Origin: Pelagicoccus sp. SDUM812003
GTDB lineage: Bacteria > Verrucomicrobiota > Verrucomicrobiia > Opitutales > Opitutaceae
Length of the DNA stretch: 64,000 nt
Assembly: GCF_031127815.1 (NCBI RefSeq)
Contig: NZ_JARXHY010000009.1
Span: forward strand, 62,001-126,000
Direction of reading: 5' to 3'
The position numbers were made by a program, and so were the translations under genes. Shown here piece by piece: positions 1 to 64,000 of this stretch; position 1 is the first letter of the stretch; each line of letters begins with the position of its first letter. The notes below the pieces were generated by a model. It ran no database searches, had not been told where the DNA came from, and saw only the letters and a list, made by a program, of their open reading frames with translations.

Positions 1-146
1 AACATGTACCAGTCATCGGCTGTTCCGCAGAGCATGTTTCCGTTCAGGAAGAAACAAACCCCGCCAAACATCTTGCGTTCGCTCACACCCGATCGATCCA
101 GCAGCTGCTGCCTCAAACCTTCCGCCAACGCTTCGCTGTACGCCAT
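1..146 (-). CDS. TfoX N-terminal domain protein (partial, 5' part only)
   Basis: A reading frame on the minus strand starts at an ATG at 146 and runs off the window edge, giving 48 codons. The protein begins MAYSEALAEGLRQQLLD and continues through ERKMFGGVCFFLNGNMLCG. The KMFGG...F.LNGNM pattern is typical of the TfoX/Sxy N-terminal domain, a small fold found in competence regulators and in many single-domain proteins of unknown role. Only the first half is visible, so a C-terminal TfoX domain cannot be judged. It lies 24 bp downstream of the lipoprotein gene on the same strand and may be cotranscribed with it. No strong Shine-Dalgarno sequence precedes it. A direct competence role is not implied by the domain alone. 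Confidence 0.72.
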   Translation of the reverse strand, partial: MAYSEALAEGLRQQLLDRSGVSERKMFGGVCFFLNGNMLCGTADDWYM

Positions 147-170
147 GTCAGAACGGTTTCCGCCCTCGGA

Positions 171-587
171 CTATTCGCTAAACGACTGCACCTCGCCGTC
201 CTGGAACCAAACCGTGCGCTTGATGCGGTGATCGCCACCCACAGAAGTTCCCACACTACCGCTGACGCCGCTTCGTCCGCCCCAGCCGCCCACGCCGACG
301 CCAATGCCGATGCGAGGCGACTTCTTTTCCCAAACCCAAAGCGTGCCCTCGCCGTCGGCCCGAACTTCACGCGTCACGTAGTCCGGATCGCCCCAGGCCA
401 TGCGCACCTGCTCTTCGGTAAACCCGAGGTCGATCTCCCCCTTGCGAATCATCTCCTGCCGCTCCTCCGGCCAGGAATCGAAATCGCGCATCCCCTCATC
501 GATCCGTTGCGCCAGATTGGGTCCCGCGCAGGACGTCGCAAGCAACGCCAGCGGCAACAAACCGATTTTTCTCCAAGCTCTCTTCAT
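171..587 (-). CDS. Small glycine-rich lipoprotein, unknown function
   Basis: This gene encodes about 138 residues beginning MKRAWRKIGLL, with a signal peptide ending in LLATSCAG, whose cysteine is the likely lipidation site. I chose the internal ATG at 587 over the upstream one at 653 because a GGGAGGA Shine-Dalgarno sequence lies just before it and the lipoprotein signal then starts at residue 1. The middle (DLGFTEEQVRMAWGDPD) resembles the helix and GDP turn of small outer-membrane SmpA/BamE-type folds, but this is a weak suggestion. A glycine-rich stretch (IGIGVGVGGWGGRSG) follows at about residues 95-115. I do not recognise a specific family. Confidence 0.72.
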   Translation of the reverse strand: MKRAWRKIGLLPLALLATSCAGPNLAQRIDEGMRDFDSWPEERQEMIRKGEIDLGFTEEQVRMAWGDPDYVTREVRADGEGTLWVWEKKSPRIGIGVGVGGWGGRSGVSGSVGTSVGGDHRIKRTVWFQDGEVQSFSE

Positions 588-786
588 AGCGTCCTCCCGT
601 TTTGACGAAAATAACAGACCGTCCCTAGCTAAAGGGCCCTTTCCCACCGACACAAGCGCGCCTTGATTGTTTCCCCTCCATCGAGTCGGAATCGCCTATC
701 GACACCCGCCGCCAAAGCCCAATTTCCGCTCCTCGCGGAAAAAAAGGTCGCATTTCCATCCGGCAGTCCTACAAAGAAGGGAATTA

Positions 787-804
787 AGATTTAACCTTAA
801 ATCT
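787..804. promoter_or_regulatory. Perfect palindrome upstream of GH97 gene, candidate operator
   Basis: The sequence AGATTTAA-CC-TTAAATCT is an exact 8-bp inverted repeat around a 2-bp centre. It is AT-rich in GC-rich surroundings and ends 25 bp before the GH97 start codon. Its size and symmetry fit a dimeric repressor or activator site. No matching regulator gene is adjacent, so the link is inference. Confidence 0.4.
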
Positions 805-829
805 CAACCCCGTTAGACTCGTCCTACCC

Positions 830-2839
830 ATGTACAAGACACTCTGCATCGCGGCTCTCTCAGCCCTACTGTTCGCCTGCGCGAAAGAGCCGTCGGCCTT
901 CGCTCAGGCGGACCTTTCCGTGCGCTCGCCTGACGGCGAAAACGTCATTCGCTTCGAGCTGGAGCGTGGCCAGCCTAGCTATCAGGTCGATCGCGCCGGC
1001 TCGCCCGTCATCGAGCCCTCCGCGTTGGGCTTTCTCTTCAAAGGCGAAGATGCCCCGCTCGGCCCCTTCGAAATCGTTTCATCGGATAGCTCCAGCTTCG
1101 ACGAAACCTGGCAGCAGGTCTGGGGCGAGAAGCAGCACATCCGCAACCACTACAACCAGCTTAGCGTGACCTTGCAGGAAACCGCCAAGCCCCAGCGGCA
1201 GTTGACCCTGCAGTTCCGAGCCTTCGACGATGGCATCGCCTTCCGCTACCTTTTCCCCCAGCAGGGCGACTCCGACCTGGTGATCATGGACGAGCTCACC
1301 GAGTTCAAGCTGGCCGAGGACGGCACCGCATGGTGGATAGGCGCGTATCAGGAAAATCGCTACGAATACCTCACCACCGAGTCTCCCGTTTCCACCTTGG
1401 AGAAAGTCCATACCCCGCTCACCATAAAGAGCGATAGCGGCCTCTACCTCAGCTTTCACGAAGCCCGCTTGGTCGACTTCGCCAGCATGGTGCTGGAGCG
1501 CACCGACGACACCTCCCTAAAAGCCGACCTCGTCCCTTGGGCCGACGGCGACCGCGTGAAGACCGACGGCTCCTTCACCAGCCCCTGGCGCACGGTGCAG
1601 ATCGCGGAAAAGCCGGGCGACCTCATCACCTCCTACATGATCCTCAATCTAAACGATCCCAACGTCATCGAAGACACTTCCTGGATCGAGCCGCACAAGT
1701 ACCTCGGCATCTGGTGGGGCATGCACATCGGCAAATACACCTTCTGGGAAAGCGAAACCCACGGGGCTTCCACTAAAAACTCCCTCGAGCACATCGACTA
1801 CTGCAAGAAGCTCGGCATCGACCACCTGCTCATCGAAGGCTGGAACAAGGGATGGACTCCCGCCTGGTACGAAAACGCCATGCACATGTTCAGTTTCACC
1901 GAGGGCACCGACGACTTCGATTTGAAAACCGTAGCCGACTACGCCCGCGAAAACGGGGTCAAGATCATCGGCTACCACGAGACCGGCTCCAACATCGTTA
2001 ACTACCGCAAGCAGATCGACGCCGGTATGAAGCTCTATCAGGAGATGGGCATCAACGACGTGAAGATCGGCCAGGTCGGCTCTCGCCTCAACATGACCGA
2101 ATGGCACCACGGCCAGTTCGGGGTGAACTACTATCGAGAAGTCCTCAAAAAGGCCGCCGAATACCAGCTCACCGTCAACTTCCACGAACCCATCAAGGAT
2201 ACCGGCGAACGCCGCACCTACCCGAACATGATGGCGCGCGAAGGAGCCCGCGGACAGGAGTACAACGCATGGAGCGAAGGAAATCCGCCTTCCCATACCG
2301 CCACCATCCCTTTCACCCGCATGCTAGCCGGCCCCATGGACTTCACCCCCGGCGTACTGGACGTGGAAATCAAGCAAGGCTACGAAGGTCGCGACGTGCA
2401 CACCACCGCCGCCAAGCAGCTCGCTCTCTACGTCGTATTGTATTCTCCGATACAAATGCTAGCCGACCTTCCGGAAAACTACGATGGACACCCAGCCTTC
2501 AAATTCCTGCAGGACGTGCCGGTCGACTGGGAGGACACCAAAGTGCTCGACGCAGAGATCGGAGACACCATCACCACTGTGCGCAAGGACCGCTACAGCG
2601 ACGACTGGTACCTCGGCAGCCTGACCGACGAAGAAGGACGCTCTCTGGAGATCTCCCTCGATTTCCTCGAGCCAGGCGCAAATTACGAAGCCCAAATCTA
2701 CGCCGACGCGGAAGGCATCACCTACCAGAAGAACGCCACCGAAGTAGCTATCTCCAGCCAGCAGGTCACCAGCGCTGACAGCCTCACCCTGAAACTGGCC
2801 CCGGGTGGCGGCACCGCCATCCGCTTCAAGAAACTCTAA
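830..2839 (+). CDS. Glycoside hydrolase family 97 (SusB-like alpha-glucosidase), lipoprotein
   Basis: A 669-residue exported enzyme of the GH97 family, which removes alpha-linked glucose or galactose from oligosaccharides. The signal peptide ends LLFACAK with a lipobox cysteine at residue 17, suggesting a membrane-anchored periplasmic enzyme. The N-terminal beta-sandwich is followed by the barrel domain (GIWWGMHIGKYTFWESETHG near residue 290, HLLIEGWNKGW near 333). The FHEP motif near residue 453 and the following RTYPN...EGARGQEY stretch resemble inverting SusB-type members rather than the retaining alpha-galactosidase branch, though I assign this only by eye. A UUCG-loop hairpin follows the stop codon. 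There is no SusC/SusD pair nearby, so this is not a Bacteroidetes-style locus. Confidence 0.9.
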   Translation: MYKTLCIAALSALLFACAKEPSAFAQADLSVRSPDGENVIRFELERGQPSYQVDRAGSPVIEPSALGFLFKGEDAPLGPFEIVSSDSSSFDETWQQVWGEKQHIRNHYNQLSVTLQETAKPQRQLTLQFRAFDDGIAFRYLFPQQGDSDLVIMDELTEFKLAEDGTAWWIGAYQENRYEYLTTESPVSTLEKVHTPLTIKSDSGLYLSFHEARLVDFASMVLERTDDTSLKADLVPWADGDRVKTDGSFTSPWRTVQIAEKPGDLITSYMILNLNDPNVIEDTSWIEPHKYLGIWWGMHIGKYTFWESETHGASTKNSLEHIDYCKKLGIDHLLIEGWNKGWTPAWYENAMHMFSFTEGTDDFDLKTVADYARENGVKIIGYHETGSNIVNYRKQIDAGMKLYQEMGINDVKIGQVGSRLNMTEWHHGQFGVNYYREVLKKAAEYQLTVNFHEPIKDTGERRTYPNMMAREGARGQEYNAWSEGNPPSHTATIPFTRMLAGPMDFTPGVLDVEIKQGYEGRDVHTTAAKQLALYVVLYSPIQMLADLPENYDGHPAFKFLQDVPVDWEDTKVLDAEIGDTITTVRKDRYSDDWYLGSLTDEEGRSLEISLDFLEPGANYEAQIYADAEGITYQKNATEVAISSQQVTSADSLTLKLAPGGGTAIRFKKL

Positions 2840-2858
2840 ACATCATCAGGTTACAATG

Positions 2859-2882
2859 GCGGGGCTGCTTCGGCAGTCCCGC
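2859..2882 (+). terminator. Hairpin terminator with TTCG tetraloop after GH97
   Basis: GCGGGGCTGC-TTCG-GCAGTCCCGC forms a 10-bp stem (one G-T wobble) closed by the very stable UUCG tetraloop, beginning 19 bp after the GH97 stop. The downstream tract is only moderately T-rich (TTCATTTCC), so termination strength is uncertain. Confidence 0.65.
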
Positions 2883-3022
2883 TTCATTTCCTCCCCTTGC
2901 GGCGCGGGATTGTCCACCTTCGTTCTCTGGTGAGACCAAGCTAAGCCGCCCGCAACGCATCCTCGTTGTGGACTTTCCTCCAACAAACGCTAAGGTGCCA
3001 GGACGCTCCATCCTGCCACCCC

Positions 3023-3880
3023 ATGATTGAACTCCCCTTTTTCAAAGCGCTCCTGACGCTTGCCTGCTGCCTCGCTCTTTCTCCACTCGCCCTATGCCAA
3101 GAGGCGGAACCGCTCTGGACGCTGAAAACCGACGTACGCGGACCGGAAACCATCCTCTACGACGCCAAGCGCGATCTGCTGCTCGTTTCCAACTTCGACC
3201 TCAGCACCCCAAACGAAGAGCTGGGGACAGATTTCATCACCTGCCTAGAGCTCGAGGGACGCATCGCCGAACTGAAATGGCTCGACGGACTATCCTCGCC
3301 CCTTGGCATGGAGATCTTTCAAGACAAGCTCTACATCGCAGAACGCTGGGGTATCCATGTGGTGGATATAGAAACGAAAACCACCGTCGATAAGATCCCC
3401 ACACCGGACGCAGTCTTTCTCAACGACCTCAGCCTCACAGCCGACGGGGTAATCTTCGCTACCGATCCAGGCGCCGACAGCATCTACCGCATCGAAGGTC
3501 AGACCCTGCAACTCTGGTCGCACGGCGACGCGCTGCCAGGGGTCAACGGCATCATGGCCGATGGCGACTCTCTGCTCGTAGGCACCTCAGCCGACTCCTC
3601 CCTCAAACGCATCGATCTCGCGAGCAAGCAGATTTCCACCATCGCTCGCTTCGAGTCCGGTATCGTCGACGGCATCCAAAAAGCGGATACTGGATTCCTC
3701 ATCTCGCTCTACCACGGAGAACTGTATCACGTTTCCGAAAACTCGCCCCCGCAGCGCCTTCTCGACACGCGGGCAGAACAGGTCAACTGCGCCAACTTCC
3801 TCTACATCACCTCCCAAGACCTGCTCGTGGTGCCTGAGCTTCGCAACAACTCCATCACCGCCTACCGACTAGCGAAATAG
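3023..3880 (+). CDS. Exported SMP-30/gluconolactonase-like beta-propeller protein
   Basis: About 285 residues with a Sec signal peptide (MIELPFFKALLTLACC..., cleavage near ALCQ). I chose the ATG at 3023 because it places the signal peptide at the N-terminus; an upstream in-frame ATG at 2966 would add 19 unlikely residues. The mature part has propeller-like repeats such as ERWGIHVVDIET, DGVIFATDPGADSIYRI and NSITAYRLAK, and matches the SMP-30/gluconolactonase/LRE-like fold. Some members hydrolyse sugar lactones, but others are ligand-binding or structural, so the substrate is open. The GH39 gene starts 33 bp after its stop, suggesting one transcript. Confidence 0.7.
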   Translation: MIELPFFKALLTLACCLALSPLALCQEAEPLWTLKTDVRGPETILYDAKRDLLLVSNFDLSTPNEELGTDFITCLELEGRIAELKWLDGLSSPLGMEIFQDKLYIAERWGIHVVDIETKTTVDKIPTPDAVFLNDLSLTADGVIFATDPGADSIYRIEGQTLQLWSHGDALPGVNGIMADGDSLLVGTSADSSLKRIDLASKQISTIARFESGIVDGIQKADTGFLISLYHGELYHVSENSPPQRLLDTRAEQVNCANFLYITSQDLLVVPELRNNSITAYRLAK

Positions 3881-3913
3881 TCTAAAACCACCCCTAACCT
3901 CCAACAAGATTCC

Positions 3914-5617
3914 ATGCGCCTAACACTCCAACGCCTTCTCACCTGCCTATGCTCAGCCACCTTCATCGCCGCCGTCTGCAATGCAGATGTAGTTGAGATG
4001 ACAGTACACGCCGACAAGCCAGTCGGCACCCTGCGTCCGATCTGGAACTATTTCGGAGCGGACGAAGCCGGCACCGTTCTCACCCCTGAAGGCCAGCATC
4101 TGCTAGGCGAGCTCAACAAGTTGAGCGACTCCGAACCCATCAGAATCCGAGTGCACCACCTGCTGACGAGCGGGGACGGCACGCTGGCTCTCAAATGGTC
4201 GAGCACCAATGTCTATACCGAAGACGAAGACGGAAACCCGATCTACGACTGGACCTTGATGGATGCCATCATGGATCAACTGACCCAACCCGGCATCGAG
4301 CCTTTCGTACAAGCCGCCTTCATGCCGCAAGACCTTTCCTCCCAGCCGGAACCCTACACGCCTAAGCTCACCCAGCGCGGACTCCCGAAGGACATGGTCT
4401 CCGGCGGCGCCTTCTACCCGCCCAAGGACTACCAAAAATGGCAAGGCCTTATCTCCGCCTGGGTACAGCATTCGGTGGATCGCTACGGTCGCGACGCGGT
4501 ATCTAGCTGGCTATGGGAGCTTTGGAACGAACCGGAGTCCCCCTATTTCCGAGGCACTGTTGAAGAATACAACAAGATGTATGACCATTTCACCTACGCG
4601 GTCAAAGCGATCGTCCCGGACGCTCGCGTCGGCGGGCCGCACGTCACCGACCCAGGCTGGAAAAATGGCGATGTCTTTATGAAAGCCTTTCTAGAACACT
4701 GTCGTTCCGGCAAAAACGCGGTCACCGGAGAAACCGGAGCCCCGCTGGACTTCATAGCCTACCACGCCAAAGGCACCACCCGCATCGACGAGCAGGGACA
4801 TGTGGAGATGCATCTTCGCAACCAGCTCCGCACCATAGAGACCTATAGCAAGATGATCGCCGGATTCCCGGAATTCGCCCACTTGCCGGTGTACCTCGGC
4901 GAGTCCGACCCCGAAGGCTGCGCCGGTTGTCCCGCCACTTTGGATCCGGAGCGCGACTATCGCCGCACTTCCCAATTCGCCTCCTACACCGCCGCCTCCT
5001 TTATGCGAAAGCAAAATCTCGCCGCCAGCTACGGCGGAAACCTTCAAGGCGCCGTCTCGTGGGCCTTCACCTTCCACGACCAGCCGTGGTTCAACGGACT
5101 GCGAGCCCTCACGACCAACGAAGTCGCTCTGCCTGTGCTCAACGCCTTCAAACTCTTCTCCCAGCTCGGCGAAACGCGCCTTCAAGCCAGTTCGTCAGGT
5201 ATTCTGAAAACGGATACCATTATCGCCCATAGCGTGCGAGAAGAGCCCGACATCGGAGTGATCGCCACCCAAACAGATAAAGGGGCGCTGAATATTCTCA
5301 TCTGGAACTACCACGATGTGGCAAAAGAGTTCGAAGAAGAAACGGAAGTCTCTCTCACCTTATCTGGCCTCTCCGAGGATGCTAGGCTCTCCGCTGCCAC
5401 CATTACGCGAATCGACGAACACCACGCCAACGCCTACACGGTGTGGCGAGCCATGGGCGAACCCCAACCTCCCACCGACGAACAGATCGCTATTCTCCAC
5501 GAAGCGGCAGAACTCACGCCGCAGCCCATCGATATTTCAAATACAAATAGCGGAAGTATCAAAATATTAACTACACTTCGACGCCATTCGGTCGCCCTTA
5601 TCAGCATTCCCCAATAG
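3914..5617 (+). CDS. Glycoside hydrolase family 39, probable beta-xylosidase
   Basis: A 567-residue exported enzyme. The signal peptide ends near AAVCNA. The (beta/alpha)8 barrel carries LWELWNEPESPYF with the acid/base glutamate of the WNEP motif near residue 206, and YLGESDPEGC with the likely nucleophile glutamate near residue 330, the usual GH39 arrangement. GH39 members include beta-xylosidases and alpha-L-iduronidases; the GH43 and GH10 genes in this window favour xylan-derived substrates. A C-terminal beta-rich domain follows (HSVREEPDIGVIATQ...). It probably forms an operon with the SMP-30-like gene just upstream. Confidence 0.82.
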   Translation: MRLTLQRLLTCLCSATFIAAVCNADVVEMTVHADKPVGTLRPIWNYFGADEAGTVLTPEGQHLLGELNKLSDSEPIRIRVHHLLTSGDGTLALKWSSTNVYTEDEDGNPIYDWTLMDAIMDQLTQPGIEPFVQAAFMPQDLSSQPEPYTPKLTQRGLPKDMVSGGAFYPPKDYQKWQGLISAWVQHSVDRYGRDAVSSWLWELWNEPESPYFRGTVEEYNKMYDHFTYAVKAIVPDARVGGPHVTDPGWKNGDVFMKAFLEHCRSGKNAVTGETGAPLDFIAYHAKGTTRIDEQGHVEMHLRNQLRTIETYSKMIAGFPEFAHLPVYLGESDPEGCAGCPATLDPERDYRRTSQFASYTAASFMRKQNLAASYGGNLQGAVSWAFTFHDQPWFNGLRALTTNEVALPVLNAFKLFSQLGETRLQASSSGILKTDTIIAHSVREEPDIGVIATQTDKGALNILIWNYHDVAKEFEEETEVSLTLSGLSEDARLSAATITRIDEHHANAYTVWRAMGEPQPPTDEQIAILHEAAELTPQPIDISNTNSGSIKILTTLRRHSVALISIPQ

Positions 5618-5994
5618 ACCGAGCGCCCTCCTGCCTCTGCCTATTGCGGAAATCTTCCCGCTCCGACCCGCTCTCGCTGGCAAAAATGGGGTAGCAGCGA
5701 CAGCAGGCCCCACAAGCCGAACAGTCGCGCTGGCCTTCTCCTGCCTCGATCAAATCTCGGTCTCTGGACATTCGCTGCAGCTGGGGTAGGGACGGGCTTC
5801 AATCAAGATCTGCACCAGCCCTTTTCATCTGCTGTCATGCAGATACACTGCTTCTGCTAGCGCTATTTTTGCATTGTGATTTCCCCCTACGGAAGTAGAT
5901 TCTTCCCAACCGGAGTATAGGTGACTGGAGCGTCGATTCTCTGCTCCGATCTCCCTCTCAATACGGCCCAACCTCAACTTTCAGACTTACCCCT
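5618..5994. other. Intergenic region between GH39 and an unknown gene
   Basis: 377 bp without a credible gene. It contains a small inverted repeat (ATCTGC...GCAGAT near 5827-5844) and a more AT-rich stretch around 5855-5900, where the promoter of the following gene probably lies. I see no convincing terminator or RNA gene. Confidence 0.4.
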
Positions 5995-6960
5995 ATGAAA
6001 ACGCCATTTCGCAACTCCCTCGCCTTGATCAGTCTGGCCTGCGCTACCTTTGGCGCCTCCCATCTATTTGCCGCCGAAAAAAGAGACAAACTCCCGCCTC
6101 GCACCACCGCCCATTCCACCTTGAGCGATTCCTACAAGCGCGAGCGACTGCCCAACGGACAGTGGAAGACCGAATACTACGCATTCGGCTTCGGAGAGAT
6201 GATCGACCCCACTAGGGAGGACGACTCGCTCACCGCTCTGAGTCGCGAGGACATGGCTAGGATCATCGCCAGAGCCCTCCTCGAGGAAAATTACGTTCCC
6301 GCGGTCGATCCCAAGAAGACCGACCTCCTGATCATGATAAACTGGGGAAAAACGGTTCCCTACAGCAAGGGGTTGGTCACCGAATCGACCAAGGGGATCG
6401 CCGATGCCATCAATGAAATCGCCATGGTGAACTATGCGGTGATGGTCAGCGACGAAACAGGCGAGGGCGAGCTGACGGTCGAGCAAGAAGGCCAGCTCAA
6501 CCAGATCGACGACAAGGTCTCCATCTCGCTACTCCAGCAGTCGCTCTCCGAATTTCGAACCCGCCGAGTGAACGAGCACAACGCGCGCTTGCTGGGCTAC
6601 GCCCCGACCATGGCAGCCTTGTACCGATCGGACCCCCGAGTTGGGGCCCAGCGAGGCATTCTCGAAGATCTCGAGGACGAGATCGAATCAGAACGCTACT
6701 TCGTCATCCTGCAGGCCTTCGACTTCCAGGAGCTTTTGAAGAACAAAAAGAAGAACCTCTTGTGGGTCACTCGCTTCAGCATTCGGTCAAAGGGACGAAG
6801 CTTCGACGAGGAGCTCGCTGAAATGGCCCGTGCCGCTTCCGGCTCCTTCGGACAGAATTCCGGCAAGCTGCGCCGACGCTTGATGCCAGGCGATATCTCG
6901 ATGGGCGAGATCGAAATGGTCGAGATGAACGAAGAGGATCTCCCCACGTCGTCAGAGTAG
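5995..6960 (+). CDS. Exported protein of unknown function (321 aa)
   Basis: The protein has a clear signal peptide (MKTPFRNSLALISLACATFGASHLFA) and a mature domain rich in acidic residues. Visible features are YYAFGFGEMIDPTRED near residue 63, TDLLIMINWGKTVPYSKG near 108, a helical middle with many charged residues, and RYFVILQAFDFQELLKNKKKNLLWVTRFSIRSKG near 230-265. The pattern of a strand-rich core plus a tail describing 'lineage-specific periplasmic protein' is all that can be said; I do not recognise the family. No motif for catalysis is apparent. It sits between two glycosidase genes, but the intergenic gaps on both sides are large, so shared function is not implied. Confidence 0.75.
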   Translation: MKTPFRNSLALISLACATFGASHLFAAEKRDKLPPRTTAHSTLSDSYKRERLPNGQWKTEYYAFGFGEMIDPTREDDSLTALSREDMARIIARALLEENYVPAVDPKKTDLLIMINWGKTVPYSKGLVTESTKGIADAINEIAMVNYAVMVSDETGEGELTVEQEGQLNQIDDKVSISLLQQSLSEFRTRRVNEHNARLLGYAPTMAALYRSDPRVGAQRGILEDLEDEIESERYFVILQAFDFQELLKNKKKNLLWVTRFSIRSKGRSFDEELAEMARAASGSFGQNSGKLRRRLMPGDISMGEIEMVEMNEEDLPTSSE

Positions 6961-7231
6961 CAGGCTGTTCACTCGCCCTGAGTTAGAGCAAATAGCCAGA
7001 AGACCGCTCCAGCTTCACTAGCAGATACGATCCCACCAGGACACGATAGCGAAGATCCGTAACCAGTTCTTCACTACATGTTCGGTGGCCATATCCCCTG
7101 GATAGCTTATAGTCCACCTGCGTAGCGATCGTCGAGGCGCTTCACTGGCCGTTACGCTCTTGCGTCGACACGTCCCAGCTTTATCGTTCGACAGCGCTTC
7201 CACCCCAAAAAAAACGCCGCCCCGAACCGCC

Positions 7232-9247
7232 ATGCTTCGCAAATCCCTATCCTGCGCACTTTTCGCCTGCGGCTTCACCCACTTCGCTCTGGCGGACTAT
7301 CCCATCGCATCCCATCGCTATCTGGCGGACCCGTGCGTGCTGGTGCACGACGGCCGCGTCTATCTGTACTGCTCGAATGACGACGAGAACGTCGGAGCCC
7401 AAGATTACCTCATGAAATCGCTGGTCTGCATCTCGAGCGACGACTTGAAAAACTGGACCGACCACGGCCCGGTTTTTCGCGTGCCGGACGACGCCTCCTG
7501 GGCGAGCCGCTCCTGGGCTCCATCCATGAGCGAGCGCCATGGCAGGTTCTACCTCTATTTTGGCAACGGCGGCTCGGGCATCGGCGTCGCGGTGGGAGAC
7601 TCTCCCATCGGTCCCTTCACCGACCCGCTGGGCGAACTGCTCATCAAGTGGTCAACCCCTGGCGCAGCCGGAGAAAACATGTGGCTGTTCGACCCCTACG
7701 TCTTCATCGACGACGATCAACAGGCCTACCTGTACTTTGGCGGAAATGGCGAAAGCAACGTGCGGATCATCAAGCTGAACGAAGACATGATCAGCCTCGA
7801 CGGAGCCGCCCGGTCCATCACCGCCCCTGGTTTTTTCGAAGCGGCCTGGATGCACAAGCGAGACGGCATCTACTACTTTTCCTACTCAACCAATCCCTCC
7901 CACGGTCTACGCATCGACTACATGACCAGCGACAACCCTGTATCCGGTTTTGAATACGCAGGCGTCGTAGCCGACCAGCCACCGAGCAACAACAATAACA
8001 ACCACGCCGGCATCTTCCAGTTCGCAGACAGCTGGTACCACGTCTACCACAATCGCTACGTAGCGAATCAGGCCGGCGATCCGCCTGGCTACTTGAGAAA
8101 CCTCGGCATCGAACCGCTCGACTATCTGGAGGACGGCTCCATCCAGGAGATAAGCTACACCTTCGACCAGCTCGTTCAAGTGAAAGCCCTCGATCCCTAT
8201 GGTCCCGTCCAAGGTGAAACCTTCGCCTCCCAAAGCGGCGCCGAGACTCAGTCCATCGGCGATGGCGCCATGGCCCTGAGCGACATGCAGGATGGAGACT
8301 GGATCGCCTTGCGGGGCGTCGACTTCGACACCGGAGCAGACGCGTTTCAGGTACGCGTAGCAGGGACCAGCGGCGGCTCGATAGAGCTTCGTCTCGATCA
8401 GATCGATGGTCCGTTGATCGGTAGCTGCACGGTCACCCCTCGCTCCAGCTTCGAGGACTGGGCGACGCAAAGCTGCTCCATCGATCCTGATCTCGCCTCG
8501 GGCCTACACGACCTCTACCTGATCTTCCAGAGCGACGACGATACCGCCCCATTCCTGCTGGACTGGTGGCAGTTTTCCCTCGCTCCGCTTCCACCCGACT
8601 CGCCTCAAGGCCTAAGCCTCGTCCCCATATCCAATTCTCAACTACAGCTCTCCTGGGCCGCCACTCCCGAAGCTGATAGCTACGACATCTTCCGCTCCGC
8701 CTCCGATCAAGGCCCTTTCGCAATCATAGCCAGCGAGCTCATCGCCACTGAATACCTCGACCAAGACCTCTCCGAAGGGATCGACTACCACTATAAGGTC
8801 GTAGCTCGAAACGAGGCCGGAACGAGCGACGAGTCCATCCTTGTCTCCGCCCAAACCGCTCCCAACTTCCAAGAATGGGTCCTCGAGCATTTCGGACCGG
8901 ACGCGCCTGCGGAGGTCGCTTCCCCCGAGGCCGATCCCGATCTCGATGGCGCCGCCAACGTCTTCGAATACCTCGCAGGCAGCTCTCCCTTGCAAGCGAG
9001 TCCCCAGCAGCTCCGCCTAACTCGTCTCGACGAGACTTCCCTCGCTCTGAGCTTTCGAAAGTCCAAACACATCGCCTGGGTCCCTCTGCGCATCGAACTG
9101 TCCTCCGATCTTGTCAACTGGACCCGCTCCGACCTCACTCTACAAGCGAGCGCTCTGGACGAAGAATTCGTTACCCTCGAAAGCCAGATCCTGTTTCAGT
9201 CCGAACCGCTCTTCCTCCGCATCGAAGCTAATCCCATCGAGCCCTAA
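7232..9247 (+). CDS. GH43 beta-xylosidase/arabinofuranosidase with CBM6 and FN3 domains
   Basis: About 671 residues from the ATG at 7232, chosen because MLRKSLSCALFACGFTHFALA is a signal peptide. The five-blade GH43 propeller shows the three family acids: Asp33 (YLADPCV, base), Asp154 (WLFDPYVF, pKa modulator) and Glu203 (FFEAAWMHKR, acid). A CBM6-like domain spans about residues 320-446, ending FLLDWWQF, and an FN3 domain about 455-540. The C-terminus (DLDGAANVFEYLAGSSPLQ, then IELSSDLVNWTRS) is a module common at the ends of verrucomicrobial secreted proteins. It probably removes xylose or arabinose side units from xylan-type chains outside the cytoplasm. Confidence 0.9.
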   Translation: MLRKSLSCALFACGFTHFALADYPIASHRYLADPCVLVHDGRVYLYCSNDDENVGAQDYLMKSLVCISSDDLKNWTDHGPVFRVPDDASWASRSWAPSMSERHGRFYLYFGNGGSGIGVAVGDSPIGPFTDPLGELLIKWSTPGAAGENMWLFDPYVFIDDDQQAYLYFGGNGESNVRIIKLNEDMISLDGAARSITAPGFFEAAWMHKRDGIYYFSYSTNPSHGLRIDYMTSDNPVSGFEYAGVVADQPPSNNNNNHAGIFQFADSWYHVYHNRYVANQAGDPPGYLRNLGIEPLDYLEDGSIQEISYTFDQLVQVKALDPYGPVQGETFASQSGAETQSIGDGAMALSDMQDGDWIALRGVDFDTGADAFQVRVAGTSGGSIELRLDQIDGPLIGSCTVTPRSSFEDWATQSCSIDPDLASGLHDLYLIFQSDDDTAPFLLDWWQFSLAPLPPDSPQGLSLVPISNSQLQLSWAATPEADSYDIFRSASDQGPFAIIASELIATEYLDQDLSEGIDYHYKVVARNEAGTSDESILVSAQTAPNFQEWVLEHFGPDAPAEVASPEADPDLDGAANVFEYLAGSSPLQASPQQLRLTRLDETSLALSFRKSKHIAWVPLRIELSSDLVNWTRSDLTLQASALDEEFVTLESQILFQSEPLFLRIEANPIEP

Positions 9248-9713
9248 ATCGCTCATGCCCCACATTGCGCTTCCCTGCCAAGTCAGCCCCTTCCAGCAGA
9301 GATCGACCGAACGGCGAAGGCGATACTACCTCGGATTTCAGACACGAAAAAACCCGCCCGAGATAGTCTCGGCGCGGGCTCTTCGATGAGCGACGAGTAC
9401 CCCTACTCTTATGTCGCTCTCTTTGTATTATACCCCAAAATTCTGTTCCGAGCGGATCGTCTCGACCCTCGCTCGTTTCGGTCTTACCTTTCGGTTTTCC
9501 CGATGCCGCAGACTATAGCCGAAAACTCCCATATTTGGAAATACCTAGATCCACTAACGCCCATAGGGAAAACCTATACCTTAAGAGGCTCATCCGTAAC
9601 CGACTATCCTTCTTTCCTTTACAAATTTTCCATTGGCTGAGGTTTTTGGTAAACCCATCCCAAAAAACTTTGTTTTCCCCTTTTGGCGATGCTGTTCGGG
9701 AGGGTTCATTTCA
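9248..9713. other. 466-bp intergenic region, partly AT-rich
   Basis: This lies between the convergent GH43 and permease genes. It holds the hairpin at 9353-9379 and then a noticeably AT-rich tract from about 9410 to 9700. A short open frame at 9386-9640 has no recognisable protein features and unusual composition, so I do not call it a gene. Confidence 0.4.
9353..9379 (-). terminator. Hairpin with T-run on the minus strand
   Basis: CCCGCCCGAGA-TAG-TCTCGGCGCGGG is a strong stem with one bulge. On the minus strand it is followed by TTTTTT, so it reads best as the terminator for transcripts coming leftwards from the permease gene, although it could work in both directions. Confidence 0.6.
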
Positions 9714-12173
9714 CTAGCTTTCTCGCAAAACATCCGCCAATTCGACGCTGTTCACCCGCTTGGAAGGCATCCAAAGAGCCAGGATGGAGATCGCGACGAT
9801 GCAAAGCGTCGGGACGAGAAAACTCATCACGTCGCCACGCACCTCGTCGATCATCTGCCGCACTAGGCCCACCAGCGCGTAGCCGAAGAGCAAGCCGATC
9901 ACGATGCCCAAACCCGCCTGCAGCGCTCCTCGACGGAAGATCAGCACTGTCACCCGACTGCTGGGCGCCCCCAGCGATCGGCGAATGCCGTATTCCATGG
10001 TGCGCTGAACGACGGAAAACGACATCACCCCATAGATGCCGACGGATGCCAGTATCAGAGCGCCGATTCCGAAAAGCCCGAACATGTTGCGGAAGAAATA
10101 CAGCCCGAACTGATTGTCCTTCACCGCCGTATCGACACGTTTGATACGATGAGGCGATAGGCTAGGATCGATCTCCAGCACGGCTCGACGGAACGGTTCC
10201 ACCAAGGCGAGAGGATCGCTTTCGGCGTACAGGTAGACCGTCGGTGTCGAGAGCCAGGAACGCTGCCCCAGCGGCTGATAGAATCCCGCACGGCTCGCTT
10301 CGTCCTGAGCCCCAGGCCCCAGCATCTCCGTTTCGCCCACCACGCCGACCACCTCGAGCCATGGTCCTTCGTCGTCCCACGTATCGCGGATTCGCTTGCC
10401 GATAGGACTCTGGCCGGGCCAATAGGTGTCGGCCAGGAACTTGTTGACCACGATCACCCCGTCGTTGTTTCCCTCCTCCTGAGCTACGTCGAAGGCGGTG
10501 AAACCGCGTCCCTCGATGATCGAAATGCCCAGTCCTTCGAAATAGCTGTTGCTTACGATTTCGTTCCGCATGCGCGGAAAGTCTTCCCTGCGATCGTATT
10601 CCGTGCCCTCGATCTTCATCACGCTGTTCCAGTTGTACATCAGATCGTAGGCGCTGGAAAAACCGGCCGCCCGCACGCCGGGGATGGACTCCAAGCGCTG
10701 CCGCAGCTCCTCGTAGAAGGCCCACTTCTTCTGGTTGGTGTCATAGCGCTCGCCCGACAGATCGATGCGAGCGATCAGCATGCGCTCCGTGTCGTAAGGC
10801 GGACTGTATTGCTGGGCCGCCTGCACAGTCTTGACCATGGCCCCCGCCGCGATGAGCAGACCAAGCGAGAACGACATCTGCAGCACCACCAGCAGCTTGC
10901 TGATGCGACCGATGGCGATTCCGGACGAGGTGCGCGAGTTGTCCTTCAACACCTCGTTCACGTTGGTTCGCGACGCTCTCAGAGCTGGCAACACGCCAGC
11001 GAGCAAACTCGAAACCAGAGTCGCCACGAACAGCAAGCCGAGCTCCTTGAAATCGATGTTAACATTCATCCAGCTGGGCAGAGAAACGTTGTCGGAACTC
11101 ATCACGAAATTCCAAACCGCCTTCGAAGTCACCTCGCCCACCGCCCAGCCGCCCAATCCACCCAAAATGGCGATGAACAATCCCTCCACTAACAGTTGCG
11201 CCACCAAGCGCTGCCGCCCCGCTCCGAGCGACGAGCGAATGGCCAGCTCCTTGGTGCGACCCAGCATTCGCGTCGAAAGGATGTTCGCCACGTTGGCGCA
11301 GGCGATCAGCAACACCAGCACGCTGCATAAGAGCATCACATCGAAGAGATTCCTGATGTTTTCAGGCAGATAGAGAGCCCCCAAGGGCTCGAAAAGCACG
11401 GTCGTAAATCCTGTATTTGTATCTGGATACAACTCCTGAAAGCGTTTCGCGAGACTGTTGAACTCCGCGTTGGCCTGGGCCAAGGAAACGTCATCGCGCA
11501 GCAGACCGACCACCAGATGCCCTTGCCCGACTCCGCGCGACTCGTCCTCCTGACGCTTGGATGGCACCCAGATTTGAGATTCGGAGACGAAATCGAATCC
11601 CTCCCGGGCGACGCCTAGAACGGTGTAGGCGCCGCCGTTCAGGGTGAGGCCCTTGCCCACGATATCTGGATCCGACTTCAGTTCGTTCTGCCAAAACGAA
11701 TGACTGATCACCACCGAGCGCTCGATCTCCGCGCGGACGTCCTCGTTGCTGAAGAAGCGCCCCATCAGCGGCTTCGCGTTGAGAGCCTTGAAGAAGTCGG
11801 GCGTCACCTGATAGCCCGAAACGCGCTCCGGCTGGCCATCCAGCAACACGTTGAACGCGATGCCGCGTAGGGCTGACAGGTGGGCGAAACTGGTTTGCTC
11901 CGCCTCGAAATCCTCGAACACCACATAGCGCCAATTGGAAAACTGGTTTCCGTTTTTCCAAAGGTGCTCCGTAGCCGGATCCCAACGCATGGTCACCATC
12001 TGATCGATCTTTTCATAGTTCGGCGTGCCGCGAGCCACCCCGAAAATCATGGTCAGCATCAGGGTAACCAAACCCAGTCCGATCGCATAGGCCGCCACCG
12101 CGAAAAGCAGGGAGCCAGGCGATTTTTGGAACTGGCGAATGCCGACTTTGAAGTCGCTAAGATAGGTTTTCAT
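9714..12173 (-). CDS. FtsX/MacB-type permease (ADOP family), orphan
   Basis: An 819-residue membrane protein with the layout of duplicated MacB-type permeases: one N-terminal transmembrane helix (LLFAVAAYAIGLGLVTLML), a periplasmic MacB core domain, three helices (VLVLLIACANVANILSTRMLGRTKELAIR...), a second core domain and three final helices. LIACANVANILL-like and KELAIRSSLGA/EYGIRRSLGA motifs are typical. I chose the ATG at 12173, since the upstream extension to 12323 carries no domain. No ATP-binding subunit gene is adjacent, as is usual for the 'ADOP' group. Function could be efflux or mechanotransmission across the envelope; the substrate is unknown. There is no obvious Shine-Dalgarno sequence. 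Confidence 0.82.
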   Translation of the reverse strand: MKTYLSDFKVGIRQFQKSPGSLLFAVAAYAIGLGLVTLMLTMIFGVARGTPNYEKIDQMVTMRWDPATEHLWKNGNQFSNWRYVVFEDFEAEQTSFAHLSALRGIAFNVLLDGQPERVSGYQVTPDFFKALNAKPLMGRFFSNEDVRAEIERSVVISHSFWQNELKSDPDIVGKGLTLNGGAYTVLGVAREGFDFVSESQIWVPSKRQEDESRGVGQGHLVVGLLRDDVSLAQANAEFNSLAKRFQELYPDTNTGFTTVLFEPLGALYLPENIRNLFDVMLLCSVLVLLIACANVANILSTRMLGRTKELAIRSSLGAGRQRLVAQLLVEGLFIAILGGLGGWAVGEVTSKAVWNFVMSSDNVSLPSWMNVNIDFKELGLLFVATLVSSLLAGVLPALRASRTNVNEVLKDNSRTSSGIAIGRISKLLVVLQMSFSLGLLIAAGAMVKTVQAAQQYSPPYDTERMLIARIDLSGERYDTNQKKWAFYEELRQRLESIPGVRAAGFSSAYDLMYNWNSVMKIEGTEYDRREDFPRMRNEIVSNSYFEGLGISIIEGRGFTAFDVAQEEGNNDGVIVVNKFLADTYWPGQSPIGKRIRDTWDDEGPWLEVVGVVGETEMLGPGAQDEASRAGFYQPLGQRSWLSTPTVYLYAESDPLALVEPFRRAVLEIDPSLSPHRIKRVDTAVKDNQFGLYFFRNMFGLFGIGALILASVGIYGVMSFSVVQRTMEYGIRRSLGAPSSRVTVLIFRRGALQAGLGIVIGLLFGYALVGLVRQMIDEVRGDVMSFLVPTLCIVAISILALWMPSKRVNSVELADVLRES

Positions 12174-12315
12174 AGGGATACGGAAAGTTGGGGTCGTCAG
12201 CCGAGATACCCCATTGCGAACAGAAAGGTTACATACTATGGTGAGAACCGCCAGGAGCTTGATCCCGCGACTCGCGTCCCTACGCTGCAAACGCTTAACC
12301 CCCACCCTCACGCTT

Positions 12316-13587
12316 ATGCCCACCGTTCATCGTCTGATTCGTCTGCTCGCCAGCATCGCTGCCACCGCGAGCATCTCCCTCGCTCTCCACGCCAAGCCAC
12401 TCGTAAACGCTCAACGCGTCGACGAAGCCCTTCGCAAGCTGGTAGACGACGAAGGGTTGGTTGGCGTCTCGGCGCTCGTTTTCGAAAAAGGACACGAAGC
12501 CTACTTCGGCGCCTACGGAATGGCAGATCGGGAAAACGGCCGCCCCATGCGGCGCGTTACCCTAGCCTACATCTATTCCATGACCAAGCCCATCACCGGC
12601 GTGGCCCTCATGCAGCTGCACGAACAAGGCAAATTCCGCCTCGACGACCCCATCGCCAAATTCGCCCCCGAATTCGCCAACCTAAAGGTGTATTCAGGAA
12701 CGGACGACGATGGAAATCCGATTTTCGAAATACCCAATCGCGCCCCCACCATTCGCGACTTCACACGCCACACCGCTGGACTTAGCCGAGGCGAAACGCC
12801 GGGAGATCCGATAGAGCTGGCCTACAAGTCGGAGAACCCGATGGACCTCGATAATTCCCTCACGGAAATGGCCGAAAGATTGGGACGCGTGCCCCTCGCC
12901 TACCACCCGGGCGAGCGCTGGCTCTACGGCGACTCCGTCGACGTGCAGGCCTTCCTCGTGGAGCGACTTAGCGGTCAGCCCTTCGACGCGTACCTGCAAG
13001 AACACATTTTCGAGCCGCTAGGCATGGAGGAGACTGGCTACTATTTCGGCCCGGAATACGATGAACGACGCACCGTCATCTACGAACGGCAAGAGGATGG
13101 CAGCTTCGCGCCTGAGGATCCTCTTTTCATCGAGTACAACCAAGCGCCACGCGTCTTGAAACCCGGCGGCTGGGGGCTGATCTCCACCTTGGACGACTAT
13201 ATGCGCTTCGCCCGCATGCTGCTGAACCAAGGGGAAATGGACGGGGCTCGTATCTTAAATCCGGATACCATAAAGCTCATGGCGACCAACGCCCTGCCCG
13301 CCACCCTGACCGACAGCATCTGGCTTCCCTCAAAGGGGCAAGTCGGCTTCGGCATCGACTTCGCTACACGCATCGCATCGCCTGCCACCGCCGAAGAAAA
13401 CTCGGGCGAAATCGGGGAGTTTTTCTGGGACGGTCGAGCCAGCACCTTGTTCTGGGTCGATCCGGAGAACCAGATCGCCGCCGTGCTCTTCGTGCAAATG
13501 ATGCCCTTCAACACGATTGAGGTTCACAAGACCTTTCGCGACGCCATCTATTGGGACGACGAGACCGCCGCCGCCCCTCGCGAGTAA
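12316..13587 (+). CDS. Beta-lactamase-fold serine hydrolase (class C/esterase type)
   Basis: About 423 residues with an N-terminal signal peptide (MPTVHRLIRLLASIAATASISLALHA). The ATG at 12316 is preferred because the longer frame adds a basic, non-signal-like leader. Catalytic landmarks of the serine beta-lactamase/DD-peptidase-like family are visible: Ser88-x-x-Lys91 in YSMTKPITG, a YGDS tyrosine near residue 204, and HTAG near 152. Proteins like this include EstB-type esterases, D-aminopeptidases and carboxypeptidases. There is no AmpC-type operon or regulator, so antibiotic resistance is not implied. The gene is divergent from the permease gene. Confidence 0.85.
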   Translation: MPTVHRLIRLLASIAATASISLALHAKPLVNAQRVDEALRKLVDDEGLVGVSALVFEKGHEAYFGAYGMADRENGRPMRRVTLAYIYSMTKPITGVALMQLHEQGKFRLDDPIAKFAPEFANLKVYSGTDDDGNPIFEIPNRAPTIRDFTRHTAGLSRGETPGDPIELAYKSENPMDLDNSLTEMAERLGRVPLAYHPGERWLYGDSVDVQAFLVERLSGQPFDAYLQEHIFEPLGMEETGYYFGPEYDERRTVIYERQEDGSFAPEDPLFIEYNQAPRVLKPGGWGLISTLDDYMRFARMLLNQGEMDGARILNPDTIKLMATNALPATLTDSIWLPSKGQVGFGIDFATRIASPATAEENSGEIGEFFWDGRASTLFWVDPENQIAAVLFVQMMPFNTIEVHKTFRDAIYWDDETAAAPRE

Positions 13588-13678
13588 ACGAGTCAAAGCA
13601 ACTCGTAACAAGGTGGCGCGAGACCTCCGGGCACGCGCCCTCAACCCGATCATCCCATCACCAAAGAAGCTCCCGCCC

Positions 13679-14362
13679 TCAGGGCGCCGTCAGCTGCTTC
13701 CCGTTGCAGCTCGTATCCAATTTTTGGAGAAACGGTCCCGCTCGCTTCGCCCACGCCTTGGCATCGCCGTGGCTGCCCGCTTCCTCTCCAAAGCAGCTGC
13801 GCAGCATGTCCGTATCGATCACCCCGGGATTCAGCGCCGCCACCGCAAGCCCTGCCGGCAGTTCCTGAGCCATGGCCTGACTCAATCCTTCGATGGCCCA
13901 CTTGCTGGCGCAGTAGGGAGCGACTTCAGGAGAAGTCGACCGCCCCCAACCTGAACTCAAGTTGACGATGATCCCCTGGCCGCGCTGCAGCATCATGGGC
14001 GTGAAATGCCGAATCGCGTTGGCCACACCTTTGATATTGACGTCGATCACCGCATCGAAATCCGCCGCTGGCACTTCCCAGAGCCGGGCGTTCGGATTGA
14101 TGATGGCCGCGTTGTTGATCAGGAGATCGGGAGCGCCGAGCGCGGATTCGACTTCGGCGGCGAACATGGCAAAGGCTTTGTCGTTCACCACATCCAACAC
14201 CTTGAAAAGCGTGTGGTCGCGCGGCGACTCCTCGCTCAGCTCCACGATGGCGTCGGCGCTGCGTCCGCATCCGCTGACCGACCAACCTTGCATGACGAAC
14301 CAGTCCACCAAGGCCCGGCCCAATCCCTTCGTACATCCCGTTATGCAAACATGTTTCCCCAT
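13679..14362 (-). CDS. Short-chain dehydrogenase/reductase
   Basis: About 227 residues from the ATG at 14362, where the protein begins directly with the nucleotide-binding strand (MGKHVCITGCTKGLGRAL). The TGxxxGxG motif, NNAA motif (LINNAAIINP) and catalytic YCASK are all present, with the serine of the triad in NLSSGWG. This is a classical SDR using NAD(H) or NADP(H); the substrate cannot be told. It is convergent with the serine hydrolase gene and has no operon partner. Confidence 0.88.
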   Translation of the reverse strand: MGKHVCITGCTKGLGRALVDWFVMQGWSVSGCGRSADAIVELSEESPRDHTLFKVLDVVNDKAFAMFAAEVESALGAPDLLINNAAIINPNARLWEVPAADFDAVIDVNIKGVANAIRHFTPMMLQRGQGIIVNLSSGWGRSTSPEVAPYCASKWAIEGLSQAMAQELPAGLAVAALNPGVIDTDMLRSCFGEEAGSHGDAKAWAKRAGPFLQKLDTSCNGKQLTAP

Positions 14363-14500
14363 GCCACCACTATGCCACAGGATTCGCTTTCTTCCCAATG
14401 CCAAAGTCGACGGAACTGCAAAACGTTGCCTCCGAGCGCAAGGCGCGGGCTCGGCTGGCTCTTCGAACGACCCGGCGCATCACGTTCACTCGAAAACGCC

Positions 14501-14704
14501 TTAGCGTCGACGCCGCGAGGGCCCAACCCTTCTTCCGCGAGGGCGCTTTTCAAGCATCACGACGCTCACTTCCGCAGGTCGGCTTCGGTTTCCCTCCTCA
14601 TCGACCACCACCAGGCGAAACCGATAGCGCCCTGGCTTCCTCAAGCCTTCCACCAGCAGACGCGGCGAACGCGTCTCAACCGGTTTCCCCACCTTCAGCT
14701 TCAT
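14501..14704 (-). CDS. Small Ig-like domain protein, translationally coupled to the gene upstream
   Basis: A 67-residue frame beginning MKLKVGKPVETRSPRLL. Its ATG overlaps the stop codon of the upstream small gene in the arrangement ATGA (14701-14704). The segment PGRYRFRLVVVDEEGNRSRPAEVSVV closely parallels PGSYRFQLVVSDESGNSSQPATVNVV of the upstream protein, so the two are tandem copies of one Ig-like or PKD-like beta-sandwich strand set. Either it is a separate coupled subunit or a frameshift split one longer protein. The C-terminus is a basic arginine-rich tail. Function is unknown. Confidence 0.5.
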   Translation of the reverse strand: MKLKVGKPVETRSPRLLVEGLRKPGRYRFRLVVVDEEGNRSRPAEVSVVMLEKRPRGRRVGPSRRRR

Positions 14705-15030
14705 GGCGTGTCGATCAAGGTCCACTCGTAGCTCTCGATGGCCCCTCCAATATCCGTGGATCGCGCCCCGCTTAAGATGATGTTCGCCCCGAAGCTTACC
14801 CGGCTTGGCGCATCGATGATCGCAGTCGGAGCATTGTCGTCGATCACCACGACATTGACCGTCGCGGGTTGCGAGCTGTTTCCCGATTCGTCGGATACGA
14901 CGAGCTGAAAGCGATAGCTGCCCGGGGCCAAGGGATTCGAACTATCGACTTGGATGGTTAGCTGCGGGTCGGAAGAGCCGGCGACGATCGGCTGGCTTAC
15001 GCTTAAATCGGAACTGTTGATGGTAGGCAT
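14701..15030 (-). CDS. Small Ig/PKD-like domain protein
   Basis: A 109-residue protein without a signal peptide, beginning MPTINSSDLSVSQPIVAGSS. It has an Ig-like stretch (LAPGSYRFQLVVSDESGNSSQPATVNVVVID) and then a PKD-like start (PTAIIDAPSRVSFGANIILSGARSTD...IESYEWTLID) that stops where a PKD domain would still need its last strands. These missing strands are plausibly supplied by the overlapping downstream frame. The pairing suggests either coupled subunits or an assembly-level or evolutionary frameshift at 14701-14704. I do not recognise the biological role. Confidence 0.55.
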   Translation of the reverse strand: MPTINSSDLSVSQPIVAGSSDPQLTIQVDSSNPLAPGSYRFQLVVSDESGNSSQPATVNVVVIDDNAPTAIIDAPSRVSFGANIILSGARSTDIGGAIESYEWTLIDTP

Positions 15031-15242
15031 AGGTCTTGAATGAACTCGGTTTTCAGGCGGATAGAACGGCTGCGACTATACGCCAAGAACGAGGAAAATT
15101 CGAGCGAGGCAGCGCATTTGTCGCCGCTTTCCCGTATCCTTTTTTCACCTACAAGAAGCATCGACCTACCGATTCCGAAGATCCCCACGCGGCGCCGGAA
15201 AAGCGTCTACGGATACAACTTACGCAGGTCTCTATCCGAGCC

Positions 15243-16460
15243 CTAGCCATTGCCGAGATGAAACCCTTTCATCGACCTGGCCAGAGCCTCGACCGCATCG
15301 TAGCTTTGCTTTGCGTCGACCGCGGTATCCGTCGATCCGTAGCGGCCGTTATCCGAAGAGCCGACCACCAGTCCATCCCTTCGCGGAATGACGTAGGCGT
15401 CCGGATTGGAAAACTGATACTGGATGCTCGGATCGGGTATGAGAAAGGTCAACTGACCACGAACCGACACCATCTTGTCGTCTTTGAAAAGCGTTTTAGC
15501 TCCCAGTCCGGTAGCGTTGATCAAGGTTTTCTCCGACAAGCTGGCGAGTTCGCTCACCTCATGAAACTCGCGCGTGACCAAAGTGCCGCCAAGAGCCCGA
15601 ATCTCTCCTAAAAGAGTCGCCGTATAAGCGGAAATGTTGAAGATCATGCGAGAGCCCTTTTTCACATAAGGCTCAGCAAAGGGATGCTCCGAGGCCTCCA
15701 GATCCCGCGAGCGAGGAGTCAGGTCACGCACGTAGTCCTTGAAATGCCCGAAGCGCGGCCCCTCGTGATTGGCCTCCTGCTCCTCCTTCAATACATCCCA
15801 GGGCTTGTCCGAAACAGCGTAGGTATCGACCCATTCGATGGGATTGCCCGGAAGCCCCAGGTAGGTCTGGTACATGCCGAAGCTTGCTCGACAAGTCTTG
15901 CTCCACCATTGAGCGAAGGCTTCGCTACCGTGCTCTTCCAGACAGATTCGACTGTCTGGCGACCAAACGCCGGTTGCCACGCTTGAAGTGATGTTCGGAT
16001 GACGATCCTTGCTGTAGATCGTCACCTTCTTGCCCGCACGCAAAAGCATCACCGCAGTGGTCATGCCCACCGCTCCGCAGCCGATCACAGCGAAGGAATC
16101 CGCCCCCGTCGCTAGCGCCTTTTCAGAAGCTTCGATCGCGGTTCCCCACGAAAGCGACCAGCCCGAACCTCCGTGTCCATAATTGTGAACGACCGTCTTT
16201 TTGCCGATGGTCTCAACGCTCAGGTTGGGACCCGTTTCACGAAACGGCCGCAGGCCCACCGTCTCCCGCACGACGCGATCCTGCGAGGCCCGGATCGGCA
16301 CCAAGTCTTTAAAATTCGGATACGATGTGTGCTCTCGGGGATCCGGTCCGACTTTGGTCTTCTCGCCATTAGCGAGCGAGCGATTGGCGCCAAGCAGCGC
16401 AAGGGCGCCGGTGGCCCCTGCGAAGCGTAGAAAATCCCTGCGTTGAACGTTTCTAGACAT
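15243..16460 (-). CDS. Tat-exported D-amino-acid-oxidase-like FAD enzyme, apparently circularly permuted
   Basis: A 405-residue flavoenzyme with a twin-arginine signal (QRRDFLRFAG at residues 7-15). The FAD-binding motif VIGCGAVG lies at about 125-132, not at the N-terminus. Before it, at about 66-107, comes GLRPFRE...VVHNYGHGGSGWSLSWG, which in ordinary D-amino-acid oxidases forms the C-terminal end (GFRPVRP...HNYGHGG..L..WG). The protein instead ends shortly after DAYVIPRRDGLVVGSS. The order therefore looks rotated. The family oxidises amino acids to imino acids; Arg71 would correspond to the carboxylate-binding arginine. Divergent from the triple-RidA gene with a 90-bp gap, which fits joint imine handling. 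Confidence 0.8.
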   Translation of the reverse strand: MSRNVQRRDFLRFAGATGALALLGANRSLANGEKTKVGPDPREHTSYPNFKDLVPIRASQDRVVRETVGLRPFRETGPNLSVETIGKKTVVHNYGHGGSGWSLSWGTAIEASEKALATGADSFAVIGCGAVGMTTAVMLLRAGKKVTIYSKDRHPNITSSVATGVWSPDSRICLEEHGSEAFAQWWSKTCRASFGMYQTYLGLPGNPIEWVDTYAVSDKPWDVLKEEQEANHEGPRFGHFKDYVRDLTPRSRDLEASEHPFAEPYVKKGSRMIFNISAYTATLLGEIRALGGTLVTREFHEVSELASLSEKTLINATGLGAKTLFKDDKMVSVRGQLTFLIPDPSIQYQFSNPDAYVIPRRDGLVVGSSDNGRYGSTDTAVDAKQSYDAVEALARSMKGFHLGNG

Positions 16461-16550
16461 CGCCGATCCTCAGCAGGTGATGTTCCATTTCGAGCCCATG
16501 CTCGAAAGTGACGGATCCTGGCGCGGCGCGCTATTTGCTCACGCCCCGCC

Positions 16551-17861
16551 ATGCGCTTTTTTCACCCAATCACCCTGATCATCGTCGCCCTTTCACACTT
16601 AGCCGTGGCTCAACCGGTCATGGAGCTCATACACACTGACGAAAAACCGTACAGCGACTCAGTGGCGGTGCATCCCGACGCCGCGATCTCGTTTACCAAA
16701 TCCTTCGAAGGTCGGGGAAACGGTCTCGCCGCCCAAGCTGCCGACGCTCTTCAGCAACTCGATGACGCCCTTTCCAGCAGCGGCCTCAGTCGTGGTGACG
16801 TCGCCAACGTTCGCGCTTACCTGACCTCCGCGAAAGGCGAGGATATGAGCGATCACATGGGTGCCTGGAACGAGGCGTTCAAAGCCTTTTTCGCCGACAA
16901 TCCCCTTCCACCCACCCGCACCACCATCGGCTCGTTTGCAGCGATCGATCCTGATTCGCTTATCGCTATCGACGCCATCATCGCTTCGTCGAAACCGAGC
17001 GCGTCCGCAGAAACGCTTCCTGCAAATCCTCGTCTCATGTCGGGATCGGAAAACCAACTTCGCAGCATCGCTCCCTACTCCAGCCTGCTCATTACTTCCG
17101 GGGTGCTAGCAGATCCGCTACAGGAGGGTGGAAGGGATTTCGGCGACATGGAGCAGCAAACCCAGTCCACCCTGCAAAAGCTGGAAGCCACCCTCATCAG
17201 TTGGGGACTGCATTTGGGCGATCTCGCCTTCACACGAGTCATGCTGTCGCCTGAATTGGACGAAGAGGAAAACCGCTTTTTGGATACAGATGGTTTTCTT
17301 TCAGGATGGGAAGCCTTCTGGAGCGAGAAACGAGTCGCCGCCCCTCCCTTCAGCGTATTCTCCGGCCCCGGCTTCAGCAATTCTGGCCGCCTCATCGAGA
17401 TCGAGTTCTACGCCGCTTTTCCCGATGCCTCCGGACCGTTTAGCCAATTCCCCACCCATGGTGAAGAACAGTCCTCCCCCATTCTTCGCGCTGGCAACCC
17501 GACTTCCTTTCTCAGCGGCTCGGTAGCCCTCGCTCGCGACGCCAAGAAAATCTGGCTTTCCGGAGCGATCGACCGTGACCGCGACACTATTCACGGACAA
17601 GCCACCGAGGCGCTACTGACCTTGCACGACCGCCTCGCCGATCACGGTATCGACTTTTCCAGTACAGCCCAACTGCGGGCCTACCTCAACTTCGACGGTC
17701 CATTCGGTCCGAACTTCGGAAACTGGAACACCGCCTATCGTCGCTTCTTCGATCACAAGAAGGTGAATCCGGAAAAGCCGGTTCGCACCGCCTTCCCCAT
17801 CGAAAACCTGCCCAGCCCGCTGCTCATCGAAATCGAAGTCCTCGCCGCCACTCGAGACTAG
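16551..17861 (+). CDS. Exported protein with three RidA/YjgF domains
   Basis: A 436-residue protein with a signal peptide (MRFFHPITLIIVALSHLAVAQ). Three consecutive RidA-like domains lie at about 25-150, 160-290 and 305-433, each with the GDVANVRAYL or similar segment and an IEIE.(Y/L)AA strand. RidA proteins hydrolyse reactive enamines and imines to keto compounds plus ammonia. The key Arg of the P-x-R strand is present in domains 1 (PTRTTIG) and 3 (PVRTAFP) but replaced in domain 2 (APPFSVF), suggesting a pseudo-domain. An extracytoplasmic tandem RidA is unusual. Its divergent neighbour is an exported FAD amino-acid oxidase, the expected source of imines. Confidence 0.82.
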   Translation: MRFFHPITLIIVALSHLAVAQPVMELIHTDEKPYSDSVAVHPDAAISFTKSFEGRGNGLAAQAADALQQLDDALSSSGLSRGDVANVRAYLTSAKGEDMSDHMGAWNEAFKAFFADNPLPPTRTTIGSFAAIDPDSLIAIDAIIASSKPSASAETLPANPRLMSGSENQLRSIAPYSSLLITSGVLADPLQEGGRDFGDMEQQTQSTLQKLEATLISWGLHLGDLAFTRVMLSPELDEEENRFLDTDGFLSGWEAFWSEKRVAAPPFSVFSGPGFSNSGRLIEIEFYAAFPDASGPFSQFPTHGEEQSSPILRAGNPTSFLSGSVALARDAKKIWLSGAIDRDRDTIHGQATEALLTLHDRLADHGIDFSSTAQLRAYLNFDGPFGPNFGNWNTAYRRFFDHKKVNPEKPVRTAFPIENLPSPLLIEIEVLAATRD

Positions 17862-17911
17862 GGTAAGGCGACTCTACTAGACCGCGTCCGGAGGCCGCGT
17901 TCCACCGTTCC

Positions 17912-19543
17912 TCAGGACTCCCGCTTGCCTTTGCCCATGCGCTTGCGCACTGCTTTGGCATACAAGACCACTGGCACGATCACCAAGGCCGACATGGCTA
18001 GCATGACGAACACGTGAGACTGCTCGATGCTTGCGAGGTTCACGATCTGTCCCGCTTGTTCGTTGTTCACCTGCTTCGCCATGGCAATCGGCCCGATGGC
18101 GCCTTCCTTGGCCGCTGAAAAGCCGTTGCTGAACGCGCTTTCCCAGCCTAGGGCAGAAAGAGAGGCGTACGCCTTGTATCCGATCGCGGAGGCTCCGAGG
18201 GCCAACAATCCGACGCCGACGGTACCGACTCCGATCACGCCAAAACCAACCGCGCCAAGCGATATCAATCCTACCGAGACGATGCCAACGCTGATCGTGC
18301 CCACCGCGTATCCACCCCAGGCGAACAACAGTCCATAGGCCTTTTCTCCCGCGGCGATCCAACCGATCGCCGGACCTTCGTTCCCTTCCGAGTTGGTGAA
18401 CTGCACATGCAGCAGCGGCACGCCGAACAACGTCGCCCGACTGCGATACTCGCGCTTCTTCGAGCCGATCTGGTCGATCTCGCTCTGAAAGAGATCCGGT
18501 CTCCGCAAGCGCTCCGCGATGCGCAAGGCCCGAGAACTGGAAAACATTCGAACGGTCAAATAGAGGTAGCTCGCGGCAAAGCAGATCGCCAGCGCTTGAG
18601 CCAGCCACATGGCGTATCCACTATTCCAATATCCGTGAATGACGAGCTGACGCATGCCAAGAATTCCGGCGACAAACAGAATAGCTAGAGCGAAGTAGGA
18701 AATCACGGTGCGGATCACTTTCCGGCGCTCGAGATCCGTGCGCGATTGATCGAGCCCCGCTCGCAAAGCGAATCCGCTGCTAATGACTCCGGAAATCGAG
18801 GCGAGAAAAGTGGCCACTCCAGTCCATTTCAACGCGGAGCCGATCTGAGCCGCCACCGCGCCGGTGCCGACAGCTTTGGCGGGAGGGGCCATCATGGCAG
18901 GCAGGGCCGCCAGTACTCCTGCAGTGAATACACGGCCGGGCGTGCTGCGGGCCAGCGCGTCTTCCACGAAGGTCATCATGCGTTCCTGCAAGAGCTTTCG
19001 TCCGCGGGATAGCCGTTGTTTCACCGCATCCTCGGAGAGATCGAGCTCGTAGGCGACGTGCTCCACCGAACGGTGCTCTCGGTAGTACAGAATCAATGCT
19101 TCGCGATAGGTTTCCGGCACCTTTTCCAAGGATTGCCACAACAGGGCCTGTTCTTCTTCTTTCATGGTGTACTCCTCAGCTCCTTGGGAATCCGACTCCA
19201 ACTCGCTCGCATGCTCCAACTCCTCGGCTCTGGCCAACGGCTGACGGGCTTCCTTGCGGCGGTGATGGCTGAGCTTGAAACGAAGGATTCCGCACAACCA
19301 CGACTTGAGCTTTTCCGGCTCCTTGAGCCCGGCGAGCTTCTTCCATGCTTCGATGAAGGTTTCCTGGGCCAAGTCTTCGCTTCGGGCCAAATCTCCCAGC
19401 GACGAATATGCCACCGAGCAAAGCAATCGCTGGTACCGGGTAACAATTTTCCCGAAGGCCTGACGATCGCCTTGGAGGGACGCTGTCACAAGAGTGGCGT
19501 CGCCGATGTCCTCAAACGAGGGGCTGTTGGTATTTAGATTCAT
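17912..19543 (-). CDS. ECF sigma factor fused to a membrane domain with glycine-periodic repeats
   Basis: A 543-residue fusion. Residues about 25-95 form sigma region 2 (ARSEDLAQETFIEAWKKL) and about 130-185 region 4 (LSEDAVKQRLSRGRKLLQERM), so it can direct RNA polymerase to promoters. From about 205 on there are several transmembrane helices, and at about 400-455 a run in which glycine recurs every three or four residues (VGTISVGIVSVGLISLGAVG). A last helix ends in a basic tail. Most ECF factors are about 200 residues and are held by a separate anti-sigma factor; none is adjacent, so the fused membrane part may do the regulating. A matching promoter lies directly upstream. Confidence 0.85.
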   Translation of the reverse strand: MNLNTNSPSFEDIGDATLVTASLQGDRQAFGKIVTRYQRLLCSVAYSSLGDLARSEDLAQETFIEAWKKLAGLKEPEKLKSWLCGILRFKLSHHRRKEARQPLARAEELEHASELESDSQGAEEYTMKEEEQALLWQSLEKVPETYREALILYYREHRSVEHVAYELDLSEDAVKQRLSRGRKLLQERMMTFVEDALARSTPGRVFTAGVLAALPAMMAPPAKAVGTGAVAAQIGSALKWTGVATFLASISGVISSGFALRAGLDQSRTDLERRKVIRTVISYFALAILFVAGILGMRQLVIHGYWNSGYAMWLAQALAICFAASYLYLTVRMFSSSRALRIAERLRRPDLFQSEIDQIGSKKREYRSRATLFGVPLLHVQFTNSEGNEGPAIGWIAAGEKAYGLLFAWGGYAVGTISVGIVSVGLISLGAVGFGVIGVGTVGVGLLALGASAIGYKAYASLSALGWESAFSNGFSAAKEGAIGPIAMAKQVNNEQAGQIVNLASIEQSHVFVMLAMSALVIVPVVLYAKAVRKRMGKGKRES

Positions 19544-19559
19544 GAGCTGTTACTTACCA

Positions 19560-19594
19560 GTGCCCGAATCGCAGACCGAGGTGACAGACTTTTT
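19560..19594 (-). promoter_or_regulatory. Probable ECF promoter of the sigma-factor gene (autoregulation)
   Basis: On the minus strand the sequence reads AAAAAGTCTGTCACCT, then 13 bp, then GGGCAC, and the sigma-factor ATG follows 16 bp later. The same two blocks with the same 13-bp spacing occur on the plus strand at 20101-20135. Two identical boxes at fixed spacing are what a sigma factor would recognise at -35 and -10. Confidence 0.68.
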
Positions 19595-19630
19595 GAAGAA
19601 AAACAAAAACGGTCCCCCTGCCATGCCCGC

Positions 19631-20002
19631 TCACACATGCTGATCGATCAATACCGGGTTCCCATCAGGATCGACCACGATCAAGTGAGCCGGGCCACTG
19701 GTCGTCTCATCCGCTTCCGCCACCAGCGGCAGCCCCGCCTCCTTCAGCCTTCGCTGGATGCTCCGCACGTCTTCGAATGTCTCCAACTCGTCACCCGCGC
19801 TCGTCCAACCTGGATTGAAGGTCAGGCTGTTTTTCTCGAACATATCCTGAAACAGTCCGATGGTCGTCCCCTCGTTCCTCATGATGAGCCAGTTCTGCTC
19901 CTGTTTCCCGCCCACCTCTTTAAACCCCAAAGCTTCGTAAAAGCGACGCGAAGCCGCGATATCCTTAACTGAAAGACTAACCGAAAACGCGCCGAGTTTC
20001 AT
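19631..20002 (-). CDS. VOC-family (glyoxalase/bleomycin-resistance fold) protein
   Basis: 123 residues from the ATG at 20002, beginning MKLGAFSVSLSVKDIAASRRFYEALGF, the standard first strand and helix of one VOC half. HLIVVDPDGNPVLIDQH at the C-terminus is the second half's typical ending. VOC proteins bind a metal or small molecule and include lyases, dioxygenases and resistance proteins; the function here is not deducible. The gene sits between the sigma-factor gene and the CIA30-like gene, in the same direction as the former. Confidence 0.85.
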   Translation of the reverse strand: MKLGAFSVSLSVKDIAASRRFYEALGFKEVGGKQEQNWLIMRNEGTTIGLFQDMFEKNSLTFNPGWTSAGDELETFEDVRSIQRRLKEAGLPLVAEADETTSGPAHLIVVDPDGNPVLIDQHV

Positions 20003-20100
20003 AGAGCAGTACCATGGGTTGGAGGTTCGGCGACAGCCTAGTCCATCCGCCATGCTAAGGGCAAGGCTAGGCGAATCGTCGTTTTTCCAAAAAAAAACCA

Positions 20101-20135
20101 AAAAAGTCTGTCACCTTTTTCTCCCCCACGGGCAC
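20101..20135 (+). promoter_or_regulatory. Probable ECF promoter upstream of the CIA30-like gene
   Basis: AAAAAGTCTGTCACCT, 13 bp, GGGCAC on the plus strand, matching the sigma-gene promoter base for base in both blocks and in spacing. The start codon of the CIA30-like gene lies 63 bp downstream. This makes that gene the best candidate target of the membrane-fused sigma factor. Confidence 0.68.
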
Positions 20136-20198
20136 ATACTCTGTGAACGCCGATGCGAGACCGCTTCGGCCAAGCCAACTCCAAAAAGACTAACAAAA

Positions 20199-20792
20199 AT
20201 GAAAACGATCGCCCGCTCCCTCCTGAACGCCGCCAAGGCCCTGCTCGCAATCGCTGCCCTCAGCTCCTCTATCATAGCGGCCGAAACGCCCAGCTTGATC
20301 GACGACTTCAGCGACTCGGATAAAAACAGCTTCGGCTTCCCGCGCATGTATATGAACGATACCACCACCGGCGGATCCACCTCCACCGCGCAAAAGGTGG
20401 AGGACGGCGTCCTGCTCGCCAGCGGCGAGATCGCTCCCCCTCGCGGTCAACCCGGCTGGGCCAGTATGGTCCTGCTGCTCTCCGCCGACGGCACGCCAGT
20501 CGATCTCTCCGCCTACCAAGGCGTTCGACTAAAGGTAAAGCAAAGCCAAGGAATGCTCTCCCTTTCAGTGAACAGCTCGGAAGTGAAAAACTACGACTAC
20601 CACGCCGCCCTAGTGCCCTACCAAAAAGGCGACCAACTCCAGGAAATCACCATCCCCTTCAGTTCCCTCAAGCGCGCTTGGTCCGAACAAACCAAACTCA
20701 ACCCGCAAACGATCCAGAGCATAAGCCTTGTCTCCGTCGGCATGCAAAAAGGCCCCTTCGCCTACGAAATCGACGAAATCAGCTTCTACTAG
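20199..20792 (+). CDS. Exported CIA30-like domain protein
   Basis: 197 residues with a signal peptide (MKTIARSLLNAAKALLAIAALSSSIIAAE); the ATG at 20199 is chosen for it. The mature domain begins LIDDFSDSDKNSFG and contains PGWASMVLLLSADGTPVDLSAYQGVRLKVKQ and a final YEIDEISFY strand, the layout of the CIA30 (complex I intermediate-associated protein 30) beta-sandwich, related to carbohydrate-binding folds. Bacterial members are often exported and of unknown role; binding of sugars or a surface stress function is possible. It carries the shared ECF-type promoter, so it is probably part of the sigma factor's response. Confidence 0.72.
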   Translation: MKTIARSLLNAAKALLAIAALSSSIIAAETPSLIDDFSDSDKNSFGFPRMYMNDTTTGGSTSTAQKVEDGVLLASGEIAPPRGQPGWASMVLLLSADGTPVDLSAYQGVRLKVKQSQGMLSLSVNSSEVKNYDYHAALVPYQKGDQLQEITIPFSSLKRAWSEQTKLNPQTIQSISLVSVGMQKGPFAYEIDEISFY

Positions 20793-20796
20793 CGGT

Positions 20797-20820
20797 AGGG
20801 TCCGGCCGCCGCGCCGGACC
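20797..20820. repeat. REP-like palindrome, copy 1
   Basis: GGTCCGGC-CGCCGC-GCCGGACC forms a perfect 8-bp stem immediately after the CIA30-like stop codon, and the element begins GGTAGGG at 20795. Its layout matches two other elements at 24388 and 25561. It could also act as a terminator for the CIA30-like gene. Confidence 0.55.
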
Positions 20821-20843
20821 TATTGCACCCGCCCATAGATTGT

Positions 20844-20867
20844 GGCCGCGATCGTTGATCGCGGTCC
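20844..20867. repeat. Second palindrome following REP-like copy 1
   Basis: GGCCGCGATC-GTT-GATCGCGGTCC has an uninterrupted 8-bp stem (CCGCGATC/GATCGCGG). It lies 23 bp after the first palindrome, giving the paired-hairpin look of bacterial REP/BIME units. Confidence 0.45.
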
Positions 20868-20919
20868 CATCCAGCCACACCATCGCCTCCAATCCTCCTC
20901 GCATTCAACTCACTTCGCC

Positions 20920-22173
20920 ATGACCGCCCTTCCCTCCAACTCTCGTATCGATTATCTGGATGCAGTTCGCGCCTTCGCTCTACTTCTCGGCATCGTCTTC
21001 CACGCCAGCCTCTCCTTCATGCCGAGCTTCATCGGCTGGGCGGTCATGGATATAAACACCAGCTCGCTGGTGCCGATCTTTCTCCTGATCAGCCACTCCT
21101 TTCGCATGGAGCTGTTTTTTCTCATCGCCGGTTTCTTCAGCCACATGACATTCTACAAGAAAGGAACCAGCGCCTTCCTAAAGTCTCGTGCCACCCGCAT
21201 CGTTCTACCCTTTGTAGTGGCCTGGTTCATACTACGCCCACTGCTGGTGTCTGGATGGGTCATGGGAACGGAAAGCATGCGCGGCGAGGTCGATATCTGG
21301 AACGGCCTTAGCCAGGGGTTTCAAACCTTGAAAGCGCTTCCCGCAGGCATCTTCACTGGCAGCCACCTCTGGTTTCTCTACTACCTCGTCCTTGTCACCG
21401 TGACCACGCTCGTCGTCAAGAAACTGCTCGCCCTTGCTCCGTCCGCTCAGAATTGGCTAGGCGCCACCGTAGACCGCATCATCCAGTGGGTGGCCAACAC
21501 CTCCAGCTCCGCAGCCATCCTCGCCATTCCAACCGCCTTCTGTCTCTGGCGAATGAGTCAGTGGGGAATGGATACACCGGACAAAAGCCTCATTCCCCAT
21601 CTGCCAACCTTCCTCGTCTACCTCGGCTGTTTCAGCTTCGGGTGGCTCCTTCATCGCCAGCCGGAATTACTCACGAATCTATCGCAGCTCACTCCAACCC
21701 GCATTATAAACCTCTTCGCCAGCATCGGATTCACCATCTATCTCTCTGGCTTTCAAGCGAATCCAAGTTTCGAATACATCGCCGAAGCGCGAGCCGCCTT
21801 TTGCTTCAGCTATGGTGTCATGATGTGGTCGCTGGTATTTGTCAGCATCGGACTGTTCCGCGTCGTGATTCGCAAACAAAACGCCATCGTACGCTACGTG
21901 GCCGACGCCTCGTATTGGCTCTACCTGATACACCTGCCCATCGTGGTCTGGCTGCAGATCGCCTTCGCTGAGCTCCAGCTGAACTGGTTCATGAAACTCG
22001 CCGCAATCAGCGGTATCACTATCGCCTTCAGCCTGCTCACCTACGACCTGTTCGTGCGCTCGACCTTCATCGGCAAAACCCTGAATGGCGCCCGCAAGCG
22101 AAGAGCGATTTTCGCAAGAGGCGGCTCCGAAACCTCCTCTTCCAAAAAAACACAGGAGTTGCACACAGCGTAG
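20920..22173 (+). CDS. Acyltransferase family 3 membrane protein
   Basis: About 417 residues from the ATG at 20920, starting SRIDYLDAVRAFALLLGIVFHASL. This opening (R.xxLDxxRxxAxLxVxxxH) and about ten transmembrane helices identify the acyltransferase-3/OpgC type, which moves acyl groups (acetyl, succinyl) onto sugars, glucans or lipids at the membrane. FFLIAGFFSHMTFYKKG and ASYWLYLIHLPIVVWL are typical segments. The acceptor is unknown; the carbohydrate-rich neighbourhood suggests a glycan. The start at 20842 would only add non-membrane residues. Confidence 0.83.
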   Translation: MTALPSNSRIDYLDAVRAFALLLGIVFHASLSFMPSFIGWAVMDINTSSLVPIFLLISHSFRMELFFLIAGFFSHMTFYKKGTSAFLKSRATRIVLPFVVAWFILRPLLVSGWVMGTESMRGEVDIWNGLSQGFQTLKALPAGIFTGSHLWFLYYLVLVTVTTLVVKKLLALAPSAQNWLGATVDRIIQWVANTSSSAAILAIPTAFCLWRMSQWGMDTPDKSLIPHLPTFLVYLGCFSFGWLLHRQPELLTNLSQLTPTRIINLFASIGFTIYLSGFQANPSFEYIAEARAAFCFSYGVMMWSLVFVSIGLFRVVIRKQNAIVRYVADASYWLYLIHLPIVVWLQIAFAELQLNWFMKLAAISGITIAFSLLTYDLFVRSTFIGKTLNGARKRRAIFARGGSETSSSKKTQELHTA

Positions 22174-22293
22174 CGAAAGCAATGCAGGTTCTGGGCATCG
22201 AAAAACGACTCCGAAATCGCCCCATTTGGCTCTCCTCCTGACTTGTGCTCAAATCCAAAACCGGCTACCGATCGTATTTCTATTGAGCGCAAA

Positions 22294-24378
22294 ATGATGC
22301 ACAGGTCACGATCCACCCCTTGGGCGATTACCCTAATCGCCTTCCTTTTTCTGATTAGTCCGCTACTGGCGAAAACCGAACTCCCTGCGGGTGGCGTGGC
22401 CCTTTTGCCTGGAAATATCACCGTGACAGGCGGATTCTGGCCGGGCGAAAACGGCGGCTCGCCCGTCGCCTCCGCCAGCGTCGTTTCCGTCGACCACCCA
22501 GACTTCACCCAAGCCCGACGCGTGACGGTCTCCAACCCGGCCGGCCAATTCTGGAATGGAGCCTTGCAGTTCACCGTCAACCAGGCGGTCGCCGAGGGCG
22601 ACGTCATGATGGTGCGCCTCTTCTTCCGCTCCATCGAGTCCAACGACGAGTCCGGCGTCGGCTTCGCCACCGTCTTCCCCCAAGGCCCCGCCCCGGACTT
22701 CAACAAATACCTGCAGCGCGAAATCACCGCCACCGATCAGTGGACCGAGTATCTCCTGCCCTTCGTAATGACCGAAAGCCTCCCTTCCGGACAACTCTCC
22801 TTGCAGATCGGGGCCGGAGCGGGATCTAAAACCCAAATCTGGGAAGTGGCCGGTATCGAGTTCATAAACTACCAGCAAACCCTCGCTCTGGACGACCTGC
22901 CCATCACCCGCCCGTCCTACGCGGGACGCGAGCTTGACGCATCCTGGCGGGACGCAGCCGCCGCACGTATCGAACAACACCGCAAGGGCGACTTTCAGCT
23001 GAAGGTCCTCGATGCCAATGGAGACCCCATCCCTAACGCCGACATCTCCATAGAATTTCTCCGGCACTCCTACCACTTTGGCTCCGTCATCGTATCCAGC
23101 ATCATCATGGGTACCGGCAGCGACAATGACACCTACCGAGAAAAATTTCTCGATCTCTTCAACCAAAGCGGCCCGGAAAACGACTTCAAATGGGGCCCCT
23201 GGGCCGGCGAATGGGGTTCCAGCTACGCCGCCTCGCAAACCCTCGCTGCCATGCAATGGCTGCGCGACCGCGACATCTATACCCGCGGCCACGTCATGGT
23301 TTGGCCCTCCAAAGGCAACCTGCCAAACCTCATCCAAAGCTACCTGCCCGAAGGCAACCCCGCGGCCGCCGACCCGGAAGCCAAGCAAATCGTGCTCGAC
23401 CACATCGACGACGTGGCCTCGCGCAGCGCCGACTACGTGGACGAGTGGGACGTGCTCAACGAGCCCTACGACAACTACTACCTCATGGACGCCTTCGGAG
23501 ACGAAGTCATGGTGGACTGGTTCGAACAAGCCCGAGCCCACCTCGAACGCCATGCGCTTTACATCAACGACTACGGAATACTCTCCGCGGGCGGACGCGA
23601 CTTCGCCCATCAGGACCACTATGAAGAGACCATCCGCTACCTGCTGGAAAACGACGCCCCGCTCAACGGCATCGGCATGCAAGGTCACTTCAGCAGCTCG
23701 CCGACCGGCATCGAACGCATCTACGACATTTTCGAGCGGTACCACAACGCCTTCCCCGAGCTCGATATACGCGTCACCGAATTCGACATCAGCACCGAAG
23801 ACGAGGAAATGCAGGCCGACTTCACCCGCGACTTCCTCACCATCGCCTTCAGCCACCCCGCCACCGTTGGCGTGCAATGCTGGGGATTTTGGGAAAACGC
23901 CCATTGGCGATCGGACGCCGCAATGTATACCAGCGATTGGCGCGAAAAGCCCAACGCCGTTGCCTGGCGCACGCTCACCAAAGAAACCTGGTGGAACGAC
24001 TTCCAAGGCGCCACCGACGCCAGCGGTCTGTTCTCCGATCGTGGCTTCTACGGCGACTACCGAGCCACTATCACCATCGACGGCGAAGCTCATGTCTACG
24101 ACTTCAGCTTAGCGAAAGGAGGAGCGACCAACGTCACCTTGCAAATCGGTAGCGACCCTTCGAATACGCCACCGCCGGAGCTCTCCATCGGACACGGTCG
24201 GGAATTCCTCGAATTGGCCCTTTCCCAACACGACGGCGAGCCCTATGTGCTGCAAACCTCCGGCGACTTGGAAAACTGGAAGACCATCCTCGACCTGGAA
24301 AACCTCACTCCCGGCCTCAGCTACGAGCACCTCTTCTACCCGGAGGCCACCACCTTCTTCCGCATCCTCGAGAAGTAG
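22294..24378 (+). CDS. Endo-1,4-beta-xylanase, glycoside hydrolase family 10
   Basis: About 694 residues with a signal peptide (MMHRSRSTPWAITLIAFLFLISPLLAK). An N-terminal carbohydrate-binding-like beta-sandwich (about 35-200) precedes the GH10 barrel. The acid/base is Glu390 in DVLNEPYDN and the nucleophile Glu496 in RVTEFDIS, both classical GH10 motifs; RGHVMVWPS is also visible. After the barrel a short beta domain and a C-terminal module (LQTSGDLENWKTILDLE...TTFFRILEK) resemble the end of the GH43 protein. It hydrolyses the xylan backbone and fits upstream of the GH39 and GH43 activities in this window. Confidence 0.93.
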   Translation: MMHRSRSTPWAITLIAFLFLISPLLAKTELPAGGVALLPGNITVTGGFWPGENGGSPVASASVVSVDHPDFTQARRVTVSNPAGQFWNGALQFTVNQAVAEGDVMMVRLFFRSIESNDESGVGFATVFPQGPAPDFNKYLQREITATDQWTEYLLPFVMTESLPSGQLSLQIGAGAGSKTQIWEVAGIEFINYQQTLALDDLPITRPSYAGRELDASWRDAAAARIEQHRKGDFQLKVLDANGDPIPNADISIEFLRHSYHFGSVIVSSIIMGTGSDNDTYREKFLDLFNQSGPENDFKWGPWAGEWGSSYAASQTLAAMQWLRDRDIYTRGHVMVWPSKGNLPNLIQSYLPEGNPAAADPEAKQIVLDHIDDVASRSADYVDEWDVLNEPYDNYYLMDAFGDEVMVDWFEQARAHLERHALYINDYGILSAGGRDFAHQDHYEETIRYLLENDAPLNGIGMQGHFSSSPTGIERIYDIFERYHNAFPELDIRVTEFDISTEDEEMQADFTRDFLTIAFSHPATVGVQCWGFWENAHWRSDAAMYTSDWREKPNAVAWRTLTKETWWNDFQGATDASGLFSDRGFYGDYRATITIDGEAHVYDFSLAKGGATNVTLQIGSDPSNTPPPELSIGHGREFLELALSQHDGEPYVLQTSGDLENWKTILDLENLTPGLSYEHLFYPEATTFFRILEK

Positions 24379-24387
24379 GGCCCCACC

Positions 24388-24412
24388 GGTAGGGGGTGGG
24401 CGCCGCCCCCCA
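24388..24412. repeat. REP-like palindrome, copy 2
   Basis: Starting GGTAGGGGGTGGGCGCCGCCCCCC, this imperfect palindrome follows the xylanase stop by about 10 bp. It shares the GGTAGGG start and the GCC-rich loop with copies 1 and 3. Confidence 0.45.
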
Positions 24413-24450
24413 AGCCTCAGCAAAACGCCCATCCCCGATACCCACAAAAA

Positions 24451-24478
24451 AGCCCGGCCTTCCTGAGAAAGCCGGGCT
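24451..24478 (-). terminator. Terminator of the RRM-protein gene
   Basis: AGCCCGGC...GCCGGGCT makes an 8-bp stem with a 12-nt loop. On the minus strand it is followed by a run of T residues, and it lies 22 bp after the RRM stop codon. On the plus strand a shorter T-poor flank follows, so it may act in both directions. Confidence 0.75.
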
Positions 24479-24500
24479 GAAAAATTCGATTTATCGACGC

Positions 24501-24857
24501 TTAGCGACGACCGTAACCGCCACGATGGCCTCCGCCGCCGCCGCGATTGTCACGGCGATTGCCACCACCGTAGCCACCACCGCCACCGCCGCCGTAGCCG
24601 CCACCTTGGCGAGGGGCGCGAGGGGTAGCCTCACGAACGGACAAAGCGCGACCAGACACCTCATGGCCGTCAAGGCCTTCGATAGCTGCCTTCGCTTCCG
24701 CAGCGTCATCCATGGTGACGAATGCGAAGCCGCGAGAGCGACCGGTTTCGCGGTCGGTGATAATCTTCAAAGCGGACACCGAGCCATAAGCTTCAAAAGC
24801 ATCCTGCAAATCGCCTTCAGAGGCGTCGAACGAAACGTTTCCTACGTATATTTCCAT
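24501..24857 (-). CDS. RRM RNA-binding protein with glycine-rich tail
   Basis: 118 residues. A single RNA-recognition motif occupies residues 1-80 with RNP2 (IYVGNV) and RNP1 (RGFAFVTM) intact, followed by a Gly/Arg-rich tail (about residues 85-118) such as YGGGGGGGYGGGNRR. Such proteins are common in cyanobacteria and some other bacteria and act as cold-shock-like RNA chaperones. A well-formed terminator follows. The 5' region is long and AT-rich, which for cold-shock genes can hold regulatory RNA structure, though I see no defined element. Confidence 0.92.
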   Translation of the reverse strand: MEIYVGNVSFDASEGDLQDAFEAYGSVSALKIITDRETGRSRGFAFVTMDDAAEAKAAIEGLDGHEVSGRALSVREATPRAPRQGGGYGGGGGGGYGGGNRRDNRGGGGGHRGGYGRR

Positions 24858-25233
24858 TTTTTAGTCTTCTATTAAGCATCTGAGTTGAGTTCGAAGTAGG
24901 TAGGATTCGAACAGCGACGCTTGAACTGGAATATACCTGGAGTGGCCATATGAACTCGGCCCCCCTGAAACTTGAGCCGCCACATGATTCGAAAAATCCC
25001 ACAATTACCAGCGTAATCGCTCAACGAACGAAAAATGTTGCCCACAGAGCCACCCCCAGACGCTTGGCCCAACCCGATCCCTAGAGTTCCCAAAATCCCT
25101 GTTGGCATATCCCAATATCACCACACTACGTACTTCTCCCAATACGATGCCCACCTAGGACACCTCCGATACCCAAGCCGCAGCGTTCATCACCCGCTGT
25201 GCTACCTCCGGCGGACACGAACGTGGCTACTAG

Positions 25234-25561
25234 GACCTCAAGCCAGTCCACCTCAACCGCCTTATCGACCTAAAACACGAACGCGCTACCGAGGAAAAAT
25301 GCGGACTCATCCGTTACCTCCGCCCCGAGTATCAGAATCCCAACTACGCCGCAGCAGCCCAACAGGCCGTCCAAAGCGACCTCGCTATCGAAACCCCAAC
25401 CGAAGCATTCGCCCCCAAAGCCAAGCACACCTAGCCCCAAACCACCCGCGAGCAGATCGCCCAGCTTCAAGCAGCTCCTGCCCTCCACCGGCCACACCGC
25501 TGCCGAGCTCATCGTGGAACGATCCGATCCGATCAAATATATATCGCCAAAGCTCCGCTAG
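25234..25561 (+). pseudogene. Decayed 3' end of an MmeI-like DNA methyltransferase
   Basis: In one frame the DNA reads LNRLIDLKHERATEEKCGLIRYLRPEYQNPNYAA, which matches the C-terminal pattern (LN.ERA.EE..G.IRWLRPEYQNP) of large type IIL/MmeI-family DNA methyltransferases, by my recollection of that family. The frame meets a stop at 25432, continues as TTREQIAQLQAA, and needs a frame change near 25475 to give LPSTGHTAAELIVERSDPIKY and a final stop. The upstream 350 bp lack a usable frame. Only a scar of a lost restriction-modification gene seems to remain. The rest of 24858-25233 shows nothing I can name. Confidence 0.5.
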
Positions 25562-25587
25562 GCGTGGCACGGCGGCCACGCCCTACC
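25558..25587. repeat. REP-like palindrome, copy 3 (inverted relative to copies 1 and 2)
   Basis: GGCGTGGC-ACGGCG-GCCACGCC is a perfect 8-bp stem at 25561-25582, directly after the pseudogene remnant and before the purL stop. Read on the minus strand it begins GGTAGGGCGTGGCCGCC, the same opening as the other two copies. Confidence 0.55.
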
Positions 25588-25598
25588 ATTAGCCACCG

Positions 25599-28500
25599 CT
25601 ACCCCACGAACACGCGGGCATTGCGGAACAAGCGCATCCACGGGGAGTCCTCGCCCCACTCCTTGGGAGCCCAGCTGAGCTGCGCGGTGCGGAACACGCG
25701 CTCGGGATGCGGCATGAGAATAGTCGCGCGTCCGTCTTCGCTGGTGAGAGAAGTAATGCCGTACGGCGAGCCGTTAGGATTCAGTGGATACGCTTCAGTG
25801 GCCTGGTGTTTGTTGTCAACGTAGCGGGCGGAGACCAGTCCCGATCCATCGCATGCCTTCGCGGCTTCAGGGCTTTTGAACTCCGCTCGGCCTTCGCCGT
25901 GAGCTACCGCGATGGGCAGGACGCTGCCTTCCATGCCGGCGAACAAAACGCTGGGGCTCTTTTCGATCTTCACCGAAACCAGACGGCCTTCGTAGCGCTC
26001 GCTACGGTTCTGCACGAAGTGCGGCCAATGTCCGGTACCGGGGATCAGTTCGTGCAGGTTGCTGAGCATCTGACAGCCGTTGCACACGCCGAGCGAGAAC
26101 GTGTCTTCACGCTCAAAGAAGGCCTGAAACTCCTCGCGAGCCTTGGCGTTGAACAAAATGCTCTTGGCCCAGCCTTCGCCCGCTCCCAGCACGTCGCCAT
26201 AGCTAAAACCACCACACGCAGCCAAGCCCTTGAAGTCGGCCAGTGACACAGCGCCGCTGAGTACGTCTGTCATGTGAACGTCGATACACTCGAAACCAGC
26301 CCGGTAGAACGCGCCCGCCATCTCGACTTCGCCGTTTACACCCTGCTCGCGCAACACAGCCAACTTTGGCTGTGATTTCAGATTTGAGATTTCAAATTTC
26401 AGATCATCCAGGTCGAAAGTGACCTTCGGGCTGATACCGGGATCGCTTTGGTCTTGGCGGATGGTGTGCTCGCTGGCGGCGCTCTCGGGATTGTCGCGCA
26501 GGCTCTGCATGCGGAAGGTCACATCGGACCAGATGGCACGCAGCTCGGAGAGTCCGTTTTCGTAGATCGCTTCGCCGCCTTGCAGCACCTTCAGGTCGAA
26601 ATCCCGATTCAGCGTGCCTACGACCGAACTGCATGTATCCAGACCGTGGACACGCAACACCTCAAACACTGCCGCTTGGTCGGCGTCGCGCACTTGGATC
26701 AGAGCACCCAGTTCTTCCGCGAAGAGGGCGGCAAAGGCGTCGCTGTCGGCGGGCACTTCCAGATCCACACCCACGTGACCGGCGAAAGCCATTTCCACCG
26801 CGGCGGCAAAGAGTCCGCCGTCGCTGCGGTCGTGGTAGGCGAGCAGCTTTTGCTCCTTGCCCAGCTGTTGAATGGCGTTCCAGAAGTTTTTGAGATCCTC
26901 AAGGCTATCGACGTCGGGATTTCCTTCGCCCATCTGGCTCAAAGTTTGAGCGAGAATGGAACTGCCGAGGCGATTCTTTCCGCGGCCGAGGTCGATCAGA
27001 ATGAGGCTGGTATCCGTTTCCTGGATAAGCTGCGGAGTGAGGGAAAGACGAATGTCGCTGCAGCGAGCGAAAGCGGAGATGATGAGCGAGATGGGAGCGG
27101 TCATACGCTTCTCGCCCTGCTCGTCCTGCCACACGGTGCTCATGCTCATGGAGTCCTTGCCCACCGGGATGGTCACGCCAAGCTCCGGACAGAGTTCCAT
27201 GCCGACGGCTTTCACCGCATCGTAGAGATCGGCTCCGTCGCCTTCCACATTGGGAGCGGCCATCCAGTTGGCGGAAAGATTGACCTGTTTCAAATCGCCG
27301 ATCTGAGCGGCGGCGAGGTTCGTGAGGGCTTCACCCACCGCGAGTCGGGCCGCGGCGGCGGAACTGTTAACCGCAGCTGGCGTGCGCTCGCCCATGGACA
27401 TGGCTTCGCCGGTGTATCCATCGAATGATGACGCGGTCACGGCGCAGTCTGCCACGGGAACTTGCCAAGGGCCCACCATCTGATCGCGATGGATGAGACC
27501 GGTCACGGTGCGGTCGCCGATAGTGATGAGAAAGGTCTTGTCCGCTACGGTGGGGTGCGAAAGCACGCGCTTGGCGGCTTCCTCCAGGGTCACGCCATCA
27601 AGCTTTAGGGCTTCCTGCGGGCGCTTGAGCGATTTCTCGCTGCGATGCATGCGCGGCGGTTTTCCCAACAACACGTCCAACGGCAGGTCGATGGGACGGT
27701 TGCCGAAATGCGGGTCGTCGAGAATGAGCTGTCGCTCGTCGGTAGCCTCGCCGATGATGGCGTAGGGGCAGCGTTCGCGCTTGCAGATGGCCTCGAAGGC
27801 CTCGATGCGGTCGGCCGGAATGGCCATGACGTAGCGCTCTTGCGACTCGTTGCACCAAATTTCTAGCGGGCTCATGCCTGGCTCGTCGTTGTTGATCTTG
27901 CGCAGGTCGAAAATGCCGCCCTTGCCGGCGTCGTTGACCAGCTCCGGCATGGCGTTGGAAAGTCCGCCCGCCCCGACGTCGTGGATGAAGGCGATGGGAT
28001 TTTCCGCGCCCAGGGCCCAGCAGCGGTCGATGACTTCCTGGCAGCGACGCTCCATCTCCGGGTTGTCGCGCTGCACGGAGGCGAAATCGAGATCCTCGTT
28101 GCCCGAGCCGCTATCGATGGAGCTGGCTGCCCCGCCGCCCAGGCCGATGAGCATGGTCGGGCCGCCGAGAACGACCAGCTTGTCGCCAGCGTTGACGATG
28201 CCCTTTTCGATGTGCTCGTGGCGAATGTTGCCCAAGCCGCCCGCCAGCATGATGGGCTTGTGGTAGCCGACTAGCTCTAGCGGCTTGTCGTTAGAGCCCA
28301 TTTGAGATTTCAAATCTGAACTTTCAGATCTGGCCGGGACGGCCATTTCGAACGTGCGGAAATATCCCAGGATGTTAGGACGACCAAATTCGTTGTTGAA
28401 GGCGGCGCCACCAAGCGGTCCGTCGATCATGATATCGAGAGCGGACACGATGCGCTCCGGCTTGCCAAAGTCCTTTTCCCAAGGCTGCGGGGCGTCGGGT

Positions 28501-29531
28501 AGTTTGAGATTGGATACGGTGAAACCAGTGAGACCCGCTTTGGGCTTAGAGCCGATGCCGGTGGCCCCTTCGTCGCGGATTTCGCCTCCGGAACCGGTGG
28601 CGGCGCCTGGAAACGGCGAGATGGCGGTCGGGTGGTTGTGGGTCTCCACCTTGCAGAGGATGGCGATGTCCTCCAGCGAGGGGGCGTAGGTGTTGGTCTT
28701 GGGATCGGCGAAAAAGCGATTCCCCTTTGAGCCTTCGAAGACCGCGGCGTTGTCCTTGTAGGCGGACAGGATGCCTTCGCTGCGCATCTCGAAGGTGTTT
28801 TTGATCATCTTGAAGAGCGACTTCTCCTGAGCTTGCCCATCGATGTCCCACGAGGCGTTGAAGATCTTGTGGCGGCAGTGCTCGGAGTTGGCTTGGGCGA
28901 ACATCATCAGCTCCACATCCACCGGATCCCGGCCGAGCTTCTGGAAGTTTTCCACCAGGTAGTCGATCTCGTCTTCGGCCAGGGCCAGTCCGAGGGACTT
29001 GTTGGCTTCGACGAGGGCATCGCGGCCGCCGGAGATGACCGGCACCGTGGTGAAGGGCTTGGGCTCCTCGTGGCGGAAAAGCACGGACAGTTCCTCCTGA
29101 CTGCCGAAGACCGCCTGGGTCATTCGATCGTGCAGCTTGGCGTCGAGGGCTTTGAGTTGGGCGTCATCGAGGTCTGCTGCGCCTTCGGTTTCCACCCAAA
29201 ACGCCACGGCCCGCTCCACGCGCTCCAGCTTGGTCAGACCGCAGATGCGAGCGATGTCGGTGGCCTTCGAAGACCAGGGAGAAAGCGTGCCTGGGCGCGG
29301 GGCCACCACGCGCAAGAGTCCCTTCGGCTCGTGGGACTCGATTTTCGGTCCGTAGGTGAGCAGTTTCTTGAGGACGTCGAGCTCCTGATCATCGAGTTCG
29401 CCATCGATCTCGGCCACGTGCACGAACTCGGCATAGATGCTTCGCACGGGGAGGTTGGCTGAGCGGAGTGCTGCGATCAGCTTTTGCAGACGAAAGTCCG
29501 AATGGGAGGGAGCGCCACGGAGGATTATCAT
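25599..29531 (-). CDS. purL: Phosphoribosylformylglycinamidine synthase, single-chain type
   Basis: A 1310-residue protein that converts FGAR plus glutamine to FGAM in purine synthesis (ATP-dependent). Its length and order (N-terminal domain, FGAM synthetase halves, C-terminal glutaminase) fit the large single-chain enzyme rather than the split PurLQS system. Visible landmarks are [48 protein letters not shown], and CNGCQM with the glutaminase cysteine near residue 1150. The ATG at 29531 ([11 protein letters not shown]) is preferred over 29615. Two AT-rich repeats add in-frame peptides ([19 protein letters not shown]). No other purine gene is nearby. Confidence 0.95.
26373..26406. repeat. AT-rich mini-repeat inside purL, copy A
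   Basis: An AT-rich stretch within GC-rich purL containing TTTGAGATTTCAAAT (26383-26397) and then TTCAGATC. Read with the gene it encodes [11 protein letters not shown], placed just before the glutaminase domain. The core is shared exactly with the copy at 28301. Confidence 0.7.
28301..28330. repeat. AT-rich mini-repeat inside purL, copy B
   Basis: TTTGAGATTTCAAAT (28301-28315), a 6-bp spacer, then TTTCAGATC. In frame it contributes SSDLKSQM in a linker-like part of the first synthetase half. It is an exact 15-bp match to copy A. Confidence 0.7.
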
Positions 29532-29592
29532 AACGCAGGCAAACTGAGAGCTTCCCCCTCCACCGACAAGCGCGGAGTGCGCAAATTCCGCC

Positions 29593-29613
29593 GCTCGCGC
29601 CCGCAGCGCGAGC
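29593..29613. promoter_or_regulatory. Palindrome in the purL upstream region
   Basis: GCTCGCGC-CCGCA-GCGCGAGC is a perfect 8-bp inverted repeat 62 bp upstream of the purL start. It could be a leader hairpin or a regulator site; it does not resemble the enterobacterial PurR box. Confidence 0.3.
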
Positions 29614-29747
29614 AAACGTTTAGCATCTGTAAAAGGTGCCCTCGACCTTTGCGTTTCGCTTTACAAGCTCCATCCTAATGACTGAAGCAAAGGGAAACGC
29701 CTAGCCAGTTATCGCGGAGCTCGGACGCGGGTTCCAATCCAACAGAC

Positions 29748-30176
29748 ATGCCATATCGACTCACATGGGAGCGCCGAACGGTGTTCTTCGACTATTTTGG
29801 GGACGTAACCTCGCAGGATCTGCTCGAAAGCAACCAGATCGTCTACGGGGACGAGCGATTCGACAAGCTGCTCTGGCAGGTGGTCAGCTTCGAAAAAGCG
29901 GAAGCCATTTCCCATTCCGCCGCCTATGTGAAGCGCATCGCCTACATGGACAAGGCCGCGGCTCGCTCGAATCCCAATATCACGGTGGCTTTCGTGGGAA
30001 ACTCCCCTGCGCTCGACCAGATTGGTAGCGAGTATATCGATGTGGCCTCCGAGCCGGCCTGGGACGTGGTCCATTTCTCGACCTTGGACGAAGCGAAGGC
30101 CTACATTGCCACAGCCATCCAAGAGCGGGAGCATCGATCCTCGCCCACCAAGAGCGCGCCGCCAAGCCAAAGCTAA
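29748..30176 (+). CDS. Small cytoplasmic protein, possibly SpoIIAA/STAS-like fold
   Basis: 142 residues with no signal peptide. The opening (YRLTWERRTVFFDYFGDVTSQDLLESNQIVYGDERFDKLLWQVVSF) has the alternating strand and helix pattern of STAS-like single-domain proteins related to SpoIIAA, and the remainder (NITVAFVGNSPALDQIG) continues it. I cannot place it in a family with confidence. It precedes the hybrid histidine-kinase gene by 125 bp in the same direction, and STAS-like proteins are sometimes used in signalling. Confidence 0.65.
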   Translation: MPYRLTWERRTVFFDYFGDVTSQDLLESNQIVYGDERFDKLLWQVVSFEKAEAISHSAAYVKRIAYMDKAAARSNPNITVAFVGNSPALDQIGSEYIDVASEPAWDVVHFSTLDEAKAYIATAIQEREHRSSPTKSAPPSQS

Positions 30177-30301
30177 GTCCAGATCGGTTCGTAACGCCCG
30201 CCATGCTGATAAAAAAGGCGTAAAGCGGAGCGAGACCGAAGCGATCCAGGACCGCAACGGGTCAACGCCAGCTCCCGCTGTCCGATACAGAAGGTGCGAC
30301 C

Positions 30302-32731
30302 ATGCCCTCGGAGACTCAGAAACCCCATCAAATCCCCGCCGAGATCGTCCTGCAGCTCAACAGCCAGCTGGACGCTTTGCTACGCCTGCATTCGCAAATC
30401 GGGCTGGAACTGTGCAAGGACGCCTTGGAAGTCCTCTCCGACTACGCTTTCGTCGCGTCGCCCAAAGGAGACATCACTTTCGCCAACGCCGCGCTGAGCA
30501 AGCTCATCGGAGACAACCCCACCCGCCCCTACACCTGGCTCGCTTCGCCCCTGAGAAACGTCGAGCTGCGCTCCAGCGCCACAGGCCTGGTCTGGATTCC
30601 CAGCCTCGGCCGCTCCAGCATCCCTGGCTACCTCGTCACGCGCCCCCACCAGGAAATGCTTTTGGGCATCATCCGGCCCTGTTCGCCCGAGGATCTCGGA
30701 AGCGAGGAATCCGCCAGCGCCGCCAGCTCGCTGCAATGCTGCCTGGAGCTCATCGAAATGAGTTCCGACGGGCTCGCCGCCATCGACGCCGCGGGAGTCA
30801 TCGAATTCGCCAACCAAGCCTTCGCCACCCACCACGGCTCGCTGTCCCCTGCGTCACTGCTCGGCAAGCCGTGGCGCGCCCTACTCGCCGACGAAGCCGC
30901 CAAGCGCTTCGACTCCGAGATCCTGCCATCCATGGAGTTCAGCGGAAACTGGAGTGGCGCGCTGATGCGGGATGCGGAACGCCAAAACGACCTGTCCATC
31001 GAGCACAGCTTCGTCCTGCGTCCCCACGGCGGCGCGCTGATCTGCAGCAAAGGAACCACCCGTGGACAGACCAGCGAAACGCCTGCCGACGACATTCGCC
31101 AAGAGACCGAGCAGCTCTACAAGCAGCTAGACCAGGCCATCGCCAAGGCCAACCAGTCCGCCTTGGAGGCAGAACTGGCAAACCAGGCCAAAAGCGCCTT
31201 CCTCGCCTCCATGAGCCATGAAATCCGCACCCCCATGAACGCGGTCATCGGGCTGACCAACATCCTGCTGGAAACCGAACTCGACAAGGAGCAGAAAGAC
31301 TTTCTGGAAACCATCCGGGCCAGCGGCGACTCCCTGCTGGTGCTGATCAACGACATCCTGGATTTTTCCAAAATCGAATCCGACAAGCTGGAATTGGAAT
31401 CCGAGCCGATCGACCTCAGGGCCTGCGTCGAGGAAGCCCTTGATCTACTGGCGGAAAAGGCCAGCGCCAAAGGGCTGGAGCTTTGCTACGAAGCCCATCC
31501 GGAAGTGCCGTTCAGCGTTCTCGGCGACGTGACTCGACTCCGCCAAATCCTCGTCAACCTGCTGGGAAACGCCGTCAAGTTCAGCGAAACCGGGCAGATC
31601 GAAGTCCTGATTCGCCCTCGGGAAACCTCCGCCGAAGCCTGCGCCATCGAATTCGAAGTGCGCGACTCGGGCATCGGCATCCCCAAGGACAAGCAGGACC
31701 GCCTCTTCAAATCCTTCAGCCAGGTCGACTCCTCCACCACGCGAAAGTACGGCGGCACCGGGCTCGGACTAGCCATTTCGAAAAAGCTCTCGGAGCTGAT
31801 GGGCGGACGCATGTGGCTGAAAAGCGAAGCGGGCGAAGGCGCCTCCTTCTTCTTCACCATCGTGGCTCCTGCCACAAAACCCGTCCACTATTCGCCCCAG
31901 CAGGACAATGAAGGGCGCCGCTTGCTCAGCGGCAAACCGGTGCTTCTGATCGAGCCCAATCCCACGCTTCGAGCCAAAATCCTCCGCACATTGACCCTCT
32001 GGAGAGCAGTGGCGCGCACCGCCGCAGACGGTCAGACAGCCGCGCAGATGATGCGCAAGCAGGCCTACGCCTTGGTCCTGTGCGACAGCAGCGTGGACGC
32101 CACCCCGATCTTCGCCGCAAACCTGCGCCCACCCCCGGATCCGGCGCGGCCCAAGCCGCGCCTGGTGCAGCTCACACCGTTTGGGAAACGCCCCACGTCC
32201 GACCGGTGGGACGGAAGCGTCGCGAAACCGATTAAACTCGGAAGCCTGCTCGAGGCCCTCGGGGCCGCCCTGAAATGCGAAGATGTCACCTCGCTCAAGG
32301 TCGCCAAACCGCACAGCGACACCCGCGACCTCGGCAAACGGTTTCCCCTAAAAATCCTGCTGGCCGAGGACAACCCGGTGAACCAGAAGGTCGGACGCCT
32401 CATTCTCAAGCAGATCGCCTACAGCTGCGACCTAGCAGAGGACGGGACCCAGGTCCTCGAGGCCCTCGAAACCACCTCCTACGACGTGGTGCTCATGGAC
32501 ATCCAAATGCCCGAGCTCGACGGCTACGAAACCACTCGCGAGATCATCCATCGCTTTCCGCCCGAGCGCCGTCCCTACATCATCGCTCTCACCGCGAACG
32601 CCATGCAGGGCGATCGCGACCAGGCCCTGGCCGCCGGCATGCAGGACTACCTCAGCAAGCCCATCCGCGTGAACGAAATCGCCACCGCCCTCGAGAAAGC
32701 GTACCACCTGAGCCTCGATCAGGCCAACTGA
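30302..32731 (+). CDS. Hybrid sensor histidine kinase, soluble
   Basis: 809 residues without obvious transmembrane helices. PAS-like regions occupy about 1-250, followed by a coiled segment and HisKA with the phospho-accepting His306 in MSHEIRTPMNAV. The HATPase domain shows NLLGNAVKF, DSGIGIP and GTGLGLAIS. A degenerate receiver follows (VLLIEPNPTLRAKIL..., about 535-650) and then a complete receiver with Asp733 in VVLMDIQMPE and the ALTANAM/SKPI motifs. Output would pass to a separate regulator or a phosphotransfer protein; none is adjacent. The ligand sensed is not visible from the PAS sequence. The gene's high GC matches its neighbours. Confidence 0.9.
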   Translation: MPSETQKPHQIPAEIVLQLNSQLDALLRLHSQIGLELCKDALEVLSDYAFVASPKGDITFANAALSKLIGDNPTRPYTWLASPLRNVELRSSATGLVWIPSLGRSSIPGYLVTRPHQEMLLGIIRPCSPEDLGSEESASAASSLQCCLELIEMSSDGLAAIDAAGVIEFANQAFATHHGSLSPASLLGKPWRALLADEAAKRFDSEILPSMEFSGNWSGALMRDAERQNDLSIEHSFVLRPHGGALICSKGTTRGQTSETPADDIRQETEQLYKQLDQAIAKANQSALEAELANQAKSAFLASMSHEIRTPMNAVIGLTNILLETELDKEQKDFLETIRASGDSLLVLINDILDFSKIESDKLELESEPIDLRACVEEALDLLAEKASAKGLELCYEAHPEVPFSVLGDVTRLRQILVNLLGNAVKFSETGQIEVLIRPRETSAEACAIEFEVRDSGIGIPKDKQDRLFKSFSQVDSSTTRKYGGTGLGLAISKKLSELMGGRMWLKSEAGEGASFFFTIVAPATKPVHYSPQQDNEGRRLLSGKPVLLIEPNPTLRAKILRTLTLWRAVARTAADGQTAAQMMRKQAYALVLCDSSVDATPIFAANLRPPPDPARPKPRLVQLTPFGKRPTSDRWDGSVAKPIKLGSLLEALGAALKCEDVTSLKVAKPHSDTRDLGKRFPLKILLAEDNPVNQKVGRLILKQIAYSCDLAEDGTQVLEALETTSYDVVLMDIQMPELDGYETTREIIHRFPPERRPYIIALTANAMQGDRDQALAAGMQDYLSKPIRVNEIATALEKAYHLSLDQAN

Positions 32732-32768
32732 CGTCCCCACCGCCTGCCCAGACCGTTTTTCAAAATCG

Positions 32769-33662
32769 CTACTCCTCCAACAAACGGTAGCCGCCACCAG
32801 AGTCAAAAACCACTCGGACCAGCAGATCGCCGCGCACGAAGTGGCCGCTCTCCGCAGCTGGCTTGAAACGGGAGCGCTTCAGCAGATTCACCGCCATCTG
32901 TCCCGCGTCAGGGTTGGTAGAGGCCAGCACCAAATGGTCCACGCTGAAACCGCTATCATTGACGCCCAAGGCGACCAAGGCTTCGCAACCCGCAAGGCTT
33001 GGACGAACCTCGGCCGGCAGGTCCGCATCAGGCAGGCGGTCCAAGGCGGGAGCTCGACTGCCATGGTAGTTCAAGGCGATCGGCGCCCGGCGCCGCTTTC
33101 CCAGCTCCTGCTGAGTGAGCGCGTAGTAGATCTCCTGACCGGCGGAGAAGAAATGATAGTAGTAGACGCCACGGTTGATTTCCACTCCGAGCTGAGGATC
33201 GATCTCGATCCGCTGCACCCGGCCCGCCTTCAAGTCCTCGATCCCATAGGGCAGAAGAAACTCCCGGCCATCCTGCGAAAACAGGCGCAGCACCACGTAG
33301 CAGTCCTCGTAGTCGCGACTGGCTTTGACCTTTGTGGAAAACACGAAGCGCGTGCTTCGCTTGCCCTCGGAAACGTAACCTTGCGGGCGATTGACCTCCA
33401 AATAGCCTTCGGAAAAAGAGTCCGCCTCCTCGAAGAAGAAACGACCCGACTCCAGAGGCACCATTCCGTATCCAGAATTCACTACACAGTAGCTTTTCTC
33501 CAAGGCGTAGACGTCGAGCCGGCCTTCCCCCGCGTACGGGTCGGGAATCATCAGCCGATGCTGAGCGAACAGATCAATAAAGCCGACCATCGCGAAGGCG
33601 ACCGTCGACAGCAAAAGACGACGACGCCGGCGCGTCGTCTCTAGAGAGTGACGAGTAAACAT
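32769..33662 (-). CDS. Exported protein with TonB-C-like ending
   Basis: 297 residues. After a basic start (RRRRRLLLSTVAFAMVGFIDLFAQ) acting as a signal peptide or anchor, the middle is strand-rich (STRFVFSTKVKASRDYEDCYVVLRLFS). The last about 80 residues (EALVALGVNDSGFSVDHLVLASTNPDAGQMAVNLLKRSRFKPA) resemble the TonB C-terminal sandwich with its pattern 'V...G.V....V..ST.......A...L....F.PA'. A periplasmic partner role is possible but unproven. It converges with the kinase gene. Confidence 0.6.
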   Translation of the reverse strand: MFTRHSLETTRRRRRLLLSTVAFAMVGFIDLFAQHRLMIPDPYAGEGRLDVYALEKSYCVVNSGYGMVPLESGRFFFEEADSFSEGYLEVNRPQGYVSEGKRSTRFVFSTKVKASRDYEDCYVVLRLFSQDGREFLLPYGIEDLKAGRVQRIEIDPQLGVEINRGVYYYHFFSAGQEIYYALTQQELGKRRRAPIALNYHGSRAPALDRLPDADLPAEVRPSLAGCEALVALGVNDSGFSVDHLVLASTNPDAGQMAVNLLKRSRFKPAAESGHFVRGDLLVRVVFDSGGGYRLLEE

Positions 33663-33870
33663 AAGAAACGAGATCTCCGTGAAGCTAGGGGGTAGCTGGA
33701 GAAGGCAAAGGGTTTTGGGTGTCAGCTCGTCCGCCGCAAAAATTCAGGCGGCCTCGCCAACTGGGGGACCTCGGCACGGGAGTGACGAAGCGAGTGGAAA
33801 CGTGACACAGATTGACCCGAAAATCAAGAACTGGCGCTGGATCGTAAAACCCCGTGCTCGATTTTACCGG

Positions 33871-35088
33871 CTATTCGCCAAAATGACGTAGCAAGGCCTC
33901 GAATACGAAAGCCGCGTACAGGGCTGGCAACGATTTCACCTCTTCCCCACCCACTAGGCGTTTTCCCTCGTAGTCGCCCAAAGCCGCCCATTGGTAGACC
34001 GCTTTGCTGTTGGCGGTCCATGGCTCCAGGAAAACAACCGGACAGTCGAAGACCCGGTTGGCGAGAAGGTTTCGAGCCCAGATGTAGCCTTCCTCGTCCA
34101 TCGAAATCGCATTGTCTCCAGAATACTGATACGGCGGAAGACCGGTCGCTTCGACCATCGTACGCGCCATGGTTCGCGCCAAGGCGATCTCCTGCTCGTG
34201 GTAGCCGTTGACGATGCGCCAGACCATCTCGAAACGCTGAGCGTCGTCCGCCACCTCGCTGGGCAGGTAGCAGCCGTTCACCAGCACGTGCAAATCGTTC
34301 TGGTCCACCAAGCTGGGATTCTCGGGATCCGGCCAGCCTACGGCATTGACGTGCAGAGCCAGGGCCAGATCGGGCCGTATCATCCAATTCAGGCGTCGGG
34401 CTCGGGCCCGGATTTCCCCATCTCGATAAAAGAGCCGCTCCGCCAAGAGGTTTCGCTGTTCCTCGTACGTTTCCTCGGATTCCGAAAGGCCGGACTCCGC
34501 CAATCGCCGATCCGCTTCCGCGAAATAGTCCTCGGCCCGATAGCGCGTCGCCGGCTGATCGTCCTCGCGCGTCAACCAGACCTCCGCCCCTCGCTCGCTC
34601 AGCAGCGCCCTCAAGCGCTTCGCCGTCGCTAGGGTGAGATCGCCCTCCCGCACCGCCTCTCCGTCTCCGATGGCGAAATGGCGACGCTCCATCTCCGCCC
34701 ATCGCCCGCCCAAGTGGCCTGGGTCGATGGCGATCTTCAAGCCGCCAAGGCCGGAGCTTCTCCGCGTCGGCTCCGTCTCACCCGACCTGGCGAACGCCAA
34801 GTAGTACGCCTCCGATTCGTCGGCGCTGCGGCGTATCCACACGCCCCCTTCATCGAAGCGCATCCAGTCCTCCCAACGCCCGCCCGGAGCGTAGATTTCC
34901 CGAAGCTCCCGCTCGAAATCGGCCCGTTCCACCCGACCTTGAAACGCCTCCAAGCGCTCCCAGTCCACAGGCAGTTTCAGCTGCTCCGCGGGTTCGGCCC
35001 AAAGGGCGACCGTCATCATGCAGCAACAAGCAAAGCTGGCAAATCTCAGCATCATGCCCAGCCTGCTATGGCGAATCGTCAAGTCCAT
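33871..35088 (-). CDS. N-acetylmuramoyl-L-alanine amidase (Amidase_3)
   Basis: 405 residues, or about 394 if translation begins at one of the methionines in GMMLRFAS, which makes a better signal peptide (MMLRFASFACCCMMTVALWA). The zinc-dependent Amidase_3 fold shows IDPGHLGG (His125), EGDLTLATAKRL with the metal-binding Glu, LALHVNA (second His) and FLEPWTANSK. It cleaves the amide between muramic acid and the stem peptide in the cell wall. The N-terminal 110 residues form an extra domain I do not recognise. It is divergent from an MFS gene, and their 5' ends nearly abut (35088 and 35127). Confidence 0.83.
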   Translation of the reverse strand: MDLTIRHSRLGMMLRFASFACCCMMTVALWAEPAEQLKLPVDWERLEAFQGRVERADFERELREIYAPGGRWEDWMRFDEGGVWIRRSADESEAYYLAFARSGETEPTRRSSGLGGLKIAIDPGHLGGRWAEMERRHFAIGDGEAVREGDLTLATAKRLRALLSERGAEVWLTREDDQPATRYRAEDYFAEADRRLAESGLSESEETYEEQRNLLAERLFYRDGEIRARARRLNWMIRPDLALALHVNAVGWPDPENPSLVDQNDLHVLVNGCYLPSEVADDAQRFEMVWRIVNGYHEQEIALARTMARTMVEATGLPPYQYSGDNAISMDEEGYIWARNLLANRVFDCPVVFLEPWTANSKAVYQWAALGDYEGKRLVGGEEVKSLPALYAAFVFEALLRHFGE

Positions 35089-35126
35089 CGAAATTGCGCG
35101 GACTCGACCCAGGAAAAACCAGTTTC

Positions 35127-36461
35127 ATGACTTCCAAGGAAAAGCAAAGCGCCAAGCCCGAAACTCGTCTCGATCGGCTCTACGACCTCATCAACGGAGA
35201 GGAGGAAACTCGCGTCTGCCGCGACATTCCCGAATCGGCCTGCAAGCACCTGCCGCGAAACTACTTCGCCTACCTCGCCTCCAACATCTTCAGCAAGATC
35301 GGAGACGAGCTGAGCAGCGCCCGACTGGTGCTCCCGTGGCTCTTCAGCGCTCTCGGCGCGCCGGCCAGCCTGATCGGCTTCATCGTGCCGCTGCGCGAGG
35401 CGGGAGTGCTGATCCCGCAACTGGCGGTCGCCGCCTACCTGCGGCGCATGCCGGTGCGCAAGCGGGCTTGGTTGCTGGGCGGGGTCGTTTCCGGCCTCTG
35501 CTTGCTGGGCATCGGGCTCTTCTCCTCCAAGTTCCAAGGAGCTCAGGCCGGCTTCTTCGCCCTGGCCCTGCTGACCGTCTACAGCGTAGGCCGCGGGATC
35601 TGCTCCGTTTCCGCTAAGGACGTCATCGGAAAAACCGTATCCAAAAAGCGACGCGGCACCCTTATGGGCTACAGCTCCAGCGTATCCAGCGCGGCCCTAC
35701 TAGCCCTCGGGCTCTGGCTAGCCTTTCTGCAAAGCAGCTCGCAGGGCGAATCGCTCTCCTACTCCCTGCTGACCTACGCTGGATTCCTGTGGCTAGCCTC
35801 CTTGCTCTGCTTCTCCCTCATCAAGGAGGAGCCTGGAGCCACCGACGGAAGCGGAAGCGCCTGGAAAGCGGCTGTGGAGAACATGTCTCTGCTGAAAACA
35901 GACAAGGTGTTTCGCCACTACCTGCTGACGCGCGGCCTCCTGCTCAGCGTGGCCCTCGCTCCCCCCTACTACGCCCTGCTCTCCCAGCAGCGCGGCGAAA
36001 ATGCCAGCGCCCTCGGCCTCCTCATCGTGGCAGGCGGTCTCGCGGGCACGGTCAGCGGACCGATCTGGGGCAAGCTCGCCGATCGCTCCAGTCGCCTGAC
36101 CATGGTTTTCGGCGCGCTGGGAGCGGGAGCGCTCGGCATCGGCATCTACGCCGCCGATCTAGGGATCGGCCCGTCCTGGGCTTCCCAAAGCTGGGTTCAA
36201 GCAAGCCTCTTCTTTGGCGTAAACGTCTGCTACGGCGGCGTGCGCCTAGGACGAAAAGCCTACCTGGTGGATATGGTCAGCGGCGACAAATCGGGATACG
36301 TCGCGGTGGGCAACACTCTCACCGGCGCCGCCCTGCTGTTGCTCGGCAGCATCGGCGCCCTGGCGGATGCGATCGGTGCCAGCGGGGCCATCGCCATGCT
36401 GGCGCTGCTGGCTTTCGCCGGCGCCGCCAGCGCCTTTCGCCTGAAGGAGGTCAGCGGCTAA
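35127..36461 (+). CDS. MFS transporter
   Basis: About 444 residues from the ATG at 35127, with about 12 transmembrane helices after a 45-residue cytoplasmic start (RLDRLYDLINGEEETRVCRD). Segments such as VYSVGRGICSVSAKDVIGKTVSKKRRGTLMGYSSS and GPIWGKLADRSSRLTM are typical of the major facilitator fold, the second being the loop between helices 8 and 9. The substrate cannot be inferred. A hairpin with the T-run reading in the opposite direction follows. Confidence 0.85.
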   Translation: MTSKEKQSAKPETRLDRLYDLINGEEETRVCRDIPESACKHLPRNYFAYLASNIFSKIGDELSSARLVLPWLFSALGAPASLIGFIVPLREAGVLIPQLAVAAYLRRMPVRKRAWLLGGVVSGLCLLGIGLFSSKFQGAQAGFFALALLTVYSVGRGICSVSAKDVIGKTVSKKRRGTLMGYSSSVSSAALLALGLWLAFLQSSSQGESLSYSLLTYAGFLWLASLLCFSLIKEEPGATDGSGSAWKAAVENMSLLKTDKVFRHYLLTRGLLLSVALAPPYYALLSQQRGENASALGLLIVAGGLAGTVSGPIWGKLADRSSRLTMVFGALGAGALGIGIYAADLGIGPSWASQSWVQASLFFGVNVCYGGVRLGRKAYLVDMVSGDKSGYVAVGNTLTGAALLLLGSIGALADAIGASGAIAMLALLAFAGAASAFRLKEVSG

Positions 36462-36482
36462 GCGCTCCGCGCACAAAAAAAA

Positions 36483-36509
36483 GGGGGAGATCGCTATGAT
36501 CTCCGCCCT
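36483..36509 (-). terminator. Terminator of the gene at 36537
   Basis: GGAGATC-GCTAT-GATCTCC is a 7-bp stem extended by near-matching G/C pairs, with an eight-A run beside it that becomes a T-run on the minus strand. It lies 28 bp beyond the stop codon of the exported protein gene. Confidence 0.7.
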
Positions 36510-36536
36510 GAAGCAAAACTAACCTATGCAAATCTT

Positions 36537-37850
36537 CTATTCTTCCAGCACTGGAGGCACCGAAGGCAAAACGGGCGCTACCGAGGGCTCCGTGGCTTCG
36601 TCTTCGGACCAGCTCTGCTGAGCTTGGTTTTGCTGCTCCAGGCTCGCCTTGATGGCCCCTGCGACTCCAAATCCTGCCCCGATACCGGCAGGCACCGCCA
36701 CCAGGATGTCCTTGTAACTGTATTCCGAATACATCTCAGTGACCAAGGCGTTTTCCGCCAAATAGGTCGCATTGGCGCTGGGCTTCAGCAAATCGCCCAC
36801 CACCAGATCGGCGACGCTTCGAATGAGCGGAGCGAATTGGGCGAGTTCGTTCTGCGTCTCCAGCATGGACATCACTGGCTCCAGGTCGAACCCGCCGCTG
36901 TATCCATAAAACTGAGCTTTCGCAGGCAGCTTGCTTGCCACCCGCTGAAAGGCTTCCGATTCAGCCAAAACTTCCGCCTCGGCAAATGCCGATACCCAAT
37001 CTTCGTCTGTATAGAGGACCAAGTCGTCGCTGCCCTTCGGCAGGTGGACAAAGAGGCCAATTGGCAGGTCCTGCACGAGGTGAGACAAGTTCGCCGTGCG
37101 CCCATCTTTCGTATCCACGAAACTGATCTGCATCGGCAGCAACGCTGGCTCCAGACGCTTAACCAAGGCGCCCGCATCGGCAAATCGGGTCCATACCATG
37201 GTCTTTGGATTCTGAAGGTTGGAAAAGTCCTGCCCTAGGATCAGATCGATGCGACCGGAAAGGGCCGTGATGAGTTCTCCCGCTAACACATCGGATCCCG
37301 GGATCGGCTGGGATAAGCCCTGCTGCAGCATGCCATCGCCCATCGGCCCCATGACCACACCCGCCAGCTCCTGCAGCATTTCCTGCACGCCGAGCAAGTT
37401 GAGGTTTCCTGAAATCACGGTAGCCGCGTCAGCAGGGGCGCTCTTCGCTAGATCGAAGGCGATGGGCTCGCCCTGGTTGAGAGCCATCAGGCCTTTTGGC
37501 GCTCCATCGAGCAAGGAAACCGACTTGTTTCGGACCAATCCATCGTCCAGCTCGCTGGAACTCAAGGCCCACGCCCTTAGGGAGCCGAACCCGAGCGCCT
37601 CGAAGATGACCGGGAAATCCAAAGGAAACGGCGGCACGTCCGGATTGGCAGCGGCGAAGTCCTGATAGATGACGTTGAGCTTTTCGCCGATGGCCTGACC
37701 ATCCCCATCGAAATCCAGATAGGCGATGAAGGGTCCATCCAGATCGATGTGCTGAGAGGCTTCCTGGAAGGAGTTTTCAGCGTTGGCAGTTGAGAGGGCG
37801 ATCAGCGCGGCGACGCTCGCGCAGGCGGTTTTAGAGAGAAGTGATTTCAT
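36537..37850 (-). CDS. Exported protein of unknown function (437 aa)
   Basis: Begins MKSLLSKTACASVAALIALSTANA, a signal peptide; the ATG at 37850 is chosen for it. The mature protein has strands around YLDFDGDGQAIGEKLNVIYQDF, several glycine-rich turns, and near residue 375-410 a hydrophobic stretch (DILVAVPAGIGAGFGVAGAI) that looks like a C-terminal membrane anchor, followed by a proline-rich end (SVAPVLPSVPPVLEE). I do not recognise the family. A terminator follows it. Confidence 0.72.
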   Translation of the reverse strand: MKSLLSKTACASVAALIALSTANAENSFQEASQHIDLDGPFIAYLDFDGDGQAIGEKLNVIYQDFAAANPDVPPFPLDFPVIFEALGFGSLRAWALSSSELDDGLVRNKSVSLLDGAPKGLMALNQGEPIAFDLAKSAPADAATVISGNLNLLGVQEMLQELAGVVMGPMGDGMLQQGLSQPIPGSDVLAGELITALSGRIDLILGQDFSNLQNPKTMVWTRFADAGALVKRLEPALLPMQISFVDTKDGRTANLSHLVQDLPIGLFVHLPKGSDDLVLYTDEDWVSAFAEAEVLAESEAFQRVASKLPAKAQFYGYSGGFDLEPVMSMLETQNELAQFAPLIRSVADLVVGDLLKPSANATYLAENALVTEMYSEYSYKDILVAVPAGIGAGFGVAGAIKASLEQQNQAQQSWSEDEATEPSVAPVLPSVPPVLEE

Positions 37851-37970
37851 TTGCTTTGCATATACTCGGACGCAAGCAAATCCGTTACACCCATATTTCA
37901 AATCTCTCGCTGCGTTCCCACCCCGAGGACGCCTCGTCGGATGGCAGCAAACACGCCCTCCCTAAACAAA

Positions 37971-38002
37971 ACAAAAGGCGAAGGACCACGCCTTCGCCTT
38001 TT
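37971..38002 (-). terminator. Strong bidirectional terminator ending the aminotransferase/TonB2 transcripts
   Basis: AAAAGGCGAAGG-ACCAC-GCCTTCGCCTTTT forms a long AT-closed stem with T-rich tracts on both sides. It lies about 70 bp after the aminotransferase stop codon at 38071 on the minus strand and shields the unknown gene at 36537 from it. Confidence 0.85.
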
Positions 38003-38070
38003 GCTTTTTGACTGTACTACCTATTATAAACTAAGTCGATGAGACAGCGGGCTCCCCCGCCGAAAGCCGA

Positions 38071-39201
38071 TCAAGTCTTCGCGACCAGAGAGCCGAGGAT
38101 CGAAAGAAACTCGTCCATCTGCTCCTTGGTGCCGATGCTCACGCGAGCCCATTGCTGGTACTTCTGTTCCGGTACGCCGGATACGCGGGAGCCGCTGATC
38201 AGCACCCCATTTTCAGCCATGGTGTCGCGCAGCAGTTGCTGGTCAATGCCGGACTTGAAGTAGATGAAAGCTCCGTCTGGCTTGGCGTATTCGATACCGA
38301 GCGCGTCCAGAGATTCGCAAACGTAGTTGCGCACGGACTTGTAGTTCTGCACGTTCATGGCCAAGTGTTCGGTATCTTTGATGGCCTCGCACGCCGCGAT
38401 CGCGGACAGGTAGCTTGGAGGCCCCATGTAGAAGTCGCTGATCTTTTCCAGGATGTCAGGATGAGCGATTCCGTAGCCGATACGGAAGCCAGCGAGGCCA
38501 TAGCTCTTGGAGAAGGTACGCGTGACCATGACGTTCTTGCGCATCTTGACCAGTGGCGAGCACGTGGCCATGGAGAAGTTCGTGTCGGACAATTCCAAAT
38601 ACGCTTCGTCGACGAAGACCAGAATGTCTTCCGGAATCGACATGACGAACTTCTTGAGCTCCAGCGAATCGGCCAGCACGCCAGTGGGATTGTTGGGATT
38701 GCAGATGTAGACGATCTTGGTGTTTTCATCGATGGCCGCTCCGAGCGCCTCGAAATCGTACCCCATGTCCTCCGACAAGGCAGCGTACTTGACATCGCCA
38801 CCACGCTCTTCGAACTTTCGAACCAGCTGCGTGTACCCCATCTCGGTAGTCACCACATTGGCGCCCGGCTCCGCGTAGGCAAGCGCGGTCATCATCAGAA
38901 GTGGACCGGACCCGGCCGTCGTTAGTATGTAGTCAGCGGATACACCTTCCTTCTTGGCGCAGAGGGCTACCAGTTCCGCGACGTTGTTGCGGTTGTAGTA
39001 GCTCCCGCTATCGATCGCTTCCAGCATGGCCTCCTTCGCGTTCGGGGTGTAGCCGAAGGCGTTTTCGTTGCTGCTGAGGCGGATCGGGCTGTTCTCTAGG
39101 GTAGGAGCAGCTTCGATGGCGAAGGCCCCGGCACTGAGGAGGCTGAGGCAAGCAGCTGGAGCGATCCAGCGGCGAAGTCGTCTTTCGACGGTTTGAGACA
39201 T
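38071..39201 (-). CDS. Exported HisC-like PLP aminotransferase, copy 1
   Basis: About 376 residues from the ATG at 39201 (start box AAAAAGATGTCT); an ATG 9 bp upstream (MKKMSQ...) is equally possible. The N-terminus (ERRLRRWIAPAACLSLLSAGAFA) is a signal peptide with twin-arginine-like pairs. The fold-type I aminotransferase body has NPNNPTG, VDEAYLEL and RTFSKSYGLAGFRIGYG with the PLP lysine at about residue 232. It belongs with the histidinol-phosphate aminotransferase family, but a periplasmic location excludes histidine synthesis. It is one of three such genes here (see 51917 and 53140). The TonB2-like operon lies directly upstream on the same strand. Confidence 0.85.
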   Translation of the reverse strand: MSQTVERRLRRWIAPAACLSLLSAGAFAIEAAPTLENSPIRLSSNENAFGYTPNAKEAMLEAIDSGSYYNRNNVAELVALCAKKEGVSADYILTTAGSGPLLMMTALAYAEPGANVVTTEMGYTQLVRKFEERGGDVKYAALSEDMGYDFEALGAAIDENTKIVYICNPNNPTGVLADSLELKKFVMSIPEDILVFVDEAYLELSDTNFSMATCSPLVKMRKNVMVTRTFSKSYGLAGFRIGYGIAHPDILEKISDFYMGPPSYLSAIAACEAIKDTEHLAMNVQNYKSVRNYVCESLDALGIEYAKPDGAFIYFKSGIDQQLLRDTMAENGVLISGSRVSGVPEQKYQQWARVSIGTKEQMDEFLSILGSLVAKT

Positions 39202-39211
39202 CTTTTTCATT
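39192..39211 (-). promoter_or_regulatory. Start box of aminotransferase 1
   Basis: AATGAAAAAGATGTCTCAAA surrounds the start codon, matching the AAAAAGATGTCT box of four other genes in this window. It lacks a GGAGG-type Shine-Dalgarno sequence. Confidence 0.55.
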
Positions 39212-39263
39212 TGGCTAGTTGGTGTTCGTTCAGGAACAAGCCCAGAGAGGTTCGACCACTACG

Positions 39264-40622
39264 CTACATGCGCAGAGCCGCTTGTTCGACGCGCAGGAGA
39301 TAGTCGGCAACGTAGTCGCGTGGATCGATTTGCTGAGCCTGTCGCAAATACTTGGCAGCGGAGCCGTAGTCGCGCTTGGTCACGTTAAGCTGGGCGAGAG
39401 AGAGCAGGGCCTTGTGGGCGTAGGCGTCGATCTTGCTGGCGTTTTCCGCATAGTACTCCGCCTTGGCGAAGTTTCCGCGACCTTTTTCGAGCTCGGAGAG
39501 CGTGAGCAGAGCCTCGCCGTTGAGCGGGTCCTTATCAACCACTTCAGCCAGGAAACCAGCGGCTCCATCGACGTCGTCCGACTCCATGGCCAGACGAGCC
39601 TTCAGGTTGAGCAAATCGGTATCCTGCTTGTCGGAGAGCTCCATGCTCGGGGCCGACTCCAGCTTCGCGATCAAGCTTTTTGCGGCATCGAGCTCGCCCA
39701 TGAAAATGAGGGAGTTGGCCACTTCCAGCATGCGGTAGGGACGGGCTCCGCCTTCATCCATGGCCTTCAAATAGCTGTCAAGGGCCTCTTCCACCAGACC
39801 TTCGTTGACCATCAAGTCTCCATGCAGAGCGAGAGCCGCTCCATCGGCTTTGCCGAGATCCTTCACGACCGTCAGGTTGGCGGCGGCCTTCTCAGTGCTG
39901 CCCACAGCGATGAACTGATTGGCCTGAAGCTTCCACCAATCCGCGTTTTCCGGCTCCTCGCGAATGAATTCGTAAAGCATGCCAATGGCATCTTCCGGCT
40001 GCTCCAGAGCGATGTAGCACTGGAGCTTGCCCATTTTCCAGTCGCGGCTCTTAGGTTCGAGCATGATGGCGTTGCGATAGGCGTCGAGCGCCGTTTCCGG
40101 CTTGTCGAGATTGATGTAGCAGTATCCAATCAACCCATACATGGAACTGTCTCCGGTCTGGATCGAGAGCGCCTTCTGCAGGTACTTCAGTCCGTTCGCG
40201 TAATCGCCGGCGCCCACGTAGGCGCGTCCGGCGTTGTAGTAGGCCCGATAGTAGTTGGGAAACTTCTTGATCGCGGCCTCGTAGGCGGCAATCGCCTCAT
40301 CCAGCTCGTTCTCCTGATAGAGCAGGTTTCCGAGAATGAAGTCGAAGGCGGCGCTGCTCTCCGAGGTGATGGCCACGTCGAGACGAGCGATGGCGGCGGA
40401 GGGATCGCTTTCGATCAACGGAACGATCTCGTCGAAAAGGCCCTTCTCCTCCGCGGTGATGTTCGGGTTGATGTCCGACTCGGCGATGTAGCTCTGGATG
40501 AACCGAGCGCGGAATTCGGGATTGTCGAAGGTTTGCTCCTTGAGCTCGTAGACCTGAGCGGAGGAAAGGGCGCAAACGCAGAAAGCTGCAGAAGATAGTA
40601 GAGTAGACGTTAGATGCTTCAT
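39264..40622 (-). CDS. Exported TPR-repeat protein of the TonB2-type operon
   Basis: 452 residues with a signal peptide (MKHLTSTLLSSAAFCVCALSSAQ). At least seven 34-residue tetratricopeptide repeats are visible from about residue 90, for example NYYRAYYNAGRAYVGAGDYANGLKYLQKAL. TPR proteins commonly close TonB2-type operons in marine bacteria; the role is probably scaffolding. It follows TonB by three bases on the same strand. Confidence 0.82.
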   Translation of the reverse strand: MKHLTSTLLSSAAFCVCALSSAQVYELKEQTFDNPEFRARFIQSYIAESDINPNITAEEKGLFDEIVPLIESDPSAAIARLDVAITSESSAAFDFILGNLLYQENELDEAIAAYEAAIKKFPNYYRAYYNAGRAYVGAGDYANGLKYLQKALSIQTGDSSMYGLIGYCYINLDKPETALDAYRNAIMLEPKSRDWKMGKLQCYIALEQPEDAIGMLYEFIREEPENADWWKLQANQFIAVGSTEKAAANLTVVKDLGKADGAALALHGDLMVNEGLVEEALDSYLKAMDEGGARPYRMLEVANSLIFMGELDAAKSLIAKLESAPSMELSDKQDTDLLNLKARLAMESDDVDGAAGFLAEVVDKDPLNGEALLTLSELEKGRGNFAKAEYYAENASKIDAYAHKALLSLAQLNVTKRDYGSAAKYLRQAQQIDPRDYVADYLLRVEQAALRM

Positions 40623-40625
40623 GAC

Positions 40626-41300
40626 TTAACTTCCCCATTCGACGGGGACCTTGAAATAGATTTTAGCCGAGACCGGCTTACCGGCTACGGTGGGTTGCGT
40701 GTATTGGAGGGATTCGAAATAGGACCGGAACATGCGTTCGAAATCATCGTCGATGACTTCATGTATCCGCGTGATGGTGACTGATCCATCGGGATTGATC
40801 ACGCCTTCCATATTGATCAGGCCGGTCTTCTTTTCGCGCTTCATGCGCGGCGTCCAAGGGATGGGCAGCTTGCGCTTCATGCGCGGGGCCTCGTCGAGAT
40901 CGCTGATCTCGAACAAGCTGATCTGCTCCATGGTATCGGAGGCGCTCACGCCGACTTCGCCCAACGAGAATCCGCCCGCCAAGGCGTTTCCGACTCCCGG
41001 ATTCAGGGCCATGTTCAGCTGCGACAGCGACAGCTGCGGCGGAGGCGAATCCATCTCGGGCGGCGGCTCGCTCTCGGGCGGCGGCTCCGGTGGCGGCGGC
41101 TCCGGCGGGGTGAATTGAGGAGGCGGAACCGTCACTTCGAACTCCCGCACCTCCATGTTTGGCTTCTTCAATCCGGCGAGGTACTGGGTGAACGGCAGCA
41201 TGCCGAACATCACCAGGACCGCTAGCGCCGCGAGGCTGCCGGATCCCACCGGCAGCTTCTTCATGCTCGGACCCTTGTATATCTTGTATTTTGCTCCCAT
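40626..41300 (-). CDS. tonB: TonB energy transducer
   Basis: 224 residues: one N-terminal membrane helix (SGSLAALAVLVMFGMLPFTQYLAG), a proline-rich spacer (PPPQFTPPEPPPPEPPPESEPPPE) at about 60-85, and a TonB-type C-terminal domain ending FESLQYTQPTVAGKPVSAKIYFKVPVEW. It couples the proton gradient through ExbB/ExbD to outer-membrane receptors such as the one at 44659. The start at 41300 is not certain; MKKLPVGSG at 41264 would also give a complete protein. Confidence 0.86.
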   Translation of the reverse strand: MGAKYKIYKGPSMKKLPVGSGSLAALAVLVMFGMLPFTQYLAGLKKPNMEVREFEVTVPPPQFTPPEPPPPEPPPESEPPPEMDSPPPQLSLSQLNMALNPGVGNALAGGFSLGEVGVSASDTMEQISLFEISDLDEAPRMKRKLPIPWTPRMKREKKTGLINMEGVINPDGSVTITRIHEVIDDDFERMFRSYFESLQYTQPTVAGKPVSAKIYFKVPVEWGS

Positions 41301-41313
41301 AGGACTTTCGAGC

Positions 41314-41718
41314 TTAGCCTTCAGTCGCTAGGTTGACAGTGTTGGCTCCCGCCAACTTGCATTCATCGTGCACGCGGGTGTACAAATCGATGGATACGCT
41401 CTTATCGGCCTGGATGATGACCGGCATCTGCTCTTTGGAAACGAGCTGACGCACAACCGAGCGCACTCCCGATATGCCAACTTCCTTGCCGCCGTAGACG
41501 ACCTTCCCCTTGTCCGTAATGGCAATCAGGATACTGTTTTTCTCCAAATCGGCTGCCGATGCGGCTTGTGGCTTGTTCACCTCGACTCCGGTTTCCTCCA
41601 CGAACACCGTGGTGACGATGAAGAAGATGAGGAGGATAAAAACCATGTCGATCAGCGGAGAGATGTTGATCTCGTCGCTTTCGGCTTCGCCTTCCAATAT
41701 TGAACGTCTCGCTTTCAT
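41314..41718 (-). CDS. exbD: ExbD/TolR-family proton-channel subunit
   Basis: 134 residues. One transmembrane helix carries the functional aspartate ([23 protein letters not shown]), followed by the periplasmic domain ([22 protein letters not shown]). This is the ExbD partner for the ExbB-type proteins encoded next. Typical length and no irregularities. Confidence 0.93.
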
Positions 41719-41726
41719 GTGACTGC

Positions 41727-42332
41727 CTAACGGCCGCTTTCTACTTTTTCTAGTTTGAGAATGGTCAGGATCTCCATGCGGGTGAAAAACTGGTCCAGCT
41801 CGCCCATTTGTCTCCGTACCACGGAGATCAATACATAGGCTGGAATCGCTAGCACCAGACCAGTCTGCGTGGTGATCAGAGCTTCGGAGATGCCCCCGGC
41901 TACCAGATCGATGGTGTTGCCACCGCTGCTAACCGAAAGTCCGAAAAATGTGCCCAACATACCGATCACAGTGCCGAGCAATCCCGTGAGGGGAGCCGCT
42001 CCGACCAATACGTTGCAAAAATGGATACGTCGCTCGAGCGTCGGCAAGTGAGCTGATCTCAGCTCCTCGAAGCGCGCCCGCGCCCCATTGGAATCGTTTA
42101 CCCCGTTCTGGGTGAAGTCGATCATCTCGCCCACCTCTCCGTCTGCGTCCTTCGGCATGTCGATCCAGTGGCCTAGCTGGTTGGGATCGATACGGTAGAA
42201 GCTATTCTTCCTCATGTGAAGGTAGAGCTCGAAGATGGCGAAATAGATCACGCCTCCCAGCAGAGCGAGCGGGATCATCAGCGAGCCGCCGGCGCGCCAA
42301 AGCTCCCAAGTTTCTGCAAGCATCTCGCTCAT
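41727..42332 (-). CDS. exbB: ExbB/TolQ-family proton-channel subunit
   Basis: 201 residues with three transmembrane helices and the MotA/TolQ/ExbB core ([22 protein letters not shown] and [22 protein letters not shown]). It is the short ExbB type, forming the channel with ExbD. It is preceded, four bases away, by a long ExbB-like (TtpC) gene. Confidence 0.93.
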
Positions 42333-42335
42333 GCC

Positions 42336-43718
42336 TTAACCGATGGTTTTGATTCCGTTGATGAAGCTGATGGACATCTTCTCCATGCGAGCCAGATAGC
42401 CCTTGGCCTTGCGCGAGAGAATCGCGTAGAGCAGGAGGCTCGGGATCGCTACGATCAGACCGAATTCGGTGGTGATGAGCGCTTCGGAGATACCTCCGGA
42501 GAGCGACTTGGCATCACCTGTACCGAATATCTTGATACGATTGAACGTGTTGATCATACCGGTCACGGTACCCAGCAACCCGAGCAAAGGAGCCACGGCT
42601 GCAGTCACGGAGATAAACGGCAGCAGGCGCATGACCTTAGGCTGCGTTTCGACCATCGATTCGTAGAGGATCTCTTCCACCAGCTCCGGATCGTGATCGC
42701 TGTAGCGAACGCCCTGCTGAATCATTCGGCCCATCGGACCATGGGCGGAATTCGCCAGGTGAATGGCTTCGTCCTTCTTCTTCTCCGCAAGCTTGGATAG
42801 CACCTCGGCCAAGATGCCTTCCTTGGGCTTGGGCAGGGTGATCAGCTCGAAGGCCTTGAAAGCGGCCACCGCGAGCGAGACGAAAGCGAAGCCGAGAATG
42901 GGAAAGATCCAGATGCCGCCCTTTTGAATGTGCTCCAGCAAGGTCTCCTTGGTCGCAGCGATGGCCATGGCGTTGTTCAGCGTGGCATCCAAAGGCAATA
43001 CGCCCTCCCCACCCTTCGCTACGGCTACGATGCCCGAATCGAAAGCTCCATCGGCGATCGGCAGCACGATCGGATCGATCGACGATCCCTGCTGCACCAG
43101 TCCGGCCTTGCCCGACTGGCTGGCGAAATAGGTCACCGGACCGAAGCGGATGTAGGTGCCCTCTTCGAGCAGGCCGCCTTCGGTGATAGCCTTTCCAGTG
43201 TAAAGAGCGCCGCCCGAAAGGGCTTCCATGCGATCCAGGCCGGCTGTGACAACCGCCTTCTGCGGGCCAAGCTTTTCCAGAGGCGTCATGTATGGATCTT
43301 CGGCCGCCTGCTCGGAAGCGGAGATTTCGTCCTCGTAGAAGGCGAATTCCGAGGGGTCCAGCTGGGCTCCCAATCCCCGCCCGAACTCGGCGCTCAGGCT
43401 GATCAAGTAGTCCACCATCTCCTGCTGCTGCGAGAGCGTGTTCTCGTAGCTGGAGAGATCGGCGCTTTGGTTGTCGCTCACCCGCTGGGCGCGGTCCGCT
43501 TCGCGGCGCAGCTCCTGCAGATCGGAAAACAGCTTGTCGCGCTCCGTGCTGAGAGGGATCTTCTCCTTGCCAATGGTTTCGCGAACGTCCGACAAGCGAG
43601 CCAACGCTCCCTCGAGTTTCTTTTCGGCATCGGCAGCGGCCTTATCCAAGGCGGTCTGCGCAGAGAGCGGAAGCGTCGCGAAACAGGCTGCGGCGCATAT
43701 CAATGAGAATGTCTTCAT
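42336..43718 (-). CDS. TtpC-like long ExbB-family protein
   Basis: 460 residues: signal peptide (MKTFSLICAAACFATLPLSAQ), a long periplasmic coiled-coil region (about 25-130), a beta-rich region (TYIRFGPVTYFASQSGKAGLVQQG), then an ExbB-like membrane domain from about 270 with GLLGTVTGMINTF and [17 protein letters not shown]. This layout matches TtpC, the extra component of Vibrio TonB2 systems, which is needed for receptor energising there. Confidence 0.85.
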   Translation of the reverse strand: MKTFSLICAAACFATLPLSAQTALDKAAADAEKKLEGALARLSDVRETIGKEKIPLSTERDKLFSDLQELRREADRAQRVSDNQSADLSSYENTLSQQQEMVDYLISLSAEFGRGLGAQLDPSEFAFYEDEISASEQAAEDPYMTPLEKLGPQKAVVTAGLDRMEALSGGALYTGKAITEGGLLEEGTYIRFGPVTYFASQSGKAGLVQQGSSIDPIVLPIADGAFDSGIVAVAKGGEGVLPLDATLNNAMAIAATKETLLEHIQKGGIWIFPILGFAFVSLAVAAFKAFELITLPKPKEGILAEVLSKLAEKKKDEAIHLANSAHGPMGRMIQQGVRYSDHDPELVEEILYESMVETQPKVMRLLPFISVTAAVAPLLGLLGTVTGMINTFNRIKIFGTGDAKSLSGGISEALITTEFGLIVAIPSLLLYAILSRKAKGYLARMEKMSISFINGIKTIG

Positions 43719-43739
43719 GCTAGTGTGTCGTCGAATGGA

Positions 43740-44519
43740 TTAGGGTGTAACAATCTTGGTAGGGAGCCCCACGAAACTCGCGTCGGTACTGCGATCGTAG
43801 ACCGCGACCAACTGAGCTACATCCTCGGAGAGGGACGGATCTGAAACCCAGTCCCATCCCGAACCAGTTGGGTATCCGTATCCTGCATACTCACCGGTTC
43901 CGTCGATGAAGTAGGCATAGCTAAATCCATAGTAGAGCGTCGTCACCTCGCGCGACTCGCCGTCGACGTCCTGCACCGCGGTGTCCTTGGTGATGGCGGA
44001 CTGGAACTTGTCGAACTGGGACAGGATCGCCACCACGTTCTGCAGGCGAATGGTCAGGGGAGCATCCTCCGCCTTTTCTTCTTCCGGAATACGATCCAGG
44101 AAGGTATCCACCGTATCCAAAAACGCCACGGGCCAGCCTTCGGCCATCTTCTTCACGCGGGTTTCGTATTCTAAAACGGCGGCTTTCATTTCGGCGGTGA
44201 CGGCGTCGAGGACTTCCTTCTTCTCGTCAAGCTCAGCACGTTTCTTCTCGCCAGCCGAAGCGTTTTCCTTCGCCGAAGCGATCGCTTCCTCGAGGCGACC
44301 AATCTCGCCTTTCATAAATTCAATTGAATTCTGAAGCACTTCCTTCTGAGCGATCCATTCGCTCTTGTCTTCAGAGATTTGCTTTTCGACCGAGATCCAC
44401 TCGCTCAATGCGTTCTGCGTCTGCTTCACAGTGTCCGCGCTTAGCGAATACACGGCGGCAGGAAAGATAGCTGCAAAGAGGGCGGCTTTCAGGTGTTGTT
44501 TTCCGGAGGGAGATTTCAT
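43740..44519 (-). CDS. DUF3450 exported coiled-coil protein
   Basis: 259 residues: a signal peptide, a heptad-rich coiled coil (ISEDKSEWIAQKEVLQNSIEFMKGEIGRLEEAIASAKENA) and a C-terminal domain with YYGFSYAYFIDGTGEYAGYG. This is the DUF3450 family, which precedes TtpC-exbB-exbD-tonB-TPR in Vibrio-like gene clusters; the order is the same here. Role unknown, probably part of the energising complex. Confidence 0.8.
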   Translation of the reverse strand: MKSPSGKQHLKAALFAAIFPAAVYSLSADTVKQTQNALSEWISVEKQISEDKSEWIAQKEVLQNSIEFMKGEIGRLEEAIASAKENASAGEKKRAELDEKKEVLDAVTAEMKAAVLEYETRVKKMAEGWPVAFLDTVDTFLDRIPEEEKAEDAPLTIRLQNVVAILSQFDKFQSAITKDTAVQDVDGESREVTTLYYGFSYAYFIDGTGEYAGYGYPTGSGWDWVSDPSLSEDVAQLVAVYDRSTDASFVGLPTKIVTP

Positions 44520-44567
44520 ATCGAGCGGGTTTCGATCTAGTTACTTAGATAAATCTGATCTGATAAA

Positions 44568-44597
44568 CCGCGGCGGAGCTACCCGACTCCGCCGCGG
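44568..44597 (-). terminator. Attenuator-like hairpin between receptor and TonB2 operon
   Basis: CCGCGGCGGAG-CTACCCGA-CTCCGCCGCGG is an 11-bp perfect stem between the receptor stop codon (44659) and the DUF3450 start (44519). The following T-tract on the minus strand is short (TTTATC). It could let a fraction of receptor transcripts through into the operon. Confidence 0.6.
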
Positions 44598-44658
44598 GTC
44601 TTAATTCTATATCAACCTAAACGGCCCGCTTGAGCAGGCCGAGCAGAGCAAGCTTCCC

Positions 44659-47340
44659 TTAGAAGGTCGTCTCGAGCTTCAGCACGAAGTTGCGTCCACG
44701 ATCAGCCAGCACCTGACCGTCCTCGTCGTTGTAGGAACGAGCGTACCAGAAGTACTGGTCGAACAGGTTGCTGACGTTGAGAGACACCTGCCAACCTTCG
44801 AGCGGCGTGTCGGACTTGCCCGAATACGCGATCCCCGCGTCGAAGACCGTGTAGGAATCGACGGGCTGGGTGTTGAAGGTGTTCACGTAGACATCGTCGA
44901 AGTACTTTCCGCCGAAGTTGTAGCGGAATTGCCCCTTGCGGTAGATCACGTCGAAGTTCGCGGTGAGAAACGGCGTGTTGCCGAGGTCATTGCCACCGAT
45001 GTCCTGGAACAGCAGATACGCGTCGTCCGGTCCGGTGGACTGCGGATTCGGCTCGGTGCGGTAGCTGCCTGGGATGTTCATTTCCTCATCGGTGAACCCG
45101 TCGAAGAGGTCTTCCTGAAAGGTTGTTTCCTGCAGAGCGATAGAACCCGAGATTCTCAAGCCTTCGATGCCCGTGTTGAAGTCGCCGGATGCCTCGACGC
45201 CCCATGAGTCAACACCGCCTACGTTAAGATAACGGCTGTTACCAGCAGCTCCAGCATTGGCCGAGTCGATCGGCACAGCGGAAGCGAGGATACGATCGGT
45301 GTATTCGATCTTGTAAGCCTGCAGCGTGTAGTTGCCACCCCAGATGTTGCCACGAACACCGATGTCGAAGTTGTCGGAGTACTCGGGAGCCAAAATGTCC
45401 GGATCGAATGTGTCGCCAGCCGTAGTGATGGTACCGGAGTTCGGAGTCGCCATGTTCTCGGAATAGTTGAAGAACAGCTCAGTATTGTCGTTCAGCGTGT
45501 AGAGGAGGCCGAACTGCGGCAGGAAGTAGTCGTCGTAGGTGGTGGAGCGCTGCGTCTCCTCATTGATCAGCCACTCGGAGATACTCAGGAAGCCGCGAGC
45601 GTCGCGATCGAGCTTGATGCCCTTGACGCCGGCGATGATGTCAAGCCTTCCGTCCATAGTGGTGAAGGTGTCCTGTATCCAATACTGCATGACATCCTGA
45701 TCGATGTAGCGAGTGTAGTTGGTGAAGTTGAACTGGTCGTAGTTGAACCAGCCCAGGATGCTGCCACCATCTTGAAGATTGTAGTTGGGACGTTCCGTGC
45801 CATGGTGGTCGAACTCGTACCAGCCGCCCACGATGAGCTTGTTGTTCTCCGTTTCCCAGGTGTAGGAAGCGGTCACGCCATAGCGATGGCCACCGAAGTT
45901 CTCGTCACGACCGGTACGGCCAGGGACGCCTGGAACGAAGGTCGTAGCTGGCGTCACAAGAGCGCCATCTTCGTCGTAAACTGCCGGAGTGTAGGCTGCA
46001 GTGCCTGGAGCGACCAGGGCGTGCTCGTCGCTGTAGGGATCGACGATCTCTCCGGTCTCACTCACCGCGTTTCCTTCAGCGTCCCACCAAGGCTGAGCCC
46101 AGATGTCGGTACGATCGGGATCGTTGGAGTAAGCGGCCCGGACCTGCGTCTGCGCGTAGGCGTTGTCGCGTCCCCAGAGACCGTAGTTGTTCTTGTCCTG
46201 GTAGTAGGTCACGACGCTGAGGTCCTTGCCATCATCAAGATCGAAATCGAACTTCATGCGCTGCAAGGTATCCATACGTCCATTACGCCACAGATTGTAA
46301 TAGACAGCGTTCACGCCTTCGCCCGCCGGAAGCGAGGAGTCGATGTACTTGAGCGGACCAAGGTTGCGTCCCTGATCGGAAAGGTCGCCGTACTGCCAGT
46401 AGCCGCCATCGATGTTCGGGAAATCGAAGGGCGTGTATTCACGGTAGCCATATCCGGTACCGCGATAGTTGCCCGCTTCAGCGTCCCGCCACTCCTGCCA
46501 ATCCAAACCGGAGGTATCGTAGTCGTCACGGTCGTTGTAGGTGATGGCGTAAGTGATATCCATCTTGTCGGAAGGAGCCTCGTACTTGAACTTCGCTTCG
46601 TAGCGACGCGCCAGACCCTTGCCCAGCCCGTCGAGACCGCGAGGCGTGAACTCGAAGTGAGATCCGCTGACGTAACCCGTCAGGCCAGGAACGATTTCAC
46701 CCGTCTCGTACTTAGCGAACAAGCTGATATGATCGAAGCTGCCATAGGAGGCGCTAACATAGGCGCCCTGCTCCTGGGAGGGATCCTTGGTGAAGTACTG
46801 CAGCGAGCCGCCAAGCGCCTGGTAGGCGGGCGTGGTCACGTCACCGGCGCCCTGCGATACCTTGATAGTGGTCAGGTTGGCGGAGTCGACCATACGTCCG
46901 ATGGGCGTTCCGTAGCGGGGATCGCTGGTGCCGACCGGCACGCCGTCGAGCGTAACCCCGAGATTGGCGACGCTGAAGGCGCGAACGCGAATGTCGTTTC
47001 CGAATTCGTAGAAGCCGAACGGGTCACGAGAAACAACGTTCACACCAGGCACCTTGTCCACCATCTTTTCCGGCAGAGCTCCAGGCATAGCGATTTCGAG
47101 GGCCTCCAGGTTCAGCGAGTTGTTAGCGCGGCTTTCGCCTTGGCCAACCGCGGTGAAGGTTTCGAAAACCTCCATTCCAGAGGTGGAGCTTTCTTGAGCG
47201 ACGGCACCAGCAGCGATTCCGAGAATCGCCAGTCCCGTGGCTGCCTTAGCAAGAGGAGTCATTGCGACAGACCTCTCACAGTCATGCGGCTGCGAACGCA
47301 TAGCTTCGCATCCCGCATCGAGCGGTATTAGTTTAGACAT
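44659..47340 (-). CDS. TonB-dependent outer-membrane receptor
   Basis: 893 residues. The plug domain is visible (EKMVDKVPGVNVVSRDPFGF...VTLDGVPVGTSDPRYGT...TTIKVSQGAGDV), followed by a 22-strand barrel with aromatic-ended strands and a final Phe (FVLKLETTF). Substrate is unknown. The frame opens with the start box AAAAAGATGTCTAAAC, giving 26 residues before an ordinary signal peptide (MTPLAKAATGLAILGIAAGAVAQ); an alternative start at that inner Met is possible. Its hairpin-separated neighbour downstream is the TonB2-type operon that would energise it. Confidence 0.92.
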   Translation of the reverse strand: MSKLIPLDAGCEAMRSQPHDCERSVAMTPLAKAATGLAILGIAAGAVAQESSTSGMEVFETFTAVGQGESRANNSLNLEALEIAMPGALPEKMVDKVPGVNVVSRDPFGFYEFGNDIRVRAFSVANLGVTLDGVPVGTSDPRYGTPIGRMVDSANLTTIKVSQGAGDVTTPAYQALGGSLQYFTKDPSQEQGAYVSASYGSFDHISLFAKYETGEIVPGLTGYVSGSHFEFTPRGLDGLGKGLARRYEAKFKYEAPSDKMDITYAITYNDRDDYDTSGLDWQEWRDAEAGNYRGTGYGYREYTPFDFPNIDGGYWQYGDLSDQGRNLGPLKYIDSSLPAGEGVNAVYYNLWRNGRMDTLQRMKFDFDLDDGKDLSVVTYYQDKNNYGLWGRDNAYAQTQVRAAYSNDPDRTDIWAQPWWDAEGNAVSETGEIVDPYSDEHALVAPGTAAYTPAVYDEDGALVTPATTFVPGVPGRTGRDENFGGHRYGVTASYTWETENNKLIVGGWYEFDHHGTERPNYNLQDGGSILGWFNYDQFNFTNYTRYIDQDVMQYWIQDTFTTMDGRLDIIAGVKGIKLDRDARGFLSISEWLINEETQRSTTYDDYFLPQFGLLYTLNDNTELFFNYSENMATPNSGTITTAGDTFDPDILAPEYSDNFDIGVRGNIWGGNYTLQAYKIEYTDRILASAVPIDSANAGAAGNSRYLNVGGVDSWGVEASGDFNTGIEGLRISGSIALQETTFQEDLFDGFTDEEMNIPGSYRTEPNPQSTGPDDAYLLFQDIGGNDLGNTPFLTANFDVIYRKGQFRYNFGGKYFDDVYVNTFNTQPVDSYTVFDAGIAYSGKSDTPLEGWQVSLNVSNLFDQYFWYARSYNDEDGQVLADRGRNFVLKLETTF

Positions 47341-47350
47341 CTTTTTGTGT
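47331..47350 (-). promoter_or_regulatory. Start box of the TonB-dependent receptor gene
   Basis: ACACAAAAAGATGTCTAAAC on the minus strand is identical over all 20 bases to the start of the amine oxidase gene at 54535-54554. Confidence 0.6.
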
Positions 47351-47832
47351 AGGTTTGAGTTTTGCTTAAAACCAAAACCCCTTGAGCAGTTAGGATGCCA
47401 ACAACCCAGCTTCTAAGTTCAATTAGACAATTTACGAAGTTTCGCCGAGCCCCGCTAGGTAGTTCGCATGCGTCAAAACAGGCAGAGCGACGCGACCGCG
47501 AGCCCAGCTCCCAGAAGCGTATCACTAATTTCAATACATCGACTCGACGGAACAAGGACGACCTGACGCAGCACTATTATAAAGGGACTCGATCCACACC
47601 GACCGGGGCTCCAACCAGCGTTGAAGCATCGCTCCGAAAGGCTTCTCCGAACGAGCAGGTTCGAATCGCGGAAAGATCAAAATCGAGCAACGAAAGCGAG
47701 ACGGAACTAATCACTTCCACCTAACATTTGCGCCGAGCGCAAAGAAGTCGTCCTCTTCCGAAAATGTGGCGCATGCGATGCTAGCGGCCACGCAGGGCGG
47801 CACCCGCTGTCGCCTCGTACCAAGATGTCTAG
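47341..47832. other. Divergent regulatory region between two outer-membrane barrels
   Basis: 492 bp between divergently transcribed genes. A palindrome TTTGCGC-CGA-GCGCAAA lies at 47727-47743 and a start-box-like AAGATGTCTAG at 47824-47832. No complete open frame or RNA gene is apparent. Promoters for both genes probably lie here. Confidence 0.5.
47727..47743. promoter_or_regulatory. Palindrome upstream of the plug-less barrel gene
   Basis: TTTGCGC-CGA-GCGCAAA is a perfect 7-bp inverted repeat 90 bp before the start codon, a candidate operator or leader hairpin. Confidence 0.35.
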
Positions 47833-50265
47833 ATGAAGCTTTTCCAACGCATTCCTCACGCGGTGGCGGGAACGGCTATTGCGTGTTGCGTCCATGCAGC
47901 CGATAGCCCGATCCAGCTCAACGCCAAACCCGCCCTCAAGAACCAGACCGCGACGCAGCAAAGCGCCGCTCGCTCTCTCGGAGCAGACGAAACCAACTCG
48001 AGTCCACGCGAGCGTGGACGGATCCTGGTGAAACGAAATCCGATCGCTTCGGAGTATCAGGTTTTTGGTGACTTAGGCTCTAGCCCCGGCGCTGACGCGG
48101 ACGCAGAAGGGGTGGACTACAGAGCGTATTTTCCCACCCACAATCCCCTGGATCGCTCGTCGGCGTCCTTCACGGTCGGGGCCAGCTTGAACTACAACAA
48201 CCTCTCCGGAATCGCCGAACCGGGAGCGGAGTTGAGCTTCACGAAACCTCTCTCCGATCGCTGGACGCTCTCCGCCCAGTTTCGCAGCAACGCGTCCGAT
48301 CGCTTGATCGAACACTACGAAGCCGTGTGGAAGCCCTACTTCAGCGACAGCTCCGATCCGCTCTTCCAATTGGATAGACCTCGCTACTCCTTCGACTCCA
48401 TCTTCACCCGCAACCAAGTGGGAGCGCTGCAGATCGGCCACCAGCTCACCGAAAACCACGCCATCTATTTCAAGACCTACTATCAGGACTACTTCGACAA
48501 CTCCTACCGAAACCGCATCGAATACCAGGTGGCGGCGGGCGTTATCGACCCGAGCAGCATCGATGCGAAAGAGGACGGCTCGATCATCAAAGCGGACGTG
48601 ACAAACGCCCGCACGCGACGCTACTTCGGAGACACCGACAATACGCGCAGCCGCCAGCACACCACGTTCGGAGGAAGCTACGAGGGATCGGTTTGGAATG
48701 TCGACTACTCCGTCTACTCCCAGAAATGGGACCTGGATCGAACGTGGTACAACTGGAACTTCAACGACACTGGAGTCGATCTCAGCTACGATGCCAGCTC
48801 CATCTATTTCCCGATAGTGGAAAGCAGCAACCTCGACCCAACGAATCAGGAAACAGCCCGTTTCTCCAGCGTGCGTATCCATGATAACGCTACACGAGAC
48901 CGAGATCTAGTAGGCCGCATCGACGCCGAGCGGCGCCTCGAGATCGGCGAGCGCGCCTACTGGATACAAACCGGCCTGCTTTGGCGACAGAAGGAACGGG
49001 CCGTCCGGGAGGGAAGAGACGTCTTCACCGCCGATTCCACAAACCCTTTCAACCTCGATCAAGTCGCTTACGACCAACCCGCTGGCACCATCCTCGATGG
49101 CCGATATGAGTTGCAAAGCGGACTCGATCCACTCAAGGGTCGCCAACTCATCGCAAGCAACCCCGAGCTTTTCGCCTTCAGCTCCTACCGCTCCGAACTC
49201 GAATCCCTCCCCCAGGCCTACGATGCCGAAGAAACCGTCACTTCGAGCTACATCCTAGGACTCACCCAGATCGACGACTGGAGCATCGAAGCAGGCCTCC
49301 GGTACGAGCGCACGGAAACCGCCACTCGAGGGACGAACTCGATCCCGGAGGCGGTCAACGATCCCGATGAAGGCGCCTTCCTCAAAGAGCTGATCGATCC
49401 GAACAACGGAGACGTTTACGTCATAAAAGATCTGTATTCGGGAAACTCGTACGACAATCTCCTTCCCTCCGTCGAGATCGGGAAGGAGCTTTCGAGAGAA
49501 TCCTCGATCAAAGCCTCCTACTTCCAGCTTCTGATGCGTCCACAGTACTTCAACATCGTAGACTACCGCCGCATCAGCGTCCCCACCCAGAGCATATCCG
49601 AGGGCAACCCTCTGCTTCAGCCGACCCTGATCGACAACTTTCGGCTCGCATGGACCATCGAAAACGAGCGCATCGGCGCGTTTTCCGCGGAAGCCTACTT
49701 GATCGAAATTGAAAACTTCTTCTACGGTGCCGTATCCACCGAGAGCATACTCGAAAACGGAGACGCGAAGGACTACCGCGTAAGCCGCGTGGAAAACGGC
49801 GATTCCGGAACCATCAAAGGCTTGCAGCTCCAATGGAAGAAGTCACTGCAAGGACCGCTCTTCTACGAGAAAGGCGACCTGAGCTTGGCCTACACCTACT
49901 CGGATTCCGAAGCTCAAGTCGCTACCCGTTCCGAGAGCATGCTCGTTCCGGAGCGGTCCGAGCACTTGCTGAAAGCGACCTTCAGCGGATCAGTCGGAAA
50001 GCTCAGAAACGATCTCACCGTCACCTACCAAAGCGCCGCCCTGGACGACGTAGGAACCAACGAGGAGGAAGACGTCTACCGCAAGGCCTTCATCACGACT
50101 TCGCTCAACACCAGCTACCAGCTAAGCGATGGCCGGTCGCTCTACCTAAGGCTTTCGAACCTCACCAACCATCCGGAACGCTCCTTCGAAAACTCGCCCT
50201 ACCGCGTAAGCAGAAACCAATACAGCTCCTGGATCGGCGTCTTCGGATTTCGCCAACGCTTCTAG
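47833..50265 (+). CDS. TonB-receptor-like outer-membrane barrel without a recognisable plug
   Basis: 810 residues with a signal peptide (MKLFQRIPHAVAGTAIACCVHA). From about residue 90 the sequence is a barrel of alternating strands (LNYNNLSGIAEPGAELSFTKPLSDRWTLSAQFRSN...) with receptor-type motifs YERTETATRG, LLPSVEIGKELSRESSIKASYFQLLMRPQY and a final aromatic residue (GVFGFRQRF). Before the barrel there are only about 65 disordered-looking residues, with no plug domain and no TonB box that I can see, whereas normal receptors have 120-150 residues there. The function could be an ungated porin or a partner of another receptor. The next gene, an MFS transporter, starts 29 bp on. Confidence 0.75.
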   Translation: MKLFQRIPHAVAGTAIACCVHAADSPIQLNAKPALKNQTATQQSAARSLGADETNSSPRERGRILVKRNPIASEYQVFGDLGSSPGADADAEGVDYRAYFPTHNPLDRSSASFTVGASLNYNNLSGIAEPGAELSFTKPLSDRWTLSAQFRSNASDRLIEHYEAVWKPYFSDSSDPLFQLDRPRYSFDSIFTRNQVGALQIGHQLTENHAIYFKTYYQDYFDNSYRNRIEYQVAAGVIDPSSIDAKEDGSIIKADVTNARTRRYFGDTDNTRSRQHTTFGGSYEGSVWNVDYSVYSQKWDLDRTWYNWNFNDTGVDLSYDASSIYFPIVESSNLDPTNQETARFSSVRIHDNATRDRDLVGRIDAERRLEIGERAYWIQTGLLWRQKERAVREGRDVFTADSTNPFNLDQVAYDQPAGTILDGRYELQSGLDPLKGRQLIASNPELFAFSSYRSELESLPQAYDAEETVTSSYILGLTQIDDWSIEAGLRYERTETATRGTNSIPEAVNDPDEGAFLKELIDPNNGDVYVIKDLYSGNSYDNLLPSVEIGKELSRESSIKASYFQLLMRPQYFNIVDYRRISVPTQSISEGNPLLQPTLIDNFRLAWTIENERIGAFSAEAYLIEIENFFYGAVSTESILENGDAKDYRVSRVENGDSGTIKGLQLQWKKSLQGPLFYEKGDLSLAYTYSDSEAQVATRSESMLVPERSEHLLKATFSGSVGKLRNDLTVTYQSAALDDVGTNEEEDVYRKAFITTSLNTSYQLSDGRSLYLRLSNLTNHPERSFENSPYRVSRNQYSSWIGVFGFRQRF

Positions 50266-50294
50266 TCCGAGGTCCGGAAGGCCACGAGCGACGC

Positions 50295-51608
50295 ATGCAA
50301 TCCACCGCTTCCACTTTCAGCCCTCCGCCGCTGACAAGCGACACCGCCTCGATGAGCTCGACTAGCCAACTCCCTTCAGCGTCCCCCTCGAATGGCAAGG
50401 AGCTGCGGGTTTGGCTAACCCTGTTCCTAGTTACGCTCATCTCCTCCTCGCAAAGCTCCTTCTCCATCATCGGGCTTCCCATGCATGCGAAGTCGATCGG
50501 GTTCAGCGCCTCCCAGCTCAGCTTGCTGCTGGGGGCATTTCCGTTTTGCGCCGCTGTGTCAGCCATCGTAAACGGACCCGTATCCGATTTCTATGGACGC
50601 AAGCGCGCCCTTCTGCTCGGTCTCATCTCCCTAGGGATCACCCTTTCGCTCCACCCCTTCGCAACCACCTTCGAGACCCTGCTTTTCCTGCGAGCATGCG
50701 CCGGCTTTTCCGCCGGTCTGCTTACCGGGCTTCCTTCGCTTCTCTTGAGCGACTCCTTTGGCCGCGAGCGTCAGCAACCGCTTATCGGACGCAGCCTTTC
50801 GGGCTACGCCATCGGACAAACCATCGCCATACCGCTCGGCATCGCCTTGATCGACCTAAGTGGCTACCTCGCTCTCAACGCCTATCTCGGAATCCTCGCT
50901 CTAGTCTTGGCGCCCTTCGCGCGGCAGTTGCTTCCCTCCGCCACTCATCGGTATCAATCGCCCAACTACAGTTTCAAACGCTACGGGCAGGAGACCAAGA
51001 CGCTCTTTCGCAACAAGCGCTTCCGCGGCCTTATCGCCACCAGCGGGATCAGTTTCGTAGCGACCTCGCTGTTCTACGTCACATTCGCTCAATGGCTTTT
51101 CGACGATGCCGGACTTCGGCCCTACCAGATCGCGCCCATGTACATCCTCGCAGGCTTAGCCCAAGTCTTCGCCCTCGCCTACATGAGCCAGCGCAACGCC
51201 AGCAGGGCTCCCGAAAAGAACGCAGCGATCTCCTTTCTGGTCAACGCGGTCCTCTTCTCGCTTTTCCTCATCGCCTTTCACGACCTGCGCTGGGCCGCCT
51301 TCCTCTTCGCCCTCTCTCTGGGCGCCATCGCCCTACGGATCCCGTCGATCCACCACCTGCTCAACCTTTCCGGCCCAGACACGCTGAAAGGGCTGCGAAT
51401 GAGCATGGCTCAAAGCTGCAACCACCTTGGTCGAGCGATCGGCGTCTCCTTTGCGAGCTTGCTCTTCCCCGTCGTCTCCGCGGATTTGCTGATGCTGGCC
51501 GCGGGTTTGGCCCTGCTGCCAAGCGCGGCATTTTTCGCTCTGAGCCGGCCCATCGACGGAGCCGAGGAAAAATCCAGCCCAGAGTACGCCGCGAAACTGG
51601 AAAAGTAG
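50295..51608 (+). CDS. MFS transporter (downstream of the plug-less barrel)
   Basis: About 437 residues from the ATG at 50295; a later ATG at 50352 would also preserve the membrane part. Twelve helices and the loop motif GPVSDFYGRKRALLLG between helices 2 and 3 place it in the drug/sugar-type major facilitator superfamily. It would carry substrates over the inner membrane after passage through the barrel, making an outer/inner membrane pair. Substrate unknown. Confidence 0.85.
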   Translation: MQSTASTFSPPPLTSDTASMSSTSQLPSASPSNGKELRVWLTLFLVTLISSSQSSFSIIGLPMHAKSIGFSASQLSLLLGAFPFCAAVSAIVNGPVSDFYGRKRALLLGLISLGITLSLHPFATTFETLLFLRACAGFSAGLLTGLPSLLLSDSFGRERQQPLIGRSLSGYAIGQTIAIPLGIALIDLSGYLALNAYLGILALVLAPFARQLLPSATHRYQSPNYSFKRYGQETKTLFRNKRFRGLIATSGISFVATSLFYVTFAQWLFDDAGLRPYQIAPMYILAGLAQVFALAYMSQRNASRAPEKNAAISFLVNAVLFSLFLIAFHDLRWAAFLFALSLGAIALRIPSIHHLLNLSGPDTLKGLRMSMAQSCNHLGRAIGVSFASLLFPVVSADLLMLAAGLALLPSAAFFALSRPIDGAEEKSSPEYAAKLEK

Positions 51609-51626
51609 CTCGATGCGAAGCGCTTA

Positions 51627-51645
51627 AGAGCCCCATTGGGGCTCT
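51627..51645 (+). terminator. Hairpin after the MFS gene
   Basis: AGAGCCCC-ATT-GGGGCTCT is a perfect 8-bp stem 18 bp after the stop codon, but it lacks a T-run. Confidence 0.5.
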
Positions 51646-51916
51646 GGCACACAGATTGCTACCTGAAGATGTCTAGAAAACAGCCAGCAACAGCGTGCCA
51701 AAACCGTCTTCATTGGATAGCTGCCCTAACATGGAATCAATTCAAATATGCCCCCGCCAAGGGGAAATTTTCTCATAATTAAGGCAAATATCTCCGATCT
51801 ACAGGAAAACACCTTGACGCGCCTCATGTAATGCCGGAGGCGGAGGATGCCTTGAGCCCGTTCGTCTCAGGGCGCTCCGCAGCAGTGCCAGAAACGAACC
51901 CTTCCACGTCGTCGCG
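51646..51916. other. Intergenic region between convergent genes, holding a stray start-box match
   Basis: An AT-rich stretch with GAAGATGTCTAGAAAA near 51665. A 37-codon frame begins there but has no convincing protein features. Nothing else is apparent. Confidence 0.4.
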
Positions 51917-53044
51917 CTAGGCGAACACCTCCCTCATGGCTTCCTCGTACGCCGCCATCTCCTGCACCGTGCCGATGCTGATGCGACACCAGTCGTCGTA
52001 AGGGGGGAAGGGACGGCCTACCAGAAACCCCTTTTCCTTCATCAAGGCTTGAAACGCCCGGATTTCGATACCGGTGCGATGGAAAACGAAGTTTCCGACC
52101 GACGGCGTATAGGCCAGGTCAAGATCCTCCAGCAGCGAGCAGAACCGCTCCCGCCCTTGACGAATCAGGCGACGCGACTCCTCATGAAACCGCTCGTCGT
52201 CCAGACTCGTGATGGCCGACATCACCCCTAGATAGCCAAGGCTCGACATGCGCCGCTCTTCCAGCGCCTCCAGCAGATCCGGGCGCCCCAGAGCGTAGCC
52301 CACTCGATGTCCCGCCAAGCCATGCATCTTGGAAAACGACCGCCCGATGATAACCGGGTAGCCTTCCTTCACCAGAGCCGTTTGGGTCTGCTGCCTGTAG
52401 TCGTCGAGCAGCTCCAGATAGACTTCATCCAAAAACACCGGGCAATGTTCCGAAGCCTGGATACAAAAGGAACGTATTTCGCTAGGTGGCAAAACGGTGC
52501 CGCTAGGGGTGTCCGGATTGCAGACGTAGACCAGATCGGCCTCTTGCTCGTGGACCGCTTTCAACATCGCCGACAAATCATGATGCATGCTCTCGCTGTG
52601 CGGGACCCACTCCACGCGCGCCCCGTTTTTCTCCGCATAGTGCATCAGTTGAAGATAGGTAGGCTGCGTCGCCACCAAGGTCGCGCCCGGCTTTCCGTAG
52701 ACGTCCCCCGCCATGGAGAGAATCTCGTCGCAACCGTTGCCCAATAGAACGTTGTCAGGATCCACACCTTCCAACTCCGCGATGCGCTCCTTCAGAATAA
52801 CCTCCTCGCGAAATGGGTAGCGGCAGCTGTTGGAAACCTCCTTCATGATGGTCAAGGTGACGCGACGCGAAGGCCCGAAGGGATTTTCGTTTCCCGCGAG
52901 GTTTATGTATTTTAGCTCTGGATACCGTGCGATGCGTTCCGCAGCCGCATCCACAGCCTGCCCCATCACCCGAGAGCTCAAACCCAACCCAAGGGTACCG
53001 AGCCCCACTTGCTTCAACCATTGGCGACGCGTCTTATTCCTCAT
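51917..53044 (-). CDS. Tat-exported HisC-like PLP aminotransferase, copy 2
   Basis: 375 residues with a classical twin-arginine signal (KTRRQWLKQVGLGTLGLGLSSRVMGQA). The fold-type I core shows NPDTPSG (a variant of NPNNPTG), LDEVYLEL and GRSFSKMHGLAGHRVGYA with the PLP lysine at residue 239. A Tat signal suits an enzyme that must fold with PLP before export. Related to histidinol-phosphate aminotransferases, substrate unknown. It lies downstream of copy 3 on the same strand, 95 bp away, possibly in one transcript. The Pseudomonas enzyme PvdN is a known example of a Tat-exported PLP enzyme. Confidence 0.88.
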   Translation of the reverse strand: MRNKTRRQWLKQVGLGTLGLGLSSRVMGQAVDAAAERIARYPELKYINLAGNENPFGPSRRVTLTIMKEVSNSCRYPFREEVILKERIAELEGVDPDNVLLGNGCDEILSMAGDVYGKPGATLVATQPTYLQLMHYAEKNGARVEWVPHSESMHHDLSAMLKAVHEQEADLVYVCNPDTPSGTVLPPSEIRSFCIQASEHCPVFLDEVYLELLDDYRQQTQTALVKEGYPVIIGRSFSKMHGLAGHRVGYALGRPDLLEALEERRMSSLGYLGVMSAITSLDDERFHEESRRLIRQGRERFCSLLEDLDLAYTPSVGNFVFHRTGIEIRAFQALMKEKGFLVGRPFPPYDDWCRISIGTVQEMAAYEEAMREVFA

Positions 53045-53139
53045 CTTGAAACTGCATAAAGAAAGGCGGGCTGAAGGCGTCTAGCAACGACCTCCGCCCG
53101 CCTCGAAGTTAACTCACAAATCGATCGATGAAACCCCGC

Positions 53140-54291
53140 TTAGATCTTGCCCTGCGAACGCATGACGCTTTCGAAAACGCTGAGGAAGGTGGACATTTCC
53201 TCTTCGGTCCCGATGCTCACCCGGCACCAATCGAGCATCGGCGGGAACGGTCGACCCACCAGCACTTGCTCAGCTTCCATCATTTCCTGGAATTTCTCGA
53301 TCGGGATCCCGGTCTTCATGAAAACGAAGCTTCCTTGCGGCTCAGCGTACTCCACGCCGAGCTCGTCGAGCTTGTCGGTCACCATTTTGCGCACCGTGCG
53401 GTAGCTGTTTACGCTTTCCTCGAAGAACATCGTGTCCTGCAAGGACGCCACACCGGCGACGCAACCGAGCTTGTTCGGTCCGCCCATGCTGAACTTGCGC
53501 AGCTTGGACTTCGTATCAGGCTTCATGATACCGTATCCAACACGCAAACCCGCCATGCCATAAACCTTGGAAAACGTGCGGGCGAGAATGATGTTCTCAC
53601 CTTCACGGACCAAGCCAATCATGCTGTTCTTTTCCAAGCCGCCGTCGGCGAGCTCGAGGTAGGCTTCGTCGACGAAGGCTACGATATCCTCGGGCAGCTC
53701 CTTGATGAAGCTTTTCAAAGCATCCGGATCGACCGTGGTTCCAGTCGGATTGTTCGGATTGCAAAGGTAGACCATCACCGTGTCCTCATCGATGGCCCCC
53801 TTGAGCGCTTCGAGATCGTACTCCAGCTTGTCGTTCAACGGCACGGTCTTCACATCGCCGCCAAACGCCTCAAAGGTCCTAACAAGCTGCGTGTATCCAG
53901 GCTCCACTGACACGACATTCTTTCCGGGCGCAGCGTAGGCCATCGCCGCCATCTGCAGCACCGGTCCCGAGCCGGCTGTCGGTACCACGTAGTCGGCTGG
54001 CACGAGCTCGCGAGCTGCAATCGCATCGATGAGGGCCTTGGTCTCCTCCCAAGCGTACCGATTGATATCGGGCAGCTCCTGCATGATAGCCATCATGGCC
54101 ATCTGGGAGTAACCGAAGGCGTTTTCGTTTCCATTGATCTTGATAGGGCCGCGATCGCCCGCGTCATCGTCAACTTCGTGCTGGGCAAAGCTTACGTGAG
54201 GCGCTGCAGCCAGAGTCGCCGCTACGAAAAGCGACGCGAGTTTTGAGAACGGGCGGAGGCCCGATTCATTCGAATCCAGTTTTGTAGACAT
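53140..54291 (-). CDS. Exported HisC-like PLP aminotransferase, copy 3
   Basis: 383 residues from the ATG in the start box AAAAAGATGTCTAC at 54291. The N-terminal signal (SKLASLFVAATLAAAPHVSFAQ) looks Sec-type, unlike copy 2. NPNNPTG, VDEAYLEL and ARTFSKVYGMAGLRVGYG with the PLP lysine at residue 242 are intact. It is closer in motif spelling to copy 1 than to copy 2. It diverges from the amine oxidase operon across a 253-bp region, and both genes carry the start box. Confidence 0.88.
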   Translation of the reverse strand: MSTKLDSNESGLRPFSKLASLFVAATLAAAPHVSFAQHEVDDDAGDRGPIKINGNENAFGYSQMAMMAIMQELPDINRYAWEETKALIDAIAARELVPADYVVPTAGSGPVLQMAAMAYAAPGKNVVSVEPGYTQLVRTFEAFGGDVKTVPLNDKLEYDLEALKGAIDEDTVMVYLCNPNNPTGTTVDPDALKSFIKELPEDIVAFVDEAYLELADGGLEKNSMIGLVREGENIILARTFSKVYGMAGLRVGYGIMKPDTKSKLRKFSMGGPNKLGCVAGVASLQDTMFFEESVNSYRTVRKMVTDKLDELGVEYAEPQGSFVFMKTGIPIEKFQEMMEAEQVLVGRPFPPMLDWCRVSIGTEEEMSTFLSVFESVMRSQGKI

Positions 54292-54300
54292 CTTTTTGTT
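54283..54300 (-). promoter_or_regulatory. Start box of aminotransferase 3
   Basis: GTAACAAAAAGATGTCTA on the minus strand around the start codon matches the shared box AAAAAGATGTCTA. Confidence 0.55.
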
Positions 54301-54544
54301 ACTTTCGTTTGGTTTAGACGAGGGCTCTTGAAAGCATAGGCCGTGCCCATTTCGGTTTTTGTTCCAAATAATCACTACACGAGCTCCGTTCCCATTTATA
54401 TAAAGTTGCAAAACGGGCCAATCGCTCAGCGCTCCCTGCATCAACGACTGATACGCATCCCTAAAATCGCAAATTGTTCTAGATCGGCACGACGTTTGCT
54501 GAACGACATCGAACGACGCCCAGCGCGTCATTTCACACAAAAAG
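54292..54544. promoter_or_regulatory. Divergent promoter region of aminotransferase 3 and the amine-oxidation operon
   Basis: 253 bp with the same start box at both ends in opposite orientation. An AT-rich stretch (ATTTATATAAAGTTG near 54395) is a likely promoter core. No coding potential is seen. Confidence 0.5.
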
Positions 54545-54554
54545 ATGTCTAAAC
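54535..54554 (+). promoter_or_regulatory. Start box of the amine-oxidation operon
   Basis: ACACAAAAAGATGTCTAAAC, identical over 20 bases to the receptor gene's start box at 47331-47350 (minus strand). Confidence 0.6.
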
Positions 54555-56119
54555 CAGAAAAACTCACTCGCCGGAACTTCATCCGGCAAGTCGGAGCGTA
54601 CGGCGGCTGTGCCTTCACCACATTGACCGCGCTTGGCCTGCTCACCCAAGCCACCGGATTCGGTGCCGATCTTTCCGATTTGCCCCACATTGGAAACAAG
54701 TCCAAGAAGCGCGTCCTCATACTAGGGGCGGGCATCGCCGGACTCACCACCGCCTACGAGCTCGGAAAGCTGGGCTTCGACTGCGTGATACTCGAGCCCC
54801 GAGCCAAAGCGGGTGGACGAAGCATCACGATCCGTCGGGGCGACAAGATTACGGAAACCAACGGGTACTCCCAAACCTGCGCGTTCGACGAGGGGCTCTA
54901 CTACAACCCGGGCCCCTCCCGCTTTCCGCAATGGCACGTCACCATGGACTACTGCCGCGAGCTGGGCGTGGAGATCGAGCCGTTCGTGAACCTCAACGAA
55001 AACGCGTTCTACTACAGCGAGGGGGACGTTGGTCCGCTCGCTGGCAAGCGCACGCGTATCCGTGAAGTCAAGACAGACCTTAGGGGCTATACCGCCGAAC
55101 TGCTGGCTAAGGTGGCCGAGCAGGACAAGCTCGATCAGGAGCTTTCAGCCGAAGACAAGGAAGCGCTGCTGGACTTTCTCCACTATGAAGGCGGCTTGAA
55201 TCGATCCCATGAATACACCGGCCACAATCGCCGCGGCTACAAGGTATGGCCGGGCGGCGGCCTGCAGGAGGGCGAGATGGACGACCCCTACCAACTCTCC
55301 GAACTGCTTCAGTCGGGATTCGGCAACCTCTTTCATCGGGCCAACGAGTACCAGTATCAGTCCCAAATGTTCACGCCCAAGGGCGGCATGGACAAGATCC
55401 CGATGGCCTTGGCCGAAAAGCTGAAAGGCAAAATCGTCTACGGAGCCCAAGTGAAGGAGATCCGCCGAACAGATCCTGGCTCGCGCATCGTCTACTCCCA
55501 CCAGGGAGAGGACAAGGAGCTCACCGGCGATTTCTGCGTTTGCACCATCCCACCGACCATCCTGCGGAAGCTGCAAACGGACTTTTCGCCGATGCTTAAA
55601 AATACGCTCAACATCGTTCCGTTCCAGAACTCCGGAAAGATCGGCATGCAATTCAAACGGCGCTTCTGGGAGGAGGACGATCGCGTCTTCGGCGGAATCA
55701 CCTGGACGAATCTTCCCGTCGCCGAAGTTTGGTATCCATCAAATGGATTCCTAGGCAGCAAAGGCGTCATGGGCGGCTACTACACCTTCGGCCCTGTATC
55801 GGATCAGCTGGGAAAGATGTCGCCCGAAGAGCGAACCGAGTTCGCCTTATCCTACGGGGAAAAGATCCATCCCCAATACCGCGAGGAATTCGAAAACGCC
55901 GTCTCCATCAACTGGGCCACACTTCCACACATAGAGGGCTGCCTCGCCCACTTCCCCCAGGCCATGCTCAAGACCTTCTACCCACTTCTCATAAAACCGG
56001 AAGGCGAACTGTACATAGCTGCCAGCTGGGCCTCCCACCTAGGAGGCTGGCAGGCTGGGGCCTTCGAAGCCGCAAGATTGACAACCAAGAGCATCCATGA
56101 ACGCGCAATGGCCTCCTAA
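54545..56119 (+). CDS. Tat-exported flavin amine oxidase
   Basis: 524 residues with a twin-arginine signal (LTRRNFIRQVGAYGGCAFTTLTALGL). The FAD-binding motif is at about residue 57 (VLILGAGIAGLTTAYELGKLG) with the amine-oxidase follow-on PRAKAGGRSITIRRG, and the C-terminus has the family end ELYIAASWASHLGGWQAGAFEAA. Relatives oxidise mono- or polyamines or L-amino acids. In the Pseudomonas enzyme NicA2 such an exported flavoenzyme passes electrons to a cytochrome c; here a cytochrome c gene overlaps the end of this one by 23 bp, supporting a dehydrogenase rather than an oxygen-using oxidase. Confidence 0.9.
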   Translation: MSKPEKLTRRNFIRQVGAYGGCAFTTLTALGLLTQATGFGADLSDLPHIGNKSKKRVLILGAGIAGLTTAYELGKLGFDCVILEPRAKAGGRSITIRRGDKITETNGYSQTCAFDEGLYYNPGPSRFPQWHVTMDYCRELGVEIEPFVNLNENAFYYSEGDVGPLAGKRTRIREVKTDLRGYTAELLAKVAEQDKLDQELSAEDKEALLDFLHYEGGLNRSHEYTGHNRRGYKVWPGGGLQEGEMDDPYQLSELLQSGFGNLFHRANEYQYQSQMFTPKGGMDKIPMALAEKLKGKIVYGAQVKEIRRTDPGSRIVYSHQGEDKELTGDFCVCTIPPTILRKLQTDFSPMLKNTLNIVPFQNSGKIGMQFKRRFWEEDDRVFGGITWTNLPVAEVWYPSNGFLGSKGVMGGYYTFGPVSDQLGKMSPEERTEFALSYGEKIHPQYREEFENAVSINWATLPHIEGCLAHFPQAMLKTFYPLLIKPEGELYIAASWASHLGGWQAGAFEAARLTTKSIHERAMAS

Positions 56120-56477
56120 GCGCCTCGCAGGCGCCTTGGGAGCCGCGTTCGCTTCGAGCCTGCTCCTTGGCGTCCTTGAGGCGGAAGACTCCCCTACTCT
56201 AAACGCGGAGCTCGTCGAGAAAGGACGGGCTTCCTACGCCATGTTCTGCCAGGCCTGCCACGGTCCGGAGGATCCGACCATCGATTCTCCAAGCAACCTC
56301 TTCGACCTGAAGTGGCACCACGGCGACGGCAGCGTCGAAAACATAGAAAAGAGCATCCGCGACGGAATCGTCGAAAAAGGCATGCCCGCATGGGGCCAAA
56401 TGATTTCCGACGAGGAAATCAACGCCCTCCTCCAATACCTGAACAGCTTTCAAACGAAAGAAACCGCTTCCAAATGA
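56097..56477 (+). CDS. Single-haem cytochrome c, electron acceptor candidate
   Basis: 126 residues with a signal peptide (AGALGAAFASSLLLGVLEAE). One haem site, Cys51-x-x-Cys54-His55 in FCQACHGPED, and Met96 in KGMPAWG as the likely sixth ligand. It overlaps the amine oxidase by 23 bp and the Amt gene by 4 bp, so the three are likely translated from one message. The role is probably to receive electrons from the flavoenzyme and pass them to the respiratory chain. Confidence 0.9.
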   Translation: MNAQWPPKRLAGALGAAFASSLLLGVLEAEDSPTLNAELVEKGRASYAMFCQACHGPEDPTIDSPSNLFDLKWHHGDGSVENIEKSIRDGIVEKGMPAWGQMISDEEINALLQYLNSFQTKETASK

Positions 56478-57835
56478 ACCGCACCTTTCCCCGCCTGAAA
56501 TCCATCCTTCTCGTCGTGCTGACGGCGCTCGCTGTCAGCTCCGTATTCGATGCCACACTACTCGCTCAGCACAGAGTGACTGAAGGGGCCTACGACGAAT
56601 ACATCGACACGATCACCGCCGAGGAATCCTTCTTCACCATCAGCAATCTCTGGCTCCTCGTCTGCGCCGCCATGGTCTTCATGATGCACCTGGGCTTCGC
56701 CACGCTCGAATCCGGCCTCACGCGCTCGAAGAACACCATCAACATCCTCTTCAAGAACCTGTTCGTCATTAGCAGCGGGCTGCTGCTTTTCGCTCTATTC
56801 GGGTTCAGAACCATGTATCCAGGATATGAATTCAACGGATTCGCCAGCTTCGGTTTCTGGATCGGAGTGAATCCGGAGGACTACCTGGACCTGATGAGCG
56901 CCAAATACGCCAACTACAGCTGGTGGACGGACTTCATCTTTCAAGCAATGTTCGCCGCCACCGCCGCCACCATCGTCTCCGGAGCCGTGGCCGAACGCGT
57001 GAAGCTCAGCAGCTTCATGGTCTTCACCGTGTTGATCGTCGGTTTCGCCTACCCGGTAGCGGGCTCCTGGGAATGGGGAGCAGGTTGGCTGGATCGCAAC
57101 GGCTTTCACGACTTCGCCGGCTCCTCCATCGTTCACTCCTTCGGCGGATTCGCCGCTCTCGCCTGCGTACTCATCCTCGGACCGCGCATTGGAAAATACG
57201 GAGCGGACGGCTCGAACCGTCCTATCCTCGGCCACAGCATGCCCTTGGCGGCCATCGGCGTCTTTCTCCTTTGGTTCGGCTGGTTCGGCTTCAACGGGGG
57301 CTCGGTGCTCAGCGCCCATCCGGAAATGACCGGACTAGTCGTGACCAATACCGCCCTGGCCGGAGCAGCGGGATGCTTGAGCTGCATGATGGTGACTCAA
57401 ATCATGCTCAAGAAACCGGATATCTCCATGGGTCTAAACGGCGTGCTGGCGGGCCTGGTGGGCATCACCGCAGGAGCTGATTCCATGATGCCCGCTCCCG
57501 CCGTCCTGGTCGGAGCGATCGCCGGAGCCCTGGTGGTGGTTTCCATACTCTTCTTTGACAAGCTGAAGATCGACGATCCGGTAGGCGCCATTTCCGTTCA
57601 CGGGGTATGCGGCATGTGGGGCACGCTCGCTGTGGGCATTTTCGGTGAAGCGACCTTTCTATGGCAGCTCATCGGCTCCCTATCCTACGCGCTATTCGCC
57701 TTCATTTTCTCCTTCATCGTCTTCTATCTTATCAAGCTGGTCATGGGAGTCCGCGTGAGCGCGGAGGAGGAATCGATCGGGCTGGACATCTCCGAGCACG
57801 GCCAGGAAGCCTACGCCACGGACAATCGATCCTAA
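56474..57835 (+). CDS. amt: Ammonium transporter (Amt family)
   Basis: 453 residues with a start that overlaps the cytochrome stop (ATGA). A signal peptide (RLKSILLVVLTALAVSSVFDATLLAQ) precedes about 11 transmembrane helices. The conserved pore histidines are in DFAGSSIVHSFGG and DDPVGAISVHGVCGMWGT. It carries ammonium inward. Its position inside the operon suggests it collects ammonium released outside the cytoplasm. No glnK is adjacent, although GlnK is usual beside amt. Confidence 0.95.
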   Translation: MNRTFPRLKSILLVVLTALAVSSVFDATLLAQHRVTEGAYDEYIDTITAEESFFTISNLWLLVCAAMVFMMHLGFATLESGLTRSKNTINILFKNLFVISSGLLLFALFGFRTMYPGYEFNGFASFGFWIGVNPEDYLDLMSAKYANYSWWTDFIFQAMFAATAATIVSGAVAERVKLSSFMVFTVLIVGFAYPVAGSWEWGAGWLDRNGFHDFAGSSIVHSFGGFAALACVLILGPRIGKYGADGSNRPILGHSMPLAAIGVFLLWFGWFGFNGGSVLSAHPEMTGLVVTNTALAGAAGCLSCMMVTQIMLKKPDISMGLNGVLAGLVGITAGADSMMPAPAVLVGAIAGALVVVSILFFDKLKIDDPVGAISVHGVCGMWGTLAVGIFGEATFLWQLIGSLSYALFAFIFSFIVFYLIKLVMGVRVSAEEESIGLDISEHGQEAYATDNRS

Positions 57836-57853
57836 GAGATTACGGTATCCAGA

Positions 57854-59284
57854 ATGAAGATACTTCCAAATCACAAGCTCAGATACGTTCTCGGCATCCT
57901 TGGTACGGCAGTGGCTTGCTACGGCGGCCTGCACGTCATCGGCCACCAGACCAATGATCGTATCCACTCCTACGAGACAGACGAGCTACCGTACGCCGAC
58001 GCGGTGGAGGTCGCTCCGGGGTCAGAGTACTTCTTCACCTGGGGCGTCACTGCGAGTCCTCGGATGAAGGAGATCGCAAAGAATAGCGTCGAAAACCGGT
58101 ATGGCGACACCTACCAGCAATCCTACGCCGTGCTCACGCAACTGACGCAGGACCTGGCGGAGGTCGGTTTGACGCTCCGCGACGTGGCCAATGTGCGCGC
58201 GTACATCGTGGCGGACCCGGAAGCGGATTTCGATGGCTGGAACCGGGCGTTCTCCGAGTTCTTCGGCACCCTCACCAACCCGCACAAGCCCGCTCGCACC
58301 ACGGTTGGCATCGCTCGTCTTTTCCATTCCGACTATCGCGTGGAAGTGGAGTTCACTTGCGTCTTTCCAGATGGACGCGGCCCCAACGTGGCGGGATCTC
58401 GTCAGCACGAACGCTACACGCGCCTTAGCCGCACCGAGACCAGCGATCGCTGGAAATCCTACGGCCGTCCCGCTTGGCCAATGAGCACGGGAAAGGCGAC
58501 CGAGGGCTCCACCGGGCTTTTCTTCTCTTCTTCGGTGCGTCCCCAGTCCATGATCCCGAACGCTCCTCCCGGATTCCATATGTACGGAAACATCACCCAG
58601 CAGTCCGATTCCCTGTTCAAGCAAATGTCGGAACAGCTGAAGCTAGCAGGGCTCGGCTTCGAAGACGTCTTTTTCATGAGAGCCTGCGTGTATCCAGGAA
58701 AGGACTCCATAGGAAAGAGTTTCGCTGCCTTCAATTCCGAGTACTCCAAGTACTTCAACAACAGCCAAAACCCAAACCGGCCCACGCGTACCGTGATGTC
58801 CACCCCTGGCTACAACTATCGAAACCAGAACATTTCCATTGAATACTATGCTGCGTATCCAGAAATTGATGCCACCACCTTTGAGTCAGCAACCGCTTCC
58901 TTCGGCAGCTCGCCTTCCGTGATGGACAATCAGCCGATCGCATCGGCGGGAAAAGCCGTCTCCCCCGACGCTTCCATTCTTTTTCTGGCAGGCAGCATAT
59001 CTTCCGTGGAAGGGAGCATGAAGGAGCAAGTGGCGTCCGCCATGGATTCGCTGTCATCCCGTCTGGACAGGGCTGGAGCGAGCCTGGAGGACGTTTTTCA
59101 GCTTCGTGCCTACATAACCACCTCCGATTCGAAATCCTTGGATAAGCGTATCCAAACATGGGAGACAATGTTCAAGCAATACTTCAAGACCGACCACGCC
59201 CCTGCCTTGACCACCCTGCCCGTGGAGTCGATCGTCGGAGGCGGTCTCATCGAAATCGAAGCGAGCGCCGCCATCATGCGCTAG
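57854..59284 (+). CDS. Membrane-anchored or exported triple-RidA protein
   Basis: 476 residues. The N-terminal hydrophobic segment (LRYVLGILGTAVACYGGLHVIG) is a membrane anchor or signal. Three RidA-like domains follow at about 45-175, 205-335 and 345-476. Each domain has a LEDVFQLRAY-type helix start (LRDVANVRAYI, FEDVFFMRACV, LEDVFQLRAYI). The imine-hydrolysing Arg is seen in domain 1 (PARTTVG) and domain 2 (PTRTVMS) but is replaced by Leu in domain 3 (APALTTLP). It is the second such triple protein in the window and again lies beside an exported FAD oxidase gene. Confidence 0.82.
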   Translation: MKILPNHKLRYVLGILGTAVACYGGLHVIGHQTNDRIHSYETDELPYADAVEVAPGSEYFFTWGVTASPRMKEIAKNSVENRYGDTYQQSYAVLTQLTQDLAEVGLTLRDVANVRAYIVADPEADFDGWNRAFSEFFGTLTNPHKPARTTVGIARLFHSDYRVEVEFTCVFPDGRGPNVAGSRQHERYTRLSRTETSDRWKSYGRPAWPMSTGKATEGSTGLFFSSSVRPQSMIPNAPPGFHMYGNITQQSDSLFKQMSEQLKLAGLGFEDVFFMRACVYPGKDSIGKSFAAFNSEYSKYFNNSQNPNRPTRTVMSTPGYNYRNQNISIEYYAAYPEIDATTFESATASFGSSPSVMDNQPIASAGKAVSPDASILFLAGSISSVEGSMKEQVASAMDSLSSRLDRAGASLEDVFQLRAYITTSDSKSLDKRIQTWETMFKQYFKTDHAPALTTLPVESIVGGGLIEIEASAAIMR

Positions 59285-59324
59285 GGAGGCCAGAAGACCG
59301 AACGCAGCGCAAACGGATATCGGG

Positions 59325-60737
59325 ATGGCAAAATCGCTTCTGAGCACGATGACCATAGGGGGACGCTCGCTTCCTGGAGATGAGCGCTTTGAAGTGATCG
59401 ATCCAGCGACGGGGGAAGCCTTCGCCAACGCTCCCATCTGCCACCGCAGCGATCTAGAGGAAGCCATCGGCTCCGCCCAAAAAGCGTTCAAGCACTGGGC
59501 CACCTCGGAAAACCTGCGGCGCAACGCGCTGCTGTCCTGCGCGGAGCGCATCGGCGAAATAGAGGAGCAGCTCGCCATGACCATCACGCGCGAGCAGGGC
59601 AAGCCACTGGCCGAGGCTCGCAGCGAGGTCCGCTACGCCCAAAGCGTCCTGGAGGAGTACGCCAAGATGCCGCTTCCCGGTTCGGTGCTCGGCCAGAACG
59701 AACGCTCACGCACGGTGCTCATCCACAAGCCTTTTGGCGTAGTGGGGCTGATCACGCCCTGGAACTTTCCGATCGGAACCGCGGTGGTGAAGCTGGCCCC
59801 GGCCTTGCTCGCCGGAAACTGCGTGATACTCAAGCCGTCTCCCTACGCTCCGCTTTCCCCTCTGCTGCTTGGCAAGGCGCTGCGCAAGACGCTCCCCGCT
59901 GGCGTGCTCAACACCGTGTCAGGTGGCGACGAACTGGGATCCCTTATCTCCCGCCACCCTGCGATTCGAAAACTCTCCGTCACCGGCTCCGTATCAACCG
60001 GGCAATGCGTGCTGAAAGATTCCGCCGAGGAGCTCAAGTCCGTGACCTTGGAACTCGGAGGCAACGACCCCGCGATCCTGCTTCCGGACGCGCCTGTGGG
60101 ATCCATCGCGTCCTCGCTGCTCGACGCGGCGTGGAGAAACGCCGGCCAGGTCTGCAGCGCCATCAAACGCGTCTACGTGCACGAGACGAAACAGAGAGAG
60201 CTTATACAGGCTCTCTGCAAGGAGGCCATTCGATTCAAGGTGGGAAACGGACTGGATGCGTCCACGCGTATTGGTCCTCTCACTACGCATGACCAGCAGA
60301 GAAAGGCTCAGCACCTGTCGTCCCTAGTGGAGTCCTCCTGCGGAACCCTGCTTTGCGAAAAGCTTCCTCCACTCGACGGTGGCTACTTCTTCCCGCCATC
60401 CATCGCCACCGGCCTGCCTCAAGACCACCCCCTGGTTCAGGAAGAGCAGTTCTCGCCCATCCTGCCGATCGTAGCCTACCAGACGCTCGATCAAGCCATC
60501 GAATGGTCGAACGAGACAAATTTCGGCCTATCCGCTTCCATCTGGACCTCGAACCCAAAACTTGGATACGACATCGCCACCCAACTTGAATGTGGACGAG
60601 TGGGCATCAACGGACACAGGCGAGCGGACATCTCCGCGCCCTTCGGTGGAGTGAAGCATTCTGGACTGGGGCGCGAGCTTGGGGAGTGGGGCCTGCTTGG
60701 CATGTGCGAGTCGCAGGTCATCAACGTGTTTTCCTGA
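59325..60737 (+). CDS. Aldehyde dehydrogenase (NAD(P)+-dependent, succinate-semialdehyde type)
   Basis: 470 residues without a signal peptide, so cytoplasmic. Motifs: TPWNFPIG, TLELGGNDPAILL with catalytic Glu243, and NAGQVCSAIKR with catalytic Cys277. It resembles the GabD/succinate-semialdehyde dehydrogenase type. It probably oxidises the aldehyde made from amines in the periplasm after uptake. It follows the triple-RidA gene by 40 bp, and a terminator comes next, so it closes the operon. Confidence 0.93.
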   Translation: MAKSLLSTMTIGGRSLPGDERFEVIDPATGEAFANAPICHRSDLEEAIGSAQKAFKHWATSENLRRNALLSCAERIGEIEEQLAMTITREQGKPLAEARSEVRYAQSVLEEYAKMPLPGSVLGQNERSRTVLIHKPFGVVGLITPWNFPIGTAVVKLAPALLAGNCVILKPSPYAPLSPLLLGKALRKTLPAGVLNTVSGGDELGSLISRHPAIRKLSVTGSVSTGQCVLKDSAEELKSVTLELGGNDPAILLPDAPVGSIASSLLDAAWRNAGQVCSAIKRVYVHETKQRELIQALCKEAIRFKVGNGLDASTRIGPLTTHDQQRKAQHLSSLVESSCGTLLCEKLPPLDGGYFFPPSIATGLPQDHPLVQEEQFSPILPIVAYQTLDQAIEWSNETNFGLSASIWTSNPKLGYDIATQLECGRVGINGHRRADISAPFGGVKHSGLGRELGEWGLLGMCESQVINVFS

Positions 60738-60767
60738 CTGCCTTGACCGGATCCCTCTGCCAAAAAA

Positions 60768-60791
60768 AGCGCCACCCCAACGGGTGACGCT
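60768..60791. terminator. Bidirectional terminator after the aldehyde dehydrogenase
   Basis: AGCGCCACCC-CAAC-GGGTGACGCT forms a stem with one mismatch, with A-rich bases on its left and TTCGTTTTCC on its right. It can end both the amine operon (+) and the outer-membrane protein gene (-). Confidence 0.75.
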
Positions 60792-60856
60792 TCGTTTTCC
60801 TACTTAACTGATGAACTAAAACCGGTCGGAACGACACTGCCTCCATGCGGCTCAGG

Positions 60857-61633
60857 CTAGAACTCGAAGTTGGCCACGAAACGAAGAGGCATAAACTCCA
60901 TATCGCCTTCGTCGTTCAAAGCCCCTAGACCGAGCACATCCAAGACGGAATCGTTGTCGTCGAGAGCTTCCTGCATGTAGAAACCCGTTTCCACTCCGAG
61001 CACCACCGTCTCGGAAGCGCGGTAGTCGAGACCAAATCCGATACCGCCGCTCCACACGGTCGAGTCGTCATAGAAGGCGGCATTGGTCAAAGCCCCTTGG
61101 TAGGGATCAACAAACGTCACATCCGGCACCGAGAACGAAGCGGTGATCTCGTCCACCTCCTTGATCCCGAGCTGCACCGAAACGTGAGGCTGCCACTTGC
61201 TCTCAGTCACAAAATGGTAGCGAACGCCACCATACAGACCAAGATCGTCGTAGTCGCTAAAGCGGCCGTTGAGCGGTAGACTGTCCGCCACCGTACCCAC
61301 TCTCAGGATACCCTCGTCCGACTGCATCTGACGAAGCCCGAAGAAATACGACAGAGAGCTGTCCTTCCGATAGATCGCTTCGACCGACAACTCCATGAAA
61401 TCGCCGTAGACGTCGTCGAAGCTCTTTGCGTCGACATCCACCGGAAGGCTTCCCGGATCGAGTCCCAGCAGAACCGAACCATCAAACGACGGCCCCCTAT
61501 GCACGTCCCCGCCTGTGGAATACACCGGCCCCCCTTGCACCGAAAACGACCACTGGCCGTCCTGAGCGTGTAAAGTTGAAGTCGCTGCCAACGCCCCTGC
61601 GATGGCTAGAATGGATACAGTCGTTTTAAGCAT
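60857..61633 (-). CDS. Outer-membrane beta-barrel protein (OmpA/OmpW-like size)
   Basis: 258 residues with a signal peptide (MLKTTVSILAIAGALAATSTLHAQ). Alternating strands (WSFSVQGGPVYSTGG, DLGLYGGVRYHFV, VWSGGIGFGLDYRAS) and a final Phe (LRFVANFEF) indicate an 8-stranded barrel. Function unknown; such small barrels act as porins or structural proteins. Confidence 0.8.
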   Translation of the reverse strand: MLKTTVSILAIAGALAATSTLHAQDGQWSFSVQGGPVYSTGGDVHRGPSFDGSVLLGLDPGSLPVDVDAKSFDDVYGDFMELSVEAIYRKDSSLSYFFGLRQMQSDEGILRVGTVADSLPLNGRFSDYDDLGLYGGVRYHFVTESKWQPHVSVQLGIKEVDEITASFSVPDVTFVDPYQGALTNAAFYDDSTVWSGGIGFGLDYRASETVVLGVETGFYMQEALDDNDSVLDVLGLGALNDEGDMEFMPLRFVANFEF

Positions 61634-61877
61634 TTTTTCTCCTCCTATCTTAGTTTGTAATATGCCTGAACAACTTCAGACGAAGTGCGGATCCTAATGG
61701 ACAGCTATTGAACCACGCTTGTTTTGTTCATTTGCATGCAGATTTTTTATAGGCCCCATGCGACAGGGGAACATGCTCGCAGGTCGATGCTGAGGTAGTT
61801 CAAAAAAACCGCCCTGGAGAAGGCCTCAAATCCTTGCTCGCTCTGCCTACGGCGCACGGTCTGCTAGCGAACTGCTA

Positions 61878-61897
61878 CACCAAAAAGATGTCTAACT
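61878..61897 (+). promoter_or_regulatory. Start box of the gamma-glutamyltransferase gene
   Basis: CACCAAAAAGATGTCTAACT around the start codon, matching the shared box AAAAAGATGTCTA. Confidence 0.55.
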
Positions 61898-63615
61898 ATT
61901 CACGCCTTATTCAAATCGGGGCGGCGGCTACCGCATTGTGCTCGCTTTCCATCGCCGCGCCGGAACCTCCCATCTACAACAGCGAAGCGACGCGGCACCC
62001 GGAAACCGGATTGCAGGGCATGGTTTCCTCCCGCGAGAAACGAGCCAGCGAAGCAGCGCTCGAAGTTCTGAAAAACGGCGGCAATGCCGTGGACGCCGCC
62101 GTCACGCTTGCGTTCGCCATGGCGGTCACCACCCCTCAAGCGGGAAACATCGGCGGAGGGGGGTTCATGATGATCCATTCCGCGGATACAAACGCCACCG
62201 TTGCGCTGGACTATCGCGAGAAGGCTCCGCTCGCCGCGACACGCGACATGTACCTCGGCCCCGACGGGGAGGTGGACAAAGAGCTATCCCGCTACAGTCA
62301 TCTTTCAGCCGGAGTGCCAGGCACGGTGGCCGGACTCTCCGCGGCCTTGGAAAAATACGGTACGATTTCTCTGGCCGAAGCAATCCAGCCAGCGATCAAA
62401 CTCGCTCGGAATGGCTTTCCGGTGAACGAGGATCTCTACCAATCGCTTAAAACAGGGAAGGAACGCGTGGAAAAGCACGCCCCGCACGCTCTCGCCTACT
62501 TCTACGACGACGAAGGCGTCCCTTTCCCACCCGGCCACCTGATTTCGATTCCCGAACTGGCGGATACGCTGGAGCTGATCGCGAAAGAAGGACCCGACGC
62601 CTTCTACAAGGGAGCGATCGCGGACCTGATCGTTTCCGATATGGAAAAGCATGGCGGAATCATCACCCATGAGGATCTCGCCCGCTATGAACCCGTATTC
62701 AGAAATCCGGTACGCGGCACCTACAAAGGCTACGAAATCGTATCCATGCCTCCGCCCAGCTCGGGCGGCGCCCATATCGTACAGATTCTGAATATTCTGG
62801 AGCCCCTCGACCTGCATAGCAAAGGCCACAACAGCGCCGCCTCCATCCATTTGATGGCGGAAGCCATGAAATACGCCTACGCTGACCGATCCAAGCACCT
62901 TGGCGACAGCGATTTCAACCCGGTCCCGCTGGAGTGGATCACCTCAAAATCCTACGCCGACACCATTCGCGAAAAGATGAACCTCAACAGGGCCACACCA
63001 AGCGTGGACATACTCCCCGGCGAGCCGATTCATGAAGGGTTGGATACGACCCACTTCAGCGTGATGGATCGATATGGAAACGCGGTTTCGAACACCTATA
63101 CGATCAACTTCACCTTCGGTTCGAAAATCATGCCGCCCGGTACTGGGTTCTTTCTCAACAACGAGATGGATGACTTCTCGTCCAAGCCCGGCGTTCCGAA
63201 TGCCTACGGGCTGATCGGGGGCGAGTTCAACGCGATCGAAGCTGAAAAGCGCATGCTAAGTTCCATGTCGCCGACCATCGTGCTGAAAGACGGGACGCCG
63301 GTCCTGTTGACAGGTAGTCGGGGAGGCAGCCAGATCATCTCCGTTTCGCTTCAAGTGATCCTCAACGTGATCGAACACCAGATGAACATCGCTGAAGCCG
63401 TCGCCGCTCCTCGGATACACCACCAGTGGCTTCCCGATACGCTCGGGGTCGAGAAAGGAGTCAGCCCGGACACCATCGCCCTCCTCGAACAGATGGGCTA
63501 CGAGGTTCGACAAGGCCGAGCCATGGGCACGGCAAACTCCGTGACCTTTGAAGATGGGATCTTCTACGGGGGCTCCGATCCCAGGCGTCCGGACTCCACC
63601 GCGATCGGATACTAG
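61888..63615 (+). CDS. ggt: Gamma-glutamyltransferase (periplasmic)
   Basis: About 575 residues from the ATG at 61888 (MSNYSRLIQIGAAATALCSLSIAA is the signal peptide). GGTs are made as a proenzyme that cleaves itself before a Thr; here LDTTHFSVMD gives Thr387 as the new N-terminus of the small subunit. GNIGGGGFMMIHS and LSSMSPTIVLKDG...TGSRGGSQIIS are further family landmarks. It hydrolyses gamma-glutamyl compounds such as glutathione, freeing glutamate for the exported deaminating enzymes of this region. A strong hairpin follows. Confidence 0.94.
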   Translation: MSNYSRLIQIGAAATALCSLSIAAPEPPIYNSEATRHPETGLQGMVSSREKRASEAALEVLKNGGNAVDAAVTLAFAMAVTTPQAGNIGGGGFMMIHSADTNATVALDYREKAPLAATRDMYLGPDGEVDKELSRYSHLSAGVPGTVAGLSAALEKYGTISLAEAIQPAIKLARNGFPVNEDLYQSLKTGKERVEKHAPHALAYFYDDEGVPFPPGHLISIPELADTLELIAKEGPDAFYKGAIADLIVSDMEKHGGIITHEDLARYEPVFRNPVRGTYKGYEIVSMPPPSSGGAHIVQILNILEPLDLHSKGHNSAASIHLMAEAMKYAYADRSKHLGDSDFNPVPLEWITSKSYADTIREKMNLNRATPSVDILPGEPIHEGLDTTHFSVMDRYGNAVSNTYTINFTFGSKIMPPGTGFFLNNEMDDFSSKPGVPNAYGLIGGEFNAIEAEKRMLSSMSPTIVLKDGTPVLLTGSRGGSQIISVSLQVILNVIEHQMNIAEAVAAPRIHHQWLPDTLGVEKGVSPDTIALLEQMGYEVRQGRAMGTANSVTFEDGIFYGGSDPRRPDSTAIGY

Positions 63616-63700
63616 AACGCCTTCCGGATGCGACCTAAGTTACAACTGAAACCACCTCAAGGAAACGGCCTTTCCCTACCCTCCTCGCCACACCATAAAA

Positions 63701-63730
63701 AGCAGCCGCGGCCCCTCCCCCGCGGCTGCT
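63701..63730. terminator. Strong GC-rich hairpin between ggt and the dipeptidase gene
   Basis: AGCAGCCGCGG-CCCCTCCC-CCGCGGCTGCT is an 11-bp perfect stem 85 bp after the ggt stop. It has an A-run on the left but no T-run on the right, so it may act as an attenuator or an mRNA end barrier. Confidence 0.6.
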
Positions 63731-63770
63731 CGAGCTGATCTCGAACCTCGACTTCCCAGACCAAATAGCT

Positions 63771-64000
63771 ATGCATCCACTTCTTAGATACACATTCACC
63801 GTATTTGCCGCGACAAGCATTGCGACCGCAACCTTCGCCGACAAATCCGAGAGGACGCCAAGAGACGACTGGAGCGAAGCCCAGTTGCTCGAGCTCGCAA
63901 AGGAAGTCCACGACTCCTGCCTGACCATCGACACGCATATGGACGTGCCAATCGTGCTCAAGCGACCGGGCTTCGACATTTCGGACGAGCACAGTTGGCA
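63771..64000 (+). CDS. Exported membrane dipeptidase (peptidase M19), partial
   Basis: The frame starts at the ATG at 63771 and runs off the window edge, giving 76 residues. A signal peptide (MHPLLRYTFTVFAATSIATATFA) is followed by CLTIDTHMDVPIVLKRPGF, the first zinc-binding H-x-D motif of the M19/renal dipeptidase family. It would split dipeptides such as the Cys-Gly left by gamma-glutamyltransferase. Confidence 0.82.
   Translation, partial: MHPLLRYTFTVFAATSIATATFADKSERTPRDDWSEAQLLELAKEVHDSCLTIDTHMDVPIVLKRPGFDISDEHSW

Follow-up and report, generated by a model that had tools for sequence, protein, structure and literature searches.

The window (the whole 64,000-nucleotide stretch of DNA analysed here) contains a conserved locus which, on balance, we favour as a module for the periplasmic deamination of L-amino acids, serving nitrogen scavenging and probably switched by sigma-54. 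This reading builds on the gene content and order, their conservation in relatives, the key residues, the export motifs and the shared promoter-like sites observed at the locus. At its centre is a run of five genes on the + strand, spaced by -23, -4, +18 and +40 nt, in agreement with the earlier note, which had described five co-directional genes with overlaps or gaps of 40 bp at most. The unit extends beyond this run, to divergent aminotransferases, a TonB system and shared promoter-like sites, all of which the earlier note had overlooked. The genes of the run, and one further downstream, are:

54545..56119, + strand: flavin L-amino-acid oxidoreductase, RoLAAO-like, with Tat motif TRRNF (PF01593, E 2e-48; 2jae, E 6e-97)
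56097..56477, + strand: cytochrome c with one haem motif and, by inspection, an N-terminal signal (PF13442, E 1e-14)
56474..57835, + strand: Amt ammonium transporter (PF00909, E 5e-113)
57854..59284, + strand: triple Rid protein (3x-Rid) with N-terminal helix, predicted imine deaminase (PF01042, E 7e-27)
59325..60737, + strand: aldehyde dehydrogenase (ALDH), accessory (PF00171, E 1e-131)
61888..63615, + strand: gamma-glutamyltransferase (GGT; TIGR00066, over cut-off)

The flavoenzyme and its neighbours

The best solved relative of the flavoenzyme is 2jae (matched over residues 52-521), and its similarity to this characterised L-amino-acid oxidase (LAAO) is full-length. Four residues, R126, K365, Y413 and W502, are invariant in an alignment of 14 sequences, and R126, Y413 and K365 align with the Arg, Tyr and Lys of known LAAOs; the roles of these residues, including binding of the substrate carboxylate by Arg and Tyr, are described in the excerpted text of PMC9331233. 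The enzyme is thus probably closest to the L-amino-acid oxidases, with L-amino acids as its predicted substrates. In RoLAAO, whose residue numbering is offset by one from the chain, Trp426 is a substrate-pocket residue; the flavoenzyme has Leu467 at that place, and its specificity may therefore differ from that of RoLAAO. The twin-arginine motif of the flavoenzyme begins at residue 8, and an RR motif near the N-terminus is present in 17/17 members of its clade, as judged at the level of the motif.

The cytochrome c carries a single CxxCH haem motif (CQACH) and a GMP methionine motif. The listed Amt reading frame begins earlier, at a GTG, and its ATG at 56474 overlaps the stop of the cytochrome gene; its top NCBIfam model is TIGR03644, ‘marine subtype’ (442 bits, under the cut-off of 514), and the cluster copy is one of five Amt genes in the genome. 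In the triple Rid protein, three repeats follow an N-terminal helix in one chain (alignment; AlphaFold2 pLDDT 83.5), and the top Foldseek matches of the model are single RidA-fold chains and chorismatases. The alignment places the catalytic Arg in the first two repeats (R148 and R312) and Leu452 in the third, so that not every repeat has it.

Aminotransferases, receptors and transport genes

The genes to the left of the flavoenzyme that we assign to the unit, or find adjoining it, are:

53140..54291, - strand: AT2, PtaA/HisC-like PLP aminotransferase with, by inspection, a non-Tat N-terminal signal (PF00155, NF006580, NF051461)
51917..53044, - strand: AT1, PtaA/HisC-like PLP aminotransferase with twin-arginine motif
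50352..51608 (start approximate), + strand: MFS transporter (PF07690)
47833..50265, + strand: TonB-dependent outer-membrane receptor 2 (TIGR01782, E 4e-51, below cut-off)
44659..47340, - strand: TonB-dependent outer-membrane receptor 1 (PF00593, PF07715)
43740..44519, - strand: DUF3450 protein (PF11932)
42336..43718, - strand: long ExbB/MotA-type proton channel protein (PF01618)
41727..42332, - strand: ExbB (PF01618)
41314..41718, - strand: ExbD (PF02472)
40626..41300, - strand: conserved protein at the position expected for TonB (no Pfam match at 0.001)
39264..40622, - strand: TPR protein adjoining the ExbB/ExbD genes
38071..39210, - strand: AT3, a third PtaA/HisC-like aminotransferase with, by inspection, an N-terminal signal

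AT2 carries the PLP-Lys motif and is conserved in relatives. Against the PtaA model NF051461, AT1, AT2 and AT3 score 179, 221 and 193 bits, all under the cut-off of 500, and their scores against NF006580 and TIGR01141 are likewise under cut-off. An RR motif is present in 13/15 AT1 reading frames of the clade and in 2/19 of those of AT2. With the apparently non-Tat signals of AT2 and AT3, the loading of PLP is hard to account for, a point against the reading favoured here. Such aminotransferases with export signals adjoin the unit in 16 of the 17 clade genomes, while in one genome (G091) both the aminotransferases and the receptors are missing from the neighbourhood, so neither is essential. 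ExbD is 91-94% identical within the genus, and the MFS transporter is matched in 11/14 relatives at 23-47% identity.

Promoter-like sites

Four genes of the unit are each preceded by a -24/-12 (sigma-54-like) site:

54485..54500, + strand: 44 nt before the flavoenzyme ATG (11/12 consensus positions)
54333..54348, - strand: 41 nt before AT2 (10/12)
47767..47782, + strand: 50 nt before TonB receptor 2 (9/12)
47385..47400, - strand: 44 nt before TonB receptor 1 (9/12)

The GGCA and TGCT of the flavoenzyme site are invariant in nine aligned upstream regions. Counting a site as conserved when at least 9/12 positions and both cores are present, it occurs upstream of the flavoenzyme in 15/17 genomes and of receptor 1 in 13/13, and within the genus upstream of receptor 2 in 8/8 and of AT2 in 6/8. 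Only the placement of these sites is unusual, not their number: the window holds 31 at the 9/12 level against 29.9 expected, no higher than chance, and 6 of its 43 reading frames taken as genes have one within 100 nt, these six being the four leaders above and a second oxidoreductase/Rid pair. The genome has one RpoN gene, and elsewhere in it an amt gene followed by a PII gene has an 11/12 site. Sigma-54 also governs genes outside nitrogen metabolism. No convincing activator-binding dyad or repeat was common to the two divergent promoter regions, and scans of 53900-62000 gave one sigma-70 site (2.3 expected) and 11 terminators (8.1 expected), neither being informative.

Conservation and distribution

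The earlier note had proposed a search for the gene order, whose absence from all relatives would have refuted it. Flavoenzyme, cytochrome c, Amt and triple Rid keep their order and strand in 16 of the 17 genomes of the flavoenzyme clade, and in the remaining genome the cluster ends at a contig edge; the order is thus conserved, with the ALDH as a variable member. The cytochrome c gene adjoins the flavoenzyme in all 17. The distribution is narrow, at 12 of the 372 genomes surveyed within the taxonomic order. Synteny within the genus is weak evidence, and we therefore give most weight to the genomes beyond the genus and to the points at which conservation ends. In a control covering the window genes to the right of about 30 kb, which lie within reach of the compared stretches, the three genes at 33871-37901 and the one separating ALDH from GGT (60857-61633) were unmatched near the cluster in all 14 relatives; of these relatives, six had a match to the gene at 32769 and five to the histidine kinase at 30302. 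Chance synteny was rejected, since the order is kept outside the genus and conservation stops at the flanking genes. Further downstream, GGT follows ALDH in 8/8 genomes of the genus and lies about 3 kb away in genome G006.

The contig scan kept the best 80 of 537 relatives, a top slice; nine of these loci (L066-L074) were duplicate contigs and were left out of the tree. One locus outside the clade (L168), not counted among the 17 genomes, has a distant flavoenzyme beside a cytochrome-like reading frame with two CxxCH motifs. In Bacillota, a Rid gene follows the RR-motif LAAO in 43/43 loci, and 40 of the 43 Rid reading frames have a hydrophobic stretch near the N-terminus. In Bacteroidota, an aminotransferase lies at most 150 nt from the RR-motif LAAO in 23 of 26 loci, and the three loci checked for TonB-type receptors all have them nearby, in one case (L139) between the LAAO and two RR-motif aminotransferases; TonB-type receptors are, however, common in Bacteroidota generally. 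Separately, the predicted structure of an exported DAO-like protein was of low confidence (pLDDT 50.6).

Comparison with known systems

Single pieces of the unit are known; the literature compared here was consulted in excerpt. Among the closest counterparts is lao-cccA-ridA of Gluconacetobacter diazotrophicus, one operon of a Tat-signal LAAO with a RoLAAO-like predicted structure, a cytochrome c and RidA, for which the authors also propose a periplasmic site and electron transfer to cytochrome c (PMC5053998). The corresponding genes are co-directional here as well, but Amt is inserted between the last two, Rid is tripled and has an N-terminal helix, and the locus is further associated with aminotransferases, a TonB system and sigma-54-like sites; GDI2456 was likened by description. 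The cytochrome-using dehydrogenases of the flavin amine oxidase superfamily (NicA2/CycN and others) likewise pair a Tat-signal flavoenzyme with an adjacent cytochrome c, and many such enzymes with a neighbouring cytochrome c were measured to prefer it (PMC12224317); that survey was seeded with NicA2, whereas the enzyme here is of LAAO type and set apart by description. The 3x-RidA proteins share three Rid domains per chain, a presumed covalent trimer, and the same source reports clustering of Rid genes with those for FAD amine oxidases, and hydrolysis of LAAO-made imines by RidA (PMC4433059); in contrast to the proteins described in that excerpt, the protein here is predicted to be exported and membrane-anchored, and its third repeat is without the catalytic Arg. 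Pseudomonas PtaA is a related PLP aminotransferase working outside the cytoplasm (PMC6206403), whereas here three copies are linked to an LAAO, two of them with non-Tat signals and all with model scores below cut-off. Chlamydomonas LAO1/LAO2-RIDA combines a periplasmic LAAO with a Rid partner and obtains nitrogen from amino acids, as proposed here, but is eukaryotic and peroxide-producing, with no cytochrome partner in the excerpted description (PMC10805672).

The earlier note knew of no description of the arrangement with Amt and tandem RidA. This holds only in part, as there are published accounts of lao-cccA-ridA (PMC5053998), of the Tat-signal oxidase/cytochrome pairs (PMC12224317) and, in one paper (PMC4433059), of both 3x-RidA and the clustering of Rid with amine oxidase genes; the addition of Amt was not found in the literature searched, parts of these papers included. 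Nor was the full combination of LAAO, cytochrome c, Amt, 3x-Rid, aminotransferases, TonB system and sigma-54-like sites, and searches on aminotransferases with LAAO, on periplasmic transaminases with amino acid oxidases, and on deamination with Amt, TonB and sigma-54 returned nothing on point.

Proposed mechanism and alternatives

We propose that a compound containing amino nitrogen would enter through the outer membrane by way of the TonB receptors. In the periplasm, the Tat-exported flavoenzyme would oxidise L-amino acids to 2-imino acids and, as we infer from its family, its Tat motif and the gene pair, hand the electrons on to the cytochrome c encoded next to it and not to oxygen. The membrane-anchored triple Rid would hydrolyse the imine to a 2-oxo acid and ammonium, and Amt would import the ammonium. 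The exported PtaA-like aminotransferases could swap amino groups among amino and oxo acids and so widen the substrate range. Of the steps named in the earlier note, this model retains, as inferences, the export of the enzyme, the use of cytochrome c as electron acceptor, the hydrolysis of the imine and the capture of ammonium; the amine substrate and the aldehyde oxidation are given up. A more specific version, which we put forward tentatively as a possibility, is a periplasmic ‘transdeamination’, in which the exported aminotransferases would pool the amino groups of many amino acids on one acceptor, the LAAO would re-oxidise the acceptor amino acid into the respiratory chain and the tethered 3x-Rid would free ammonium beside Amt, under sigma-54 co-regulation with the unit’s own TonB uptake.

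Among other explanations, it is unlikely, if conceivable, that a single imported or exported compound is what the aminotransferases tailor, in the manner of PtaA with pyoverdine, and that the oxidase module serves that compound and not free amino acids. The below-cut-off similarity to the PtaA model is consistent with such a role, as are the periplasmic action of PtaA on the side chain of a siderophore (PMC6206403, in part) and the TonB receptors, conserved here and found near the aminotransferase/LAAO genes in 3/3 Bacteroidota loci checked; bulk release of ammonium would nevertheless suit Amt and Rid better. Iron acquisition, in which the oxidase and aminotransferases would make iron-chelating 2-oxo acids that re-enter through the TonB receptors, appears distinctly improbable. 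The 2-oxo acids made by the amino-acid deaminases of Proteus and Providencia do act as iron chelators, two TonB receptors with ExbB/ExbD adjoin the run, receptor 1 matches the siderophore-receptor model TIGR01783 weakly (77 bits, cut-off 223.5) and the weak matches of the MFS protein include siderophore transporters. However, this would leave Amt and Rid unexplained, and the promoter-like sites common to the unit resemble those of sigma-54.

The amine chemistry of the earlier note, with an exported NicA2-like amine dehydrogenase and oxidation of the resulting aldehyde by the ALDH, has little probability. PF01593 includes amine oxidases, and an ALDH lies near the cluster in 12 of the 15 judgeable genomes, on the same strand in 11. 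Against this, the best solved match is an LAAO by a very wide margin and the carboxylate Arg/Tyr are kept, so that amine chemistry is probably wrong, and we rejected an amine as the substrate. The ALDH itself is absent from three judgeable genomes (G091, G127 and G155) and is a distant one, at 28-32% identity, in four (G015, G109, G141 and G307), once on the opposite strand. Because an LAAO-type product is a 2-oxo (keto) acid and not an aldehyde, the ALDH is not the expected next step, contrary to its assignment in the earlier note; given its variable presence we rejected it as a core member, and it is accessory. Least probable of all is a role in signalling or antagonism through indole-3-pyruvate (towards auxin) or hydrogen peroxide, for although Gluconacetobacter lao mutants, with lower lao, cccA and ridA transcripts, made no auxin from tryptophan (PMC5053998, in part) and auxin from tryptophan requires LAO1 in Chlamydomonas (PMC10805672, in part), Amt, the TonB system and the sigma-54-like sites indicate uptake, and a cytochrome partner would speak against peroxide release.

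Periplasmic deamination for nitrogen scavenging, our preferred reading, departs from the usual picture of bacterial amino-acid catabolism, in which import comes first and deamination after. The conserved locus suggests extracytoplasmic deamination in some marine Verrucomicrobia, with the electrons retained for respiration, and it would extend the cytochrome-linked flavin oxidoreductases to L-amino acids. It also offers a direct genetic test of roles for exported PLP aminotransferases beyond pyoverdine tailoring. If transdeamination were true, the cell would gain amino-acid nitrogen from outside the cytoplasm with no need to import the amino acid, and would conserve the electrons.

Gene content and identity of the flavoenzyme

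The operon comprises five genes, listed with their Pfam matches:
54545-56119, + strand, flavin amine oxidoreductase (flavoenzyme)
56097-56477, + strand, cytochrome c (CBB3 type)
56474-57835, + strand, ammonium transporter (Amt)
57854-59284, + strand, L-PSP/Rid protein (triple Rid, 3x-Rid)
59325-60737, + strand, aldehyde dehydrogenase (ALDH)

All five lie on the + strand at spacings of -23, -4, +18 and +40 nt, as expected from an earlier note of co-directional genes with gaps of at most 40 bp. Inspection of the sequence revealed a twin-arginine (RR) motif in the flavoenzyme and one haem site, CQACH, in the cytochrome c; alignment and a structure model gave the Rid protein three repeats preceded by an N-terminal helix. 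The protein may be a covalent pseudo-trimer, by analogy with 3x-RidA, which PMC4433059 presumes to be a covalent trimer. The catalytic Arg is missing from repeat 3, which leaves perhaps only two active sites. The operon Amt is one of five in the 5.75 Mb genome and may therefore be dedicated to the locus.

Among solved structures the flavoenzyme is closest to 2jae (E 6e-97), the L-amino-acid oxidase (LAAO) of Rhodococcus opacus (RoLAAO), an organism that PMC9331233 also names; matches to monoamine and putrescine oxidases fell far below this score. Leu467 occupies the place of a RoLAAO pocket Trp, Trp426. Residues R126, K365 and Y413, all invariant in 14 relatives, align with the Arg, Lys and Tyr kept in LAAOs, which according to PMC9331233 surround the substrate carboxylate and a catalytic water.

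Conservation of the locus

The cluster is present in seven other genomes labelled as belonging to the genus. Flavoenzyme, cytochrome c, Amt and 3x-Rid keep their order and strand in 16 of the 17 genomes of one flavoenzyme-tree clade (the window, relatives G001-G007, G015, G091, G109, G127, G141, G155 and G307, and contig L076); in the seventeenth, L075, the contig stops within Amt. Even draws yielded a flavoenzyme at E <= 1e-90 in 17/372 genomes of the order (12 in the clade) and 10/387 of the phylum (six in the clade). Outside the clade, a Rid-profile ORF adjoins the flavoenzyme in G031, G297, G336 and G630, with neither Amt nor cytochrome match there; G010 has no Rid, Amt or cytochrome match beside it. 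The flavoenzyme of G200 is a distant one, accompanied by a cytochrome-like ORF bearing two CxxCH. At L168 1026-3469, from a different family within the order, a remote member of the amine-oxidase family adjoins a cytochrome-like ORF in which CxxCH occurs twice.

The gene order set out in the earlier note is kept in relatives for the first four genes and varies at the ALDH. Judged without L075 and L076, a near ALDH homologue (57-61% identity) occurs in all seven other genus members and a distant form (28-32%) in G015 (opposite strand), G109, G141 and G307; none was found in G091, G127 and G155. An L-amino acid is turned by way of a 2-imino acid into a 2-oxo acid; with such a substrate, Rid and Amt fit as the following steps and the ALDH is not called for.

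Upstream of the operon the locus continues with the following genes, of which AT2 and AT1 are divergent from the flavoenzyme:
53140-54291, - strand, HisC/PtaA-type aminotransferase AT2
51917-53044, - strand, HisC/PtaA-type aminotransferase AT1
47833-50265, + strand, TonB-dependent receptor 2
44659-47340, - strand, TonB-dependent receptor 1
38071-39210, - strand, third aminotransferase AT3

An MFS transporter, DUF3450, two ExbB-type proteins, ExbD, an unassigned protein and a TPR protein are also encoded in this upstream stretch. AT1 and AT2 both carry the PLP-lysine motif; AT1 has an RR motif and AT2 an N-terminal signal that lacks one. Within the genome, the closest paralogues of AT2 are AT3 and AT1. 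AT1 and AT2 adjoin the operon in 15/17 clade genomes; in G307 an AT2-like gene lies co-directionally 1.5 kb upstream, and the stretches examined in G091 contain neither aminotransferase nor receptor. All seven other genus genomes and G015 have matches for the whole run of genes that starts with the receptors and ends with AT3; G127 and G155 match the receptors and ExbB/ExbD, with no separate AT3 found upstream. G109 and G141 instead have a divergent receptor pair downstream of the operon, at which the examined stretches end, and G307 has only a receptor-2-like gene. Conservation ends past AT3: three genes at 33871-37901 are unmatched in any of the 14 relatives, as is the gene at 60857-61633, in a comparison that reaches less far for relatives on short contigs. 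A gamma-glutamyltransferase lies downstream of the operon in 8/8 genus genomes.

At 15243-16460 (-) and 16551-17861 (+), an oxidoreductase gene and a Rid-repeat gene again form a pair, both products having N-terminal signals. The Tat-signal protein looks circularly permuted: the C-terminal signature of D-amino-acid oxidases is matched by its N-terminal part and their N-terminal FAD domain by its later part, an order kept in six aligned relatives (three partial), each adjoining a Rid-repeat gene. The AlphaFold2 model of this protein was too poor for use.

Sigma-54-like promoter sites

We scanned for the sigma-54 consensus, TGGCACGN4TTGCW, requiring intact GG and GC cores and at least 9 of 12 consensus positions. 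Sites lie 44 nt before the flavoenzyme ATG (11/12), 41 nt before AT2 (10/12) and, each at 9/12, 44 nt before receptor 1 and 50 nt before receptor 2. The flavoenzyme site recurs in 15/17 clade genomes; its distance is 43-45 nt for genus members and G015, and about 47-70 nt for the others. Of the two exceptions, G155 scores 8 and G091 has no GC core. Nine aligned flavoenzyme upstream regions all keep GGCA and TGCT, the rest being weakly conserved. All 13 genomes with a receptor 1 match have the receptor 1 site, 38-47 nt upstream for genus members and G015; in the others it lies 47-80 nt before estimated starts. The receptor 2 site occurs in 8/8 genus genomes and, near uncertain starts, in G015, G109, G141 and G307 (G155 left out), with none in G127. 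The AT2 site occurs in 6/8 genus genomes, the other two scoring 8, and in G109, G127, G141 and G307; G015 scores 8. AT2 and the flavoenzyme begin with a near-identical leader, (C)AAAAAGATGTCT, present as inverted copies at both ends of their intergenic region (54280-54560).

As a control, 6/43 window ORFs taken as genes have a site within 100 nt: the flavoenzyme, AT2, the two receptors and the divergent oxidoreductase/Rid pair at 15243-17861 (11 nt spacing). This compares with 0.85 expected (Poisson P about 3e-4); for the four sites at 41-50 nt, a spacing picked after seeing the data, 0.1 is expected (P about 4e-6). The window total, 31 against 29.9 expected, is at chance level. The genome has one RpoN and 19 matches to the sigma-54 activator domain; a search of the promoter regions identified no activator site. 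Elsewhere in this genome (L150 1243-3130), amt and then a PII gene occur with an 11/12 site, upstream of amt provided that amt begins at the ATG near position 1306; this fits a nitrogen use of sigma-54 here. The other three amt loci outside the window had no site at 10 or more positions.

Parallels in other phyla

Bacillota and Bacteroidota show parts of the same gene logic, in mutually related loci drawn from the best 80 of 537 matches. Among these, a Rid-profile ORF follows an RR-motif LAAO in 43/43 Bacillota loci; 40/43 of these ORFs have a hydrophobic stretch within the first 60 residues, and two of the other three are over-extended. Among the same best 80, 23/26 Bacteroidota loci have a co-directional aminotransferase no more than 150 nt from the LAAO, 22 upstream and one downstream (Pontibacter, L089), and RR motifs occur in 26/26 LAAOs and 24/25 aminotransferases, the exception being a truncated ORF. 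Of the remaining loci, L125 ends 0.3 kb past the LAAO, L144 has no aminotransferase near it, and L139 has no near neighbour, its two aminotransferases lying 6-7 kb downstream beyond a TonB-type receptor and SusD-like protein. In order, the L139 row (8992-19166, Rhodocytophaga) reads LAAO, receptor, SusD-like protein and a pair of aminotransferases with RR motifs. All three Bacteroidota loci checked (L081, L089, L139) have TonB-type receptors, weak evidence because they are abundant in that phylum. A C-terminal Hint-domain match occurs in a protein adjoining the aminotransferase/LAAO genes in 4/4 loci examined (L081 10677-11669, L087, L089 and L139), that in L087 falling below the Pfam cut-off.

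Proposed mechanism

Gene content, conservation, motifs and promoter-like sites are established here, and we propose the following series of steps. The proteins would be exported and fold in the periplasm, where AT1-AT3 would transaminate amino acids and the flavoenzyme would pass electrons to cytochrome c, by analogy with kinetics in PMC12224317. Rid would hydrolyse the imine, as PMC4433059 describes for Salmonella RidA acting on imines made by LAAO, and ammonium would enter through Amt. As a guess, the gamma-glutamyltransferase could provide periplasmic glutamate.

The closest published system we found is lao-cccA-ridA of Gluconacetobacter, whose authors already suggested that its LAAO works in the periplasm alongside cytochrome c and RidA (PMC5053998). 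The earlier suggestion of an undescribed arrangement holds only in part: these three components are in print together, and the open-licence literature searched showed no such cluster with an added Amt. Tat-FAO/CytC dehydrogenases, Rid/amine-oxidase clusters, 3x-RidA and PtaA are also already in print. Open-licence literature, searched with terms not all combined, yielded no LAAO/cytochrome c/Rid cluster joined to Amt, exported aminotransferases, a TonB system or sigma-54. Periplasmic transdeamination, in which exported aminotransferases would pool amino groups on one acceptor, an exported LAAO would re-oxidise the amino acid so formed, and 3x-Rid would release ammonium beside Amt, is thus potentially one new idea, and a testable one.
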